A stretch of 64,000 nt of DNA, from positions 167,820 to 231,819 of the forward strand of contig MTMB02000001.1 in NCBI GenBank assembly GCA_002011085.2. The letters are read 5' to 3'. This stretch comes from Candidatus Geothermarchaeum rappei. GTDB lineage: Archaea > Thermoproteota > Nitrososphaeria > Geothermarchaeales > JDFR-13. The notes beneath the pieces are model-generated. The model was not told the DNA's origin. It made no database searches and worked only from the letters and a program-made list of their open reading frames with translations. The number at the start of each line of letters is the position of its first letter. Positions within the stretch are counted from its first letter, which is position 1. This document shows positions 1-64,000 of this stretch, in pieces. Made by a program: the position numbers and the translations under genes.

Positions 1-771
1 CTCATCCGTATAGACTGGGCATTCTCTACTAAGTATTATATCCAGTAGATGAACAGTATATTCCCCTGATAGGTCGAAGATGAATATCTTTATATCAGGT
101 ATGTTCTCCAAGACCTTCCGGATCAGTAGGCTTGTCAAATTCGATTTTCCCGAGCCTGTGAAGCCGAATATCCCAGTATGGTATTTAAATAGGCTGTAGA
201 TATCGATTGTAAGAGGTATGTTATATCCGATTAATACGCCTATGTCATCCACATATTTTTCACCGGGGTCTTTACACACCATCTCCTTAATAACGTTCTC
301 AGACATTATATGGGCCTGAGAACCCACCAGGGGGCTGAGCCTAGTGTTCTCGAATACGAGCTGATCCCCGTTTATCTCCATCATATAGCCTGTGTGTACA
401 GCCATTATCTCCATCCAGTTTTCCCCGCCTGATACCCAGCTCTCACTGATATTCTTCAAATATTCCCACTTAAGGATAGGAGGCACCTCTGAGGTTAGGG
501 AGGGCATCTCATAATGCCTCGGCCTCACTCCAATAACCTCGAAAACTATATATACGGTTTCTCCGTTGGATAGGGTTCTCTCAATCCCAATTAGATTAGG
601 CTCATGTAGATGATCGAATATCTCTAGGTCGAATAATGCATCTATATATGCTATTCCCTCGCTGAATACAACATCCTCTCCCCTAAGCCTAGCCGACTTC
701 TTCTCGATTGAATAGTGCCTAAGCTTACCCTCAAATTTATCATCGAGTCTATGGAATATTTCTCCACTCAT
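1..771 (-). CDS. herA: HerA-like hexameric DNA translocase/helicase (3' end outside window)
   Basis: FtsK/HerA-superfamily ATPase that would pair with NurA to resect or process DNA ends. The reading frame starts at an ATG (771) behind a GGAGGAG ribosome site and runs off the left edge, so only about 257 N-terminal residues are present. A HAS-barrel-like N-terminus precedes a Walker A motif near residue 203 (GFTGSGKSNL), followed by the HerA-type stretch FDLSGEY. The ATG overlaps the stop of the upstream NurA gene (ATGA), so the two are translationally coupled. No Mre11/Rad50 gene is beside it, unlike the classic herA-mre11-rad50-nurA order, so this may be a second, paralogous HerA/NurA pair. 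Family assignment is firm; paralog status is inference. Confidence 0.85.
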   Translation of the reverse strand, partial: MSGEIFHRLDDKFEGKLRHYSIEKKSARLRGEDVVFSEGIAYIDALFDLEIFDHLHEPNLIGIERTLSNGETVYIVFEVIGVRPRHYEMPSLTSEVPPILKWEYLKNISESWVSGGENWMEIMAVHTGYMMEINGDQLVFENTRLSPLVGSQAHIMSENVIKEMVCKDPGEKYVDDIGVLIGYNIPLTIDIYSLFKYHTGIFGFTGSGKSNLTSLLIRKVLENIPDIKIFIFDLSGEYTVHLLDIILSRECPVYTDE

Positions 772-2603
772 CTTCTCCTCCTCCTACTCTCAACTATTTT
801 CCTGAAGTCCCTGAATCTCCTTGTAATTATAAATAAGTGTTTTTTACTTATTATCTCGGTTATTTTCGAGTCAGCCGCCTGGATCACGCTCTCCCTAATC
901 ATGTTTATAGATGCCTTTACATCCTTATCCGCTAGGAATAGTAGGTAGTTGTGGCCCGTAGCCTCCGCTATCTCAGGCTTATCCATCTTACTTAGGATAT
1001 ATAGGATCAGGTTATCCATCTGGCTGAAGCCTTTTTCGAAGAAGGGTTTTATCTCAACCTCCTTATTCCTCTCCAAAACCCTTATACTAATCCTATTCTC
1101 CTCCTCATCATCATATAGGAATCTATCGTAGAAGAAGACTGGCGACTTGACCTCCGTGTCCCACACCGTCTTAAAACTCCGTAATTGGAAGTAGGATCTC
1201 GCGATAACCCCCTCTTGGAAAACGACTTTCCTAGCCGCCCTGAGCACGGGGCCGCTGGCCTCCTGGTTCTTGGATAGTGTTGCGAACGCCGCATCATATG
1301 CTATGAATCTCCACGGCGTCCTATATACGTCCTTCTGGAGGGCTGATAGCATTGTTAGGAGGGGCTTATCACTCTTAACCGGAGGCTCACTGGTCTTTGT
1401 GATCTCCATGTGGTTGGTGAGGGGCAGTATTGCCCGGGTTATATCCGTTACATAAGTGTCCTTACCGATCCCTATTATCAGCTTCCTCTTCTCAATAGCG
1501 TTTTTAACCGTCTCATAGATTGTGAATAGGGTTATTGAGTTGAGCTCCCTAGTCCCTATCCACGCCTCACTCTCCTCAAAGTATAGTGGATGCCTTCCCT
1601 TGGGGTTCATGAAGATATTTACACCTACTATGTCTATGAGCCTCCTTATCCTATCCCAATACCCAAGTACATTGGGGTTTAGGAGGATCTCGGCATTAGT
1701 CACGTTATCTAACAACGTCTTATCCAAGACCTCTCTATCCAGCTTCTCTAAAGCCTTTATAATCTTCTCCCTACCCACTCCAAACCTCTTCTCCAGCTCC
1801 CTGAGACTAGCCCTACCCCCTAGACGAATTATATGCTGGATAACTGAATAGACCTTATACGGCCCTCTAAAAGGTATGTCATAGAGGTCTGGCCCGAGGT
1901 AGAGGCCTAGTAGGAGATCAGTCTTTGTAAGCCTAACCCCATCGTAGCTAAACTTCGTGAAGAACCCACCCTTCTCCCTAAATATAATCCTCCTCAGATC
2001 CCTCTGAAACGGATGTATACTGCTGGCAAAGGGCCGGTCATAGATAACAACCCTAATATCATCATTCTCCCCAGCCGCCTTATACCCCATGTAGAACTCG
2101 CCGAAGGTCATTATCGAGAAGGGAATCCCCTCAATCGCCGCCTCAATACTCCTTGTAAGCCCAACCTCATACTGCTTCAAAACCTCATTAATATCCTCAA
2201 ACCAAAGGGGTATAATAGCCGAGGCAGTATACTTACCATCCCTCTCAACCCCATCCAAATCAACACATACTCTGCCCCCCTCATCCACATGAAAACCACA
2301 TCTAAAACCAGCCACAGAAATATAGAGGACAACGACCTCAAGCCTCTCCCTATGATCCATAGACCCGTCAATACCCAGCACAAAATAATCTCCAGGGCCA
2401 AAAAACCCACGGGCAAACTCCTCAGCCAACCCCACATCTAAATACCTAACAAGAGAACCAAGATCAACACCAGACCTAAGCCCCTCAACTCTCCTCTCCA
2501 AAAGATCACCCAAGAAACCAAGCTCTCCAACAAACCTAACAAAATCCCAATCCAAACCAACCACCACCAAAAAACAAAGACAGAAACCCAAAAGCTCCCG
2601 CAA
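768..2603 (-). CDS. nurA: NurA-domain nuclease, unusually long (up to 611 aa)
   Basis: Predicted NurA 5'-3' nuclease partner of HerA. Near residue 98 it shows the NurA-type metal site LGIDGSMDHRE, and near the C-terminus the stretch PWRFIAYDAAFATLS. At up to 611 residues it is longer than most NurA proteins (about 300-450). The middle (about 240-310) looks like a winged-helix insertion (SLRELEKRFGVGREKIIKALEKLD). The listed start is a TTG only about 10 nt from a TATA-like box (2610-2619, minus strand), so the true start is probably a GTG/TTG further in. The first about 20 residues (hydrophobic, Leu/Val-rich) may not be translated. It overlaps herA by 4 nt (ATGA). Confidence 0.8.
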   Translation of the reverse strand: MRELLGFCLCFLVVVGLDWDFVRFVGELGFLGDLLERRVEGLRSGVDLGSLVRYLDVGLAEEFARGFFGPGDYFVLGIDGSMDHRERLEVVVLYISVAGFRCGFHVDEGGRVCVDLDGVERDGKYTASAIIPLWFEDINEVLKQYEVGLTRSIEAAIEGIPFSIMTFGEFYMGYKAAGENDDIRVVIYDRPFASSIHPFQRDLRRIIFREKGGFFTKFSYDGVRLTKTDLLLGLYLGPDLYDIPFRGPYKVYSVIQHIIRLGGRASLRELEKRFGVGREKIIKALEKLDREVLDKTLLDNVTNAEILLNPNVLGYWDRIRRLIDIVGVNIFMNPKGRHPLYFEESEAWIGTRELNSITLFTIYETVKNAIEKRKLIIGIGKDTYVTDITRAILPLTNHMEITKTSEPPVKSDKPLLTMLSALQKDVYRTPWRFIAYDAAFATLSKNQEASGPVLRAARKVVFQEGVIARSYFQLRSFKTVWDTEVKSPVFFYDRFLYDDEEENRISIRVLERNKEVEIKPFFEKGFSQMDNLILYILSKMDKPEIAEATGHNYLLFLADKDVKASINMIRESVIQAADSKITEIISKKHLFIITRRFRDFRKIVESRRRRR

Positions 2604-2652
2604 AAAACTTTATAAAACACACAACATAAAAATAATTAAGAAAAAACCACAA

Positions 2653-2725
2653 GCCGCCGTAGCTCAGCTGGTAGAGCACCGGGCTGTTAACCCGGGGGTC
2701 CTCGGTTCGAGTCCGAGCGGCGGCG
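2653..2725 (+). tRNA. tRNA-Asn (GTT)
   Basis: Complete cloverleaf read from sequence. The acceptor is GCCGCCG/CGGCGGC, the D stem GCTC/GAGC, the anticodon stem CCGGG/CCCGG with loop CTGTTAA (anticodon GTT), and the T arm CTCGG-TTCGAGT-CCGAG. The discriminator is G. There is no intron and CCA is not encoded. An AT-rich stretch about 20-30 nt upstream could serve as its promoter. Confidence 0.97.
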
Positions 2726-3053
2726 CTCCTCTATATCTCCTACGTAGTTATTACTTTGTTTTACCATGTTTTTAACATAAAAACCTTTGTCTTTTCTCGT
2801 GCACACTAATCACATTCCTTTGAGTAGTGGAGTCCTTATAGGAACTATTTTTTACTGGATTTCGTTGTGCTCTACGTAGATTTTTGAGTTTTTCATGCCC
2901 ACCATCTTCTCTATAACGTGTCTCCATCGAATAGTCATTTCTTCCTCTCCGTTTATCTTCTTTCGCGCATATATTTCGAAGCCGATTTTTATTCCATGGT
3001 TTTATTGAACTCTCGTAGGATAAAAAGGATTTATTAGATTCTCTCCCGATTCT
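2726..3053. other. Intergenic region, possible gene relic on minus strand
   Basis: No convincing gene. On the minus strand a short frame ending near 2850 reads KIGFEIYARKKINGEEEM and continues TIRWRHVIEKMVGMKNSKIY to a stop. This looks compositionally like real protein but has no good start codon upstream; an internal ATG would give only about 30 residues. It may be a relic or a very small gene. The rest is T-rich with nothing recognisable. Confidence 0.25.
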
Positions 3054-3254
3054 ATGTTTGTGTCCAGTATGTGGAGGTATCTCGTCAACCTCATCGCTGT
3101 AGTATTCGCCGTGGCCATACTATATAACATCCTAGGCTCTATAGGTACGCCGCTGGAGGGTTTTATAGGGTCCCTGTGGAGCATGATGATCCTTACCCTA
3201 GTGGTTATCCTAGCTATATATGTGGTGGTGAAACGTTTCAGGAAGCTATTCTAA
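3054..3254 (+). CDS. Small membrane protein, two predicted TM helices
   Basis: Unrecognised 66-residue protein. Two hydrophobic helices (about residues 9-30 and 39-60) are separated by a short Gly-rich turn (SIGTPLEGFIG), and the C-terminus is basic (KRFRKLF). An alternative ATG at 3069 would trim the first five residues. The gene stands alone between the tRNA-Asn region and an ACT/V4R regulator. Function unknown; it is kept because the composition and the charged C-terminus are typical of real small archaeal membrane proteins. Confidence 0.55.
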   Translation: MFVSSMWRYLVNLIAVVFAVAILYNILGSIGTPLEGFIGSLWSMMILTLVVILAIYVVVKRFRKLF

Positions 3255-3353
3255 ACCCTTCTTTCTATTTCACATAATTATGAACATAAACTCTGGTATT
3301 TTTAATAAATTTTCCTAGGTATTTATAATATTTAGATTGGGGGGATATTACCA

Positions 3354-4154
3354 GTGGTGGCCGACGCTTCCTTTCCCTTGAAGCTCGGTACAATGGTTCT
3401 TGATGGGAAGAAGAATATTTATGGATTTGAATTGGTCGTTAGGAATAGACCTGGGATACTCTATGTGATTGGGAAGGAGTTTAAGGACAGGAATATCAAC
3501 ATCCTCCACATAATGCATTCAGATACTACTAAGGATGTTGTAAACATATATGTTGTAGGTGATTTTTCAGAGGCTATATCGTCTCCAGAGGAGTTGATTA
3601 GGGAGTTCATGGAGAATAAGGATCTATTTATAAAGGTGTCTCTAGCTAAAAAGGCGCTGGACTTCATATTCTCAACATCCCTATTCCCAATTATGATAAA
3701 CTTTAATAGGGTCGTGGTAATCGGTCCCGCGTTTATAGAAGGTATACTCCATAATCTTAGGAAGAACCTTGGGCATGAAATGGCGTTAAGCATACTATAC
3801 CATCTAGGTTACAGTATTGGTCAGCAAGGCTTCACTAGATACGCGGTTCCCCTAAAGCTGACTCCTGAGAAGCTGGATGATCTAATGGCGTTAATAGACG
3901 CATTATTTGTATCCCATGGATGGGCGCGGGTCAAGAAATACGAGGTTAGAGGAAATGAGATAATTATAGATTTCGAGGACAACTGGGAGTGTAGTTTCCA
4001 AGATAAGGAGGATCCCTTTGGAAGCCACTTCTTCAAAGGGGTTCTGGCAGGGATATTCCAGAGACTGTATAACAAGCAGGTTGAGATTAAGGAGGTTAAA
4101 TGTATCACGCGTGGAGACGATGTATGTAGATTTGAGATAAAGATATTGAAATAA
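3354..4154 (+). CDS. ACT domain + V4R (4-vinyl reductase) domain protein
   Basis: The N-terminal 90 residues look like an ACT ligand-binding domain (NRPGILYVIGKEFKDRNINI). Residues about 115-266 look like a V4R domain, with the typical end ...WECSFQD...KGVLAGIFQRLY...CITRGDDVCRFEI. ACT domains bind small metabolites, and V4R domains are ligand- or metal-binding modules found in archaeal regulators. No DNA-binding domain is visible, so it is probably a sensor or accessory protein. The start is a GTG at 3354 with a G-rich ribosome site (GGGGGG about 8 nt upstream). Domain calls come from motif recognition; the ligand is unknown. Confidence 0.7.
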   Translation: MVADASFPLKLGTMVLDGKKNIYGFELVVRNRPGILYVIGKEFKDRNINILHIMHSDTTKDVVNIYVVGDFSEAISSPEELIREFMENKDLFIKVSLAKKALDFIFSTSLFPIMINFNRVVVIGPAFIEGILHNLRKNLGHEMALSILYHLGYSIGQQGFTRYAVPLKLTPEKLDDLMALIDALFVSHGWARVKKYEVRGNEIIIDFEDNWECSFQDKEDPFGSHFFKGVLAGIFQRLYNKQVEIKEVKCITRGDDVCRFEIKILK

Positions 4155-4162
4155 ACCTCTAT

Positions 4163-4369
4163 TTATAAGGATATCTTCTCATATTTCGCGATAATTAGGA
4201 ATGTCCCCACTACTACAGTTAGGATACCAAATAGATACGTTGCAAGCACATGAGCCGCATCCAATGTAGACGATGTATAGCCTAGATAGATCGCTATCAA
4301 ACCAACTAGGAATATTATGAACCCCATTGTCCTGACAAGCATCTTAGTCCTTGGATCAAGGTCAGACAT
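4163..4369 (-). CDS. Small membrane protein, two TM helices
   Basis: Unrecognised 68-residue protein with a charged N-terminus (MSDLDPRTKMLVRTMG). Two hydrophobic segments follow (about 15-31 and 40-60), then the short basic tail KYEKISL. It is convergent with the ACT/V4R gene and divergent from topoisomerase VI subunit A. Small two-TM proteins of this layout are common in archaea; no function can be assigned. Confidence 0.6.
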   Translation of the reverse strand: MSDLDPRTKMLVRTMGFIIFLVGLIAIYLGYTSSTLDAAHVLATYLFGILTVVVGTFLIIAKYEKISL

Positions 4370-4529
4370 CTTCTCACCCTCAACTTCAATTGTTAACGAG
4401 TAATATTAATGACAGCCACTTGTTAATATCTATTTACCGTTGACCAATTAAAAAAATATTCATGTGACTTACATAGGTATCCTAGCCTTAAATATTTTCA
4501 ATTGGAATTTAATTGATGGTTGGTTGGAT

Positions 4530-5627
4530 ATGGCTAGAAAGAGGAGGAAGAAGGTTCAGAGTAAGAGGCGTGAAGAAACTATAAAGGCCTTAACCGACTT
4601 AGGAAACAGGATATATAATATGATGAGGAACGGGGAGTTCCCATATCTAAAGCTCCCCAGTAGGAGTGTAAGCAACATAATATATAGTGAGGAGGAACGT
4701 GGATATGTACTGGGCTCCAAGACCAAGGTAAGGTCCGCCGCCAACTTTATGCACCTAAAGAAATTCGCCCAATTCGTATGGATAGCATATTTTACTAAGG
4801 AGCTGTTGGTGAATAAGAAGACAAGTACATTGAGAGACGTATACTACTCTTCACAGGCATATGGAGTCGACTTTGAGGAGCAGAGTGAGTCCGACGAGCT
4901 GATCATGGATCTAGAGTCCCTCATAGGCCGGCCTAGGGAGGATATGAATATATTTCCAGCTGAGAGAGCCGCCATATTCGGGGATCTAACCATAGAGTAT
5001 ACGGTACCGGGATATGAGGGTAAGAAGATAAATCTCACTACACATCCAGACGGTCTAATGATTGGACATAGCCTTAGAACCAGTGAGTTCGTCGAGACAA
5101 GTGCTGAGAGGGTCTTTGTCATAGAGAAGGACGCTATTTTCAACAGGTTTATAGAGGAGCGTATCTACCAGAAGTATAAGGCTATCCTCATAAGTACATC
5201 GGGGCAGGCGCCCCGTGCAGCAAGATACCTTATTAGGAGGCTTAACCAGGAGCTTGGGCTACCGGTCTACATCTTCACAGACGGGGATGTATGGGGTCTA
5301 CACATAGCCGGTGTAATCATATATGGCTCAGCCAACTCAGCGCATGTAAGAGACCTACATACACCTGACGCTAAGTGGATAGGTGTGTGGGCATCGGATA
5401 TAGAGAAGTATAAGCTGCCTACTGATCCCTTTACAGAGGTTGATATGAAGCGTCTACAGGAGCTTATGAGGGACCCGAGGTATAAGGGCGACTTATGGCA
5501 GAGGGAGCTAGAGAAGTTTAGGAAGCTGAGGAAGAAGTCGGAGCTCGAGGCCTTCAGTAGATACGGCCTGACATATATTGTAGACACTTATCTGAAGAAT
5601 AAGATGGAGGAGATCAACTCTCTTTAA
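4530..5627 (+). CDS. top6A: DNA topoisomerase VI subunit A
   Basis: Spo11-like DNA-cleaving subunit of type IIB topoisomerase. The motif TLRDVYY (residues about 100-106) carries the catalytic tyrosine. The Toprim domain shows the metal-binding glutamate (VFVIEKDAIFNRF) and the acidic cluster FTDGDVWGLHIAG. I start it at the ATG at 4530 (MARKRRKKVQ, typical basic N-terminus) rather than an upstream in-frame start at 4464. The extra 22 hydrophobic residues are atypical for the family, and TATA-like DNA lies within that stretch. Its 3' end overlaps the 3' end of the subunit B gene by 14 bp, in convergent orientation. Confidence 0.95.
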   Translation: MARKRRKKVQSKRREETIKALTDLGNRIYNMMRNGEFPYLKLPSRSVSNIIYSEEERGYVLGSKTKVRSAANFMHLKKFAQFVWIAYFTKELLVNKKTSTLRDVYYSSQAYGVDFEEQSESDELIMDLESLIGRPREDMNIFPAERAAIFGDLTIEYTVPGYEGKKINLTTHPDGLMIGHSLRTSEFVETSAERVFVIEKDAIFNRFIEERIYQKYKAILISTSGQAPRAARYLIRRLNQELGLPVYIFTDGDVWGLHIAGVIIYGSANSAHVRDLHTPDAKWIGVWASDIEKYKLPTDPFTEVDMKRLQELMRDPRYKGDLWQRELEKFRKLRKKSELEAFSRYGLTYIVDTYLKNKMEEINSL

Positions 5628-7155
5628 TCTTATCAATCCTATATCTCTGCTCCAGCTTCTCAAGGAGAACCTCTATATTAGGCTTATCCCTATCAATTAT
5701 CTTGGCTGAGAACTCCCCGATTAAATCAAGATACTTCCTGAATATCCTTAGTCTCCTCTCCGCGTGAATCTTCCTCTCAATCTTACGGGTATAGGTCGTG
5801 AACCTCCTCAATAGATATCTTATAGCGAGTTCAATCTCCTTCTCAATCTCGGGGATATCTGCTATAGCCTCCTTACCAACAGTCTTAAACGGTATCTTAG
5901 TACTGGCTATGTGGATGAATAATGCGGTGGGCTTGTCCATAGGCCTCTTATAATTATTCATATTAATGTTATTCAACACCTTGGCAGCGACGTCGCTACC
6001 CTCGTCGAACAGCAACGGAATCTTATTGGCATATCTATATAAGACTATCTCACCGGGGCTACCCGGTATACTTCCGCCATATACTAGCGCGGCTTCAATG
6101 ATGAACGGATGCCCCTCATAACTCGAGGGTGGCCTGGTAACCACATCAATATACTCGGGATTAAACTCCTTTAGGATACCCTCCTTAAATATCCTTTCTC
6201 CTATGGGTGAGAGGACGTCTGAAGACGGGGATATGAATCCGTCGAAGGTCTTCATAGCCCTATATAGCTTCTCAATAAGGGTATTATCCATCTCCCCGAG
6301 CCGGAGATTACCCTTTATCTTAGCGTATCTTAGGAATTTCTTGGCGATCATCTTACCTACTCTATGGAAGTTCTTCATCAGGAACTCTGATATAGTCATG
6401 GACTTAGGCGATCTCTTAATCATCCGCTTCAACGTCTCTAGATCAATTCCATGTGGATGTGGAAGCGTCTCCTTAGGGGGCTCGGGCATTATACCAACTG
6501 TACGTGGGAAGTAGAAGAGGTTTCCATCCGGGTCTATAAACGTTATATCTGCATACGGCGTAATTGCAGCCGTATGCTTGAAGTAGCTCACTATATATCG
6601 GGATGCATGGGGATAATTACCCTCTAGATACAGCTCAAGTATAGTTCCTCTCCACTTAAGGTTGTTGCGGATCGTCTTCTGGGATATCACATGCGGCCTA
6701 TTCCTATCGATATCTATTTGGAAGACATATGAGACAATATATTTTCCACCAGTTGAGGTAACTACTTTAACAGGTTTTCCAGAGGTCGCCTGGGCATATA
6801 GGATCGCCATCGTACCCCCGAGGCCGAAGGTACCTCTACTCTGCCTAAGGATATATTTGCTGCTGAAGAATATCTTTCCAAGTGCATCCAATACATATTC
6901 CTTTGGAATCCCGGATCCATTGTCCTGGATATACAGCTTATATATAGCTGTATTGGACGAGGTTGACTCTATATGCCTGAGGCTGATAAGTATATTAGGC
7001 TTTATCCTGTGAAGTTCACAAGCATCGAGAGAGTTCTCGAATAACTCTCTAATAGCTGTATATAGGGCTCTCGATGGATTTGAAAATCCAGCTAACTGCC
7101 TGTTCCTATAAAAGAATTCGCTTGGACTAGCTTCCTTATATACTTCCCTTACCAC
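5614..7155 (-). CDS. top6B: DNA topoisomerase VI subunit B
   Basis: GHKL ATPase subunit of topoisomerase VI. Bergerat-fold motifs are all present: ELFENSLDAC (N box), DNGSGIP (G1) and GTFGLGGTMAILYAQ (G2). They are followed by the H2TH/transducer region and a long C-terminal helix. Length 513 aa is normal. It ends inside the 3' end of the convergent subunit A gene and its start overlaps the KH-protein gene by 7 nt, so it is the last gene of the aIF1A-RIO1-KH operon. The convergent A/B arrangement differs from the common top6B-top6A tandem operon. Confidence 0.95.
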   Translation of the reverse strand: MVREVYKEASPSEFFYRNRQLAGFSNPSRALYTAIRELFENSLDACELHRIKPNILISLRHIESTSSNTAIYKLYIQDNGSGIPKEYVLDALGKIFFSSKYILRQSRGTFGLGGTMAILYAQATSGKPVKVVTSTGGKYIVSYVFQIDIDRNRPHVISQKTIRNNLKWRGTILELYLEGNYPHASRYIVSYFKHTAAITPYADITFIDPDGNLFYFPRTVGIMPEPPKETLPHPHGIDLETLKRMIKRSPKSMTISEFLMKNFHRVGKMIAKKFLRYAKIKGNLRLGEMDNTLIEKLYRAMKTFDGFISPSSDVLSPIGERIFKEGILKEFNPEYIDVVTRPPSSYEGHPFIIEAALVYGGSIPGSPGEIVLYRYANKIPLLFDEGSDVAAKVLNNINMNNYKRPMDKPTALFIHIASTKIPFKTVGKEAIADIPEIEKEIELAIRYLLRRFTTYTRKIERKIHAERRLRIFRKYLDLIGEFSAKIIDRDKPNIEVLLEKLEQRYRIDKIKES

Positions 7156-7685
7156 TTTCTTAACCCCATCTTCCTCATACTTCTAGTATTATATAGATAC
7201 TCATAAACCACCCGGTGAGGCAGGCCTTTAATCAGCTTTCTAACCGCCTCATCCAATACCAATATATCCTCAAATAAACCTATAGCAGCCACATAATTTC
7301 TGTATATAGATATATCTGTACCAGTCGTCTCCTCCAATATCCTCTTGGCCTTCCCCTTCTCCCCAATTATACGGCCCATAACCCTCTTAAGATTATTCTC
7401 ATCCCTCTTCCGGAGATATGTAAACACGTCAATGATATGTAGGGTATAATCTGGGTCAAGTAGCTTAAATGCCTTCTCGGGGGAGAAGCCATAGTTTATC
7501 GCCTTTACAATGTTCTGGGCGGTCAACATCGAGTTGAGGTCATCCCCTATTATCGTGACGGTGCTGGACTTACTATCTATCTCGAGCTTGGTGCCGGTAA
7601 GCTCCTCAATCCTCTTCTTAACTGCACCCTTCTTACCAATTAATACTCCAAGCCTATCTGGGTATATCCCTATCTTATACTGCAT
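7149..7685 (-). CDS. KH-domain RNA-binding protein (archaeal Dim2/Pno1-like)
   Basis: Two KH domains: PDRLGVLIGKKGAVKKRIEE near the N-terminus and MGRIIGEKGKAKRILEETTG in the middle. Both carry the GxxG RNA-binding loop. This is the archaeal homologue of the ribosome-assembly factor Dim2/Pno1 (Krr1-type), acting on the 3' end of 16S rRNA. I choose the ATG at 7685 (MQYKIGIYPDRLG), which has a GGGGAAG ribosome site; an ATG at 7703 would add six residues. It overlaps the RIO1 stop, and the pair is a conserved archaeal neighbourhood in which RIO kinase and Dim2 both act in 30S maturation. Confidence 0.9.
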   Translation of the reverse strand: MQYKIGIYPDRLGVLIGKKGAVKKRIEELTGTKLEIDSKSSTVTIIGDDLNSMLTAQNIVKAINYGFSPEKAFKLLDPDYTLHIIDVFTYLRKRDENNLKRVMGRIIGEKGKAKRILEETTGTDISIYRNYVAAIGLFEDILVLDEAVRKLIKGLPHRVVYEYLYNTRSMRKMGLRKW

Positions 7686-8481
7686 CGCGACTTCCCCTAA
7701 CATATTCTAACACATCATCAAGAGTCAAATTAACTTCTATATGCCTACTCCTAAAGAAGTTTAAAATATTATTTATATCTCTAATTAAAAAACTCTCGGC
7801 CATCGGGTGTGTAGTCACAACAGCCTGGCCGAAGTCGAATAGAATCGGCTTCCTCTTATAATAAAATATGTTGTATTCACTAATATCTGCATGGACGAGC
7901 TCAGCCTTCTGATAGAGTAGCCGGATCTGCCTGAGAACCTGATATAATATCCTCTCACTAAGGTTTTTATACTCCCTCAACGTCGGCGCCGGCTCAAAGC
8001 CATCGCCTATAAACTCCATTACGATAATATTCTTAGCATGGGCTATCGGTCTAGGGACATATACCCCGGCATTATATGCCTTAACAAGATTCTTATACTC
8101 TTTTGACGCCCATGCATGTATCATTTTAAGCGGGGAGTTATATATTCCCTCGAAACGTGGGTCTCCCATGATATACTTCATCCTACTCTTCCTAAACTCG
8201 GATGTAAGTGTTAGAAAAATCTTTATAGCAACTGGATTCCCACTGCTATCCACGCCAGAATATACCCTGGCCTCCTTACCAGCAGATACAACTCCATATA
8301 ACTCGTCTATATACCCCTCATTCATCAAGTGATATAGGGTCATGAGGGTATTCCTATCAAATACCTCCTCTACAATCTCCCTCTCATCCGAGTCTTTAAT
8401 ACGCATTCTATATTCTCGGATAAACTGATCTATCTTCTTATCCAGCTTCTTAAAAGCCTTCTCCTCCTGTCCCCCAATCAT
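7675..8481 (-). CDS. rio1: RIO1-type serine protein kinase
   Basis: Atypical protein kinase/ATPase of small-subunit maturation. The flexible P-loop is VSAGKEARVYSG, the ATP-binding lysine lies in VAIKIF, the catalytic loop is HADISEYN and the metal-binding motif is LFDFGQAV. The start is set at the ATG 7 nt after the aIF1A stop; an ATG at 8517 would overlap aIF1A and add 12 residues. It lies between aIF1A and the Dim2-like gene in one operon. Confidence 0.93.
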   Translation of the reverse strand: MIGGQEEKAFKKLDKKIDQFIREYRMRIKDSDEREIVEEVFDRNTLMTLYHLMNEGYIDELYGVVSAGKEARVYSGVDSSGNPVAIKIFLTLTSEFRKSRMKYIMGDPRFEGIYNSPLKMIHAWASKEYKNLVKAYNAGVYVPRPIAHAKNIIVMEFIGDGFEPAPTLREYKNLSERILYQVLRQIRLLYQKAELVHADISEYNIFYYKRKPILFDFGQAVVTTHPMAESFLIRDINNILNFFRSRHIEVNLTLDDVLEYVRGSRDAV

Positions 8482-8488
8482 TTCCCTT

Positions 8489-8803
8489 CTATCCCAGCCA
8501 TTCAGGGAGGTATCCATTCTCTATAAGCCACTGCTTCTGGGCCTTGGTATACCTACCCACCACATCACCTTTCTTATCCTCTTGGAAGCCCCAGAGCTCA
8601 ACTAGAACAGCGTCGCCGACCCTGATCCAGACTCTCTTCCTAAGTTTACCAGGTATTCTACATACCCTCTCCTTTCCATCTGCACATAATACTAGTACTC
8701 TACCTGCGCCGAGTATCTTCTTAGCGATACCCAGCATCTGACCTTCACTAGGCAAAGGCGTATCCTTCAAATCCTTTTCGGACAATATCTTTCTCTTACC
8801 CAT
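8489..8803 (-). CDS. eif1A: Translation initiation factor aIF1A
   Basis: S1/OB-fold initiation factor of 104 aa that binds the ribosomal A site during start selection. The family pattern is clear: EGQMLGIAKKILGAGRVLVLC, then RIPGKLRKRVWIRVGDAVLVELW and a polar C-terminal tail. Its promoter is probably in the 120-nt gap upstream (TATATATAA near 8845-8853). First gene of the aIF1A-RIO1-KH-top6B operon. Confidence 0.95.
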   Translation of the reverse strand: MGKRKILSEKDLKDTPLPSEGQMLGIAKKILGAGRVLVLCADGKERVCRIPGKLRKRVWIRVGDAVLVELWGFQEDKKGDVVGRYTKAQKQWLIENGYLPEWLG

Positions 8804-8923
8804 GTCCTCCTCACCTCCTATTTACTATTATTAGGATACTGTAGTATATATAATGTAGCGGGGAATATACGGTTTCCAAAGGATTTCTCAATAGTTTAGA
8901 ATATTTTGAGGCAGATATATGCA

Positions 8924-9235
8924 TTAAAACGTCCTTATATATATTGCCGTCCTAACACCCTTCTGCACTCCAACCGCATCTGGATGGATGTATTTCAGGC
9001 TTATACCTAGCTCCACAGCCTTCTCCCCATAGAATATTATCGAGACAGCTCCCCTCAACTCATCTATAAGGTCTTTGCCACTGGATACCTTGGTATAGCC
9101 CTTCCCCTTCAGGAAAGTATCTCCCTCAATGACCTCTTTATCATAAACCGTGATAAATACCCCATACTCCGGGTTCTCCCTAATATCAAGGTAAAACTCG
9201 GTTTCCCTCAGCTTATCCCCCTGAGTCATAGTCAT
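8924..9235 (-). CDS. DUF424 family archaeal protein
   Basis: Small (about 103 aa) protein matching the DUF424/COG2412 pattern: a beta-rich start (GVFITVYDKEVIEGDTFLKG), a helical centre, then EKAVELGISLKYIHPDAVGVQKGV. DUF424 genes commonly sit next to aIF2-beta in archaea, as here, so a translation-related role is likely but unproven. The start is placed at the ATG 4 nt after the aIF2-beta stop; an upstream in-frame start would overlap that gene by 44 nt. Confidence 0.75.
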   Translation of the reverse strand: MTMTQGDKLRETEFYLDIRENPEYGVFITVYDKEVIEGDTFLKGKGYTKVSSGKDLIDELRGAVSIIFYGEKAVELGISLKYIHPDAVGVQKGVRTAIYIRTF

Positions 9236-9239
9236 AGAC

Positions 9240-9677
9240 CTACTTAATAGGTGGAACTGGGGACTCCGCACCACATATCTCACATTTAATTATAAGGGCC
9301 TTCTCCTTCTTCAACAGCCTCGTATCATATCCACCACAGACAGGGCACTTAACATATCTTTTTATGAAGAACTCAACAGTATTCTGAAGCGTCTGAGGAT
9401 CTACACGTGTATGAAGTATAAGTCTCTCATTACTCGGTGTAGCTGGTGTAGCCAGCTCACGGGCAAGGAACTTTCTAATTACCTCCGAATCCCTATTTAG
9501 ATACTCTGCGATCTCCTTAAAATTAACGAATATAGTCTTACTCTTCCCCTGGTAAAACAGCCTGACCTGGGGAATCCTAAACCTACTAGCCATCTCCCTG
9601 ACTCCAGTCTCAGGGATCTTTGAATATGCTTCTTCAAGCATCTTTAGATATGCTTTTTTACCGGCTAATTCAGTCAT
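9240..9677 (-). CDS. eif2B: Translation initiation factor aIF2 subunit beta
   Basis: Beta subunit of the archaeal aIF2 heterotrimer that delivers initiator tRNA. Central alpha/beta fold (VRLFYQGKSKTIFVNFKEIAEYLNR) and a C-terminal zinc ribbon (VKCPVCGGYDT ... IIKCEICGAE). The start ATG at 9677 has a GGAGG site 9 nt upstream; an in-frame start at 9698 would place that site inside the gene. Length (145 aa) is normal. Operonic with DUF424. Confidence 0.95.
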   Translation of the reverse strand: MTELAGKKAYLKMLEEAYSKIPETGVREMASRFRIPQVRLFYQGKSKTIFVNFKEIAEYLNRDSEVIRKFLARELATPATPSNERLILHTRVDPQTLQNTVEFFIKRYVKCPVCGGYDTRLLKKEKALIIKCEICGAESPVPPIK

Positions 9678-9852
9678 TTCAATTATCCTCCTTCTCAAAT
9701 GCCTCTAATTCAAACATTCAATAATTAATCTATGGTTCTTATAAATAAGGAATTACCTGCTTTCCACATGTAAATATAGTTAATAGGATGCATCAACAAT
9801 TTTCTTATTATCAATATACTCAGTACATTAGCTCTGGATATGGTGGTTGTAT

Positions 9853-10632
9853 ATGGCTGTGGGATTAATTGGTGGAAGCGGCTTAGAACGACTTATTGAG
9901 GGTGATAAATCATCTTTAGTCGCGACCCCATATGGGGATGTATATGTAGTCTCTGGCGAGATAAATGGTGTCGAGGTATTCTTCGTCTCTAGACACGGGC
10001 CTCATCATGAGCACCCCCCACATAGAGTCAGGTATCGAGCCAATCTCTATGCCCTTAAAAAGACTGGTGTAGAGAAGATAATCGCCACGAGCGCCGTAGG
10101 CTCCCTACTCGAGGAGATGCCTCCCGGCTCCCTAGTTGTTATAGACCAGTTTATAGACTTTGCGAAGCGGCATATAACCTACTATGATGATGTGGTTGTA
10201 CATGTCGATGTAACTAGGCCTTATTGCCCGAGTATGAATAGGGTGTTGTTCGAGGCTGGGAGACGGGTTAAGGCCCCTGTCAGGATGGGAGGCACATATA
10301 TATGTACCGAGGGACCAAGGTTCGAGACCCCTGCGGAGATCGAGATGTTCAGGATGCTGGGCGCCTCCGTAGTCGGCATGACAAACGTTCCTGAGGTCGT
10401 CCTAGCACGGGAGATCGCTGTACACTATAGTCTACTGGCGGTTGTAACCAACTATGCCGCGGGTATGCAGAGCCGTGTGTCTCAGGAGGAGGTTGTTGAA
10501 GTGATGTCCCGGGCAGAGGAGAATGTTAAGAGGCTGTTGTATGAGGCCCTGCCTAGGATAGACGAGTTATCGGTTGAAGACGACTGTATACTATACAGGG
10601 AGTATGCGGAGAAATATATTATGGGGAGGTGA
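9853..10632 (+). CDS. Purine nucleoside phosphorylase of the MTAP/MTIP family (probable 6-oxopurine specificity)
   Basis: Phosphorolytic cleavage of a 5'-methylthio- or ribonucleoside to free base and (methylthio)ribose-1-phosphate. Family motifs are GLIGGSGL (phosphate loop), SRHGPHHEHPPHRVRYRAN, TEGPRFETPAE and GMTNVPE. The base-contact segment reads VTNYAAG instead of the TDYD-type segment of adenine-specific MTA phosphorylases. That Asn form is what 6-oxopurine enzymes (methylthioinosine or inosine/guanosine phosphorylases) carry. The gene sits 7 nt ahead of an MTA/SAH deaminase, which would supply methylthioinosine. The ATG at 9853 has a GGTGGT site; a TTG two codons earlier is less likely. 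Automated pipelines would call this mtaP. Confidence 0.88.
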   Translation: MAVGLIGGSGLERLIEGDKSSLVATPYGDVYVVSGEINGVEVFFVSRHGPHHEHPPHRVRYRANLYALKKTGVEKIIATSAVGSLLEEMPPGSLVVIDQFIDFAKRHITYYDDVVVHVDVTRPYCPSMNRVLFEAGRRVKAPVRMGGTYICTEGPRFETPAEIEMFRMLGASVVGMTNVPEVVLAREIAVHYSLLAVVTNYAAGMQSRVSQEEVVEVMSRAEENVKRLLYEALPRIDELSVEDDCILYREYAEKYIMGR

Positions 10633-10639
10633 ATCTACA

Positions 10640-11980
10640 GTGAATATAATTATTGAAGATGGAATCATAGTTTCTGAGGAGATTATCCACCGTGGCTCAG
10701 TTGTAATAGAGGATAATAGAATCATCGATGTAGGGCCATCGGAGGAGATCAGGAGAAAATATTCTGCCTCGGGATATGTCAAGATAGATGCGAGGGATAA
10801 GATCGTCTCCCCCGGGTTCATAAATGCACATACCCATATCGCCATGACCCTATTAAGAGGCTATGCAGATGACCTGCATCTACAGGAGTGGCTGGAGAAG
10901 TGGATATGGCCGTATGAGGCTAAGATGACTGACCGTGATATAGAGTTAGGAGCATTACTAGGCTCTGTAGAGTCACTGTTAAATGGTGTCACGACAGTCT
11001 GCAGCATGTATCACTATCATAAAGAGCATAATGAGGCGTCGGCATCTCTCCAGGTAGGGCTTAGGATGGTTATGGGCGTAGCAATGTTCAGTTGGGATGT
11101 GGAGGGTTCTATCAAGAATGTTGAGGATGCATTGAATAGATGGCATGGGAGAGAAGGTCTAGTGAAGGTTTCTCTATCTCCCCACGCGCCATATACGGTG
11201 TCTCCAGAGCTGTGGGTGGAGGCTGAGCGGATTAGGAGGGAGGCTGATGAGAGGCTTGGGTCAAAGGGATCTGTTGTCATAACGACGCATATACTTGAGG
11301 ACTGGAGGGAGCCTGAGATCGTTAAGAACCAGTTTAAAGTAGATATTCCCAGTGGCAGCATCTACCTATACCTAGATAAACTAGGTGTATTGTCACCTAG
11401 TTTTACAGCGGCTCACTCGATACATATGAATGAAGTAGATTATGAGGTTGCATCGAGGAGGGGAGTTAAGATAGTTCATAATCCAGTGGCTAACCTCAAG
11501 CTGGGGATGGGCGTTGCAAATGTGCCTAAGATGCATGAATATGGCATGACCGTCGGCCTAGGGACAGACGGCCCAGCATCCAATAATACCCTAGACCTTA
11601 TTGAGACGATGAAATACGCCTCCCTACTTCCGAAGGGCCTCTATAGAGATCCCACGTTATTGAACGCTAAGAAGGTCTTTGAAATGGCCACTGTAGATGG
11701 GGCTAAGACCCTCGGCTATGGCGACCTAGGACTTATAAAACCCGGGTATCTGGCAGACATAATAATTATTGATAGGAAGCGGGTCAACCTAACCCCATTA
11801 TACGACGTATATAGCCACACCGTATATGCGATGAGGGCGTCCGACGTGCATACGGTTATAGTCAACGGCGACCTCGTTGTGGAAGATAGGGCTGTAAAGG
11901 GGGTTGATGTACTGGATCTGATGAGGCGTGTTGAGAAACGTGCCTTTGAGATACGTGAGGGTCTAGAGACAAGTGGATAA
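10640..11980 (+). CDS. mtaD: 5'-methylthioadenosine/S-adenosylhomocysteine deaminase
   Basis: Amidohydrolase-superfamily deaminase converting MTA to methylthioinosine and/or SAH to S-inosylhomocysteine. The metal site is built from HTHIAMTLLRGYADDLHL, SPHAPYT, the later H residues in TTHILED and AAHSIHM, and the aspartate of GLGTDGPASNN. The start is a GTG at 10640 with the strong site GGGGAGGTGA overlapping the preceding stop; upstream in-frame starts would overlap the phosphorylase. Length 446 aa is normal. It forms a two-gene operon with the phosphorylase and lies near ahcY, so both routes of SAM by-product clearance are present. Confidence 0.9.
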   Translation: MNIIIEDGIIVSEEIIHRGSVVIEDNRIIDVGPSEEIRRKYSASGYVKIDARDKIVSPGFINAHTHIAMTLLRGYADDLHLQEWLEKWIWPYEAKMTDRDIELGALLGSVESLLNGVTTVCSMYHYHKEHNEASASLQVGLRMVMGVAMFSWDVEGSIKNVEDALNRWHGREGLVKVSLSPHAPYTVSPELWVEAERIRREADERLGSKGSVVITTHILEDWREPEIVKNQFKVDIPSGSIYLYLDKLGVLSPSFTAAHSIHMNEVDYEVASRRGVKIVHNPVANLKLGMGVANVPKMHEYGMTVGLGTDGPASNNTLDLIETMKYASLLPKGLYRDPTLLNAKKVFEMATVDGAKTLGYGDLGLIKPGYLADIIIIDRKRVNLTPLYDVYSHTVYAMRASDVHTVIVNGDLVVEDRAVKGVDVLDLMRRVEKRAFEIREGLETSG

Positions 11981-12074
11981 CGTGTCTTAACCATCTATAT
12001 AAATAAGCCATATATTGTCTATGTAGAAGATTTATAAGATATCACGTAGGTGTTCAATATTGTGATATTATTAT

Positions 12075-12698
12075 ATGAAATATGTTGAGATAGTTGGAGG
12101 CCTTCTCCTAAACCCCAGGGAATACACTCGTCTAGTGACACGTGAGAAAAATCCTTTTATCCAGGGATTCTTCACGGTGATACTAACCAGCCTAGGGGTT
12201 TCTTTCTTATCCTCAGCCGTTGTATGGAAGCTTATGCCGATATGGATTAGGCTTATGGGCTTCTCCATCGCAGGCGCCTCATACGTGTACGTGGCTATTC
12301 AGATGCTTATCCCTACTATAGTGCTCAGTAGCATAATATGCTGGGTTCTATGGGGGACACTAACACACTTCTTGGCCCTTGCATTGGGCGGTGGAGCTGA
12401 GTTAACCAGTTTCCTCGGCCTAATCGGCTATAGCTGGGCCACCCAGTTTCTAATCCTACTAGCATTATTCTTCTTTCCCATCTACCCCCCTGCAACCCTC
12501 TATCTAATACCCTTCGCCGTTGCAGGGAGCTTCATATGGGCTCTATACGTCAATATCAATGTTGTTCAGGAACTGTATATCCTCTCTAGAAAAGAGGCGG
12601 TTATAGCTACATTAGCCCCTCCCCTGGCATTCACCATCCTATACATATTCTCCATACTCATCCAATATGCACTCTCGCTTACGGAGGTTCTACTATGA
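12075..12698 (+). CDS. YIP1-like integral membrane protein
   Basis: 207-residue protein with five or so hydrophobic segments. The N-terminus (GLLLNPREYTRLVTREKNPFIQG) is typical of archaeal YIP1-domain proteins: a short amphipathic lead followed by the membrane domain. The Gly-rich centre (ALALGGGAELTSFLGLIGYSW) also fits. The gene overlaps the next one by an ATGA junction, so the two are coupled. Role unknown; archaeal YIP1 proteins are membrane proteins of undefined function. Confidence 0.7.
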   Translation: MKYVEIVGGLLLNPREYTRLVTREKNPFIQGFFTVILTSLGVSFLSSAVVWKLMPIWIRLMGFSIAGASYVYVAIQMLIPTIVLSSIICWVLWGTLTHFLALALGGGAELTSFLGLIGYSWATQFLILLALFFFPIYPPATLYLIPFAVAGSFIWALYVNINVVQELYILSRKEAVIATLAPPLAFTILYIFSILIQYALSLTEVLL

Positions 12699-13486
12699 AG
12701 AAAGCGTCTCTATTCGGTGTAGCAATTCTACTGGTGATACTGCTTAGCATACCGATAAGCATATATACAAGCTATTTCACCCAGCCTCCAGAGGAGGATA
12801 CCCAGGCTGTCCTAGACTTTATACTAAGGTTTTCATCTCAATACGAGGAGCTTGTAGATGAGTGGAGTAGGTCCACTAGTGAATATGATACTATACCACA
12901 TATAATAGCCAAGATACATGTCTTGAGTGGAGTGGTGAATATCAAGGGGGCTGATGAAGGTGTATTATACGATGTTAAGGCCTATAGTAAGATAGGGCTG
13001 TTTACAGGGAGGTCGGAGCCACGTGTCAATGTAAAGGAATTTCTATATGAAGATGCATTGATACTCATAATCAGAATTGAGTCAGGCTTCATAGATATAC
13101 AGCTCTCCACCGATACCCTGTGGAAACTGGATGTTGAGATGACGTCGGGTGTGGCAGATATAAATCTAGACTCCCTAGACGATACCACCGTCAACATAGG
13201 TGTGTCGTCGGGGTTGGTTAATATGGATATCGACTATAAGTACATGCATAATACCCCCGTGAATCTCCTCCTCTCTAGCGGTGTATTGAACGTCAATATC
13301 CATCCGCCTAGCGGTGTCCATCCATCTGTACATGGTGCTGTCTATAGTGGAGTGGTATCAGTTGAATACTATGGAGCCTCAAAAAGTTATTTCAGTGACT
13401 TCGACATATCTGGAGACGAGGCCTCAGCCGTATATATTGTGATTGAGAGTGGATATTGTGACATGTCCATATCATTTAAAGAGTAG
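12695..13486 (+). CDS. Membrane-anchored DUF4097-like beta-repeat protein
   Basis: 263-residue secreted or anchored protein. The N-terminus is a signal/anchor helix (about residues 5-25), followed by an extracytoplasmic domain. From residue 70 on it contains recurring strands of the form SG-V/L-(V/A/L)-N/D-(I/V/M): LSGVVNIKG, SGFIDIQLS, SGVADINLD, SSGLVNMDI, SSGVLNVNI, SGVVSVEYY, ESGYCDMSI. This is the pattern of DUF4097-like (putative adhesin) beta-solenoids. Coupled to the YIP1-like gene by ATGA overlap, suggesting a joint envelope role. Function not known. Confidence 0.65.
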   Translation: MKKASLFGVAILLVILLSIPISIYTSYFTQPPEEDTQAVLDFILRFSSQYEELVDEWSRSTSEYDTIPHIIAKIHVLSGVVNIKGADEGVLYDVKAYSKIGLFTGRSEPRVNVKEFLYEDALILIIRIESGFIDIQLSTDTLWKLDVEMTSGVADINLDSLDDTTVNIGVSSGLVNMDIDYKYMHNTPVNLLLSSGVLNVNIHPPSGVHPSVHGAVYSGVVSVEYYGASKSYFSDFDISGDEASAVYIVIESGYCDMSISFKE

Positions 13487-13578
13487 GGGGCCGTCTTCTC
13501 TAAACCTATTTTAATATTATCCCCTAAACATTTTTAGAGAGCCTGTCTACTTTAAAAGGAGATGGTGGTGTATATAAA

Positions 13579-17000
<3,422 letters not shown>

Positions 17001-17026
17001 TCACCAAATAAACATATTCAAAGAGA

Positions 17027-17040
17027 GGTTATATATAAAG
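17027..17040 (-). promoter_or_regulatory. TATA box for cdc48
   Basis: Minus-strand CTTTATATATAACC lies about 35-45 nt upstream of the cdc48 ATG, a spacing that fits an archaeal TATA box with a short leader. Assigned by sequence and position only. Confidence 0.6.
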
Positions 17041-17201
17041 AAAATCAATTTTCCAAAAACATAAAAATGCAAAAACATAAAAAAACCAAAAAATAAAAAA
17101 CATATAAACCAACCAACATATGCAAAACCATATATACACAAACCTAGTGTAAATTTTTATTTAACATCCAGAAAAAGATATAGAAATAGATGGGCGTAAA
17201 C

Positions 17202-17290
17202 GCGGGGGTTCCCCTAGCCTGGCCAACGGGGGTAGGCTTAGGACCTACTGGCGTAGGCCTTCGTGGGTTCAAATCCCACCCCCCGCACCA
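17202..17290 (+). tRNA. tRNA-Leu (TAG), 3' CCA encoded
   Basis: Class II tRNA. The acceptor is GCGGGGG/CCCCCGC, the anticodon stem GTAGG/CCTAC with loop CTTAGGA (anticodon TAG), and a long variable arm (TGGCGTAGGCCTTC) is present. The T arm is GTGGG-TTCAAAT-CCCAC. The discriminator A at 17287 is followed by a genomic CCA, unlike the other two tRNAs here. No intron. Confidence 0.96.
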
Positions 17291-17320
17291 CCTCACCAGT
17301 TTCTTATTTACTCATTTGGG

Positions 17321-18130
17321 TTAATCGGTATTATTCTTGTTTTTGGATATGTCTTCTGCTCTTTGGGTGGCGGCGTAGACGGCTTTCATCAATCCCCTTC
17401 TTAATCCGATTTCCTCCAGCTCAAATAATCCCTCGATGGTGGTTCCGGCTGGTGTTACAACCATCTCCTTTATCTTTGCATAATGCATTCCCCCGTCTCT
17501 AATCAGCTTTCCTGTTCCAATGGCGACTTGGGTAGCTCCTAATAACGCTATGTCCCTTGGGATACCGACTTTGAGGCCCGCATAGACCATCGCCTCTATA
17601 AATGTAGACATGTATGCCGGCCCGCTTCCAGTAAGCCCTGTATAGGCATTAATATATTTTTCTTCAACCTCGATGGCAACCCCCATTGATGAAAACAATA
17701 TGTCTGTAAATTCCCTATCTTCATCAGTAACATTTTTCGAGAATGAATATACTGTAAAGCTTTCACCTACCAATACTGCTATATTGGGCATAGCCCTTAC
17801 AATCCTCGTGCCCGGCAACATATCCTCAATCAAGTTGATCGGCACCCCGGCTACTACAGATATTAGTAGTTTCCCCCTAGCCACATCCCTAATCTCCTTT
17901 AATACGTTAGCTAGGGCGTTTGGCTTTACAGATATAATGGCCACGTCACTATTCTCTACAGCCCAAACATTATCACTTGTAATAATTACCCCCAATTCCT
18001 CCAGATCCCTGATTTTATCAAGATTCCTCCTAGTAGCTATAATCTTATTTATAATCTTCTTCCTAGCCAGGATCCTAGCCATAGCCCCGCCAATTATCCC
18101 AGCGCCAATTATCGATATACCATTATACAT
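17321..18130 (-). CDS. proC: Pyrroline-5-carboxylate reductase
   Basis: Last step of proline biosynthesis, NAD(P)H-dependent reduction of P5C. The Rossmann motif at the N-terminus is IIGAGIIGGAMARIL. The ProC signature TGLTGSGPAYMSTFIEAM and the C-terminal VVTPAGTTIEGLFELEE are intact. The start is the ATG at 18130 (MYNGISIIGAG); an in-frame start 12 codons earlier adds residues not expected in this family. Single-gene unit downstream of tRNA-Leu, opposite strand. Confidence 0.93.
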   Translation of the reverse strand: MYNGISIIGAGIIGGAMARILARKKIINKIIATRRNLDKIRDLEELGVIITSDNVWAVENSDVAIISVKPNALANVLKEIRDVARGKLLISVVAGVPINLIEDMLPGTRIVRAMPNIAVLVGESFTVYSFSKNVTDEDREFTDILFSSMGVAIEVEEKYINAYTGLTGSGPAYMSTFIEAMVYAGLKVGIPRDIALLGATQVAIGTGKLIRDGGMHYAKIKEMVVTPAGTTIEGLFELEEIGLRRGLMKAVYAATQRAEDISKNKNNTD

Positions 18131-18368
18131 AGAACCACCTGCGCAATCCCTCATTAGAGCCTTCAATTAGTGAAATAAACCTTATTCATTACACTAAGAC
18201 TTAATAAATCTTAATTATCCCACAGTTCAGAAAATATTAATCCTTATCCATTTTTGCAAGGATAACTTGATGGATGGTTATCCTATTACATCATGATATT
18301 TACCCTTCTTTAGGCTTGGTTTTTAAAAGAAATAAGTGTTGATTGGAAATGTAGTTTTAGATATTGGT

Positions 18369-18660
18369 ATGAACGGCCTAGTTTTAGACCGTTTAGAGAA
18401 GGTTTATAATAATTCAACTGTGGCTATTAAGAATTTGTCATATGTATATCCATATGACCATGGTGTAGTAGGTGTTATCGGGCCTAATGGAGCAGGTAAG
18501 ACAACTCTATTAAGTATATTTAGCTACTGCCAACCAACCCACTAGTGGAACATCTCGGGTAAAGGGCATGGATGTCCTCATTGATAGAATGGTCATAAGA
18601 AAGGATGTTTCGTCTCTACCCCTTCCTCAACCCCTGCTTGATTACCAGTATATAGGGTGA
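18369..18660 (+). pseudogene. Truncated, frameshifted ABC transporter ATP-binding subunit
   Basis: The first 59 codons read as the start of an ABC ATPase (MNGLVLDRLEKVYNNSTVAI ... with Walker A GVIGPNGAGKTTLLSIF) and stop at 18545. In the next frame the protein continues NQPTSGTSRVKGMDVLIDRM to a Q-loop-like stretch (PLPQPLL) and a TGA at 18660. A complete subunit needs another 150 or so residues (signature, Walker B), which are absent. This is therefore a decayed gene with a frameshift and a 3' deletion. The adjacent minus-strand membrane protein may have been left behind when the ATPase decayed. Confidence 0.8.
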
Positions 18661-18772
18661 TTAAAGCCACTCCAGTTATGCATATTGCTAGGCCACTCCC
18701 TTATATAACGCATCAGGTATAAGCCCTAAATTACTTTGGGGTAGGAGGGATGTGAATAGCCGGTATAATTCT

Positions 18773-19561
18773 CTATACTGGTATCTCTTTACTAGATAGA
18801 ACTCTATATATAACAACTACAACTGACACGATGAGTGTCCATATAGTGATAAGCCTTAGGGCAGGGAGATTGACATAGTGTATCGATATCCACGTCGGGC
18901 CATGGGATAGGAATATACTTGATAAGATGAATACAGCGATGGTGGAGATAGAAACGATGTCCATGAATATAATGGGGGAGTATTTTGGGATTTCTCGCTC
19001 TGTATCTGTGACGAGTTTTCTCAATACTAGGACGCCAATTATAGAGAATATGATGAGGAGCCTGATTCCCACAGGCTCTATAGCCTGTATGTTTCTAGCA
19101 TATATCCTGAAGACTAGGTATATCCCTATAATCGCTATGCTAAAAGCTATCCACCATATCCTGGAGAGCGGTATCGTATCCCATCTTCTAGGTGTGATTC
19201 TTGTCGCTATATAAAATGTAATAATGCCCTGGACTATCCCCCACCAACCAATGTTTACATAAATTAGGTTTATCCAGTTTATCCCAAGATATGTGGGGGG
19301 CGTGGTGACACTACCTGGGAGTATCAGGGATGATAGGCATCCGAATGTAAAGCCTATCACCACGAGATGATAATCTCTAAGCCTATATCTACGTATGAGG
19401 TCGTCTACTAACATGAAGTAGCTGAAATATATTCCCATTAGAAATATCATTAGGATCGGCTTGGCGAGGAGGTTGTTAACACCCCTCATGGAATACTCGA
19501 ATAGAAGGTTGAATCCAGTGGCCGCAAATACTATCCTTAGTCTATTTCCAATGCCTCTCAT
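18773..19561 (-). CDS. Polytopic membrane protein, unknown
   Basis: 262-residue hydrophobic protein with about seven or eight predicted membrane segments, including FNLLFEYSMRGVNNLLAKPI, ILMIFLMGIYFSYFML, HLVVIGFTFGCLSSLIL and a C-terminal WTLIVSVVVVIYRVL. No catalytic motif is visible and I do not recognise the family. It faces the ABC ATPase pseudogene, so it may be a permease-like relic, but it is itself intact. Confidence 0.6.
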   Translation of the reverse strand: MRGIGNRLRIVFAATGFNLLFEYSMRGVNNLLAKPILMIFLMGIYFSYFMLVDDLIRRYRLRDYHLVVIGFTFGCLSSLILPGSVTTPPTYLGINWINLIYVNIGWWGIVQGIITFYIATRITPRRWDTIPLSRIWWIAFSIAIIGIYLVFRIYARNIQAIEPVGIRLLIIFSIIGVLVLRKLVTDTEREIPKYSPIIFMDIVSISTIAVFILSSIFLSHGPTWISIHYVNLPALRLITIWTLIVSVVVVIYRVLSSKEIPV

Positions 19562-19724
19562 TTCAAGAATCTCTCCATATAGGATTTAATTCATCATTAG
19601 TATAATAAATGTCATGAGACCTACAAAGTTCTATTTTAGATAGGTTTTATAGATATGGCCATGTTGGGGGTTACACATCCTATTGTTAATTTTTATTTAG
19701 ATATGGAATGGTATTTTTTCTTTT

Positions 19725-20660
19725 ATGCCTGGGGTAAAGATTTCTAATGGCCCTGAGTATTGGGATCTTAAGAAGGTTTTGATGTATAGGCCTACAAACG
19801 ATTCTCTAACTTGTGTAACTAAGGATAAATGTAAATATCTACTGTTTAGGGAACCCGTTGATCCAATGTTGTTCCAGGAGCAATATGATTCTTATTTGGA
19901 GCTGCTTGAGCAGCTCGGTGTCGAGGTTCTCCTGCTTAATGACTTGATGGATGAAATCGGTTGGCATCCCAGCTTTGTCCCACCGAACATGTTCTTCATG
20001 AGGGATGTAATCGGTGTTCTCGAGGATAAGATACTGATCTCGAATATGCGTTATGAGGCCCGGCGGTATGAAGGATTAATAGCTAAGGAGGTACTTGAGA
20101 CAGCTGGCTGGGGAGATTGTCATCTATTCACCGGCAGCGACTATTTCGAGGGCGGGGACCTCCTATATCTAAATGAGGATACTGTTATGGTAGGATATGG
20201 GCCTAGGACAAGCTTCTCAGCAGCATATAAAATTGGTGAGATGGCTGTTTATATGGGTAAGAACGCCTTCCTAGTCTCACTACCTCATTATAAGGTGCAT
20301 CTAGACGGGACTATGATGCCTATGGACGACAGCCTAGTAGTTGCGCACATCCCATCGATACGATTCTATCCCTCCATGATAATGTATAAGGATGGTGACT
20401 TCGACATAGTATACATATATGACTATCTAATGGAGAATGGATATGACATCATCGGCGTAAGCGACGAGGAGAACGAAACATTCGGGGCAAACCTAGTTGT
20501 TGTGAAAGAGGGGCTAGTCATATCATATTCATGGAACAATGAGGTCATCAAGAACCTGGAGGAAGTGGGTATAGAGGTCGTGCCATTCGACGGCAGTGAG
20601 TTTATGAAGGCCGGTGGAGGACTACACTGTGTATTCAACACCATACTGAGGGAGAAATAG
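19725..20660 (+). CDS. Arginine deiminase/amidinotransferase-superfamily enzyme
   Basis: Guanidino-group-modifying enzyme fold of 311 aa. Conserved catalytic pieces are visible in order: FMRDVIGVLED (FxRD), FEGGDLLYL (EGGD), HLDGTMMPMDD (HLD, catalytic His) and the C-terminal nucleophile segment AGGGLHCVFNTILR (Cys). It could be an arginine deiminase, dimethylargininase-like hydrolase or amidinotransferase; the sequence alone does not settle the substrate. Stand-alone gene with no arc operon partners nearby. TATA-like TTTTTATTTAG lies 30-40 nt upstream. Confidence 0.82.
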   Translation: MPGVKISNGPEYWDLKKVLMYRPTNDSLTCVTKDKCKYLLFREPVDPMLFQEQYDSYLELLEQLGVEVLLLNDLMDEIGWHPSFVPPNMFFMRDVIGVLEDKILISNMRYEARRYEGLIAKEVLETAGWGDCHLFTGSDYFEGGDLLYLNEDTVMVGYGPRTSFSAAYKIGEMAVYMGKNAFLVSLPHYKVHLDGTMMPMDDSLVVAHIPSIRFYPSMIMYKDGDFDIVYIYDYLMENGYDIIGVSDEENETFGANLVVVKEGLVISYSWNNEVIKNLEEVGIEVVPFDGSEFMKAGGGLHCVFNTILREK

Positions 20661-20670
20661 ACAGATCCAC

Positions 20671-21279
20671 TCAGAAACTTAGGAATGTAGGTGGAGCAAT
20701 TACAACGACCAAGAGAATCCATATCACATGGGCTATTGAGGAAGTTATTATCCCATATCTATATGCTGTCCACCCCATAGCCAGACCTACTATAAAGGCT
20801 GCTAGGACCAAGATAGGGTTTAGCGTCGCTACATGGACAAGTGTATACGGCACCGTTGATACAAGCCACTGATAGCCTCCATATTTTCCAGCAAATAGGC
20901 CTTGTAACCCGCCTCTCCAGTATATCTCCTCCATAACACCTATCCAGACCAATCCAAATACCAGCCCTGCTGTATTAGACACTGTGTTTATCATGCTGTA
21001 TACATCCTCCACATAGGCATGTAGCCCAATCACCGCTGTAGCCACATCCCCCACAACGAAGACAAAATATAGGGAAATTGCCATAGATGCCCCGATTATG
21101 ATATTCTTCTTAGCATCGCCCCAGAAGACCTTCTCCCTATAGAATAGTAGGGTTAGGAATCCTAGTATTGACGTTGACACCATCATGAGTATTAGGAAAT
21201 ATTCTCTTAATACTACAAACGTCAATATCCATAGGATGAATGGTAGAAAAATGTAGGTGATGTCCCCAGCCCTACTCAT
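20671..21279 (-). CDS. CPBP (Abi/CAAX-type) intramembrane metalloprotease
   Basis: Membrane protease-like protein with six or so TM segments. It carries EEIYWRGGLQGLF (the EExxxR motif), the first HxxxxxP-type histidine region (YTLVHVATLNPIL) and the second His in SSIAHVIWILL. In bacteria and archaea such proteins act in CAAX-like processing or self-immunity. The start at 21279 overlaps the DUF488 stop; an upstream in-frame start would overlap DUF488 by 71 nt. Coupled with DUF488. Confidence 0.82.
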   Translation of the reverse strand: MSRAGDITYIFLPFILWILTFVVLREYFLILMMVSTSILGFLTLLFYREKVFWGDAKKNIIIGASMAISLYFVFVVGDVATAVIGLHAYVEDVYSMINTVSNTAGLVFGLVWIGVMEEIYWRGGLQGLFAGKYGGYQWLVSTVPYTLVHVATLNPILVLAAFIVGLAMGWTAYRYGIITSSIAHVIWILLVVVIAPPTFLSF

Positions 21280-21718
21280 GCCCCACTTCCCCCGTCCGCA
21301 GCTTATGTGTATAAGTTTTATCAGACTCAATAATATGTACAACCTTATACCCCATCTCTACAAGAGTATCAGAGATAAATCTCCTATGACATTTAAACCA
21401 TAGCTTCTCGCTACACATTATAGCTACTGTATTTCCCGAGACGGTTGACATAAGCTCCTGAATCCCCCTTTTATACGAGTCGGTATCCATATAACTCCTA
21501 TATCCACCTCTTCTATATCCCCCCAGGAGGTCTCCCAACCACCTATATCCAATACCACTCGCCACCAAGCTCCCCTCAAGATTCTCCTTATTGAACCATG
21601 GATATTTCCGGCTGGATGGGAACCTCCTTACATCAATAACCACCTCTATAGAGTATTTCCTGAGGATGTTTATGAGCTCCTCCAACCTCCTATTTGAATG
21701 TCCAATGGTGTATATCAT
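21272..21718 (-). CDS. DUF488 family protein
   Basis: About 148-residue protein with the DUF488 hallmarks: IYTIGHSNRRLEELINIL, VVIDVRRFPSSRKYPWFN, GIGYRWLGDLLGG and a late VAIMCSEKLWFKCHRRFI. The conserved C(S/A)E...CHR cysteine/histidine pair is visible. Biochemical role is unknown. The start at 21718 (MIYTIGHS) fits the family; an ATG four codons upstream is possible. Coupled to the CPBP protease gene by overlap. Confidence 0.88.
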   Translation of the reverse strand: MIYTIGHSNRRLEELINILRKYSIEVVIDVRRFPSSRKYPWFNKENLEGSLVASGIGYRWLGDLLGGYRRGGYRSYMDTDSYKRGIQELMSTVSGNTVAIMCSEKLWFKCHRRFISDTLVEMGYKVVHIIESDKTYTHKLRTGEVGHE

Positions 21719-21839
21719 CACTAAAAACATATTTTACATAGGCTATTTTATTCTGTGGGGCGATGAAGATTGAGGTCCTCAATGAGTTTATACTGTGATT
21801 ATCCCCTTCGAGGACGGGACTGAGCCCCCCTCATAGGGA

Positions 21840-22448
21840 CTAGGACAAGTCTTCGATAAGCCTCATGATACTACCTAGGTTATCCACAACTCTCGGATTT
21901 GCTGTTATAATGAGGTGTACCCCCTCCCTCTTAAGGGATATCCACCAGACACCTTTCTCCCTCTCCATGAACCTAACAGCGTTCTTAACCTTACCCTTCT
22001 TAATAGCGTCACCTGGATACAGGTAGACTCCACCCAACTCTCTATACCTGTCTTTAGCCACCTTTTTATGAAGGATCTTTCCATAATAATTATCCAGTCT
22101 ATAGATATCAGCATCATAACCTGGTTTCTTGTTGAACACCGCCTTAATCGTTAATGTATCCCTCTTCCCCCTGATATAATCCACTATCCAGTTGATTGGT
22201 AGCTCCCTCTTACTCAATACAATTCCTAGTGAGAGCTTCTTTATCTTATCAGTTGGTTTATCCATATCGATTATAAAGCCTGAGGACCCTAATGGAGTTA
22301 CCTCCTTCGAACCTCGATATTTCTTCAGGTGCTGGGCGACTGTTTTAAGCATTTTCTTCGACTTATACCTGTTGAATAGTGAGCCGGCGCCATACCAGCC
22401 TACGAAGCCGAACGCCAGGAGTGTTATGGCTATAAACCCTGTGTCCAA
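21840..22448 (-). CDS. Hypothetical protein with N-terminal membrane anchor
   Basis: 202 residues. One N-terminal hydrophobic helix (FIAITLLAFGFVGWYGAGSL) is followed by a basic cytoplasmic-type domain rich in Lys/Tyr (YRGSKEVTPLGSSGFIIDM, LYPGDAIKKGKVKNAVRFM). No known motif. The soluble part is predicted alpha/beta and ends in an amphipathic helix (VVDNLGSIMRLIEDL). Transcribed divergently from 22538. Function unknown. Confidence 0.65.
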   Translation of the reverse strand: MDTGFIAITLLAFGFVGWYGAGSLFNRYKSKKMLKTVAQHLKKYRGSKEVTPLGSSGFIIDMDKPTDKIKKLSLGIVLSKRELPINWIVDYIRGKRDTLTIKAVFNKKPGYDADIYRLDNYYGKILHKKVAKDRYRELGGVYLYPGDAIKKGKVKNAVRFMEREKGVWWISLKREGVHLIITANPRVVDNLGSIMRLIEDLS

Positions 22449-22537
22449 TGAGTATCCCCTAAGAAATTCTAATACCAGTTGGTTGAATTAAAGATAATAT
22501 GGTTGATCCACCAATTAGATTTATTGTGTAGCAAGCT

Positions 22538-23008
22538 ATGTCCAGCGATGAAAATAGCTTCGGGGCTATAGCAGCGGCCAACAGCCTCTTCGGCGTAATA
22601 AACTTTATAGTCCTATCTCTCCCCAATGGATGGAAGCTGGTTGCGGATCGTATCCCACCTGAGGTAGATAAGATATTTAGAAGGGGGAACGTTAAATGGG
22701 CCTTGGAGGGCCAGGCTAGATCCATTGCAGTGTATCCTGAGGGTGCGGTGGAGGTCAATATTACAATTGTAGAGGGAAATAAGGTCAGGTCATCTGGTAT
22801 AGAGACCATTATAAACGGGCATAAGGGCTACTATGGGACTAGGAGGATAAGGAGGGGCCTCCTCAGGAAGAGGGAGTATGAGGTTGTGGATATAGTCTTC
22901 TACTGTGAGGAGACGAATAGGACTATAAGGCTTTCACTCGTCTCCAGGGAGTTGGAGAGACACGTCGATGCTATTTTGGAGGCTGTATCCCGATCCGTAT
23001 GCCACTAG
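22538..23008 (+). CDS. Hypothetical protein, 156 aa
   Basis: Soluble-looking alpha/beta protein. A weakly hydrophobic N-terminus (GAIAAANSLFGVINFIVLSL) is followed by alternating strands, e.g. ARSIAVYPEGAVEVNITIVE, a basic cluster (GYYGTRRIRRGLLRKREY) and a C-terminal helix ending in SVCH. Not recognised. The minus-strand neighbour (21840-22448) shares a similar plan, a hydrophobic lead plus a basic, strand-rich domain, so the pair may work together; that is inference. Confidence 0.6.
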   Translation: MSSDENSFGAIAAANSLFGVINFIVLSLPNGWKLVADRIPPEVDKIFRRGNVKWALEGQARSIAVYPEGAVEVNITIVEGNKVRSSGIETIINGHKGYYGTRRIRRGLLRKREYEVVDIVFYCEETNRTIRLSLVSRELERHVDAILEAVSRSVCH

Positions 23009-23088
23009 ATACAAGCATCTTGTTAGTCCAATATAGCTGGAATATGATTTATATGGTTATCCAATGTTAGAATTAATTTAGGGATAGA

Positions 23089-23358
23089 ATGACGACTCTA
23101 AAGAAGATAATCCAGTCCTTCAGGGAATTCCTCTTCGGAGCCTTCTACATGGATCTATATAGAGACTCGGCTAGAATGGCTAGGGAGTATAAGGACTTCA
23201 TAAACCTCCTGCTCCTCGGCGAGTTCCTAGGCCTCCCCATTCTATCTACGAGCATAACCCTGAGGCTGATCCCATATCTATATGGGGATCTGGCTAATTG
23301 GAAGAGGCGACAGCTGGCTGAGAAAGACGTCACAGATGAGGTTCCTGACATAATGTGA
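23089..23358 (+). CDS. Small protein, paralog of 25423-25707 (Get3-neighbourhood family)
   Basis: 89-residue protein with an amphipathic/hydrophobic centre. It shares a clear pattern with the protein at 25423-25707: LGxxLGxPxxxxxxxLRLxPYxxxxxxxWKxRxxxExDxTD. Here the pattern is formed by LLGEFLGLPIL, LRLIPYLYGDLANWKRR and AEKDVTDEVP. The two copies flank the CstA carrier gene, and the second copy overlaps the Get3-like ATPase. The LRL-PY segment and central hydrophobic helix suggest a membrane-associated peptide, perhaps a partner of the carrier or oxidase. No known family recognised. Confidence 0.7.
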   Translation: MTTLKKIIQSFREFLFGAFYMDLYRDSARMAREYKDFINLLLLGEFLGLPILSTSITLRLIPYLYGDLANWKRRQLAEKDVTDEVPDIM

Positions 23359-23549
23359 ATTTTAGGCATCTTTATATCTTATCTATGTCGTATTTAAAAG
23401 TAGATAAATATAACAGTTTGTTATGTTTAATTTTACAAATTATAATTGTTAAAAAAGTAAAATATAAGTTGTATTTCATAAATAATATTTCTTTCAAATA
23501 TAAAATTTATATTTTAGTTTTCATGAATTAATAAATTTTGGTGTAATTT

Positions 23550-25298
23550 ATGAGTGATGTTCTAAGCACTCCTTCCTTATGGGTTCTCGGTGCCTTAATT
23601 GCCTATGCATTCACATACTTCGTCTATAGCAAGTGGGTGGATGAGAAGGTCTGGGAGGTCAGCGCTGACCGCACGACACCTGCTCACATGTATATGGATG
23701 GTGTAGAGTTCTTTCCAGTCAGTAAGAGCGTTCTATGGGGGTTCCAGTTCAAGAGTATCGCTGCATTAGGACCGATCCTAGGGCCTTTCATCGCGATATC
23801 CTATGGATGGCTACCCGCTCTGATATGGATTATTTTGGGTAACATGTTCATCGGGTGGGCGCATGACTACAGCAGTATAATGATCTCAGTTAGGAATGAG
23901 GGGCGGTCGATGGGACCACTCGTATACCAATATGTGGGGGGAGATAGGCCGAGGACGATTCTCTTGGGATATCTATTATTCTATCTACTAATTATATCAG
24001 CTGTATTCATATACCTAATCGCATTGTTCTGGAACGTCTTCCCAGGAACGTTCTTAGCGACGGTCATCGTATTTATCGCGGCGTTGATAGTGGGCCAGAT
24101 GCTATACAAATACCAGATGAATGTCTATACAGTGACGATATTCGCCATAATAATGATCGCTATAGCGGTTTGGGTGGGCGCAGCCGTTCCCTGGCCGCCT
24201 AAGGACTTCCTAGGCCCAGACTATACAATGCTGACATGGTCCCTGATACTAGCTGTCTTCCTATTCTTCGCGGCCCTGGCCTCAATGCCCACCTTCATCA
24301 CGCCGATGAACTTCATCAGCGCATTCCCAGCTATAGGCGGCGTAATCATACTAATTATAGGCGCGTTACTAACGCCACTTACAGGCATCAGCCTAGGCCA
24401 GCCATCAATAGGTAAATTCGATGTACTAATCGGTAACATAGGGCCTGGACCAATATTCCCAGTACTATTCGTCTCAATAGCCTGTGGAGCCGTATCGGGA
24501 TGGCACTCTCTAGTAGGCTCGTCCACAACGGCTAAGCAGCTCGACGTCGAGATTGATGCGAGGCCAGTCGGTGCCGGGGCGATGCTGACAGAGGGTCTAC
24601 TGGCTTTATCTGCATTAGCTGCATACATGATTATTCCAGCGGGTTCAGACGTCTTCCAGAAGGGTAAGGTAGCCGCATTCGTAACCGGTGCAAAGGAGCT
24701 CGCCGCCGCATACCTGGGCGGTGAGGCGATGCTACCGTTCTGGGCATCATTCTTCGCATTATTCCTAGTGATATACGCATTCACAGTCCAGACGCTGGTA
24801 ACTAGATACTGGAGACTTGTCTCTGGAGAGTTATTTACAGGTAGTCTAAGCTTCCTAGGAAACAAGTATATCGCGACCATCGTGGGCCTACTAATACCTA
24901 TACTCTTCGCCTTATCAGGTAGCTGGCTCAACCTCTGGATATACTTCGGAGGCTCCAACCAGCTTCTAGCAGGCCTGGCCCTGTTCCTAACAGCGATTAT
25001 CGTCGCTAAGATGAAGCGCCCCAGTGGCTATGTAATTGGACCAGCGATCTTCATGCTGATAGTAACTATCTCTGCACTGGGTTGGGAGACATACCTATAT
25101 GCTAAGAAGGTCATGTCATACCTCCAGACTGGAGACGTCAATGTATTATTCGCCAATCCACCATTGAAGAACTATCCCCTTGCAGCGTTCTTCATGAACG
25201 TGGTCTTCGTAGTCATCGGTATAATCCTGATTGGACTAGGCTTCTTAATGGCATACTACCTCTTCAAGAGCTATTCTGCAGCGAGGTCTGAAGAGTAA
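23550..25298 (+). CDS. cstA: CstA-family carrier (carbon starvation protein)
   Basis: 582-residue membrane transporter with about 15-16 TM helices. Family hallmarks are DRTTPAHMYMDGVEFFPVSK, the GWAHDYSSIM segment, CGAVSGWHSLVGSSTTAKQLD, and the late STTxxxYxxR-like region TRYWRLVSGE. CstA proteins take up pyruvate or peptides in bacteria. Archaeal homologues are often annotated carbon starvation protein and their substrate is unproven. The ATG is preceded by a long AT-rich leader region containing several TATA-like stretches. It sits between two small paralogous proteins and ahead of the Get3-like pair. Confidence 0.9.
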   Translation: MSDVLSTPSLWVLGALIAYAFTYFVYSKWVDEKVWEVSADRTTPAHMYMDGVEFFPVSKSVLWGFQFKSIAALGPILGPFIAISYGWLPALIWIILGNMFIGWAHDYSSIMISVRNEGRSMGPLVYQYVGGDRPRTILLGYLLFYLLIISAVFIYLIALFWNVFPGTFLATVIVFIAALIVGQMLYKYQMNVYTVTIFAIIMIAIAVWVGAAVPWPPKDFLGPDYTMLTWSLILAVFLFFAALASMPTFITPMNFISAFPAIGGVIILIIGALLTPLTGISLGQPSIGKFDVLIGNIGPGPIFPVLFVSIACGAVSGWHSLVGSSTTAKQLDVEIDARPVGAGAMLTEGLLALSALAAYMIIPAGSDVFQKGKVAAFVTGAKELAAAYLGGEAMLPFWASFFALFLVIYAFTVQTLVTRYWRLVSGELFTGSLSFLGNKYIATIVGLLIPILFALSGSWLNLWIYFGGSNQLLAGLALFLTAIIVAKMKRPSGYVIGPAIFMLIVTISALGWETYLYAKKVMSYLQTGDVNVLFANPPLKNYPLAAFFMNVVFVVIGIILIGLGFLMAYYLFKSYSAARSEE

Positions 25299-25422
25299 AC
25301 CTTTTCCTCTTCTTTCTACAAATTTTTTATATTAATTTAACTCAATTAGACTTTAAGTAGTTAAATAAAATAATTTTATAAGTATAACAACCCATATTCT
25401 AAATCTTAGTTAGGTGTCTCCC

Positions 25423-25707
25423 ATGTTTAAAAGGAAGAAGGACAAGGATAAGGAGAATAAGAAGGCTAGTGGCGTCAAGGGAATATTATATGGCATGGCT
25501 CTACACGGTAGTGTAACGGCTTTCCTACGCACCAGGATGTATATGGAACATCTCTTCATGCTTATGACACTAGGCGACATGCTCGGCTTTCCAGTTATAC
25601 CTCCATACTACTCACTGCGTCTACTCCCATATGCGGTTCCAAACATAAAGTCTTGGAAGGCCCGTCTCTTTAGGGAGAGGGACTTTACAGACATGTTTAC
25701 AGGGTGA
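25423..25707 (+). CDS. Small protein, paralog of 23089-23358, coupled to Get3-like ATPase
   Basis: 94 residues. A very basic N-terminus (MFKRKKDKDKENKKA) is followed by a hydrophobic helical region (MYMEHLFMLMTLGDMLGFPV) and the shared C-terminal pattern (SLRLLPYAVPNIKSWKARLF then ERDFTDMF). It matches the small protein at 23089 over about 50 residues. Its stop overlaps the GTG start of the first Get3-like ATPase (GTGA), so the two are co-translated, implying a physical or functional link. Start ATG at 25423 with an AGGTG site; a GTG at 25414 is possible. Not a recognised family. Confidence 0.75.
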   Translation: MFKRKKDKDKENKKASGVKGILYGMALHGSVTAFLRTRMYMEHLFMLMTLGDMLGFPVIPPYYSLRLLPYAVPNIKSWKARLFRERDFTDMFTG

Positions 25708-26705
25708 TTAAACTGAAGGGGCTAAGTAAGTTTTTTGAGGAGCATCCTGATATTAAGGTCGTTATATTCGCTGGTAAAGGCGGCCTAGGTAAGACGACGT
25801 GCAGCGCTGCACTGGCATACCACGCGGCTGTGAATGAGGGTAGGAACGTCCTATGCTTCAGCACGGATCCACAGGCTTCTCTAAGCGATATCTTTGAACG
25901 AGACTTATTCGGGAAGGGAGTTGTTGAGGTTGCTCCAAACCTGAATGTAGTTGAGATCGATGCAGATAAGAGGATCGCGGAGTATCAGGAGGAGATTAGG
26001 AATAAGATTAAGGAGATGTATGGCATGGACGAGCTCCCGCCTGAGATCGATGAATACATCAGTTCCACCTCGGCGGAACCAGCTATGTATGAATCCGCTA
26101 CATATGATGCTATGGCGGAGCTCGTCGCCGAAGGCTCATATGACCTATATATCTTCGACATGCCGCCATTTGGACATGGAGTCCGTATGGTAGCTATGGC
26201 TGAAATACTCACGGCGTGGGTGGAGAAGCTGGCTGAGGCTAGGGAGGAGGCCCGGAAATATGAGGCTGTCGCGGCTACGCTGAGGGGATCCAAGGTTAGT
26301 GAGGATGAGATTCTCAAGGAGCTTATGCTGATTAGGGATAAGATGAAGGCGTTTACAGACCTCCTCGTGGATAGTAGGAAGACGGCGTTCTTCATGGTTC
26401 TAGTCCCTGAGTCCATGGCAATACTCGATACAGAGCGTGCACTCGAGATGTTTAATGACCTAGGGATAACATTGTCTGGAGTGGTTCTCAACAGGGTTTA
26501 TCCTAGGGAGCTTCTAGAGGACCCGAGTATCCCAGATTTCCTCAAGAATAAGATCAAGGGTCAGGATGAGTATCTAGAGGAGATCAAGGATAAGTTCGGC
26601 GACTACCTCGTTGCAGTTCTACCGACGTATGAAAGGGAGCCTAAGGGCCTTGAGATGCTTAAGCGGGTTGCCCACGACCTGATGTTCAGTAAGTTGACAA
26701 TATGA
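25704..26705 (+). CDS. Get3/ArsA-family ATPase, catalytically competent copy
   Basis: Deviant-Walker-A ATPase of the ArsA/Get3 (SIMIBI) class. P-loop AGKGGLGKTT at about residues 23-32. Switch I FSTDPQASLSDIF retains the catalytic aspartate (D55), and switch II FDMPPFGHGVRMV is present. It has a long helical insertion (about 170-230), where Get3 proteins bind hydrophobic client helices, and no metal CxxC. Family members target tail-anchored membrane proteins or drive ArsB. With no arsenic genes here and an oxidase operon downstream, a role in delivering small or tail-anchored membrane proteins is more plausible. GTG start within a GTGA overlap with the small protein gene. Confidence 0.88.
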   Translation: MIKLKGLSKFFEEHPDIKVVIFAGKGGLGKTTCSAALAYHAAVNEGRNVLCFSTDPQASLSDIFERDLFGKGVVEVAPNLNVVEIDADKRIAEYQEEIRNKIKEMYGMDELPPEIDEYISSTSAEPAMYESATYDAMAELVAEGSYDLYIFDMPPFGHGVRMVAMAEILTAWVEKLAEAREEARKYEAVAATLRGSKVSEDEILKELMLIRDKMKAFTDLLVDSRKTAFFMVLVPESMAILDTERALEMFNDLGITLSGVVLNRVYPRELLEDPSIPDFLKNKIKGQDEYLEEIKDKFGDYLVAVLPTYEREPKGLEMLKRVAHDLMFSKLTI

Positions 26706-26712
26706 GGTGGTT

Positions 26713-27738
26713 ATGATGGCTGGTTTAAAGAAGCTGTTTGAGGAGAAACCCAATTTAAGATTCATATTCACCGGGGGAAAGGGGGGAGTAGGAAAAACCA
26801 TATCTGCGGCTGGAATAGCGTATCACTATGCGTCGGATGGTAAGAAGACGTTGCTCGCATCTCTAAATCCAGTGCATTCACTTACAAGCCTGTTTAGACA
26901 GGATTTAACAGGCGGCTCGATAAAGAAGGTTGAGGGAACTGAAAATCTATATGCTATTGAGGTCGAGATCGACGACGTTGTCCAGAGATATAAGGAGAAC
27001 ATCGCGAAGCGTATTCGTGAGTTTATGAAGTGGGCTGATATACCAATCGATCCACAGCCGTTTGTGGATATTGCTACTACAAACCCTGCGTTCCAGGAAT
27101 CTGCTATGTTCGATAAGATGATGGATATTGTCTTGGAGGAGGGCCAGAACTTTGAGAAGATCGTTTTCGACACTGCAGCCGTCGCCAACGCAGTTAGGCT
27201 TATCGGATTGAGTAAGATATATGGCCTATGGCTCCAGAGGATGATTAAGAGTAGGGAGGAGGCGTTGTCGCTTAGGGTCAAGCTGTCATTTAGGAAGGAG
27301 AAGGTTATGGAGGAGATTAAGAAGGATCCGCTTATGGCCGACCTAATATCTCTCCACGAGAAGTTTACCAAGGTTAGGGGTATGCTTCTCAATAAGGATG
27401 AGACAGCCTTCTTCTTTGTCACGCTACCGTTGTCCCTACCCATCGCCGTGGTTAAGCGCTTCATCAAAATGGTGACGGCCTACGACATCCCTGTTGGGGG
27501 CGTTATAGTAAACCAGATAATTCCCAAGGCCGTAGTTGGTAAGACGACTAGCGAGTATGTCAAGAACCAGTATGAGCAGCAGCTACACTATATGAAGATC
27601 ATCCAGGATGATCTTGGTGACATTGTGGTCAGTTATATACCTACTTATGAGTCTGAGGTCGTCGGCGTAGACATGGTCAGGAAAGTTGCTGAGGACATGA
27701 TAAGCTATATCCCCGATTTTATGGATGAGCTTTCCTAG
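26713..27738 (+). CDS. Get3/ArsA-family ATPase paralog with degenerate switch I
   Basis: Second copy, same length and architecture as its upstream neighbour. The P-loop GGKGGVGKTI is intact, but switch I reads SLNPVHSLTSLF. The aspartate of the STDPAH motif, essential for hydrolysis in Get3, is Asn here. Switch II reads FDTAAVANAVRLI instead of DTAPTGHT. It probably binds but does not hydrolyse ATP, so a heterodimer with the competent copy is likely. ATG at 26713 or 26716, with GAGGTGG site, 7-10 nt after the previous stop. A hairpin follows its stop codon. Confidence 0.87.
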   Translation: MMAGLKKLFEEKPNLRFIFTGGKGGVGKTISAAGIAYHYASDGKKTLLASLNPVHSLTSLFRQDLTGGSIKKVEGTENLYAIEVEIDDVVQRYKENIAKRIREFMKWADIPIDPQPFVDIATTNPAFQESAMFDKMMDIVLEEGQNFEKIVFDTAAVANAVRLIGLSKIYGLWLQRMIKSREEALSLRVKLSFRKEKVMEEIKKDPLMADLISLHEKFTKVRGMLLNKDETAFFFVTLPLSLPIAVVKRFIKMVTAYDIPVGGVIVNQIIPKAVVGKTTSEYVKNQYEQQLHYMKIIQDDLGDIVVSYIPTYESEVVGVDMVRKVAEDMISYIPDFMDELS

Positions 27739-27762
27739 GGGAGGCCAGTCCCCAACCATTAT
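27738..27762 (+). terminator. Hairpin terminator after the Get3-like pair
   Basis: GGGGA-GGCCAG-TCCCC can form a short strong stem, followed closely by a T-rich run (ATTATTTTTAAATTCTT). It begins within the stop codon of the second Get3-like gene. Archaeal termination mainly needs T-rich runs, so the T run may matter more than the stem. Confidence 0.5.
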
Positions 27763-27782
27763 TTTTAAATTCTTATTTAAAC

Positions 27783-27828
27783 CCTAATAAAATTAGGTTG
27801 TCTCCACCATCCCTAAAATTTTAGGGAT
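27783..27828. promoter_or_regulatory. Two inverted repeats upstream of the NOR-like operon (candidate operators)
   Basis: CCTAAT-AAA-ATTAGG (27783-27797) and a perfect 20-bp palindrome ATCCCTAAAATTTTAGGGAT (27809-27828) lie 45-90 nt before the oxidase subunit II start. A TATA-like TTGATATATATC stretch follows (27851-27862). Position suggests regulator binding. The sequence differs from the palindrome near nosZ, apart from a shared CCC...GGG plan. Confidence 0.5.
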
Positions 27829-27873
27829 AATGTTTATACCATAGGTCTCGTTGATATATATCTGGGGATATTG

Positions 27874-28446
27874 ATGTATATACAGCAAGTCGTTGAGATG
27901 TTTTATCTCACGCTGGTAGCTATATACATTGTCTTTATCATCAGCTTTATCTACGTTACCTCAAGGGGGAAACCCTCTAAAATGGCTACGGACGGTGGGG
28001 AAGAAGAGCATAGGGGGATGGACAAGGCTGAGAAGACTTGGTTCGCGATCCTAATAACAATAGCCATTATCGGGAACGCCCTACTACTCTCTCCACTAAT
28101 CCCATCCGCCAATATGGCTCTCTGGACTAAGGCTGAGCCTATGCAGACATATACAATTACCATCGAGGACTATCAGTTCCACCTGCCTGAGAAGCCTATG
28201 AGGGTTGCTGCAGGCGTCCCAGTCGAGTTCGTCGTGTTATCCAACGATGTTACATATGGATTCGGAGTGTTTAGAGAAGATGGGAGTTTAGTCTTCCAAA
28301 TGCAGGTCGTCCCGGGATATGAGAATAAGATCGTCTGGATATTTGACGAGCCAGGGGTATACACCATACGCAGCACGGAGTACAGTGGTCCAGAGCACTC
28401 ATCAATGGTGGTTTATGACGCGATAGTGGTTGAGGAGGGTGGTTGA
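27874..28446 (+). CDS. Heme-copper oxidase/NO reductase subunit II without CuA ligands
   Basis: 190-residue membrane-anchored cupredoxin. It has an N-terminal TM helix (about 8-28), a second TM helix (about 56-73), then a soluble cupredoxin fold. The CuA loop position reads STEYSGPEHSSM: both cysteines of CxxxCGxxHxxM are serines (S167, S171), while the His and Met remain. The upstream ligand His is Tyr (DVTYGF). It therefore should not bind CuA, unlike cytochrome c oxidase subunit II. This fits a quinol-linked oxidase or an NO reductase. ATG at 27874, 1 nt gap to subunit I, same operon. Confidence 0.85.
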   Translation: MYIQQVVEMFYLTLVAIYIVFIISFIYVTSRGKPSKMATDGGEEEHRGMDKAEKTWFAILITIAIIGNALLLSPLIPSANMALWTKAEPMQTYTITIEDYQFHLPEKPMRVAAGVPVEFVVLSNDVTYGFGVFREDGSLVFQMQVVPGYENKIVWIFDEPGVYTIRSTEYSGPEHSSMVVYDAIVVEEGG

Positions 28447-28447
28447 G

Positions 28448-29980
28448 ATGGGTCCACGTGAGAAACTAGCTTTGAGATATGTGCTTACAGCCGTCTTCTG
28501 GCTGGGTGTAGCGGGTATTGAGGGCATGTTGATGCGGCTCAGGCTAATAGACCTCTTTACAGACATCTATGTACCAGAACACTTCTATAGCATGATGACG
28601 GTTCATCCCTATGTGGGGATATATGGATGGGCTTATATGGCGGTTATGGGTGCCTTCTACTATCTTGTTCCAAAGGTCTTGAATAAGGAGCTTTATAGTG
28701 AGAGGGTGGCTAACCTGAGCTATTGGGTGATGACACTAGGTGTATTAATCACCTGGTTATCAGGCTTCCTATTCAACTTCGCTGCATTATACACATTATA
28801 CTGGCCGCTGCCTGTTGAGAGGTTCCCACCGACATCCATACTCGTCTTCAGCATAGGAACCATCATGATATTCTCATCGGTACTAATGTTCTTCTTCAAC
28901 ATGTTCGCCACAATATTCCTACCATCTAGAGACGCTGGTGGAGCAGGATATGTGGCTAAGGAACTGCTTACACTGGCGTTCAACATCGACAAGATCAAGG
29001 CGGTTGGAAAGGGGATCAAGAACTATCTTCCGAAGGTATATGCATATCCAGTCTTTATAGTAGGTGTATTCAGAGGCTGTGTCGACACCACCCTTAACGC
29101 GTTGACCATGGCAGCCATATCAGTATTACTAGGAGTCTATTCACTAGCGGGCTTGGCGAACATAAACCTACCAGCCACCTTAGTTGATCCACTTATCTAC
29201 AAAAACGTGTTCTGGTGGGGTCTAGACCTGATTGCAGACGGTAATGTCCTGATATTCACAGCCGCGACATGGTATTTCCTTACACCAGTCCTAGTGGGTA
29301 GGAAGCTATATGGAGAGCAAGTCGTCAGGACAGTTATTCTCGCAGACCTAGTATTATCCCTATTCGTATGGAATCACCACATGCTGGCTGATACACCTCA
29401 GCCACTGATACTCCAGATACAGGGACAGATATTCACATGGGGAGAGCTTATAACAATGGGCCTTACAATGTTCGCAGTATTAATGACTATTTGGCTGGCT
29501 AGACCGGTTAAATATAGTACTCCGCTTAAGTTCATGATACTATCCATACTTGGATACGCTATTGGAGGGTCAGCTGGTATAATGCAGGCTAACTATGCAT
29601 TAAACAGGTATCTACACAATACACAGTGGGTCATAGGGATCCATGGGCATGTACAGCTACTGGCCGGCCTAAGCCTAACATTATTCGCGGTGATATATGC
29701 CGTTGCACCGATGATAACTGGTAAGGAGCTTGACCCCAAGCTTGCAGACATACACCTGATTCTATTCTTCGCCGGCGCGATTATAATGGGCCTATCCATG
29801 GGCCTAGCCGGTGTAGATGGGATGCTTAGGAGGACCCTCTACTTCAATGGGGAGTATCTCCCCTACATGCTCGGCGCTGCTGTGGGAGGGGCTATGATGG
29901 CCTTAGGCTTCCTAGTGTTCCTCCTCAATTTCGTGAGGACCTATGGGTTTAAGGCCATCATAATTGCTTTCAAAGACTGA
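28448..29980 (+). CDS. Heme-copper oxidoreductase subunit I, NO-reductase-like active site
   Basis: 510-residue catalytic subunit with about 12-13 TM helices. Visible ligands are H53 (TVHPYVG), H310-H311 (VWNHHML) and H399/H401 (GIHGHVQLL) for hemes and active-site metal. The segment that carries GHPEVY in oxidases reads WWGLDLIADG (256-265). It lines up best with the NorB pattern WWxVHLWVEG, with D260 in place of the metal-ligand His and D264 in place of the conserved Glu. No Tyr cross-link residue is at the oxidase position. It is therefore called a divergent NO reductase rather than an O2 reductase. Start ATG at 28448, just after the subunit II stop. The nos locus downstream supports the call. 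Confidence 0.82.
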   Translation: MGPREKLALRYVLTAVFWLGVAGIEGMLMRLRLIDLFTDIYVPEHFYSMMTVHPYVGIYGWAYMAVMGAFYYLVPKVLNKELYSERVANLSYWVMTLGVLITWLSGFLFNFAALYTLYWPLPVERFPPTSILVFSIGTIMIFSSVLMFFFNMFATIFLPSRDAGGAGYVAKELLTLAFNIDKIKAVGKGIKNYLPKVYAYPVFIVGVFRGCVDTTLNALTMAAISVLLGVYSLAGLANINLPATLVDPLIYKNVFWWGLDLIADGNVLIFTAATWYFLTPVLVGRKLYGEQVVRTVILADLVLSLFVWNHHMLADTPQPLILQIQGQIFTWGELITMGLTMFAVLMTIWLARPVKYSTPLKFMILSILGYAIGGSAGIMQANYALNRYLHNTQWVIGIHGHVQLLAGLSLTLFAVIYAVAPMITGKELDPKLADIHLILFFAGAIIMGLSMGLAGVDGMLRRTLYFNGEYLPYMLGAAVGGAMMALGFLVFLLNFVRTYGFKAIIIAFKD

Positions 29981-29982
29981 GC

Positions 29983-30018
29983 GCCCCCCCGCCCCTCCCC
30001 TCCTCCCCCCCCACACCA
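29983..30018. other. C-rich pyrimidine tract
   Basis: Just after the subunit I stop, about 36 nt are almost purely C with a few T (runs of 7, 4, 4 and 8 C), in an otherwise AT-rich intergenic context. It could be a termination or RNA-structure element, or simple-sequence slippage. It lies immediately before a TATA-like TTTTTATAAG. Confidence 0.6.
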
Positions 30019-30020
30019 AT

Positions 30021-30030
30021 TTTTTATAAG
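30021..30030 (+). promoter_or_regulatory. TATA box for HTH_10 regulator
   Basis: TTTTTATAAG, about 25 nt upstream of the chosen ATG (30048). This spacing implies a leaderless or very short-leader transcript, typical of crenarchaea, and disfavours the ATG at 30036. Confidence 0.5.
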
Positions 30031-30047
30031 TCTAGATGGGTTTTATT

Positions 30048-30668
30048 ATGCGTGGGATGGATGAGCGTCTGATTGAGGTAACCCTTAAAATATACAATCC
30101 TGTATGTATACTAAGTCGAGAGCTAGGTAGTCTAGTTAAGATAGAAGATGTCCGTAGCTATGGAGATCGTGTTGCTCATTTAATAGAGCTGTCTCAGGAA
30201 AAGTTCGAGGAGGCTAAAAGACTGGCATCTGAGACAGAAGGCGTCTTGCAGGGTGTCAAGAGTAGGAAAGGTGTTACAACATGCTGGTTCCTGAGTAAGG
30301 GCTGCGATGCCTGCAGGCCAATTGCACTAGGCGAGGCTTTTTTAGTACGTGGAAAGCTTCTGGATGACGGCTCCATGGAATTTAGCTTCATTGTTCCGGG
30401 TGAGGATAGTTATATTAAAATATTAAGTGAGCTGAGGAACGCAGGTATAGTATTTGACATTGTACGTGTGTCTGGATTTAAAAGTAGTAGGCTTCTAACC
30501 CCTAATCAGGAGAAAACTCTATACATAGCTATGAGGATGGGTTTATTTGATCATCCGAGGAGGATTACGGTCCAGGAATTGGCGAATGTACTGGGTATCA
30601 AGCCAAGTACATTAACAGAGACCCTTAGAAGAGGCTTGAAGAGAATACTAAAACATTATTTCGGCTAG
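30048..30668 (+). CDS. HTH_10 (Bat-type) transcription regulator
   Basis: 206-residue regulator. The C-terminal HTH_10 domain is clear: LTPNQEKTLYIAMRMGLFDH then PRRITVQELANVLGIKPST and LRRGLKRIL. The N-terminal sensor half carries a cysteine cluster TTCWFLSKGCDACRPI. In halophilic archaea Bat-type proteins sense redox or light and control target operons. Here the cysteines and the location between NO- and N2O-reductase genes suggest sensing of redox state, metal or NO. It stands alone after the NOR-like operon with its own TATA box, convergent (2-bp gap) with a paralog. Alternative starts at 30036 and 30057. Confidence 0.82.
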   Translation: MRGMDERLIEVTLKIYNPVCILSRELGSLVKIEDVRSYGDRVAHLIELSQEKFEEAKRLASETEGVLQGVKSRKGVTTCWFLSKGCDACRPIALGEAFLVRGKLLDDGSMEFSFIVPGEDSYIKILSELRNAGIVFDIVRVSGFKSSRLLTPNQEKTLYIAMRMGLFDHPRRITVQELANVLGIKPSTLTETLRRGLKRILKHYFG

Positions 30669-30670
30669 CC

Positions 30671-31366
30671 TTACTTGTTAAACTTACTCTCCTCCTCTTT
30701 CTTTTTATAATATAATGTTACGACTTTCTTCATACTGGCTCTCAGCGCTTCAACGATTGTAGATGGTGACCTTTTAATTATCTTAGATAGCTCTTGTAAC
30801 GTGATCTTGCGCGGATAGTCAAAATATCCCAGTTTCAGAGCTAGCTTGAGGATCTTATCTTGATTGAACGTTAATTCAGTCGACTTACTATTCATCTTTA
30901 TCTCAGTTATACTCTCTACATTTATCTCTATCCCGTTTTTCTTCAATCTATCGATGATCTTCTCTAAAATAGCTGTATGAGCTATCAATCTCCACTTCAC
31001 ACGATTTCTCTCGATGTCATATACTGCGGAGCCTAAAAAACATTCGGATGAATCAGAGAATAATTTACATACATTGCAGTGGGATGTCTTAATGACCCCG
31101 TATAACAGGCCTTTACCCGAATCTGTGATGAATATCTCAGACTTATCAATATACTCAGAGTTCATTATCTTCTCCTTGATCATATTAAGGTCCTTGGGGT
31201 TACATTTTATCTCGAAAATTTCATTAACCTTGTCTTTTCCCACAGGTTTACAATCCAGTATCTCAACTCTAACAGAATAGTCAGATATCAAGTCCATGAC
31301 CCAGCTGTGAGGCGGGGGACGTATCTCTAGGGTGACTTCTCTAAACTCTGAGCCATTGTTCTTCAT
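30671..31366 (-). CDS. HTH_10 (Bat-type) regulator, last gene of the nos operon
   Basis: 231-residue paralog of its convergent neighbour. HTH_10 segment LTFNQDKILKLALKLGYFDY, PRKITLQELSKIIKRSPST. The N-terminal half contains HCNVCKLFSDSSECF (CxxC-x8-C). Its ATG directly abuts the nosY stop (TAGATG), so it is co-transcribed with nosZLDFY and is the prime candidate for the nos regulator. The long basic tail (YYKKKEEESKFNK) is unusual. Targets are unknown, but the 26-bp palindrome at 37721 is the obvious site to test. Confidence 0.82.
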   Translation of the reverse strand: MKNNGSEFREVTLEIRPPPHSWVMDLISDYSVRVEILDCKPVGKDKVNEIFEIKCNPKDLNMIKEKIMNSEYIDKSEIFITDSGKGLLYGVIKTSHCNVCKLFSDSSECFLGSAVYDIERNRVKWRLIAHTAILEKIIDRLKKNGIEINVESITEIKMNSKSTELTFNQDKILKLALKLGYFDYPRKITLQELSKIIKRSPSTIVEALRASMKKVVTLYYKKKEEESKFNK

Positions 31367-32200
31367 CTATATCTTATCACCCCTCTTAAATAGTAAATAT
31401 GCCGTGGTTAGCGATATGAATACATATGTTATCATTATGCTTGTTAACACTATAGGCAGGTAAATACCCAGCGTTCTAGCAGTATATATGCCTGATGGGC
31501 CTAGGAACACGAGAGCCGGGTCTATACTATATATCATCATTATCCTAGATGTCTCCACAGGATTTAGGACTGCGATGAAGAAGACGATCTGCTCCTTCAG
31601 ATTCATTGCAATAGCTAGTCCCATAACGATCATATCATATATGAAGATCATAGTAAACCATGTAAAAAAGGTAAGGCCAAGTGCCTCAAGCCTACTCTTA
31701 GTTACTACAGATATCAGTAGCCCGATGCCGACTGATGTAGAGGATAGTAGTACCGCTATCACTATAAAATAGAGATACTTCGAGATATCCTCAGGAGGTA
31801 ATATTGATGTTATGAGCCAGCTTGCTAGTCCGAAGCCTAGGAGTGTGGCGATTGAGATGGCCGAGACGAGTCCTATGAATTTTCCCAATATATATTCCAA
31901 TACGCCAATAGGTTCCGAGAATATCCACTCGGTTATACCTGACTCTTTCTCCCCCACTATACTGATACTGCTAAGCATCAATGATATTAGTGGGATTAGG
32001 TAGAGTGAGAGGTTTATCAATGTAGCTGTTATTCTCCCTACAGCTTTCAGCCCCAAATAACTTATCCCCATTAGCGAGAACTGCGATAGTGTTAGGCCCA
32101 GTATAAAATATAGAAGGCTATATACTACCAGCCATCTGCTTTTGAGAGCCTGTTTCAACTCCATAGTCATTAGTTCCTTGATTATTCTTAATCTATTCAT
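31367..32200 (-). CDS. nosY: ABC transporter permease NosY
   Basis: 277-residue membrane protein with six TM segments, the permease half of the NosFY transporter needed for N2O reductase copper-site assembly. The N-terminus RIIKELMTMELKQALKSRW and the loop SISIVGEKESGITEWIFSEPIG are typical of NosY/ABC-2 permeases. The start at 32200 overlaps the nosF stop (ATGAATAG); an ATG at 32215 is possible. Followed directly by the HTH_10 regulator. Confidence 0.88.
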   Translation of the reverse strand: MNRLRIIKELMTMELKQALKSRWLVVYSLLYFILGLTLSQFSLMGISYLGLKAVGRITATLINLSLYLIPLISLMLSSISIVGEKESGITEWIFSEPIGVLEYILGKFIGLVSAISIATLLGFGLASWLITSILPPEDISKYLYFIVIAVLLSSTSVGIGLLISVVTKSRLEALGLTFFTWFTMIFIYDMIVMGLAIAMNLKEQIVFFIAVLNPVETSRIMMIYSIDPALVFLGPSGIYTARTLGIYLPIVLTSIMITYVFISLTTAYLLFKRGDKI

Positions 32201-33074
32201 GATCGTTATCACCATGTAGATAGCCTATCAACTCGTCTAATGAGGGCTCCTCAACATATATTGATCCAATGTCAACATGTTTTCGGATGAGTTCTCCAAT
32301 GGTCTCTACGATATTATGGGTTTCCACAAGCAGCCACTGGTTGTTATGGGTAATAATTCTACCCGACTTTAGCTGGAGTCTGTCGATACTGGTATTAAGC
32401 CTGAGGTAGAATCTCATGCTCCTAAGCCTATCCACCAATCTTTCTAGTGGGCCGAAGTATAGCTGTCTCCCTTCACTCAACATAAGTATTTTATCTATAT
32501 ACAGTAGGATATCTACTATCTTATGCGAGCTAATTAGAATTGTCTTTTCTCTTTTTCTAAGCTCATTTAGAAGCCTTAAGAAAATCTTCCTGCCCTCAAA
32601 ATCCAGGTTTGCCAAGGGTTCGTCGAATATCAATATCTCAGGGTCATGAGCGATAGCTACACATAGGGCTAGTCTCTGTCTCATTCCACCGGAGTATTCC
32701 CCGACTGGTACGTCCACGACATCACCTAGGCCGAAGGAGGAAATGAGTTCCTCTTCATTAATTTCTATCTCATGTAGCTTATCATGTAAGTTTAATATCT
32801 CTCTTGCCGTCATATTTCTTGGAAAATTTATTGATTGAGGTACATATCCAATTAGCCTCTTAACCCTCTTAATATCCTTGGTTATATCTATGTTTCCAAG
32901 GGTTATTCTCCCACTAAACCTTAATAGACCGAGAATGCATCTTAACAATGTCGTTTTTCCAGATCCATTTGGACCCAGTATTAGTAGTACATCGTTTCTA
33001 TCTATTTTAAAGCTTATATTCTCCAAGGCGGTGAATTCGTCATACTTTTTTACAAGGTTCTCGACTCTTATCAT
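32193..33074 (-). CDS. nosF: ABC transporter ATP-binding protein NosF
   Basis: ATPase half of NosFY. Walker A LGPNGSGKTTLLR, Q-loop GYVPQS, signature YSGGMRQRLALC, Walker B ILIFDEPLANLD, switch His in ISSHKI. The C-terminal 90 residues form the usual accessory domain. The ATG at 33074 overlaps the nosD stop (ATGA); an ATG at 33083 would add three residues. The complex is thought to supply a sulfur species or otherwise energise CuZ assembly together with NosD. Confidence 0.92.
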   Translation of the reverse strand: MIRVENLVKKYDEFTALENISFKIDRNDVLLILGPNGSGKTTLLRCILGLLRFSGRITLGNIDITKDIKRVKRLIGYVPQSINFPRNMTAREILNLHDKLHEIEINEEELISSFGLGDVVDVPVGEYSGGMRQRLALCVAIAHDPEILIFDEPLANLDFEGRKIFLRLLNELRKREKTILISSHKIVDILLYIDKILMLSEGRQLYFGPLERLVDRLRSMRFYLRLNTSIDRLQLKSGRIITHNNQWLLVETHNIVETIGELIRKHVDIGSIYVEEPSLDELIGYLHGDNDHE

Positions 33075-34507
33075 CTCACCCATCTCCTCCTCAGATACAT
33101 AATCAGTGACAATGGTATTATAGTCAATATAAAGGAAGTCATGACCCCAACTGGATTTATAATTATCCTACCACCCAGCATTTGTGTAGGGTGTATCAAT
33201 GGATAGAGGTCTATGGCCTTTTTCCTAGGGTTAATTAAAATAACCTTCTTCATATTCTCGAGGACTAGATAGCCCGGGCTGTATAGGAATATCCTTAACT
33301 GTCTATATCCATCCATCAAATCCTCCAATATATCTTGGGATATATAGGGTACGTCCCCCACCCCGTCTCCATCCATATCTCTATAATGGTATTCGCTCCA
33401 GAAATTTCCCCTTGCCTTCTCCATGTTGAACCATATAGTGTCTCCTATATCCACTCCAATCAGGCTAACATCCATTATATTTTCAATAATATTATTCTCA
33501 TATATCTCAGCTGCGGATTCCGAGTCTATTCTTATACCTATGTAGTTAAATGCTATGGTATTGCCCTTGATTACCGCTTTCTTACCTGGTGTAAAAGGAG
33601 TCTTCCTAAGGTTTATCCCAACGATATTCCCTATTATAGAGTTATTCTCTATCCATATATCATCACATTCCGGTATGAAGACAGCCTCCCCAATACCTCC
33701 TTTTCTTAGAAGTAGAATGGTGTTGTCCGACGCCCTTATCCCCTTGCTATACATTAATACTAGACCTGCTATAGAATCAGTTATATAACTTTTCTCTATT
33801 GTTATATTTTCACAATACATTAGATGGACTCCGTATCTGGCTTCCTCCACCACATTATTGATTATATAAGCATTATACACATGGTCATTGTAGGATGCGT
33901 CCTGCACATCTCTAAATTCATTATTTATTATATACAAGTATCTAGTGTACCATGAATAGATGCCGTGTCCTCTATCCGCAACATAATAGTCAGGTATACT
34001 TGTAATGATGTTATCAGTAATCCATATATTATATGAGTCCTTTGGGAGTATGGCGTAGAATACATTGTAAAACTCATTCTCCTGGATGTATACATTGGAT
34101 GATTTTATTATCTTTATACCGGAATCCTCGGTACTGTAGGATCTGCCTGAGTTTATTATCTTGAATCCCCTGACGACCACGTCTGTAGCTTCTTGGATCG
34201 TTATTATTGTCTTATTCCCTCTGCCGTCAAGGATAGGTGTATTAATTCCTATGAGGGATATCGATTTATTTATTATCATCAGATGCTCGTAATAAACTCC
34301 TCCCTCTATATATATAGTGTCTCCAGACCTAGCATCCTCAATTGCCTCTGAGATACTGCTATACCGGTTCTCCCGTGTATTTATATAAATTATGTTTTCT
34401 AAAGATCTATTATCGGCTACGACGATACTCCCTGTAATGAGAGTTGAAAAACCTAGGGTTATCAGAGTTAGATATATCAGGAGACAAGTAATTAGTCTAT
34501 TCCGCAT
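33071..34507 (-). CDS. nosD: NosD, periplasmic beta-helix N2O reductase maturation factor
   Basis: 478-residue exported right-handed beta-helix. It begins with a signal peptide (about 1-31). The pectate-lyase-like repeats are easily seen as recurring xxNxI/IxxN strands (SNVYIQENEF, YNIWITDNII, LYIINNEFRD, DDIWIENNSI). The NosD-typical segment NFWSEYHYRDMDGDGVGDVPY is intact. A C-terminal TM helix (about 455-472) anchors it. It is required for CuZ cluster assembly in known systems. Coupled to nosF and to the upstream membrane gene. Confidence 0.93.
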   Translation of the reverse strand: MRNRLITCLLIYLTLITLGFSTLITGSIVVADNRSLENIIYINTRENRYSSISEAIEDARSGDTIYIEGGVYYEHLMIINKSISLIGINTPILDGRGNKTIITIQEATDVVVRGFKIINSGRSYSTEDSGIKIIKSSNVYIQENEFYNVFYAILPKDSYNIWITDNIITSIPDYYVADRGHGIYSWYTRYLYIINNEFRDVQDASYNDHVYNAYIINNVVEEARYGVHLMYCENITIEKSYITDSIAGLVLMYSKGIRASDNTILLLRKGGIGEAVFIPECDDIWIENNSIIGNIVGINLRKTPFTPGKKAVIKGNTIAFNYIGIRIDSESAAEIYENNIIENIMDVSLIGVDIGDTIWFNMEKARGNFWSEYHYRDMDGDGVGDVPYISQDILEDLMDGYRQLRIFLYSPGYLVLENMKKVILINPRKKAIDLYPLIHPTQMLGGRIIINPVGVMTSFILTIIPLSLIMYLRRRWVR

Positions 34508-35045
34508 ATCTTTTCACTAAAAGGGCTAGGATGAGGGGAATAACCATCAGCCAAAATCCTATGTCGAAGTAGGTTGTCGTCTTAAAGTTTGCAATCTGAT
34601 AGCTCCCCATAACCAGGGGGGTGAAAGGCTCTATGTCTATAGCTGCTTCACTACTGATATTATGACCATAATTATATAACCAGTACTGGAAATATGCCGG
34701 TAGGCTAAGCAGGATGATGAGGTAGATAATTATCAATAGCCTCCTGTTCATGTTAGTGAAGAGCATTAAGGCTAGTAACACCGAACTTATAATAAATGCA
34801 ATAGGTAGTAGTTTTACCTCGATCATATTTTGAGGCTCTATAGGTGAAAGCCCTACGTAGTGATTGGCTATGTTGATCTGATCAAGAGGACCCGTAACTC
34901 CACCAGTTCCCCATACAGATACCTTAAGCCATTTCTGTCCAAACATTGGAGCATTGAAGTTTAAAGTCCAAAAAGGTAGGGCTATCCCAATTACAGGGAG
35001 AATAACAATTAATATTTTGAATAGCTTTATTTTATCCAAAGACAT
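34497..35045 (-). CDS. nos-cluster membrane protein (conserved, unnamed)
   Basis: 182-residue membrane protein with four predicted TM helices. It has an extracytoplasmic loop after TM1 containing NIANHYVGLSPIEPQNMIEV. To my recollection a similar loop (NHYIGMKxI) occurs in a small membrane protein found between nosL and nosD in other, mainly bacterial, nos clusters. The role is unproven; metal or sulfur trafficking for NosZ maturation has been a reasonable guess. It overlaps nosD by 11 nt and follows nosL by 6 nt. Confidence 0.75.
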   Translation of the reverse strand: MSLDKIKLFKILIVILPVIGIALPFWTLNFNAPMFGQKWLKVSVWGTGGVTGPLDQINIANHYVGLSPIEPQNMIEVKLLPIAFIISSVLLALMLFTNMNRRLLIIIYLIILLSLPAYFQYWLYNYGHNISSEAAIDIEPFTPLVMGSYQIANFKTTTYFDIGFWLMVIPLILALLVKRYAE

Positions 35046-35051
35046 TTAACC

Positions 35052-35561
35052 TCACCCCATTTGCATAGGCATAACAGGATGCTCTCTAAACCAGTTTAGA
35101 ATCTCTTCATATACAAATAACCTACCATTATTCTTAAGAGAGAACTTCTCCGCTAAATTCTTATCTTTAAATGCCGCTATACCTGTTCCCATTGGAGTCT
35201 TGAAATCATGGGGATCTACCAATACATAATATGCTTCTTCAGCAGGGACCCAACTCCCGTCATAATAGTCTCTAACATAAACGTATTTTATGTTACCCGA
35301 CTCCTCTGATAGTAGTGATGTCAGCATACATCCGATGTCGTCGAATTTCATCCATTCTTCTTCTCCAACGCTGTAGTATGCTGCTGAAAACTCTTTTATA
35401 CTGATAACCATTCCACAAAACCTGCATTTATCTGCACCATAATATATCTCGGGGGTACGCCGATTATCGCTACCAAATAAGGTAAAATTGACTGTTAGTA
35501 AAGCCATTATCAATAAGATTATGGATATAAATAAGGGGAGGAGGAGATTTTTTCTATTCAT
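35052..35561 (-). CDS. nosL: NosL, copper-chaperone-like protein
   Basis: 169-residue Cu(I)-binding accessory factor for N2O reductase. The core motif YYGADKCRFCGMVIS carries the CxxCGM copper site. The middle matches NosL (EWMKFDDIGCMLTSLL, VLVDPHDFKTPMGTGIAAF). Instead of a lipoprotein box the N-terminus is a plain TM anchor (about 8-28). The C-terminus HPVMPMQMG is Met/His-rich and could add copper ligands. Lies 20 nt after nosZ, same operon. Confidence 0.93.
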   Translation of the reverse strand: MNRKNLLLPLFISIILLIMALLTVNFTLFGSDNRRTPEIYYGADKCRFCGMVISIKEFSAAYYSVGEEEWMKFDDIGCMLTSLLSEESGNIKYVYVRDYYDGSWVPAEEAYYVLVDPHDFKTPMGTGIAAFKDKNLAEKFSLKNNGRLFVYEEILNWFREHPVMPMQMG

Positions 35562-35581
35562 ATTCCCACTAATTCACTCGT

Positions 35582-37690
35582 TTACTGTGGTTCTACAACA
35601 AACCACCCCGCCATCTCTAGATGGAGGGGAGAGCAAAATTCCGTACAATACATCGCGTATACCCCGGGCTTATCGGCGAGTATCTCAACTGTCGCTACCT
35701 CCCCCGGTTCCAGGCTAAGGTTTATATTGTATTCACATATTGTGAATCCGTGGGTAGCGTCAGGCGTAGTCTCGATATTTGTCAAGTGAAAGATAACCTT
35801 ATCACCTTGTTTAACTCGAATGAAGTCCGGGGTTATTCGGCTCCTTATAAGCGTTCCCCATATTTCAGTCACAGGCTGGCCATTAACCACCTTCCTCTCT
35901 ATCCTCTCTTCACCCTTACTAACTGCATTTGGATCCTTCTGGAATGTTAATGGGTTTGTGCCCATAGGGTAAACCTCTATTGGATTAAGCTTATCTGCAC
36001 TGATAATCCTTGCATAATGTGGTTCGCCTAGACCGATGGGCATATCGTAGAGTAGCATCATCTTGGAGCTTGTTATATCTATAAGCTGTAGGTTCTGTGG
36101 CTTCAGTGGACCGACTGAGTTAAACCTATCTATAGACCATTTGTTGAGGGATACTAGGTACTTGCCTTTTGGCTTAGGAGTATTGCTCTCTGGAGCTGCA
36201 ACGTGACCTACATTGTAATGTATATCTATTTTATCTACCACTTTCCACGCTTCATCCCCCGTGTGATATGGTGGTCCTAAAGCCCACTTAGCTACTTTAT
36301 TATCTATGAATAGGCTTGTGTATGCATATCCTTTGTCATCGAATTCTGTGTGTAGAGGACCGAGCCCTACTTCCACCTGAGCTTCCTTGGTACTCTCAAA
36401 CTTTAATATAGGTATGCCATATTCGTCTGTCCCCTCAAAATCTTTATTTTTTATTGCGGTAAGTATCTTCTCCACACTATAGACGGTGGCTACAGGCTCT
36501 AGTTTACCGCTTACAACGATATACTCCCCACCAGGTGTTATGTCACATCCATGGGGGCTCTTAGGCTCAGGTATCAGATATATAATTCCCTCTTTGATTG
36601 CTGTATCAAGGGAAATTACCTTTACTCCATTAAGCTCCTTATACTTACCCTGTTTAACTAGTTCCTCAGCTTTTTTCCAGAATATCACATGTAGATAATC
36701 GAAATCTCTTTCAGAAGCCCCAACCTCGAGAGGAGGTATCCCATTTAAGTCGTCTCCAACAGCCATCTCTGTATTAAATGAGTTTATGAAGCATAGTCCA
36801 TCAGAGGGCCCCCATCCAATCGCAACCAAGTCCTGCATATATGGTGGTAGCTCTATCTCAAAGCTTTTTGAAAGGTCTATCCTACCAACCTCCCTGTTGA
36901 AAGCGAGGAATGCCACTAATCCTCTAAAGTTATTCTTATATGTATCTGGGTTCTGGGGATCAAGTTCGACATATGTCTCACCAGGCCGGTATCCAGTCTC
37001 AGGATCCCATGGCGCTGGATATTGAGAACCCACTACCACATATTCGGTATTGGGTGTACAAAAACACCCTCCGTGTTGCGACTGCATATTAGGAATCTTC
37101 ACTATCTGCTTTGTCTCAAAATCTTTTAGACTTATTACCGCCATCCTTCCGTTGGCCTTGTCGTTTACAAAGAGCCATTCTCCATCGAACTCAGCGTTAG
37201 TCCTACTTATCTCAGGATGATGCACATCCCCCCATGTGAGGTTACGTATCCCATTACTTCCTTCCTTTAAAATCTTCTCTGTCTCCAAGTTTCCAACCCC
37301 ATATCCCTGCCAAGGCTCTGGGGTAAACACGGCGATAACCTTATACAACTTCATAGAGGGTATGCCAATCACTAGAACCTGTCCAGAATGTCCTCCGGAG
37401 GCGAACATAATGAACTCGTCTCGAGCCCCACCAGGGACATAAGTCTTGACCGCCGCTACAGCCTGATCCGGCGTGAGATTCTTCTCCTGAATTATATTCT
37501 GTAGGTTTCCGGGGGCGATCTCCACCTCACTTGGTGCACTTGGGGCTAGGAATTTGCTGACTCCATAGCCTGCTACAACACCTGCTGCAACCCCTCCAGC
37601 GATTTGTAGGAAGTCCCTTCTCCTCAATCCATTGCCATTATTACGAGAATTAGAATTGGATGACTTTCTAGCTGTCAAGAAAATCCCCAA
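35582..37690 (-). CDS. nosZ: Nitrous oxide reductase NosZ (Tat-exported)
   Basis: Terminal reductase N2O to N2. The N-terminal LRRRDFLQIAGG is a Tat signal. The seven-bladed propeller supplies CuZ histidines recognisable in GGHSGQ, DVHHPE, SPHGCD, LHTEFD, NVGHVAAPE and EPHYAR. The C-terminal cupredoxin holds CuA (ATHGFTICEYNI upstream, then CTEFCSPLHLEM with C682, C686, H690, M693). 702 aa is full length with all visible ligands intact. First gene of nosZ-L-membrane-D-F-Y-regulator. A TATA-like ATTTTTATCC and a 26-bp palindrome lie just upstream. Confidence 0.96.
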   Translation of the reverse strand: MGIFLTARKSSNSNSRNNGNGLRRRDFLQIAGGVAAGVVAGYGVSKFLAPSAPSEVEIAPGNLQNIIQEKNLTPDQAVAAVKTYVPGGARDEFIMFASGGHSGQVLVIGIPSMKLYKVIAVFTPEPWQGYGVGNLETEKILKEGSNGIRNLTWGDVHHPEISRTNAEFDGEWLFVNDKANGRMAVISLKDFETKQIVKIPNMQSQHGGCFCTPNTEYVVVGSQYPAPWDPETGYRPGETYVELDPQNPDTYKNNFRGLVAFLAFNREVGRIDLSKSFEIELPPYMQDLVAIGWGPSDGLCFINSFNTEMAVGDDLNGIPPLEVGASERDFDYLHVIFWKKAEELVKQGKYKELNGVKVISLDTAIKEGIIYLIPEPKSPHGCDITPGGEYIVVSGKLEPVATVYSVEKILTAIKNKDFEGTDEYGIPILKFESTKEAQVEVGLGPLHTEFDDKGYAYTSLFIDNKVAKWALGPPYHTGDEAWKVVDKIDIHYNVGHVAAPESNTPKPKGKYLVSLNKWSIDRFNSVGPLKPQNLQLIDITSSKMMLLYDMPIGLGEPHYARIISADKLNPIEVYPMGTNPLTFQKDPNAVSKGEERIERKVVNGQPVTEIWGTLIRSRITPDFIRVKQGDKVIFHLTNIETTPDATHGFTICEYNINLSLEPGEVATVEILADKPGVYAMYCTEFCSPLHLEMAGWFVVEPQ

Positions 37691-37720
37691 TCCAGATTTA
37701 CCCCTAAGTGGGATAAAAAT

Positions 37721-37746
37721 CTTTACCCGAATATATTCGGGTAAAG
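37721..37746. promoter_or_regulatory. Perfect 26-bp palindrome between the divergent nos operons (candidate operator)
   Basis: Half-site CTTTACCCGAATA followed immediately by its exact reverse complement. It lies directly upstream of the TATA-like box of nosZ (minus strand, 37709-37719) and about 15 nt before that of the plus-strand cupredoxin operon, so one bound dimer could control both. The likely ligand is one of the two HTH_10 regulators; that is inference. Confidence 0.7.
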
Positions 37747-37761
37747 ACTTTTAGCCTCTTT

Positions 37762-37771
37762 CTATTTAAAA
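37762..37771 (+). promoter_or_regulatory. TATA box for cupredoxin/NosR-like operon
   Basis: CTATTTAAAA-type element 25-35 nt before the GTG start, followed by an AGGAGG ribosome site at 37779-37784. Confidence 0.5.
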
Positions 37772-37795
37772 AGGTATTAGGAGGTGTTTCCTTTA

Positions 37796-38296
37796 GTGAC
37801 TAACTATAAGTCGGGTAGAAAAGGCTTTTACCGACGGGTGTTCTTCACTATTATTGTATTAATCTCCGCGATACTAGTGTCCAAAACCGTCTCCATATAT
37901 GGCCAGAGTGCTGGATCATCTCCGACTGAAAGATATATAGAGCTACATGCTAGGCAATGGGCTTTTGAGCCGAATGTCATAGAGGTTAACCAGGGGGATA
38001 CCGTCATAATAAACCTTGTGTCCGACGATGTATCACATGGTTTCTATTTGGAGGGCTATAATTTGGAGGCCAAGGTGGTTCTCGAAGAAGGTGCCCCCAA
38101 TAGTGCAACGGTGGAGTTCGTCGCAGACAAACCAGGCGTATACACATTTAGATGTACAGTAAACTGTGGACCGTTTCACCCATTTATGACAGGTAAGCTG
38201 GTTGTTAATCCACCTACACCATTTTATGGAGGGATGAGTCTTAGCGTTATCGCCTTGGCGGTGTTCGTAATAGTCTTCTTTATCTGGAGATGGTGA
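37796..38296 (+). CDS. CuA-type cupredoxin with N- and C-terminal membrane segments
   Basis: 166-residue membrane-bound electron carrier. A basic N-terminus and TM/signal (about 15-33) precede a cupredoxin domain with a complete CuA set: H81 (DVSHGF) and C120, C124, H128, M131 (FRCTVNCGPFHPFM). A C-terminal TM helix (about 146-164) ends in RW. Probable electron donor to NosZ or acceptor from the adjacent polyferredoxin. The AGGAGG site overlaps a GTG at 37784, so the GTG at 37796 is the better start. First gene of a three-gene plus-strand operon. Confidence 0.85.
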   Translation: MTNYKSGRKGFYRRVFFTIIVLISAILVSKTVSIYGQSAGSSPTERYIELHARQWAFEPNVIEVNQGDTVIINLVSDDVSHGFYLEGYNLEAKVVLEEGAPNSATVEFVADKPGVYTFRCTVNCGPFHPFMTGKLVVNPPTPFYGGMSLSVIALAVFVIVFFIWRW

Positions 38297-38299
38297 GCT

Positions 38300-39772
38300 A
38301 TGGCTAGATTCAAATATGATCTATTAAAAATACCTCTCCTCAAGAAAATCGTCATGTCCCGTTCATTCCAGTTTATAGTGATCTTCCCGAACTTTGTCGT
38401 ATTCATAGTGCTACTCGCCAGTGCATTTGTCGGGTCACCAGTTGGAAACCATAACCTTGCTGTGCTTGTGGTATGGATACTTTGGTGGGCGGCTTTAATG
38501 CTGGTGCTGACTCCTCTTGGAGGCAGGCTATGGTGTATGATATGCCCTATGCCGGCTATAGGCGAGTGGCTTCAGAGGAAGACTTTCACTAGAAAGAATG
38601 ATAAGCAGCTAGGTCTACAGAGGAATTGGCCTAAGAAGCTTGACAATATATGGCTGCAGAACTTTGCATTCCTAATTGTCTCAACATTTATAGGTGTATT
38701 GACAACTAGGCCTTGGGCTACTGGTATAATGCTTGTTCTCCTGGTAATCATTCTCCCCACTCTATTCTTCCTCCTATTCAAGAGGAGGGTCTGGTGTAGA
38801 TACATATGCCCTGTCTCTGGATTCATAGGTCTATACTCCATGGTGGCTCCTATAGAGCTGAGAGTTAAGGATAGAGAAGTCTGTCTAAAACACGCCGGCA
38901 AGGAATGCTATAGAGGTGGACCTAATGCATATGGCTGCCCTTGGTATGAATTTCCCCAGAATCTAAACCGTAACGCATACTGTGGCCTATGCATGGAGTG
39001 TGTAAAGGCTTGTCCACTTGACAACATTGCCCTTAACATCAGGATCGGGGGAGACGACTTATATGTGGAGCCTTGGCATGGTCTGAAAAAGAAGGGTCTC
39101 GATGAGCCGTTCAAGGCCTTTATAATGAGTACACTGGCCATAATATACGCATACATATTTACAGGTCCGTATCCATGGCTGAAGGATGTGGCGAACATAT
39201 TTAATGGAGAGACATTCAGTAAGAATTTCATCGACAATATACTTATGGAGACACTGATACCCGATAGGCTTCTTACCTTCGGTGGCATCGTATGGTTTTC
39301 AACACTGGTTCTAATGCCGACTATCTTCGCGTTATTCACATTATTATCAAAGGCCCTAGCAGGATGGAGAGATACACAGTCATTTAAAAAGATGTTCATC
39401 AACTATTCGTACATGCTAGTCCCCTTAAGCCTAACTGCATGGATGGCTTTCGCTATCTACATCCTACTTATAAACGGCACATATATCTTGGCCGCAGTTT
39501 CAGACCCATTCAACTATGGATGGGATTTGCTAGGGACCAAACATATTCCATGGACGCCAATCGCTACAGGGATCTTACCTTATATCCAAGGAGGCATCAT
39601 ATTACTGGGCTTGATCTGGACTATAAACACCATTAAAAACATCTCTAAACATATGTTCGACACTAGATCAAGGGCTTTGAGAGCATCTCTACCAATGGTA
39701 ATCCTCGCTCTCCTCTACACCTTCCTAGTATTAAATATATGGCTTGGTCCAGGGGTGGTTCCAAGTGGCTAA
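38300..39772 (+). CDS. NosR/NapH-like membrane iron-sulfur protein
   Basis: 490-residue membrane protein. It has TM helices around two CxxxCP motifs (LWCMICPMP, WCRYICPVSG), one 4Fe-4S ferredoxin-type motif (YCGLCMECVKACP) and further cysteines in the loop CLKHAGKECYRGG. These match the C-terminal (NapH/CcoG-like) half of NosR, but no periplasmic FMN-binding domain is present. A long C-terminal membrane part (four or more TMs) extends it. It should pass electrons from quinol or cytoplasm to the CuA proteins on either side. 3 nt after the first cupredoxin, overlapping the second. Confidence 0.85.
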   Translation: MARFKYDLLKIPLLKKIVMSRSFQFIVIFPNFVVFIVLLASAFVGSPVGNHNLAVLVVWILWWAALMLVLTPLGGRLWCMICPMPAIGEWLQRKTFTRKNDKQLGLQRNWPKKLDNIWLQNFAFLIVSTFIGVLTTRPWATGIMLVLLVIILPTLFFLLFKRRVWCRYICPVSGFIGLYSMVAPIELRVKDREVCLKHAGKECYRGGPNAYGCPWYEFPQNLNRNAYCGLCMECVKACPLDNIALNIRIGGDDLYVEPWHGLKKKGLDEPFKAFIMSTLAIIYAYIFTGPYPWLKDVANIFNGETFSKNFIDNILMETLIPDRLLTFGGIVWFSTLVLMPTIFALFTLLSKALAGWRDTQSFKKMFINYSYMLVPLSLTAWMAFAIYILLINGTYILAAVSDPFNYGWDLLGTKHIPWTPIATGILPYIQGGIILLGLIWTINTIKNISKHMFDTRSRALRASLPMVILALLYTFLVLNIWLGPGVVPSG

Positions 39773-40205
39773 AAGGACAAGTAGAAAATCAAGAGGAATC
39801 GTTATAACCGATCTCATAGCATTAGTGCTTGTAATCCTCACATTTGTAGGGGTATTCTTCGTAGTATATCAGCATCAATCAACACAGGAGGCTTTGGCCA
39901 AAGAGGGCGTAGTGATTCATATAGAGGCTAAGCAATGGGCCTTCTCACCCGACGAGATCGTGGTTAAGAAGGGGCAGAAAGTGACCCTTGTAATCACCAG
40001 CCGTGACGTGACCCATGGATTCATGTTAAGTGCATTTGATATAAATGAGGTTATAAATCCTGGTTCGGAGGTCATCGTAACCTTTATACCCGATAAAACA
40101 GGTACATTCGAGTTCAGATGCTCAGTATACTGTGGTGAGCCATGGCCAGGGTCTGGAATGGGGCACTGGGTTATGAGAGGATATCTCAAGGTTATAGAGG
40201 GTTAG
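39765..40205 (+). CDS. Second CuA-type cupredoxin, N-terminally anchored
   Basis: 146-residue protein with one TM helix (about 13-35) and a cupredoxin domain. CuA ligands are present: H84 (DVTHGF), C119, C123, H134, M137. The loop reads FRCSVYCGEPWPGSGMGHWVM, so six extra residues separate the second Cys from the His compared with the usual CxxxCGxxHxxM. The GTG at 39765 overlaps the end of the NosR/NapH-like gene and has a GGGGTGG site. It probably serves as an alternate or serial electron carrier to NosZ. A second CuA donor beside the first is uncommon. Confidence 0.83.
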   Translation: MAKRTSRKSRGIVITDLIALVLVILTFVGVFFVVYQHQSTQEALAKEGVVIHIEAKQWAFSPDEIVVKKGQKVTLVITSRDVTHGFMLSAFDINEVINPGSEVIVTFIPDKTGTFEFRCSVYCGEPWPGSGMGHWVMRGYLKVIEG

Positions 40206-40311
40206 ACCTCATCCCTTTCTCTTTATTTATAGATTACATCTAGTTATTCCATTATTTAGAGTATTTATTGTTAATTGTTATCAATAGATATAGTTTAAGG
40301 AGGATAATTTT

Positions 40312-41301
40312 ATGTGGAACATCCTGGTATTATTCCGGCCAAGCGATTATCTCCTAGAGTTATTGGATAGTGATAACCACTTCAACTATAGGATAATCCA
40401 GCTAAGGAGAGTGGATATCGAGGATATTAAGGAGGACTTGGCTGATGCAGATGCGTTAATAGCATCTCCAGGTCAATACGTTAATGAGAGACTCATCAGT
40501 GCCGCGGAGAAGATGCGGCTATTGATTGTCCACGGCTCCGGCTATGATAAGGTGGATGTCGATGCCTGTACAAAGAAGGGTGTTATAGTCCTAAACGCGC
40601 CTGATGCAATAGCCAGGGCTGTGGCTGAGCATGCCCTGGGCCTAACAATATCCCTCCTAAGGAAGATAGCCTTGGGAGACCGGGTGGTTAGATCGGGGGA
40701 GTGGTGGGCTGGGTCGAGGAAGAGGAGCTTCGTGGGGACCAATGTATATGGAAAGACTGTTGGGATAATAGGGCTTGGGCATATTGGGCGTATACTCTCG
40801 AATCTATTCCAGTGTATGGGGGCTGAGGTCCTATACTGGAGTAGGAGGCGCCGCCCAAATATGGAGGAGTCCCTTGGAATTAGATATGTATCTATTGAGG
40901 AGCTTCTACGATCCTCCGACATAATTATAGTCTCACTTGCGTTGACGCCTGAGACAGAGCATTTCCTAGATAAGGATCGTATAAATATGGTTAAGGACGG
41001 CGCTGTTATCGTGAACATATCTAGGGGGAGGATTATTGATGAGGAGGCGTTGATAAAGGCTTTGGAGTCGGGTAAGCTCGGTGGTGTAGCTTTGGACGTG
41101 TTTGAGAAGGAGCCCCTGCCTCCTGGGAGTCTCTTGATGAAGTTTGATAACGTGGTCTTAACACCACATATAGCGGGGTTTACGGAGGAGGCTAAGATAG
41201 GCACCGCGAGACTCGTCTATAAATTGCTTAAACAGTTCTTTGTGGACAATAAGATTCCTAGGGACTACGTCGTTAACCCCGAGGTCCTGGGAAAGATATA
41301 A
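40312..41301 (+). CDS. D-isomer 2-hydroxyacid dehydrogenase (phosphoglycerate dehydrogenase-like)
   Basis: 329-residue NAD(P)-dependent dehydrogenase. Rossmann motif IIGLGHIGRILSNLF, catalytic Arg in INISRGRIIDEEAL, Glu in FEKEPLP and His in TPHIAGFTEEA. Short, without the C-terminal ACT domain of classic SerA. It could be 3-phosphoglycerate dehydrogenase or a glyoxylate/hydroxypyruvate-type reductase. Being next to cysteine/cystathionine genes hints at serine supply, which would fit SerA. AGGAGGATAA ribosome site. Confidence 0.8.
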   Translation: MWNILVLFRPSDYLLELLDSDNHFNYRIIQLRRVDIEDIKEDLADADALIASPGQYVNERLISAAEKMRLLIVHGSGYDKVDVDACTKKGVIVLNAPDAIARAVAEHALGLTISLLRKIALGDRVVRSGEWWAGSRKRSFVGTNVYGKTVGIIGLGHIGRILSNLFQCMGAEVLYWSRRRRPNMEESLGIRYVSIEELLRSSDIIIVSLALTPETEHFLDKDRINMVKDGAVIVNISRGRIIDEEALIKALESGKLGGVALDVFEKEPLPPGSLLMKFDNVVLTPHIAGFTEEAKIGTARLVYKLLKQFFVDNKIPRDYVVNPEVLGKI

Positions 41302-41424
41302 ATATAGAGTGGGTTTAAGAAGGTTTACATTGAAAACCTAAAATAGGGCACCATACAATTATTTATTGAAATAACAATGTTATAGAGGCAAAAAGACGTC
41401 TGGGTGTATGGTGGGGGAGGAGTA

Positions 41425-42603
41425 ATGTTTGGTGAGCCCAAGATATATGGAGTCTACGACAATATTCTCGAGACGATAGGCTGGACACCGCTTGTAAGGC
41501 TACATAGGATAGAGGAGTACTTCAAACTGGATAATGAGCTGTATGCAAAGCTTGAGGCTTTCAACCCAGGTGGCAGCATCAAGGACCGTATAGCAGTCTA
41601 TATGCTTAGAAGGGCTGAGGAGGAGGGTAGGGTCGCTGAAGGCAGCGTCGTGATAGAGCCTACAGCGGGGAATACCGGCGTCGGCCTAGCGCTGGTATCC
41701 CGGGTCAAGGGATATCAAACGGTATTCACCCTGCCTAGGAAGATGAGTCTTGAGAAGGAGCTTCTCCTCAGATCCCTAGGTGCATTGATAATACGCACCC
41801 CTACTGAGGCGCCTTTCTACTCACCGCTCTCATACTACTCAGCCGCCCATATCCTTAGGAAGATGATTCTGAAGAGGGGTAGGATGGTTGATAGAGGGGA
41901 GTTGGCTGAGATCGTTGGCGAGCTGCAGTCTATCATCGATAGGGGGGATGAGGAGACTCTGAGGAGGCTTCTCGAGATGGATGTCCCTGAGGGGCCATAT
42001 GCATATGTACCTGACCAGTATTTCAACGAGTATAACCCCCTTGCACATTACGAGACCCTGGCGAGGGAGATCTGGAGACAGATGGGTGGTAGGCTAGATA
42101 TCTTCGTGGCTGGAATGGGCACTGGAGGTACAATAACTGGAGTAAGCAGGTATCTTAAGGAGCAGGATGGGAATATCACTGTTGTGGGTGTGGATCCAGA
42201 GGGCTCTATATTCCACATAGTCAAGAAGGGCGTGTCTCCAGAGGAGGCTACAAAATATGCACATCCCTATCTGGTGGAGGGTATCGGCGAGGACATACTT
42301 CCTGAGACGATTGATCTAAACCTAGTTGACCAGGTTATCGTCGTGGATGATGAGAAGGCTTTTGCAATGGCTAGGTTAATCGCGAGGCTGGAGGGGATCT
42401 TGGCGGGAGGCTCGTCTGGAGCCGCGTTATACGGTGCAGTCAAATACCTCAGGGATAATAATATTAGTGGTAGACGCCTGGTCGTGATATTCCCCGATAC
42501 GGGGAGGAATTATCTGACCAAGATATTTAATGATAGATGGATGAGGGAGAATGGTTTTAACACGTGTGAGGAGGAGGTTTTGAAGGGGTTGATTAGGGTA
42601 TGA
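41425..42603 (+). CDS. PLP-dependent cystathionine beta-synthase/cysteine synthase family enzyme with insertion
   Basis: 392 residues, fold-type II PLP enzyme. Lysine motif NPGGSIKDRIA, substrate loop PTAGNTGVGLALV, phosphate-binding GMGTGGTITGVSRYL, serine near the end GGSSGAAL. Between about 120 and 205 it carries an insertion (LSYYSAAHILRKMILKRGRM ... YAYVPDQYFNEYNP) of roughly 50 residues relative to plain cysteine synthases. No C-terminal CBS pair. Start at ATG 41425 behind GGGGGAGGAG. The next gene overlaps by ATGA. With that neighbour it most likely works as cystathionine beta-synthase in reverse transsulfuration. Confidence 0.85.
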   Translation: MFGEPKIYGVYDNILETIGWTPLVRLHRIEEYFKLDNELYAKLEAFNPGGSIKDRIAVYMLRRAEEEGRVAEGSVVIEPTAGNTGVGLALVSRVKGYQTVFTLPRKMSLEKELLLRSLGALIIRTPTEAPFYSPLSYYSAAHILRKMILKRGRMVDRGELAEIVGELQSIIDRGDEETLRRLLEMDVPEGPYAYVPDQYFNEYNPLAHYETLAREIWRQMGGRLDIFVAGMGTGGTITGVSRYLKEQDGNITVVGVDPEGSIFHIVKKGVSPEEATKYAHPYLVEGIGEDILPETIDLNLVDQVIVVDDEKAFAMARLIARLEGILAGGSSGAALYGAVKYLRDNNISGRRLVVIFPDTGRNYLTKIFNDRWMRENGFNTCEEEVLKGLIRV

Positions 42604-43754
42604 AGGGTTTTACAACAAAGGCTATCCATGTTGGTGAAGAGCCTAAAAAGATGCAGTATGGAGACGTCGTCTCACCCATACATCTATCCACAACCTTTGC
42701 TAAGGAGAGTATCGAGGAGGTTGAATCTGGATATGTCTATTCACGTTCAGCAAACCCGACTAGGGACAATCTGGAGAAGAAGCTGGCTGCATTGGAGAAC
42801 GCTAAATATGCACTGGCTTTCTCATCTGGCTTGGCGGCTGAGACCACGATCCTACTCAGCCTACTGAAGAAGGGGGAGCATGTCATCGCCTTCGACGACC
42901 TATATGGAGGGACTAAGAGACTCTTCAACAGGGTTATGATGCGCTTCGGAATAGGCTTTACATACGTCGACCTACGGGATCTGGATCTCTTTAGGAAGGC
43001 GATTAGGGAAGAGTCTAGGATGGTCTGGATAGAGACGCCTACAAACCCGCTTATGAAGCTTGCTGATATAAAGGCTATATCGGAGTTAGCCCATGAACAT
43101 GACCTGATCGTCGTTGTGGATAACACCTTCGCAAGCCCATACTTCCAGCAGCCACTTACCCTTGGAGCGGATATAGTGGTGCATAGCGTAACAAAATACC
43201 TCGGTGGGCACTCGGATGTAGTGGGTGGTGCGGTTATGGTAAGCGATGATGAGCTGCATGAGAAGATGCGTTTCCACCAGAACGCTGTAGGCGCCATACT
43301 ATCTCCATTCGACTCATGGCTTGTAATGAGGGGAGTCAAGACCCTCGCCGTAAGGATGGAGAGACATCAGTACAATGCAATGAAGATAGCCGAGTACCTT
43401 GAGAACCACCGGATGGTGGACAAGGTATATTATCCTGGGCTGGAGTCACATCCACAGCATGAGCTCGCCAAGAGGCAGATGAAGGGCTTCGGGGGGATGC
43501 TGTCCTTCGAGCTAAGGGGAGGCCTGGAGGAGGCCAGGAGATTTGTCGAGGCCCTAGAGATATTTGCATTGGCGGAGAGCCTAGGCGGGGTAGAGTCATT
43601 GATCGAGATACCTGCATTGATGACACACGCATCAATACCCAGGGAAGAGAGGCTTAAAGTAGGTATAAAAGACTCATTGATAAGGGTCTCAGTAGGCATA
43701 GAAGACCTCGAAGACCTCATTGACGACCTAAACAAGGGCTTCAAACACCTATAA
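42600..43754 (+). CDS. Cystathionine gamma-synthase/gamma-lyase family enzyme
   Basis: 384-residue fold-type I PLP enzyme. YSRSANPTRDNLEKKLAALE near the N-terminus, the PLP lysine in HSVTKYLGGHSDVVGGAVM, and the late AESLGGVESLIEIPALMTH with substrate-binding Arg. Given the co-translated CBS-like gene and nearby ahcY/SAM recycling, the probable role is cystathionine gamma-lyase (cystathionine to cysteine). Gamma-synthase cannot be excluded by sequence. Full length. Confidence 0.9.
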   Translation: MKGFTTKAIHVGEEPKKMQYGDVVSPIHLSTTFAKESIEEVESGYVYSRSANPTRDNLEKKLAALENAKYALAFSSGLAAETTILLSLLKKGEHVIAFDDLYGGTKRLFNRVMMRFGIGFTYVDLRDLDLFRKAIREESRMVWIETPTNPLMKLADIKAISELAHEHDLIVVVDNTFASPYFQQPLTLGADIVVHSVTKYLGGHSDVVGGAVMVSDDELHEKMRFHQNAVGAILSPFDSWLVMRGVKTLAVRMERHQYNAMKIAEYLENHRMVDKVYYPGLESHPQHELAKRQMKGFGGMLSFELRGGLEEARRFVEALEIFALAESLGGVESLIEIPALMTHASIPREERLKVGIKDSLIRVSVGIEDLEDLIDDLNKGFKHL

Positions 43755-43879
43755 AATTGATATAAATATTCTCAAATTTTTATGCATAAATTATTTACCG
43801 AAAATATTTACATTCTAGGGTTTTGATACTAAATAAAAATTTAACTGTGAGTTCTGCGAAATATAAAAATTGATGCAAT

Positions 43880-44065
43880 ATGAAAGCGGCAATATTTCTC
43901 TTATTAATCGTGTTGAGCGCCGTAATCTTACCCGTGGCCGTTAGCGTCGTCGAGACCTTCGTCGTCCCATCGGTCAAGAACTTCGCTGTGCTAGCTTCTT
44001 CTGGCTTCGGACTATTGGTTGGGGGAGGCGGCGACGAGATCGATCCTACGGCGTATCCAGGATAG
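43880..44065 (+). CDS. Small exported peptide
   Basis: 61-residue protein that is nearly all signal/TM helix (MKAAIFLLLIVLSAVILPVA then VVPSVKNFAVLASSGFGLLV). It ends in a short hydrophilic tail GGGGDEIDPTAYPG. Not recognised. The tail after a run of Gly looks like a processed or surface-exposed end. It precedes a two-domain Lrp-like regulator by 47 nt with a T-rich run between them. It may be a membrane peptide or signalling peptide. Confidence 0.5.
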   Translation: MKAAIFLLLIVLSAVILPVAVSVVETFVVPSVKNFAVLASSGFGLLVGGGGDEIDPTAYPG

Positions 44066-44112
44066 ACAGAAAAATTAATATATCCTTTTTCCTTTTTTTA
44101 TATTGAGTAGAT

Positions 44113-45270
44113 ATGAGGAGTAAAAAATTAAGTATTTTAAAACATAAGAAAATTAAATATGACATAATAGATTTAATGATAGTTGAGGGTTTGGGAAAAT
44201 TCGGTCCTAGAAATCTCTATAAGATTGCAAAGGAGTTAGGATTACCAGAATCGACGGTGAGGTACAGGATAAATAAACTATTTAATAAGAAGCTTCTGAG
44301 GTTACACACAAACATATATCATACCTACCTAGGGCTGAAGAAGCACGTTATCTTCGCAGATGTAAACCCTGCTTATCTAAATGTTATAGATGAATTCTTC
44401 TCCATAATTGATTTCTGGATATATCTTCGTAGAGTTCATGGCCCGACAGAACAGTATCATGTTCTATACATTGCCCCCGTTGAGAATACCAGAGAGATTG
44501 ATGAGTTTCTCCAGGAGATGATCAATTTAGATCTAATATATGGATACAAAAAATATTATTCCACATGCTACTATAATGTAAATCCAACTACAACTTGGTA
44601 TGACCTCAACAGGAATGAATGGATATTCGATTGGGAGAGTATATTTAAAGAACTTGACACTGCAGATTCAGAGCTCCCATATACTCTCAAGGATCCCTCC
44701 TCATATCCATTGAAGGCAGATACAATAGATATACTTATCCTTAAAGAGTTAGAGAAGAATCCGTTAATTTCATATACCGAGCTGGCTGAGCTAATTGGGA
44801 CTCAACCTCAGAACATCTACTATCATTACAAGAACCATATAATGGGGAGAGGACTAATTGAAGACTTCCAAGTGTATTTACTTAAGTTCGATGTTTCAAG
44901 TTCGATCTTCCTCTACCTGATAATTGAGTTTACAAACTATACAAACTTTGCAAAAGTGACAAACATATTTAGGAATAAACCATTTGCCCAAGTCATGGGT
45001 AAGATAATTGGTGAGAACAAGCTATTCCTCTATGTATATATCCCGATGCATGAGTTCACAAACCTCCTAAATACACTAAGTAGACTTGCGTCAATGGGTA
45101 TCATAAGGAACTATGAATATCGCATATCCTCAGCATTTGACCCCGCTAGGAGACAGACGATAAGCTATAGGAACTTCGCTGGTACACACTGGGTCTACCA
45201 TCATGAAGAGTATATGAATGCATTACACAACAAATACACTACCTTGATGAAGACAACGTTAACAAACTAA
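44113..45270 (+). CDS. Two-domain Lrp/AsnC-like winged-helix regulator
   Basis: 385-residue regulator with two helix-turn-helix units. The first is near residues 30-60 (NLYKIAKELGLPESTVRYRI NKL); the second is near 205-240 (LISYTELAELIGTQPQNIYYHYK). Each is followed by a sensor-like alpha/beta region, as in a tandemly duplicated Lrp-type protein. No ligand site can be named. It could control the small peptide upstream or rpiB/hps downstream. TATA-like AAATTAATATATCC lies at about 44071-44084. Confidence 0.7.
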   Translation: MRSKKLSILKHKKIKYDIIDLMIVEGLGKFGPRNLYKIAKELGLPESTVRYRINKLFNKKLLRLHTNIYHTYLGLKKHVIFADVNPAYLNVIDEFFSIIDFWIYLRRVHGPTEQYHVLYIAPVENTREIDEFLQEMINLDLIYGYKKYYSTCYYNVNPTTTWYDLNRNEWIFDWESIFKELDTADSELPYTLKDPSSYPLKADTIDILILKELEKNPLISYTELAELIGTQPQNIYYHYKNHIMGRGLIEDFQVYLLKFDVSSSIFLYLIIEFTNYTNFAKVTNIFRNKPFAQVMGKIIGENKLFLYVYIPMHEFTNLLNTLSRLASMGIIRNYEYRISSAFDPARRQTISYRNFAGTHWVYHHEEYMNALHNKYTTLMKTTLTN

Positions 45271-45415
45271 GCTCTTCCTAATATAATATTGAAAGCTTAA
45301 CTTCATCAGGAGATCTAATCTAATAATTATTTTTCATTTTACTGCTACAAAGTTTCATATAACATGGTTCCTAACTAAATTTAGTTAAGGAACCCCTATA
45401 TGTGGTGCTTTTATA

Positions 45416-45874
45416 ATGAGGATTGCAATTGGTTCTGATCATGCTGGCTATGAACTTAAAAAATATATTCTGGATAGACTAGGGAGTAAATATGAGTTTC
45501 TTGATGTGGGTACTGATTCAAGTGAGTCTGTCGACTATCCTGACTATGCTTCTCTGGTGGCTGAGGCTATTCTCAATGGTGATGCCGACCTGGGTATATT
45601 GATATGTGGAACCGGCATAGGCATGTCCATAGCCGCGAACAAATACAGGGGGGTTTACGCCGCTGTAGTATATTCTGATGAGACGGCTGCACTTGCTAAG
45701 AAGCATAATAATGCTAATATTATCTGTCTGGGAGCCCGGATGATATCATATGGCGATGCCTTAAGATGGGTCGAGACCTGGCTGAATACCGAGTTTGAGG
45801 GGGGTAGGCATTTAAGAAGGATTAATAAGATTAAGAGTTTGGAGGAGAGAGTATGCGGCCAAAAATCCAGGTAG
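45416..45874 (+). CDS. rpiB: Ribose-5-phosphate isomerase B
   Basis: Isomerises ribulose-5-phosphate and ribose-5-phosphate. GSDHAGYELKKYI at the N-terminus, DYPDYASLVAEAI, the Cys-containing LICGTGIGMSIAANK and the late NIICLGARM are the RpiB hallmarks. 152 aa is normal. Overlaps the hexulose-phosphate synthase start by 22 nt: ribulose-5-P made by that enzyme is the direct substrate. Many archaea use RpiA instead. Confidence 0.93.
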   Translation: MRIAIGSDHAGYELKKYILDRLGSKYEFLDVGTDSSESVDYPDYASLVAEAILNGDADLGILICGTGIGMSIAANKYRGVYAAVVYSDETAALAKKHNNANIICLGARMISYGDALRWVETWLNTEFEGGRHLRRINKIKSLEERVCGQKSR

Positions 45875-46491
45875 CGCTGGATCTCCTGAGGATACAGGAT
45901 GCGCTTAACATTGCGTCGAAGGCAGCTGAATACGTGGATTATCTTGAGGCTGGGACCCCGTTGATTAAGGCGGAGGGCCTCAGGGCGGTTACACTCCTTA
46001 AGAAGGAGTTTGGCGATAAAGTGGTGGTGGCCGATATGAAGACTATGGACACAGGCTTCCTAGAGGCCTCGATAGCATATGAGGCTGGAGCCGACTACGC
46101 TACTGTAATGGCCGCCGCCGACATAGGCACGGTCTCAGGGGCGGTAGAGGCCAGGGACAAATATGGTAAGGGTATTATGATAGACCTGCTTGGCGTGGAG
46201 GACCTGGAATATGCTAGGAAGCTGGATGAGCTTAAGCCAGACTACCTACTTATCCACTCCGGCATAGATATGCAGCACCGGGGTATAATGCCCTTCGAGC
46301 CTGTCAAGAAACTAAGCAACATGGGTTTGTCGGCGAAGATAGGTGTGGCAGGAGGCTTGAACAAGGAGAATATAGGGGGGCTGCAGGGGCTTAAGGTAGA
46401 CCTCATTATAGTAGGCGGTTTCATAACGAAGGCGGATGACCCTGGGAAAGCTGCTAAGGAAGTCCTTGAGGCCGTGGAGGAAGTCTTCTAA
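45853..46491 (+). CDS. hps: 3-hexulose-6-phosphate synthase
   Basis: OMP-decarboxylase-superfamily (beta/alpha)8 barrel of 212 aa. IQVALDLLRIQDALNIA, VVADMKTMDTGFLEA (DxKxxD metal/substrate motif), a late GVAGGLNKENI and VDLIIVGGFITKADDP. In archaea without an oxidative pentose phosphate path, HPS run in reverse makes ribulose-5-phosphate plus formaldehyde from hexulose-6-phosphate. Placement with rpiB supports pentose synthesis. The partner isomerase (PHI) is not in this window. Confidence 0.92.
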   Translation: MRPKIQVALDLLRIQDALNIASKAAEYVDYLEAGTPLIKAEGLRAVTLLKKEFGDKVVVADMKTMDTGFLEASIAYEAGADYATVMAAADIGTVSGAVEARDKYGKGIMIDLLGVEDLEYARKLDELKPDYLLIHSGIDMQHRGIMPFEPVKKLSNMGLSAKIGVAGGLNKENIGGLQGLKVDLIIVGGFITKADDPGKAAKEVLEAVEEVF

Positions 46492-46548
46492 ATAAACCAC
46501 GCCATCCACTATTTTATTAATTATCACGTATAATTATGGTGATCCCGG

Positions 46549-47586
46549 TTGTTCCCATTATCCAGACGTATCCTAGTTTTTGGAGCGGGTGGAGGCGGCG
46601 ACATCGTAACCGCGGCGGCATTCGCCCTTAAACTCCGCCGCCTAGGCTATAGGACATATATCTCGGCCGCGCCTTGGGAGAGGCTGGTGATAGACCCTGT
46701 TCCCGGGCCTATACACCTAAGCGAGGTCAGGGAACCGTCTCTAAAGGAAGATGGTTTCATAGCTGTGAATAAGGACTCCTATGCAGTGCGGAGGGGCAGG
46801 AAACTAGTTTTCCAAGCCGTTAACGTCGCCAAGGCGATTTCAGAAGACATTTATCTATGTGACATGAACAAGGGGGTTAAGGGAGTTGCAGAGGCCTTGG
46901 CGAGGCTCTCTAGATACCTGGATGTCGACCTAGTTGTAGGCCTAGACGTGGGCGGCGATATCCTCGCACTGGGATATGAGGAGAGCCTGTGGAGCCCCCT
47001 CGCAGACCAGGTGTCTCTCAGCGCGCTACACCTACTTACAGTGAAACATGGTATAGACACGGTCATAGCCCTGGCCTCACCAGGGGCGGATGGGGAGCTT
47101 GATAGAGACTATGTCTTGAGGAGGATTAATGAGGTGTTTAAGGAAGGCGGGTATAAGGGGGCGATCGGCTTCGGTCCAGAAGACCTAGCCATATTCAAGA
47201 AGATAACGGAGTACGCCGTCACCGAGGCTGGTAAAGTGATCCTCGATGCGTTGACAGGCTATGTAGGCTGGAAGAGCATCAGGAATGGGACGCGCTCCGT
47301 ATACATAGACGCGTTATCCACACTAGTCTTCCTACTAGACACGGGTGTATTGTTTAGGCAGTCGGAGATGGCCCAGAGAATAATAGACACGGGGTCGCTG
47401 GATGAGGCGAATGAGATCCTTATGAGCCTTGGAATAGCCACGGAATATGAGTTGGAGCTGGAGGCCAGGAAACTATTGAAGGATGGGGAGACCCCCTCGA
47501 GAGAAACACTTATCCAGGCGAGGAAGAACATCCTTGAAAAGGCCAGGAAAAAACGGTTAAAAGACAAGGGGGGCAGGGCTGTTTAA
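46549..47586 (+). CDS. DUF1152 family protein
   Basis: 345-residue archaeal protein of DUF1152. Gly-rich N-terminal motif RILVFGAGGGGDIVTAAAFA, then RTYISAAPWERLVIDPVPGP and DVDLVVGLDVGGDIL. The Rossmann-like glycine pattern suggests nucleotide or sugar-phosphate binding; function undetermined. A TTG start at 46549 is read. The C-terminal about 40 residues are highly basic and charged (ARKNILEKARKKRLKDK). Confidence 0.8.
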   Translation: MFPLSRRILVFGAGGGGDIVTAAAFALKLRRLGYRTYISAAPWERLVIDPVPGPIHLSEVREPSLKEDGFIAVNKDSYAVRRGRKLVFQAVNVAKAISEDIYLCDMNKGVKGVAEALARLSRYLDVDLVVGLDVGGDILALGYEESLWSPLADQVSLSALHLLTVKHGIDTVIALASPGADGELDRDYVLRRINEVFKEGGYKGAIGFGPEDLAIFKKITEYAVTEAGKVILDALTGYVGWKSIRNGTRSVYIDALSTLVFLLDTGVLFRQSEMAQRIIDTGSLDEANEILMSLGIATEYELELEARKLLKDGETPSRETLIQARKNILEKARKKRLKDKGGRAV

Positions 47587-47620
47587 GATTAAAATCACTG
47601 TATAACACCATCATATTATT

Positions 47621-48277
47621 ATGGATACAGTAGTCAGGAGAGTCGTCAACAGCCTCTTCATAGCCAACACATTCCTAGTGACAAACCCAGAGACCCGGGA
47701 AACCATAGTGATAGACCCAGGCTCCAACCACGAGAAAATAATCCAGGCAATAGAGGAGAACAGCCTAAGGCCCATAGCCATAATAGCGACACACGGGCAT
47801 ATAGACCACGTCCTAGGAACACACCCAATCAAAGAAAAATACCATATCCCATTCTACATACACTATGCCGACGAGCAATTCCTCACACCCGAGGCACATA
47901 CATTCCTAGAACCCTATATGGACACGTGGAAAATCACCATAGCAAAGCCAGACAAACACCTGGAGGAAGGCATACTGGAAATAGGCAGCATAAAACTAGA
48001 AATCATACACACACCCGGCCACACGCCAGGCGGAGTATGCATATACATCGGCGACAAGCTATTCACGGGAGACACATTATTCCGGCTATCAATAGGCAGA
48101 ACCGACTTCGGAGGCAACATAGAGGATTTGATAAACAGCATACACAACAAAATCTTCAAACTACCAAAAAACACCATAATATACCCCGGCCACGGAGAAG
48201 AAACCACAGTAGAACACGAGATACAACACAACCCATACATGGGCATAAACGGCCTATACCCCTACAAACAAAAATAA
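47621..48277 (+). CDS. Metallo-beta-lactamase-fold hydrolase (glyoxalase II-like)
   Basis: 218-residue MBL-fold enzyme with an intact dinuclear metal site: ATHGHIDHVLG (HxHxDH), HTPGHTPGGV (His), LFTGDTLF (Asp) and YPGHGEETT (His). Closest in layout to hydroxyacylglutathione-hydrolase-like archaeal proteins, whose true substrate is uncertain because glutathione is usually absent. Single-gene unit upstream of tRNA-Thr. A TATA-like AAATTTATAAAAAAC just after it (48294-48308) probably serves the tRNA. Confidence 0.88.
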   Translation: MDTVVRRVVNSLFIANTFLVTNPETRETIVIDPGSNHEKIIQAIEENSLRPIAIIATHGHIDHVLGTHPIKEKYHIPFYIHYADEQFLTPEAHTFLEPYMDTWKITIAKPDKHLEEGILEIGSIKLEIIHTPGHTPGGVCIYIGDKLFTGDTLFRLSIGRTDFGGNIEDLINSIHNKIFKLPKNTIIYPGHGEETTVEHEIQHNPYMGINGLYPYKQK

Positions 48278-48338
48278 CCCCCCAGGAACAACAAATTTAT
48301 AAAAAACACCTAGGAATCAATATCTAATTGAACAACAG

Positions 48339-48430
48339 GCCCCGGTAGCTCAGCGGCAAGAGCGGCGACCCAAAGAAGGGCCGTAAGCCTCGTAAGCCGC
48401 AGGTCGCGGGTTCAAATCCCGCCCGGGGCT
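48339..48430 (+). tRNA. tRNA-Thr (CGT) with a 19-nt non-canonical intron
   Basis: Acceptor GCCCCGG/CCGGGGC with discriminator T. D stem GCTC/GAGC, T arm GCGGG-TTCAAAT-CCCGC. The anticodon stem closes only if 19 nt (48368-48386, ACCCAAAGAAGGGCCGTAA) are removed between positions 29 and 30. That leaves stem GCGGC/GCCGC and loop CTCGTAA (anticodon CGT). The intron contains a CCC/GGG hairpin as expected for a bulge-helix-bulge substrate. Without removal no U33-containing loop forms. The AT-rich island begins immediately after this gene. Confidence 0.88.
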
Positions 48431-48871
48431 TTAGTTTCTAATTACTGATTCGACGTATACTAAGGAATCAAATAATACTCTATTTTTCAATCATTAGAAA
48501 AATGCGAGCTTAAATAAAAACTTGCGTAATTCAAAAATCATAGGTTTAGATTTGTCTATAATATTTTCTAATGTAGTTAGAGGTTCCCTTTCACATTCTA
48601 TGTCTTAGATTTCTCATAAATACTAGACAACCATTTTCCTGTTTTCCAAATAGGATTCGACACATATCTATTCACTATGAATAACTGGCTATTACTTTTC
48701 TGATATCTGTACTGTTGGTTTAAATGTTTAGTATTTTTTAACTCTTTATAACTTATTTTTTATTGACATAACCTAAAGAATAATATATTTTTAATGGTTT
48801 TTTACAAAAAACAAAACGGTGTGTTGAATCCCCTATGAATTCAGAAAATGAAAAATATAGGGGGTTGAAAA
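48431..48871. other. AT-rich spacer after tRNA-Thr with a hairpin over the next ribosome site
   Basis: No gene seen in about 440 nt, and the composition turns AT-rich at the tRNA boundary. Near the end CCCCTAT (48830-48836) and ATAGGGG (48857-48863) form an inverted repeat; the right arm includes the AGGGGG ribosome site of the next gene, so the RNA could occlude it. A 24-codon frame starting at 48835 overlaps the start of the next gene and lacks its own ribosome site. Confidence 0.5.
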
Positions 48872-50071
48872 ATGTTGCTTACAACTTTTTTAGAAGTAAT
48901 CCTTTATAGAGATAAAGAAGAGAAGGCTATACAAATGTTATTCATTTTAGGCGTCTCTGCGATAATTAATCATATCATTAATTCAATAATGAGTGTAGTT
49001 GTTCCGTTTATAATCTATGAAAGCACTAACAGACTATATCATTTAACCCTCTGGCTTATTTATTTAATAATTTTGATATTAGCACTATTAGCCCATGAAC
49101 ATCTATATGATGAACTTGAAAATCTTTTTACTAAGATCATTCACTCTATTCTATTAAATTTTAAATCAATTGAGGAATTTATTGATTTAATTAATAAAAT
49201 AGAGACTGGGGAAAGGAAGTTTCAGAGTGACTTAAGTAAGAATTGGAATAAGAAAAAGATATTGGTTTTTTTGGGTAAAGGGCTTATAGGAACATCTCTT
49301 ATTGTTTTCTTGATTTTAGTAACTGACAAATATATATCCTTTATCTATGGAGAAGGGTATCTCGATAAGATTGGTCTCCTTGGCGGCTTCACTATAATTG
49401 TTATTTCCATCTCTCTATATTCTCTATTAGGAAAACGACCTGTTGAATTTCATAAGAATGATAAAACTAATTTGGATTATCTTATTGGAGACATTTTCGA
49501 AAAATATTTTTCCATTGAACAGCCAACTAAGTATAACTTATTAACCAGGATATTCGCCATAGTGATAAGACTAACTATAGTTATTCCAAATTTTAAAGTA
49601 AAAAAACCGGCGATCTTTTCAGGCGTTTTTATCTGGAATTATGATCTGTATGAATTTTTAAATAAACTATCACCCAACGGTGAAATAAAAGAAAGGTTAT
49701 CCAAGATGTTCGATAAAGGGATCAAGTTGAAAACCTTAAATGTGGATATGGATAGAAGCCCTCTTGATAATTTGAAGGCTATGTATGGATTAGATTTAAA
49801 TGATGATGAAAATAAAAGTAGCGAAAAGGAAGCAATTATTAAATTTACTGTCACCATTAATAATGGGAAGTCTATGGCCCATGTTTTCATTAAACCTTGG
49901 AAAATAGAGTTCCAACGTATCTCAAAAATAAGGTTGCTGCGTCCACGCGAAAAGATAAATATCAAATATGAAACGGAAATACACGATGGTGTTGCTGTAA
50001 TGGTTATCGGTACAGAAGACGCTGTTCGTTATATATCTTTATTTATGAACCTTAAAGCGCAAAGAATTTGA
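48872..50071 (+). CDS. Membrane protein of unknown function, first gene of the island
   Basis: 399 residues. Three or four TM helices lie in the N-terminal half (about 20-48, 56-74, 131-150, 165-185), with a Lys/Glu-rich cytoplasmic loop between pairs. A long soluble C-terminal domain follows (from about 190), ending in beta-strand-rich sequence. Not recognised. The ATG at 48872 has AGGGGG 8 nt upstream. Its frame joins poorly with the more protein-like N-terminal reading from 48835 at a run of six T, so a sequencing slip or decay at that run is possible. Strong AT bias compared with the left part of the window. Confidence 0.6.
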   Translation: MLLTTFLEVILYRDKEEKAIQMLFILGVSAIINHIINSIMSVVVPFIIYESTNRLYHLTLWLIYLIILILALLAHEHLYDELENLFTKIIHSILLNFKSIEEFIDLINKIETGERKFQSDLSKNWNKKKILVFLGKGLIGTSLIVFLILVTDKYISFIYGEGYLDKIGLLGGFTIIVISISLYSLLGKRPVEFHKNDKTNLDYLIGDIFEKYFSIEQPTKYNLLTRIFAIVIRLTIVIPNFKVKKPAIFSGVFIWNYDLYEFLNKLSPNGEIKERLSKMFDKGIKLKTLNVDMDRSPLDNLKAMYGLDLNDDENKSSEKEAIIKFTVTINNGKSMAHVFIKPWKIEFQRISKIRLLRPREKINIKYETEIHDGVAVMVIGTEDAVRYISLFMNLKAQRI

Positions 50072-50218
50072 AAAAAGGACTGTCTTTTTTAGATGTTGAA
50101 TATGAAGATAAAGCTATAGAATTTACATTCTATATAAGCTTTTTATAGTTAAAGGAAGGAATAACTACCGAGATTGCTAAAGGAGCTATTGAAAAGAAAG
50201 TATTTGGTGAGGGTAGAT
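50068..50218 (+). pseudogene. Possible small gene relic
   Basis: Immediately after the membrane protein, the frame starting at a TTG overlapping its stop reads KKGLSFLDVEYEDKAIEFTF and then YISFL, followed by a TAG. It continues in frame with LKEGITTEIAKGAIEKKVFG. The composition is protein-like on both sides of the TAG. It may be a decayed small gene or chance; no family recognised. Confidence 0.25.
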
Positions 50219-52738
50219 TCATTCTTTATTCTCTTCAATGACCTCAATCTTTCCCTGTATTAATGCCTCCTTTATAATGTTTTCATATTCGGTTATAGTC
50301 ACATGGCCTTTGTCCGTAATAATTGAAACTTCAATATCACACTGTTCAAATCTACTTTTAAGGAAATTGACCAATCTTGCTATTGTAGATATTTGTCCCA
50401 CAGGCACCTTTAATTTTAGTTTTAGTTTAGAGTACTTCTCAACTATGTACTCCTTTTCAATAATATCTCTCGTCTCTTTTTGAATAGGCTCTTTCCATTC
50501 TATTTCTTCAGAGAGCCCTTCTTCTCGAGGTTTAATACAAAATTCTGGTTTTACTATAATCTCACCATCAGTCAGATAAACTTCGGTATGCTCATTGATG
50601 GATCTGCATTCAACTTTCCCGTCTTTGACTGATCCCAGTCCAAACAATCCACTTTTGACACCTTCTTTGATACTTTGTTTAACCACATTTTCTGATAATA
50701 CTCGCAACTCGCCTGGTGTTTTTGAGAGTGCTTCATAAAGCTTTTTAGTCTCAATATAATCATTATCGGCTAGGTATTTTTCCTTGATTACCAGTGGAGA
50801 TAGACTCTCAAGTAACTCACCTTCAGTTCTTAGAATGTCATATACCTCTCTATCTAAATATCTTTCTCCAAATATGGGAAGACCCATGTCTAGCTTTTTT
50901 AGACCCTCCCTAATTGGTACATATATCTTCCTGTATAGTTTTCTCAGCTCTTCATGTTCTCTCCGAACATACATTTTGATCTTATTGGCGACCTCATTCC
51001 TCTGACTTAATGTTAGTCTTAAATCTTGTTTATCTATCTGTTTTAAGGCGATTAGCTTCCTTAAGAAAGAAAGAAAGTTCTCTCTGTAGTTTTCATCTCC
51101 ACATAGAAATATCAACGTATTTCTATATACTCTAGGAATTTCACCGTGTTTTTCGATAAATTCAAGGTCTGGCTCATCTTTATTCATTATTATAAGTTTC
51201 AGGTCTGGGGTATCAGGGATGTCTCTAGAGAACTTAGGATGAATATAGACTTTCAATCTTGGAGAACTAGACACATGTTTCCTTAGAATCTCCAATTCTG
51301 TTTCATATAGCTTATCCTCTGTGACACTTTCTTCCAGTATAAGGATCATTCTATTTATATTAGGCTGATTTGTGAAGTAAAGCCCTTCGTCTGATAGATA
51401 AAACAATTTTTCTCTGAGTTCTGTTATCACAGAATCTATAATTGTACTCGAAAATTCAGGATATACTGTGCTCAACTTGATGTCCCTAACACTACTACCT
51501 CTTTCTCCACGACCAGAGAAAGACATCATAAATATAGTTGTGCTCACAACAGTACCAAGATTGTATGGTCTATATGAGCTCTTAAGTCCTCTGTCTACTT
51601 TTTTTGCACCGGAGTCTGGAGAAGTAATATCTTGAGCAATTATACTATCCCACTCCTGTCCAATATGTTTAATCAACTCTCTCTTGATTTCATCGTTGCC
51701 TAAGTCGAAATCACCTAGTCTAATAAAAGGTACATTTTTATTCAAAAGACTATACACGACTAATGATAAAAGCCTTAATACTCCACGGGTTCTTTGAAAT
51801 GAGGGAAAAGAGCCCCATCTTTTATATAAAATATCGATTACCTCGGGCTTGAATGGATAACTTCTAAGAAACCTCTCTCTATAAATATTAATCTCTTCTT
51901 CAGTTATCAAACCTTCGTCCCGTGCATACTCAATAAAATCATTTACTACTTTTTTCATCTCTTTCTCATCGACTTTGCTGAAAAGCCTGTGTCTCACGAC
52001 ATGCTCGATCTCATCATCTTCAACTGGCGTATATATCTTCTCCATCCTTCCAAGCACTTTTTGTAATTGATGAAACATCTTTTCAGCGTTCTCATCATAA
52101 TGCTCAAGTACACTGGAAGGAAGTGTTACTACTAAAAAACTATTGTCTAAAAGAGATACCGCGGCTGTAAGCTCCTGTATAAAGGCTAGTGTCTGAGCAG
52201 CCAGGTTTGAGTCACCAACTTTTATACCCGCCGCCTTTGTTGCATATGCAAGAACCTCATCGATTAATATTAAGAGTGGAGAGTTTTCAGAGATTAGCTT
52301 GACTAAAACTTCTTTTCCAGGAGGGATATCACCTTTAGTTACTTCGACCTTTCCAGTAAGCTGTCTTTCAAGCTCTTCCCAAGGTTTTACTTGCTTTGGA
52401 TTCACAGCTAATCCATCAAATGCAAATACTTTCGCGCCCCATTCCCTAGCCTTGTGATATAATGCAATGAGGGCATGTGTTTTACCTCCTCCGAAGGGTG
52501 TTTGTAGCTGGACTATGGGATCTCCTCCTTTACCTTTTAACCTAGCCTCTGCTACCTCAAGTATGTTTTTCAATCCTTTAGTGAGATATGTTTTTTTAAA
52601 GAATATCTCAGGATCTTGATAATCTATCGGAGCCACTCCTTCAATAACTTGCCATAGATCAGCAGCGAAAACATCCATTGTAAGCCTTCCTTCCAACACA
52701 TCCTCATGCGGAGTAGCTACCTGTATGAATGGTTTCAT
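50219..52738 (-). CDS. DUF499 AAA+-like ATPase, defence-island component
   Basis: 839-residue protein of DUF499 (COG1483). N-terminal [20 protein letters not shown] is a hallmark, then Walker [19 protein letters not shown] (about 79-96), Walker [13 protein letters not shown] and a sensor-like FLVVTLPSS. The C-terminal half is helical, ending in a small DNA- or protein-binding-like domain. DUF499 ATPases travel with DUF1156 methylases and SNF2 helicases in archaeal and bacterial defence islands. ATGA overlap with the upstream methylase gene makes this a three-gene operon. Last gene of that operon. Confidence 0.9.
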
Positions 52739-55416
52739 TCAAACAACCTCCTCTGACCAAATTTATATTTAATTTCACTTATCAATTTATCTTTACTACT
52801 TAAGAATCCATCAAGAAGCTTCTTCTCAGTACTTTCAAGTGGAAGGGTTTCTGATATTGCTTGAGCAACTCTATAAAAAGTTTCTTTCACACCATATCCC
52901 GTTTCCAAGAGAACATTCTTCATCTCCTCCTTCCTTCCTTCCCTCCATAGTAGCAAAACCTTATGTAAAACATCTATCAACTCATTTGAATCTTCAATCT
53001 CCTCAAGTTTCCTTTCATGCGGCCCTAGAACCCTTATGTACTCCTTCTCCTTCTTGATAAACCCTTTATTCCACTCCCTTTCAAGGTCTAGACCCGCGCT
53101 CTGAGCAAGTTTCCTAGCGTCGTCAAAATGCACTTTAGCTTCTCCATAAGTCCAACGCCAAAGTATATAGAACCTCGTTAGTTGAGAAAGCTCTTCTGCA
53201 ACACCATTATGTAAAATCTGTCTAACTGCATAATCTGTAACGATTTCGCGAACATATTCAAGTAGTTCTCTGGCCGTTATCTCCTTTCCCTCGTAATTCA
53301 TTATTTTTTTATATTTTCCAAAAATTTCTATGGCTGAGCCGATAGCTGCAATGAAGTAATCTGATCCACTTATTCCTTCTCCCCATAGAGTTTCAAGTTT
53401 TTTGTATATATGATTCTTTATTTCTTCTTTTACTTCATTGAGCCAACCTGTATCTTTTCTTTTCATTTTTCTACAAACGAAGTATATAGAAGAGGCTAGA
53501 GCGGCGGATTCCTTAGCTCTTAAGCGGGACTTCATTTCTGTATCAATAGGCCAGGATGCAGTTGGGACAAGGTCTGTTTCTAAAAGAGAGTTTATGAGAG
53601 TTTCCCAACCAGAAGTAGATTTGTGAGTATAAACGATGGTTGCAATGCCGTCTGGCTTTAAAACCCTTGAGATTTCTTTGAAAGCTTCTTTAAGCATGCC
53701 TTCGAAGTATTTTTTACCTGCTTCAAAACTACCTTTGTTATGAGAATAGGCAACAATCTCTTTTGTTTTTGGCGTGAGCATAGTCATGAAAAGCTCTGGA
53801 TACAAATCGCCTAGGCTTCTTTTGAGCCAAACATAGAAGAAGTCAGAGAGATAAGAATAAGGGACATTGTCGTAATACGGGGGATCTGTAAAGACAGCAT
53901 CAAAGTAGTTATCAGGAAATGGAAGTTCTGTTGCAGAAGCATGATTCACCTTAGGAATCTGTGTTGGAGGAATCTGGGATAAGTGAAAGAGGACATTAAG
54001 AATATTGTTTTCTAAAATATTTTGATATGAATATCCCTTTTCTGAGAATACATTCGTCTCAATGTAATCCCAATTCATAGGTAATGCCTGTCTCGCAAAA
54101 GTTGTGGAAACCTTTTCCCAAGTTCCATCCCAATGACATATAGTTGAATTTGTATCTGCCATTCTACTGGGTATTAATCCCAAATAACTCACTACTGCCT
54201 TTGCATATTCTTCATCATATCCTTCACTAATCATCTTATCATATGCTTTTCTTACCTTCTCTGTAAACGTGATTAGAGTGAGCTTTTGACGAGAGTTAAA
54301 AAGATCATCCCATTTGAGCATACCATAACGTTGGACGCGAAAACCAAGGGTTTCTTTTGGTGGTAACTCTTCATCTGGTACGGGATCAATTCCCCATTCC
54401 TCCATAAGTTTTGCCCTTTTCTTCTCTAAATATTTCTCTGCTTCATTAAATACTTCTAAATCTCTTTTTGTGGCTAACCTATATCTCTTTCCAGATACAC
54501 CAGGTTTGTACAGCACAACTGCGACCATTCTCTGTCCAGCTTTTCCTTCCTGAAAGAGTTTTCTTGTGGTTTTATCGTCAATTACAGAACCACAGACAGG
54601 GCATGTTGCTATTGCCCTTGAAATTGTTCCCTTTGAAGGGTCAAATCCCTCTGGCATCTCCTCATATCCATCACCAACTATCTTAAATTTAACATAATTT
54701 CCATCTACGTATGGATATAGTGCCACTCTCTTCTTCTCCTTCTTCGCAAGCCAGAGCTGCCTCATAAGTGGGATCTCTGCGTTGCACCTGGGATTTTGAC
54801 ATGGTATTGTCCTTGCCCAGATATATCCAATGGGTATTTCCTCTTCAACCGCTGTTCCAAATAGATCTCTAGTAGTTTTTTTATCAGTAGGATAGAATCT
54901 ACCTATTTCTTTCTTTGCTTCGTTCAATACCCACTGACCCCATTTTCTGACGTCTTCGATAAGTTTTTCTCTATATTTCTGTGGATATTCAAGTGTACAT
55001 TTGAGAATTAAAACTGCTACTGGATTGTATTCAATTGCATAGGCTTTACACCCAAGTCTTAATGCTTCTAAGGGAATAGCCCCTCCTCCTGCGAAGGGAT
55101 CCAATATCCTTGGAGGTATCCCGTTATTTGTATTTAGAATTTCTTTTCTGGCCTTTTCAATTATAGGTAAGTTTAAGGAGTTTTCCCATTTTGATAACTC
55201 AATTATGAATTGTCTTTTCTTTTCCCATTCCTCGGGAGTCTCTGGGGCAGGGATTAAAGCAGCATATGATGTGGCCCTAGAAGAGGCTAGGGGCCTTCGA
55301 GCCCACCATATATGAAGAGTGGATATATGACCATGTCGAATGTTTTTCTCTTTAGCCGAAATCTCGCTCACTTCTTTAACTGGAAAACTTACTTCAATAA
55401 ATCTCTTTCCACTCAT
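52735..55416 (-). CDS. DUF1156 N6-adenine-type DNA methylase, defence-island component
   Basis: 893-residue methyltransferase (COG1743). It opens with [20 protein letters not shown] then [20 protein letters not shown], the DUF1156 signature. SAM motif [16 protein letters not shown] near residue 104, catalytic motif FTDPPYYDN near 509 (amino-methylase type). A zinc-ribbon insertion lies between (CQNPRC ... CPVC). It would modify host DNA so that the partner helicase/nuclease spares it, or serve as a sensor. The ATG at 55416 overlaps the helicase stop (ATGA); an ATG at 55425 adds three residues. Confidence 0.9.
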
Positions 55417-58400
55417 TTTCTCCATACCTCTACATTCTTACTTTTCCATTCGTCTTCAGACACTATATACCGGACAATCTCAACTTTCTCTTGTGGCTTA
55501 ATGTTCTCTGCTGGATTATTAACTATGTATAAAGTTGGATTAGTTGCTGCATTAACAACAATATATAGCCAATATTGCTTTCCGAATCTCTTAGCCTTAA
55601 ACCATTCATTAGGTGTTAAAGCAACTTCGCCCTCTCCAGCTCTTGCTTTAACCTCTATATATCTGATTTCACCCTTTCCTTTAGAACGAATATCATATCC
55701 CAGGTTTTCTTTGGATACGTCCTCTGGCTCTCTTCCATTTATCCTTTCGTATTCCATTGCTATCTCCATGCCAATTTTCTCTATCTCTTCACTCTCTACC
55801 ATTTTATCCTTTTCGGGGATAACTCTAATAACGGTTAAAAGCTCTGGCATTGATATTGATAAGCTCTGCTCTTGCTCTATTTCTTCCTTAAGCGCTCTTT
55901 TGGCTTCTTCATATCTTTTTTTCTGCTCTTCTTTGTTTCTGATTACTATCTCCACCTTCTCGCCCCTATCTTTTCTTTCATATAACTCTGTAAGAGCTGC
56001 ATCAATATCCCATATTAAATAATCAAGAGATCTTAATCCATATTTTCTTTTAATCTCAGTTTGTCTTCTTCTTTCTTTCATAATTTCTTCTTTATATCTT
56101 TCAACTGATTTAATTACAAATGGTATAACTTTACTCTCATTTGGCTTGATTGGGTCAACGGAAGATTTACATGGTGAGAGATCCCATATAATAGCAGGAT
56201 TTATTTCTCTAATCTCTCTTCCGTCATCATATATAGCTAGTATTTTTCTTCCAGCGACTTGCCCTTTTCCATCAAACACTTCACCAATATAAATCCAGAT
56301 ATACCCGTTAAGTACTCCGGAGGGATCCTTGAAAACAGCACCTCTCCTAGCGTCTTCACTAAATTTGTTCTCTATCCATTTTAATAACGCTTCTAATAGA
56401 GGATGTCCAAAGGATATGAATTCGACATCAGGATTTTTAAAAGCAAGGTCTCTATCAAACGTTGCCTTTGGATATCTTCTCATCAACAATCCATATTTAT
56501 TTTTAAATTCAGTACTTTCAGCTATTCTCCTTATTTCATAAGGAATGGAGTCTATGGCGATGAATCCACTTCTGAGTTCTCTGATCCTCCCTCCCGCCTT
56601 TTTAAAAGCCTTTTTGAAGAATTCTTCTACGTACTCTGGGATGAGTCTATGTTCTTTGGCTCTATCTGCCATCTCTCTTATTTTTGTGTAGTCTATGAAT
56701 CTAGTAGCTAATGACTCGCCTAAGGCTTCTTTTATTTTAGAAATATATTCTTCATCAGGCTCTATATCTAACTCCTCCAATATCTCATCCAAGCTCTTTG
56801 CATTTGTTATAGCATCGATAACAAGCTGATACAAGTTTCTACCTTCAAAAACCTCACCTATGACATCAAAGACCCTATCACTTCCCAGCTTACTTTTTAT
56901 CTCTTCAAGCTTATCGAACATTTTTGCCAAAACACGCCCTTCTCTAGTATCAATTGCAACTAAGTTAAAGATATATACGTCTTTCTGTTGTCCATATCTA
57001 TGTATTCTCCCCATCCTTTGTTCTAGCCTATTTGGATTCCAAGGAATATCATAGTTAATCATTATATGGCAGAACTGTAGATTTATACCTTCTCCAGCCG
57101 CCTCAGTTGCTATCATAATATCTGTCTCATCTCTAAATATTTTCTCCGCTCTTATCCTATCTTCTATTTTCATGCCTCCATGTATATAATTCACTTTGTA
57201 TCCCCAGCTTCTTATTTTACTAACCAAATATTCCAGTGTATCTTTTGACTCAGTAAATATGAGTATTTTGGGGTTCCCGTTCATTTCCTTGATTTTCTTG
57301 AATCCTTCTTCAATAGCTTTTTTAAGTTCTTTAAGTTTGACCTCTTCACCACTTTCGATTACCATTTTTGCTTTCTCTATTAACCTGCTTAGAGTTTTTA
57401 TCTCTCTTTCAAGTTCTAAGGGGTCCTTTGCTAATGTGATTAGCTCCCATTTCTCCTCCCTTTTCCATCTTTCACTTTCCTCTAAATCTTCAATCTCCTC
57501 TAGATCAATTGACTTTATCTCTTCGGGTCTCTCTTCACCTTTCAAAATTTTCTCTAACCTATCTTTTCTTCTTATTAAGGACTTGAGTAGAGCGTAAGTA
57601 CTTGATGCCATTCTTCTTTGAAGTATCATGAGGGCAAAAGCTATGTTTCTCTTTTTATCAAGCATTAATGCTTTATTAAATTGATTAATTACATAACTTG
57701 ACACTGCGTAATAGAGTTCTCTCTCAAGATTAGATAGCCTAAATTTTATTGTTATAGGGAACCTCCTTGTAAATATTGGTTTGCCATTAAAATCTCTTAA
57801 ATCCTCCTTAAGTCTCCTTATAAAGAGAGGATTGTCTCTATTTCTTAGTGATTCTTGTATCATCTCCTGTGAAGCAAAGAAACCAGGTACCAAGAGATCT
57901 AAAAAAAGCCTAAACCTTTCAGGATCTCCACTATGAGGAGTCGCTGTTAAGAATAATAGATGATTAGAGTTTTTTGATAGGACTTCACCTAATTTATATC
58001 TTTGTGTCTTCTCGATTTTATTTCCGTATCTGTATGCCGACATTTTGTGAGCTTCATCGACAATCACCAGATCCCATTCCACAGATGCTAAGCTCTTAAG
58101 TATATCATCTTGCTTAGCAAAGTCAATAGACGTAATCACTTGATCATTAATTTCCCACGGGTTCTCACCATAATGAGCTTCAAATGTAGCACGATCGACT
58201 ACAGTAAATTTTTCGTCGAACTTCTCTTTTAACTCTCTCCTCCACTGATCTTTAAGATGACCAGGTACGACAATTAGTGTTCTTCTAACTATTCCCCGTA
58301 GTTTCAATTCTTTAAGTATAAGTCCAGCCATTATAGTTTTACCTGCTCCAGGATCATCTGCTATCAGAAACCTTATCCTTGGTTGTTTTAGAACGTACCC

Positions 58401-58724
58401 GTAGACTGCTTCTATCTGGAATGGTAGTGGGTCTATTTTGGATACATTCATGGCTAGTAGTGGATCAAAAAGAGATGCATACTTATAACGTGTGGCTTCA
58501 ATTACTAAAAATGTGTTTTCAGGATCTGATGAAAAATCTATTACGTGTTCAACTACCTTCAATGTAGATAGCTCTTCTTTTCTAATTAGTCGATTGATAT
58601 GTTGACGAGTATTAATGGTTGAACCTATAATGTGAATATATTCACCACGGTCCTCTATCTTCTCTACTTTAATGGGCTCTTTCCAGTAAGGACCTTTGAT
58701 TATACTTCCCTCCTTTATTTCCAT
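55413..58724 (-). CDS. SNF2-family helicase with C-terminal DUF3883 nuclease-like domain
   Basis: 1103-residue superfamily-2 ATPase. Walker [13 protein letters not shown] (about 122-133), DEAH box [10 protein letters not shown] (about 217-226), TATPHSG, and the C-lobe GEGINLQFC and [11 protein letters not shown]. Residues about 1010-1070 read [20 protein letters not shown], a DUF3883/Mrr-like PD-(D/E)XK pattern (D ... ExK). Helicases of this type are DrmD-like and are known from DISARM and related defence clusters. First gene of helicase-methylase-DUF499, all joined by ATGA overlaps. TATA-like TATTAAATT lies about 35 nt upstream, and GGGGCGGG forms the ribosome site. Confidence 0.9.
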
Positions 58725-59283
58725 TAATACCCGCCCCGAATCTTTCTTTTCAATTTAATACAAAGATGATGTAACGTAACGTCTAACGAAAATATATTAT
58801 GTAAAGCCAATAGAAAAATTATTTCATTTTTTGTATCATTTCAAATCATTTTTAATGTCGTTTAATACAAATAGGAAAAAAATTATAGATTCAAATAAAA
58901 TGACCTTTTTAATCACAACCGAACATTGACTTTGCGTTATCCAGATATTTGTAATCTTAAGAGTTATCGCTAAGATTTTAGATAAGAGATATGATTGATT
59001 AAAAATCTTAATGATTATCATGATACCGTCTGAAATGGAAATAACGTATGAGGATTAAATTACATAAGCCAAGGCATAGATATTGAAAATATGATAAGTA
59101 ATCAGTCCATAATCAGAAACACAATCAGGGATATGGATACATATTATGTAAGTCCATGGATTATTAATATCTATTAATTGGGAAGTATGAGAGACTCTGA
59201 GTATATTTTCTTGAAGCTTTTTATAATAATTTGATTAAATAGTTAAATTTTAGAAAGGTTATAAATAATTTTGGTTAGGTAGA
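58725..59283. other. AT-rich divergent intergenic region
   Basis: About 560 nt with no supportable gene. It carries the two divergent promoters: TATTAAATT near 58757-58765 for the helicase operon and GTTATAAATAA at 59258-59268 for the Shedu-like gene. The latter lies about 20 nt before the TTG start, so that transcript is probably leaderless. Several short A/T runs, no clear repeats. Confidence 0.6.
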
Positions 59284-60258
59284 TTGACGGATGAAGAAAA
59301 ATCTTTTGATTTTATAGATCTATCTAATCTAGAAGAAATATACAGTGATACATATAATGAAGATAATTATGCAGCTAAAATTTCTCTAGCAAAAACAAAG
59401 CGAGGAGATGAAGGAATTAAAATTAGAACGAAGAGAACTAATATTCCTAAAGAACATGGGCCAGGGATATGGATTCCAAAAAGTATTGATTTAAGAAAGT
59501 GGTTCTTATGGTTTAAAGAAAACTTTTATAAAATTGTAAATAGTATTTGGAGGAAAGGCATTGATCTAAAAGTCGAATTGGAAAAGAGAGAAGAAGAGAT
59601 CGAGCAGTTGAAGAAAGAGCTGGAATTAACTAGAAAAGAGCTAGAGAAGAAGCAACAAGAACGAGATAGATTGGAATTAGAATTGAAGCTCGCAAGAGAA
59701 GTAATAGATAAAGTGGATGATTATAAAAGAAGCCTTGACTCATTTATTGAGATGGTTGAGACGAGTGTTAAGGAAGACAGAAATATAGAGCATGAGATTA
59801 AATCTTTTCTCAAAGAAAACAAATGGATTCTCGGCTTGGATTGTGAGGTTAGAGCCTCAGAGAAAAGCATAGATCCGTCATATAGGATTGATATGCATAT
59901 CGAGACAGATATTGGCCAGCATAAGATATTTGAGTTTAAAAGCCCAAACAAAAAAATATTCAGAAGGAATCTCACATCTATCACAGAAGAGGTTTCTAGA
60001 GGGTTACATCAATTGATTATGTATCTGAGACACGCTGATGTATATAGCTATTGGCGCTCTTCTTCGCTGTATGGAGTTCAAGCTCCTTTAGGAGTTCTAT
60101 TGATTGGGTATAATTTAACGGAGCCAGAGAAAACAATGTTGGAGGAATGGAATAGACACCTAAGACCACATATTAGAATAATAACGTATGATAGTGTAAT
60201 ATCTTCAGCAAAACGAACTCTCTCACATATAACACAAATTAAAAAACAAATAGAGTGA
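59284..60258 (+). CDS. Shedu-like (DUF4263) PD-(D/E)XK nuclease with coiled coil
   Basis: 324-residue protein. A variable N-terminus is followed by a strong coiled coil (about 95-150, EEEIEQLKKELELTRKELEK) and a C-terminal nuclease domain (about 160-320). The core is IEHEIKSFLKENKWILGLDC, YRIDMHI and HKIFEFKSPNKK. D203 and E217-x-K219 form the PD-(D/E)XK triad, the layout of Shedu/DUF4263 defence nucleases. TTG start with a TATA box placing the transcript start near it. Forms an operon with a 59-aa protein and a zinc-hook ATPase, which differs from the single-gene Shedu system. Confidence 0.82.
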   Translation: MTDEEKSFDFIDLSNLEEIYSDTYNEDNYAAKISLAKTKRGDEGIKIRTKRTNIPKEHGPGIWIPKSIDLRKWFLWFKENFYKIVNSIWRKGIDLKVELEKREEEIEQLKKELELTRKELEKKQQERDRLELELKLAREVIDKVDDYKRSLDSFIEMVETSVKEDRNIEHEIKSFLKENKWILGLDCEVRASEKSIDPSYRIDMHIETDIGQHKIFEFKSPNKKIFRRNLTSITEEVSRGLHQLIMYLRHADVYSYWRSSSLYGVQAPLGVLLIGYNLTEPEKTMLEEWNRHLRPHIRIITYDSVISSAKRTLSHITQIKKQIE

Positions 60259-60263
60259 TAATT

Positions 60264-60440
60264 ATGGATTTAAAAGAAGAAATTCTTGAGGAATATTTCA
60301 AAAAGCTTGGGAAGGTCGATGATTTTCCACAGTCAGTTATAGAGGATCTCAAAAAACTTTTTGAGGATATACAGGCTTTCTCAAAGGAATCTGTTATGGA
60401 AATAATAATTAGGTGGTACGATAGTGTCTCTCAGGATTAA
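60264..60440 (+). CDS. Small acidic helical protein in the Shedu-like module
   Basis: 58-residue, predicted all-helical protein (MDLKEEILEEYFKKLGKVDD then VIEDLKKLFEDIQAFSKESV). Unrecognised. It sits between the nuclease and the ATPase genes, with the ATG 5 nt past the nuclease stop and its own stop 17 nt inside the ATPase gene. The tight packing suggests a structural or adaptor subunit of the same complex. Confidence 0.65.
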   Translation: MDLKEEILEEYFKKLGKVDDFPQSVIEDLKKLFEDIQAFSKESVMEIIIRWYDSVSQD

Positions 60441-62808
60441 GAAAATTTATATCCGTGCTTTTAGAGGTATCGTAGATTTAGAATTAGATCTTAATGGAAA
60501 GAGTTTATTAGTTTATGGTGACAACGGAACGGGGAAAAGTTCTATCGTGGATGCTATTGAGTTCTTTTTTACAGGTAAGGTGACTCCTCTAACGGGAGTC
60601 GAAGAATTGTCTATTCGACGTCATGCTCCTCATGTTAAATTTAAAGCTAATGATGTAAAAGTTTCAATGATGTTTACTTCTGAGCCTTCAACCTTAACTA
60701 GAACTTTAGACTCTGCATATTCATTACCACCTCAGTTTAAAGATTATTTTGAAGTTACGCAAAAGGGGACTTTCATTCTCCGTAGGTCTCAGCTTCTCGT
60801 TTTTATAAATAGTAAACCAGCAGACAGATATAGAGCGATAGGAAATATTATTGGCGTAGAATCTCTTGACAATATAGAACTTGAATTAATGCGATTGAGA
60901 GATGAGCTAAAGGGAAAGATGAAGTCAAAGGAAAAAGGATATAAAAAACTTCTTGAAAGGTTATCTAAAACTACAAAGAAAAAAATTAATGACATTGATG
61001 ATGTAATTAAAACCTTAAATGATTTATTAAAAAAAGCAAATCTCCCTCTAATTAAATCTCTAAACGAAGTTACCAACTACCCTGAAAAATTACATGACAT
61101 TAAAGAAGCTTCTGATAAGGAGAAGAAAATTCGATTCTTAAATGAAATTTCTAATAGTATAAAAAAATTGCTTATAGATTTGAAGGATATTAGTATCCAC
61201 ATGAAAACATATGATGCCAAGCTAATACAATTCATTAAACCTGAAATGGAAAAATATTTATCAGAATTAAAACTACTTAAATATGGAAAAATCCTCCTAG
61301 AAAAGGAAACATTAGATCGTTGCCCATTATGTAACCAAAGAATTAATAGAAACAAGGTTCTTAGAGAAATAAGTGATCGTCTTAAGTTTTACGAAGAGTT
61401 TTCAAAAGAGGCGTCCGAATTAAGAGAGACCCGAAGTTCGTTGACAGAGGATCTGGAGAGGTTCGTAGAAAAACTAATCATATTACAGGACAAAATGAAA
61501 AAAATACCAGAACTTCATGAAGAAAGAGCTGAATTAGAAAGTAAATTGAATCTTTTAAAGGAGGCTAGAGATCTCTTAAAATCTGCTAAGAAGTTCACAA
61601 AGGAAACGTCTATAACTGAATATGCCGATTTAAATGTGGATATGGAGTATTTATTAAATGGTATACTGAAAAAATGCTCTAATATTTTAAAGACTGAATA
61701 TACCCCAAAAGAAAGGCGGATATTATCTCTTTTTATTTTAATAGGGCAGGTACTTGAATTAGCAAAAGATATAGTTAATGTACATTCCGAATTAAAGAAA
61801 TGTAAAGATTATCACAAGCTAGCCGAGACTATGTTTAATGTTTTTTCTCAGGTTAAGAAGAAAAGAATACAAAAGATATATGACAAAATTCAAGGTGATA
61901 TAGAAAAGTTTTATTCCATAATACATCCTAACGAACCTAGGAAAAACATTGAGTTAAAAGTTGTTTTTGGAAGACGAGCCAGTACAAAAATTAAAATAAA
62001 GTCCTTTGATAGAAAAGAAGATCCCCGAGCTTTAGAAAGTGAGGGTCATTTAGATTCTTTGGGACTATGTATATTCCTGGCTTTTGTGAAAAATTTCAAC
62101 AAAGGTTGTTCTCTTGTAGTTCTTGATGACGTAGTAACTACTGTGGATGCTAATCACAGAAGTAGAATCGCTCAGCTTTTATTAACAGAGTTTAGAGATT
62201 ACCAATTGATTATAACCACCCAAGACGAAGTATGGTACGAACAAATCACCAGTCTTCAAAGAGCATTGAAAATCCAAAATGAATTCATGAACCTGAAAAT
62301 TGTAAGATGGGAGGTAGATACGGGGCCATTTATTGAAAAATACAAGCCCAGATGGGAGTCAATATATACTAGATTGGAAAGTGGTGATAAAATTGGAGCA
62401 GGTGTTGACTGCAGAAGGTATCTTGAATGGCTTTTGAAAGAGATTTGTGAACGTTTCGAGGTTCCAGTTCGATTTAAAAAAGATAGTAAATACACAGTTT
62501 CAGAATTATTCGATCCTGTAGAAAAAAGGATTAGAGACAAATTAAAAGATTGCGATCTTAAAAATAAAATCCTAGATAAACTAAAAGATCTACGTTCCAC
62601 GTCGTTTATGGGAAATATTCTTTCACACGATAATACAGTGACCTTATCTTTAGAGGAAGTAAAAACATTCTGTAAAGCTGTACATGAACTTCATGAAGTC
62701 TTACTATGCCCTGACTGCGGTCGGTTTTTAAAATATTTTAGAGAATCTAAAATAATAAGATGCCCTAATCTTAAATGCAGTAGCACTAACAAAATAGAAA
62801 CATATTAG
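60424..62808 (+). CDS. RecF/Rad50-like SMC ATPase with zinc hook and C-terminal zinc ribbon
   Basis: 794-residue ATPase. N-terminal Walker A YGDNGTGKSSIVDAIEFFF (31-49). Coiled-coil arms meet at a zinc-hook-like DRCPLCNQRI (about 297-306). A signature-like SEGHLDSLGLCIFL and Walker B LVVLDDVVTTVD (about 563-574) follow, then a D-loop region and H-loop-like ITTQDEVWYE. After the ATPase there is a helical domain and a C-terminal zinc ribbon (LLCPDCGRFLK ... RCPNLKC). Similar to RecF-type AAA proteins in defence loci. GTG start overlaps the small protein gene. Probably senses DNA ends or phage DNA and controls the Shedu-like nuclease. Confidence 0.83.
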   Translation: MSLRIKKIYIRAFRGIVDLELDLNGKSLLVYGDNGTGKSSIVDAIEFFFTGKVTPLTGVEELSIRRHAPHVKFKANDVKVSMMFTSEPSTLTRTLDSAYSLPPQFKDYFEVTQKGTFILRRSQLLVFINSKPADRYRAIGNIIGVESLDNIELELMRLRDELKGKMKSKEKGYKKLLERLSKTTKKKINDIDDVIKTLNDLLKKANLPLIKSLNEVTNYPEKLHDIKEASDKEKKIRFLNEISNSIKKLLIDLKDISIHMKTYDAKLIQFIKPEMEKYLSELKLLKYGKILLEKETLDRCPLCNQRINRNKVLREISDRLKFYEEFSKEASELRETRSSLTEDLERFVEKLIILQDKMKKIPELHEERAELESKLNLLKEARDLLKSAKKFTKETSITEYADLNVDMEYLLNGILKKCSNILKTEYTPKERRILSLFILIGQVLELAKDIVNVHSELKKCKDYHKLAETMFNVFSQVKKKRIQKIYDKIQGDIEKFYSIIHPNEPRKNIELKVVFGRRASTKIKIKSFDRKEDPRALESEGHLDSLGLCIFLAFVKNFNKGCSLVVLDDVVTTVDANHRSRIAQLLLTEFRDYQLIITTQDEVWYEQITSLQRALKIQNEFMNLKIVRWEVDTGPFIEKYKPRWESIYTRLESGDKIGAGVDCRRYLEWLLKEICERFEVPVRFKKDSKYTVSELFDPVEKRIRDKLKDCDLKNKILDKLKDLRSTSFMGNILSHDNTVTLSLEEVKTFCKAVHELHEVLLCPDCGRFLKYFRESKIIRCPNLKCSSTNKIETY

Positions 62809-62834
62809 TTTTGACAGCTATCCCATTAAATTGT

Positions 62835-63752
62835 TTAGAATATCCCTAACTTAGTCTCAAGCCTTTTTATTTTGCGTTTTGACTCATATAGTTCTTGGAT
62901 ATCTTTTATTGTGAGTATTCTGAATACATTTTTTACTTCGTGGAATGATCCTTCTATCCATCTTCTTGCTTCATCAACTTTTTCTTCTGTTGTTATCAAT
63001 ACTGGTATAGCATTCCACAAGTCATATGCGTGTTTAAGTTTTATCAGATCTGAATGTAGGTTTCCTGAGATGTGTATTTCAAAGGCCATGTATGGGACGC
63101 TTTTAGCTGTTCTACGCCATACAACGTCTATAAGTTTATTTTCTATTGGATATTCCTTTTCAGGGTATTTACCTTGTATCTGTCCAATATCGTATATTAA
63201 GTCCTGAATAGTTTTATGATCGAGTTTAGTCGGACGTTTCATTATTTTATTTCTTGCTTCAAACTCATCTAGAATAGACTTGAATTTATTATATGGATAT
63301 GTTACTCCACTTTCATTAGGATCGCCGAAAACATATAATGACCATCTGTCTGATGGGGATCGGAATACGGGGATATTAAAACCAGAGGCTAGTTCTTCTC
63401 TCTTTATCGGTGTTACTGCATCAAATGCATCTAAACCGTCGTTTAACACTTCCTTAGGAATGATAAACTCCAGCTCTATCTGTAGAGGATACCCTATTGG
63501 ATTAAGAACCCAATATTTTACAGGCTCCTTATTGATATATCGATCTGATAGTCTACACTCAGCCCATATTCCTTTAACTCCCTTATGTTCGAAATATAGT
63601 AAAACGGGCATGTTCAACTCCAATCTATCAAATCTCTTTCGATTCACATTAGCTCTATCTAAAGGAAATCCCCACAATCCCTCTCTAATAATAGATTCAA
63701 AGTGTTTATGAGAACTACTCAACACATTTATCAACAAACCTTTTACTTTCAT
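62835..63752 (-). CDS. EVE-like domain fused to PD-(D/E)XK-like nuclease (modification-dependent type)
   Basis: 305 residues. The N-terminal 100 read like an EVE/PUA-fold domain (HFESIIREGLWGFPLDRANV, then MPVLLYFEHKGVKGIWAE and YPLQIELEF); such domains bind modified bases. The C-terminal half has a restriction-like core, ENKLIDVVWRR ... YMAFEIHISGNLHSDLIKLK, with D209 and E225-x-H227, an H in place of the usual catalytic K/Q. By analogy it would recognise modified phage DNA and cut it (type IV-like). ATG at 63752 behind GAGGAG. Convergent with the zinc-hook ATPase; probably in an operon with the partial gene to its right. Confidence 0.75.
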   Translation of the reverse strand: MKVKGLLINVLSSSHKHFESIIREGLWGFPLDRANVNRKRFDRLELNMPVLLYFEHKGVKGIWAECRLSDRYINKEPVKYWVLNPIGYPLQIELEFIIPKEVLNDGLDAFDAVTPIKREELASGFNIPVFRSPSDRWSLYVFGDPNESGVTYPYNKFKSILDEFEARNKIMKRPTKLDHKTIQDLIYDIGQIQGKYPEKEYPIENKLIDVVWRRTAKSVPYMAFEIHISGNLHSDLIKLKHAYDLWNAIPVLITTEEKVDEARRWIEGSFHEVKNVFRILTIKDIQELYESKRKIKRLETKLGIF

Positions 63753-63850
63753 AGTTACTCCTCGTAACCCTCTTGTTTATTAAAAATACTATTCTTAATG
63801 ATGTCTAAAATATTATTATCTCTTCTCCCAGTTGTCACTATATTTTCTGC

Positions 63851-64000
63851 CTAGGTATAGTGAAGTAAAAACCAAAGTAGAGAATCAATTGCTACCAGAT
63901 CTTCTCCTAGCATATCTCTAAGCTGATTTAAAACTCTATTTATTCTCCGATAGGTCACGCCGGGGTCTGTTGATTTAAGAGGCATTATACCTAGTTTTTC
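63851..64000 (-). CDS. Fragment of a gene running off the right edge (C-terminus)
   Basis: The last 49 codons of a minus-strand frame read EKLGIMPLKSTDPGVTYRRI, then INRVLNQLRDMLGEDLVAID and SLLWFLLHYT, ending at a TAG (63851-63853). The reading frame continues without another stop for 31 more sense codons to a TAA at 63755, 2 nt before the EVE-nuclease ATG. The C-terminal IDSLLWFL pattern is common in restriction/defence proteins. Product unknown because most lies outside the window. Confidence 0.6.
   Translation of the reverse strand, partial: EKLGIMPLKSTDPGVTYRRINRVLNQLRDMLGEDLVAIDSLLWFLLHYT

Follow-up and report, generated by a model that had tools for sequence, protein, structure and literature searches.

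A gNOR-type NO reductase with an Asp-modified active site predicted in the archaeon Candidatus Geothermarchaeum rappei

The gene pair and its surroundings

We analysed a 64,000-nt stretch of contig MTMB02000001.1 of Candidatus Geothermarchaeum rappei (forward strand, 167,820 to 231,819), referred to here as the window. Two adjacent genes on the plus strand are predicted to encode a two-subunit enzyme of the heme-copper superfamily. The first, at 27877..28446, encodes a norH-like subunit II with a COX2-type cupredoxin domain, and its start codon is uncertain (27871-27877). The gene for the norG-like catalytic subunit I (510 aa, 28448..29980) begins directly 3' of the subunit II stop, with an ATG at 28448 and an open frame. 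Its product matched the Pfam COX1 family over residues 6-483 (E=3.5e-68). Structural modelling, proposed as a check when the gene was first read, yielded a confident heme-copper fold, modelled without cofactors (AlphaFold, pLDDT 89.3, pTM 0.90).

Directly downstream of subunit I lies an HTH_10 (bat-type) gene with a Cys motif (30036..30668, plus strand), which is a candidate regulator. A second HTH_10 regulator (30671..31366, minus strand) sits at the 3' end of a run of nos genes. The two regulator genes are convergent, tail to tail across 30036-31366, and each product has a Cys-rich segment holding C-x2-C; both regulators, placed as they are between gNOR and nos, are candidate redox or NO sensors. 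Ten archaeal gNOR loci hold a relative of the first regulator (with weak scores in two), and in several of these it lies directly downstream of gNOR.

The nos run itself (31367..37690, minus strand) encodes a NosY-like permease, a NosF-like ATPase, NosD, a small membrane protein, NosL, and NosZ, with nosZ at 35582-37690 and its product scoring 803 bits against TIGR04246. The initial, sequence-only reading had put a nos locus 2 kb from subunit I. It was right about the closeness but not about the distance, as the NosY-like gene (31367) begins 1.4 kb downstream and nosZ 5.6 kb downstream. Beyond the nos run, genes at 37784..40205 (plus strand) encode a cupredoxin, a NapH-like 4Fe-4S membrane protein, and a second cupredoxin, which probably pass electrons to NosZ.

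A tandem pair of ArsA/Get3-type ATPase genes lies directly upstream of the gNOR pair (25704-27738, plus strand). We rejected it as a part of the system, as among the fetched loci it occurs only in the window and in the nearest relative (L046). Further upstream, two short proteins of 89 and 97 aa that are alike by eye (23089-23358 and 25414-25707, plus strand) flank a CstA-type transporter gene, and the second has no Pfam match. A three-gene helicase-methylase-ATPase defence system occupies 50219-58724 on the minus strand, with matches to PADLOC HmaC, HmaB, and HmaA (E 1e-116 to 1e-199), and SduA-like and LmuB-like genes come next (59284-62808).

Active-site residues

Residues W256-G265 of subunit I read WWGLDLIADG, preceded by F (FWWGLDLIADG), and the codons for D260-G265 (DLIADG) fall at 29225..29242 on the plus strand (28448+3*259=29225). 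The sequence-only reading had matched this segment to the NorB pattern, pairing D260 with the His and D264 with the conserved Glu. Our alignment agrees: the counterparts in cNOR and qNOR are WWVVHLWVEA, WYVVHLWVEG, and WWLVHLWVEG, with D260 at the position of the CuB/FeB His ligand and D264 at that of the NOR Glu or oxidase Tyr. When all families were aligned together, each of the 37 rows outside gNOR (A, B, C, eNOR, cNOR, and qNOR) carried a His in the D260 column. H53, H310/H311, and H399/H401 had been described as intact and were indeed present. An alternative ligand near D260, which had been raised as an objection, was sought among residues 246-275, and this segment contained no His.

Both Asp residues are strongly conserved. 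Across the window sequence and 80 homologs, reaching down to ~41% identity, D260, D264, W256, W257, G258, and G265 were invariant (81/81), as were W308, H310, H311, D315, E333, H399, H401, R461, and R462, while H53 was present in all 80 sequences covering that position. D260 and D264 were also retained in seven archaeal relatives of the same family (71-90% identical, one partial). Because both residues are invariant in all 81 sequences, the Asp at the ligand position is neither a chance change nor a sequencing error.

Family assignment and distribution

We placed subunit I in a tree (IQ-TREE, 61 rows, 474 columns) with 24 gNOR rows and reference rows of A, B, and C oxidases, eNOR, cNOR, and qNOR drawn from plasmids and genomes; B-type searches for sNOR, bNOR, and nNOR sequences yielded none. 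All gNOR rows formed one clade with 100/100 support, which contained the window sequence, next to Geothermarchaeota, together with the Sulfurimonas and Sulfurovum rows. The A, eNOR, C, cNOR, and qNOR rows each formed one clade, and gNOR stood apart from these and from B, without a firm link to the A or B families.

These results fit published descriptions of gNOR. The active-site residue listed for gNOR is D in Sulfurimonas, Sulfurovum, and Persephonella (PMC8756737 Table A4), whereas that of sNOR/CuANOR is Asn (PMC8756737), which does not match D264. One sentence in PMC3475470 states that in certain NOR types Asp takes the place of one CuB/FeB His and credits papers from 2008, among them that on the Sulfurimonas denitrificans genome; the sentence itself does not name gNOR. 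In Ca. Methylomirabilis, gNOR has been described as a quinone-oxidising norGH pair (PMC8906906; PMC6094997), and a 2024 account treats gNOR as a proposed NO reductase that is not biochemically characterised (PMC11388526). The first reading had pointed to an alternative, acid-liganded NOR family without naming it. The clade shared with Sulfurimonas and Sulfurovum and the Asp listed for them identify that family as gNOR, and the tree that it had called for sets the protein outside every O2-reducing family. Judged by its sequence, 28448-29980 encodes an archaeal gNOR, whose Asp-modified site is real but already known in bacteria. Both gNOR as a family and its His-to-Asp change are thus already published, and what is new is the archaeal member.

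The family is spread across archaea and bacteria. When 398 Thermoproteota genomes were searched with a profile, gNOR turned up in 14 of them, from six families; scanning 84,980 species genomes gave 396 encoding places, 80 of which were retrieved for comparison. Archaeal hosts among these 80 were Geothermarchaeota/Scotarchaeum, Caldarchaeales (Pelearchaeum, Calditenuaceae, and Geocrenenecus), and other Thermoproteota. Campylobacterota were numerous (Sulfurimonas, Sulfurovum, Nitratiruptor, and Aliarcobacter), and the other bacterial hosts were Chloroflexi (Anaerolineae and others), one Omnitrophota, one Myxococcales, and one Bacteroidetes MAG. Searches of plasmids returned other heme-copper families only, with no gNOR.

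Subunit II and the electron donor

Subunit II of the window lacks the CuA ligands (TYGFG, STEYSG). The pairing of the two subunits is common in the family, with the subunit II gene adjoining that of subunit I upstream in 77 of 80 loci, and 77 of the 78 aligned subunit II sequences have Tyr, Ser, and Ser at three of the CuA ligand positions. In subunit I, E25 was present in 80/80 sequences and H45 in 59/80; their counterparts in E. coli bo3, D75 and H98, are quinol-site residues. E25 and H45 align with the acid (Asp) and His of a bo3-type row (L166) and of the aa3-600 menaquinol oxidase (6kob), and this acid/His pair is absent from most other aligned rows. The acid/His pair at quinol-site positions, together with a subunit II without CuA, suggests quinol as the electron donor.

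The sole exception among the 78 subunit II sequences comes from a Thermofilaceae archaeon (L048, JALURH010000216.1), on a contig that is thinly covered (~2x). Its subunit I (2289-3824) is 75% identical to that of the window, and its subunit II, an ORF ending just before 2289, has a complete CuA set (H/C/C/H/M, in THGFG and CTEYCGFRHSEM). Subunit I of L048 retains both E25 and H45 and sits in the tree within the CuA-less archaeal clade, among neighbours with Y/S/S. Because it is nested among CuA-less archaeal members, a regain of CuA would be the simplest reading, but the coverage of the contig is thin. If true, L048 would have a cupredoxin- or cytochrome-fed gNOR. We consider donor plasticity within the gNOR family, with CuA regained in L048, tentative and rather doubtful.

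Association with NosZ and possible roles

Subunit I is the only COX1-family (heme-copper) gene found in the single-contig host genome. Among the 398 Thermoproteota genomes, NosZ was encoded in 5 of the 14 gNOR genomes compared with 4 of 384 others (Fisher p=2.9e-6, not corrected for relatedness), leaving nine genomes with gNOR alone, four with NosZ alone, and 380 with neither. The genomes with both come from four families. We considered a conserved gNOR-nos operon and rejected it, as none of the other loci had nosZ within 9 kb of gNOR, and the two genes were ~41-737 kb apart in three genomes (G004, G007, and G003); among the loci compared, adjacency of gNOR and nos was seen in this genome only.

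Rather than taking part in respiration, gNOR could serve to detoxify NO that neighbours release or that forms abiotically. This reading differs from our preferred explanation in role but not in reaction, and we regard it as a serious possibility though the less probable one. We found no convincing NirK, NirS, or NarG in the host genome (NarG matches scored ~25 bits or less), and no internal NO source is visible from this search of a genome that is 89.5% complete. NosZ was present in 18 of the 50 gNOR genomes of the species scan and missing from 32, including all 13 Chloroflexi checked. However, the lack of a nitrite or nitrate reductase is read from a genome only ~90% complete, and the nearby NosZ and the statistical association with NosZ suggest respiratory use of N2O. 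Several bacterial MAGs have gNOR as the sole full-length heme-copper gene found and lack NosZ, namely G436, G438, and G445 (Chloroflexi) and G437 (Omnitrophota), with loci L070, L076, L082, and L073. In those MAGs, the pattern suggests that gNOR serves NO detoxification.

Two further alternatives concern the reaction itself, and we consider both improbable. The Asp-modified centre might act on another substrate (for example, in NO dismutation or on hydroxylamine), as the ligand set is unusual and we found no enzyme assay or other biochemical data for any gNOR in the literature searched. Against this, putative NO dismutases have been described in Ca. Methylomirabilis as enzymes of their own alongside gNOR (PMC6094997), the Sulfurimonas hosts are denitrifiers (PMC4584964), and gNOR is linked to NosZ in Thermoproteota. 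An oxygen reductase whose CuB site is altered, and which the archaeon would use to respire or scavenge O2, would agree with the model's best PDB matches (heme-copper oxidases at TM ~0.8, A-type closest), with family HMMs (NCBIfam) that match oxidases only, though all under cut-offs, and with a host that would have no other such oxidase, but we reject it on the tree, which separates the protein from A, B, and C oxidases with 100/100 support, and on the active-site motif, where D264 replaces the oxidase Tyr and D260 the CuB His in all homologs; several gNOR hosts also carry separate cbb3 or A-type oxidases. The pair in the window is likely a two-subunit NO reductase of the heme-copper superfamily, of the gNOR type and probably quinol-oxidising.

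An archaeal gNOR also bears on a published gap in denitrification. Caldarchaeales MAGs, including 'Ca. Pelearchaeum maunauluense', were reported to have nirK and nosZ but not a NO reductase, and abiotic NO reduction by iron was suggested instead (PMC10547907). We found a gNOR 64% identical to that of the window in Ca. Pelearchaeum maunauluense MAG 146_bin.21 (L052, JANVYQ010000009.1, 9001-10560) and NosZ in the same genome (G510). This predicted gNOR fills the 'missing NO reductase' step of one related hot-spring archaeon, and since the MAG carries it, the NO-to-N2 route in these thermophilic archaea would require no abiotic step. Standard annotation names the gene an oxidase or misses it, so archaeal NO reduction may be under-counted.

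Proposed mechanism

Archaeal gNOR would form N2O from NO (2 NO + 2 e- + 2 H+ -> N2O + H2O). H53 and H401 would ligate the low-spin heme, and H399 would be the ligand of the active-site heme. H310, H311, and D260 would hold the non-heme metal in a 2-His-1-carboxylate set, a better fit for iron than for copper. D264, a helical turn past D260 and at the position of the FeB-binding Glu of cNOR, could be a further ligand or a proton relay. Since subunit II has no CuA, electrons would probably come from a quinol bound near E25/H45, and the N2O would then pass to the host's own NosZ. Such a 2-His-1-Asp centre may offer a natural test of what a NO-reducing metal site needs.

Comparison with known systems

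The closest known systems are the bacterial gNOR enzymes (NorGH) of Sulfurimonas, Sulfurovum, Persephonella, and Ca. Methylomirabilis. Shared features are the 100/100 clade, in which the Sulfurimonas and Sulfurovum sequences fall, Asp at both the His-ligand and the Glu/Tyr positions, and a paired, CuA-less subunit II encoded directly upstream. The window enzyme differs in its archaeal host, in being only ~41-45% identical to the campylobacterial enzymes, and in its gene neighbours, which are an HTH_10 regulator and, as a peculiarity of this genome, nos genes.

With cNOR and qNOR (NorB), the window enzyme shares the heme-copper fold and an acidic side chain where D264 stands, which in NorB is Glu. 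However, the H-L-x-V-E motif is replaced, with WWGLDLIADG in place of WWxxHLWVEx, so that two His and an Asp stand where NorB has three His to FeB. The clade is different, and both the cytochrome c subunit and the fused quinol domain are absent here. eNOR is likewise an alternative NOR of the same superfamily but forms a separate clade, and it retains the ligand His and has an active-site Gln (four Chloroflexi sequences read HPAQQ or HGAQQ), neither of which is found in the window sequence.

The bo3 and aa3-600 quinol oxidases resemble the window enzyme in carrying, at their quinol-site positions, an acidic residue and a His that correspond to E25 and H45, and in a subunit II without CuA. In contrast, they are A-type O2 reductases with three CuB His and a Tyr. 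The hallmarks of the A, B, and C oxidases (three CuB His, a cross-linked Tyr, and a place in one of their clades) are absent from the window enzyme, which shares its ligand pattern and its clade with bacterial gNOR.
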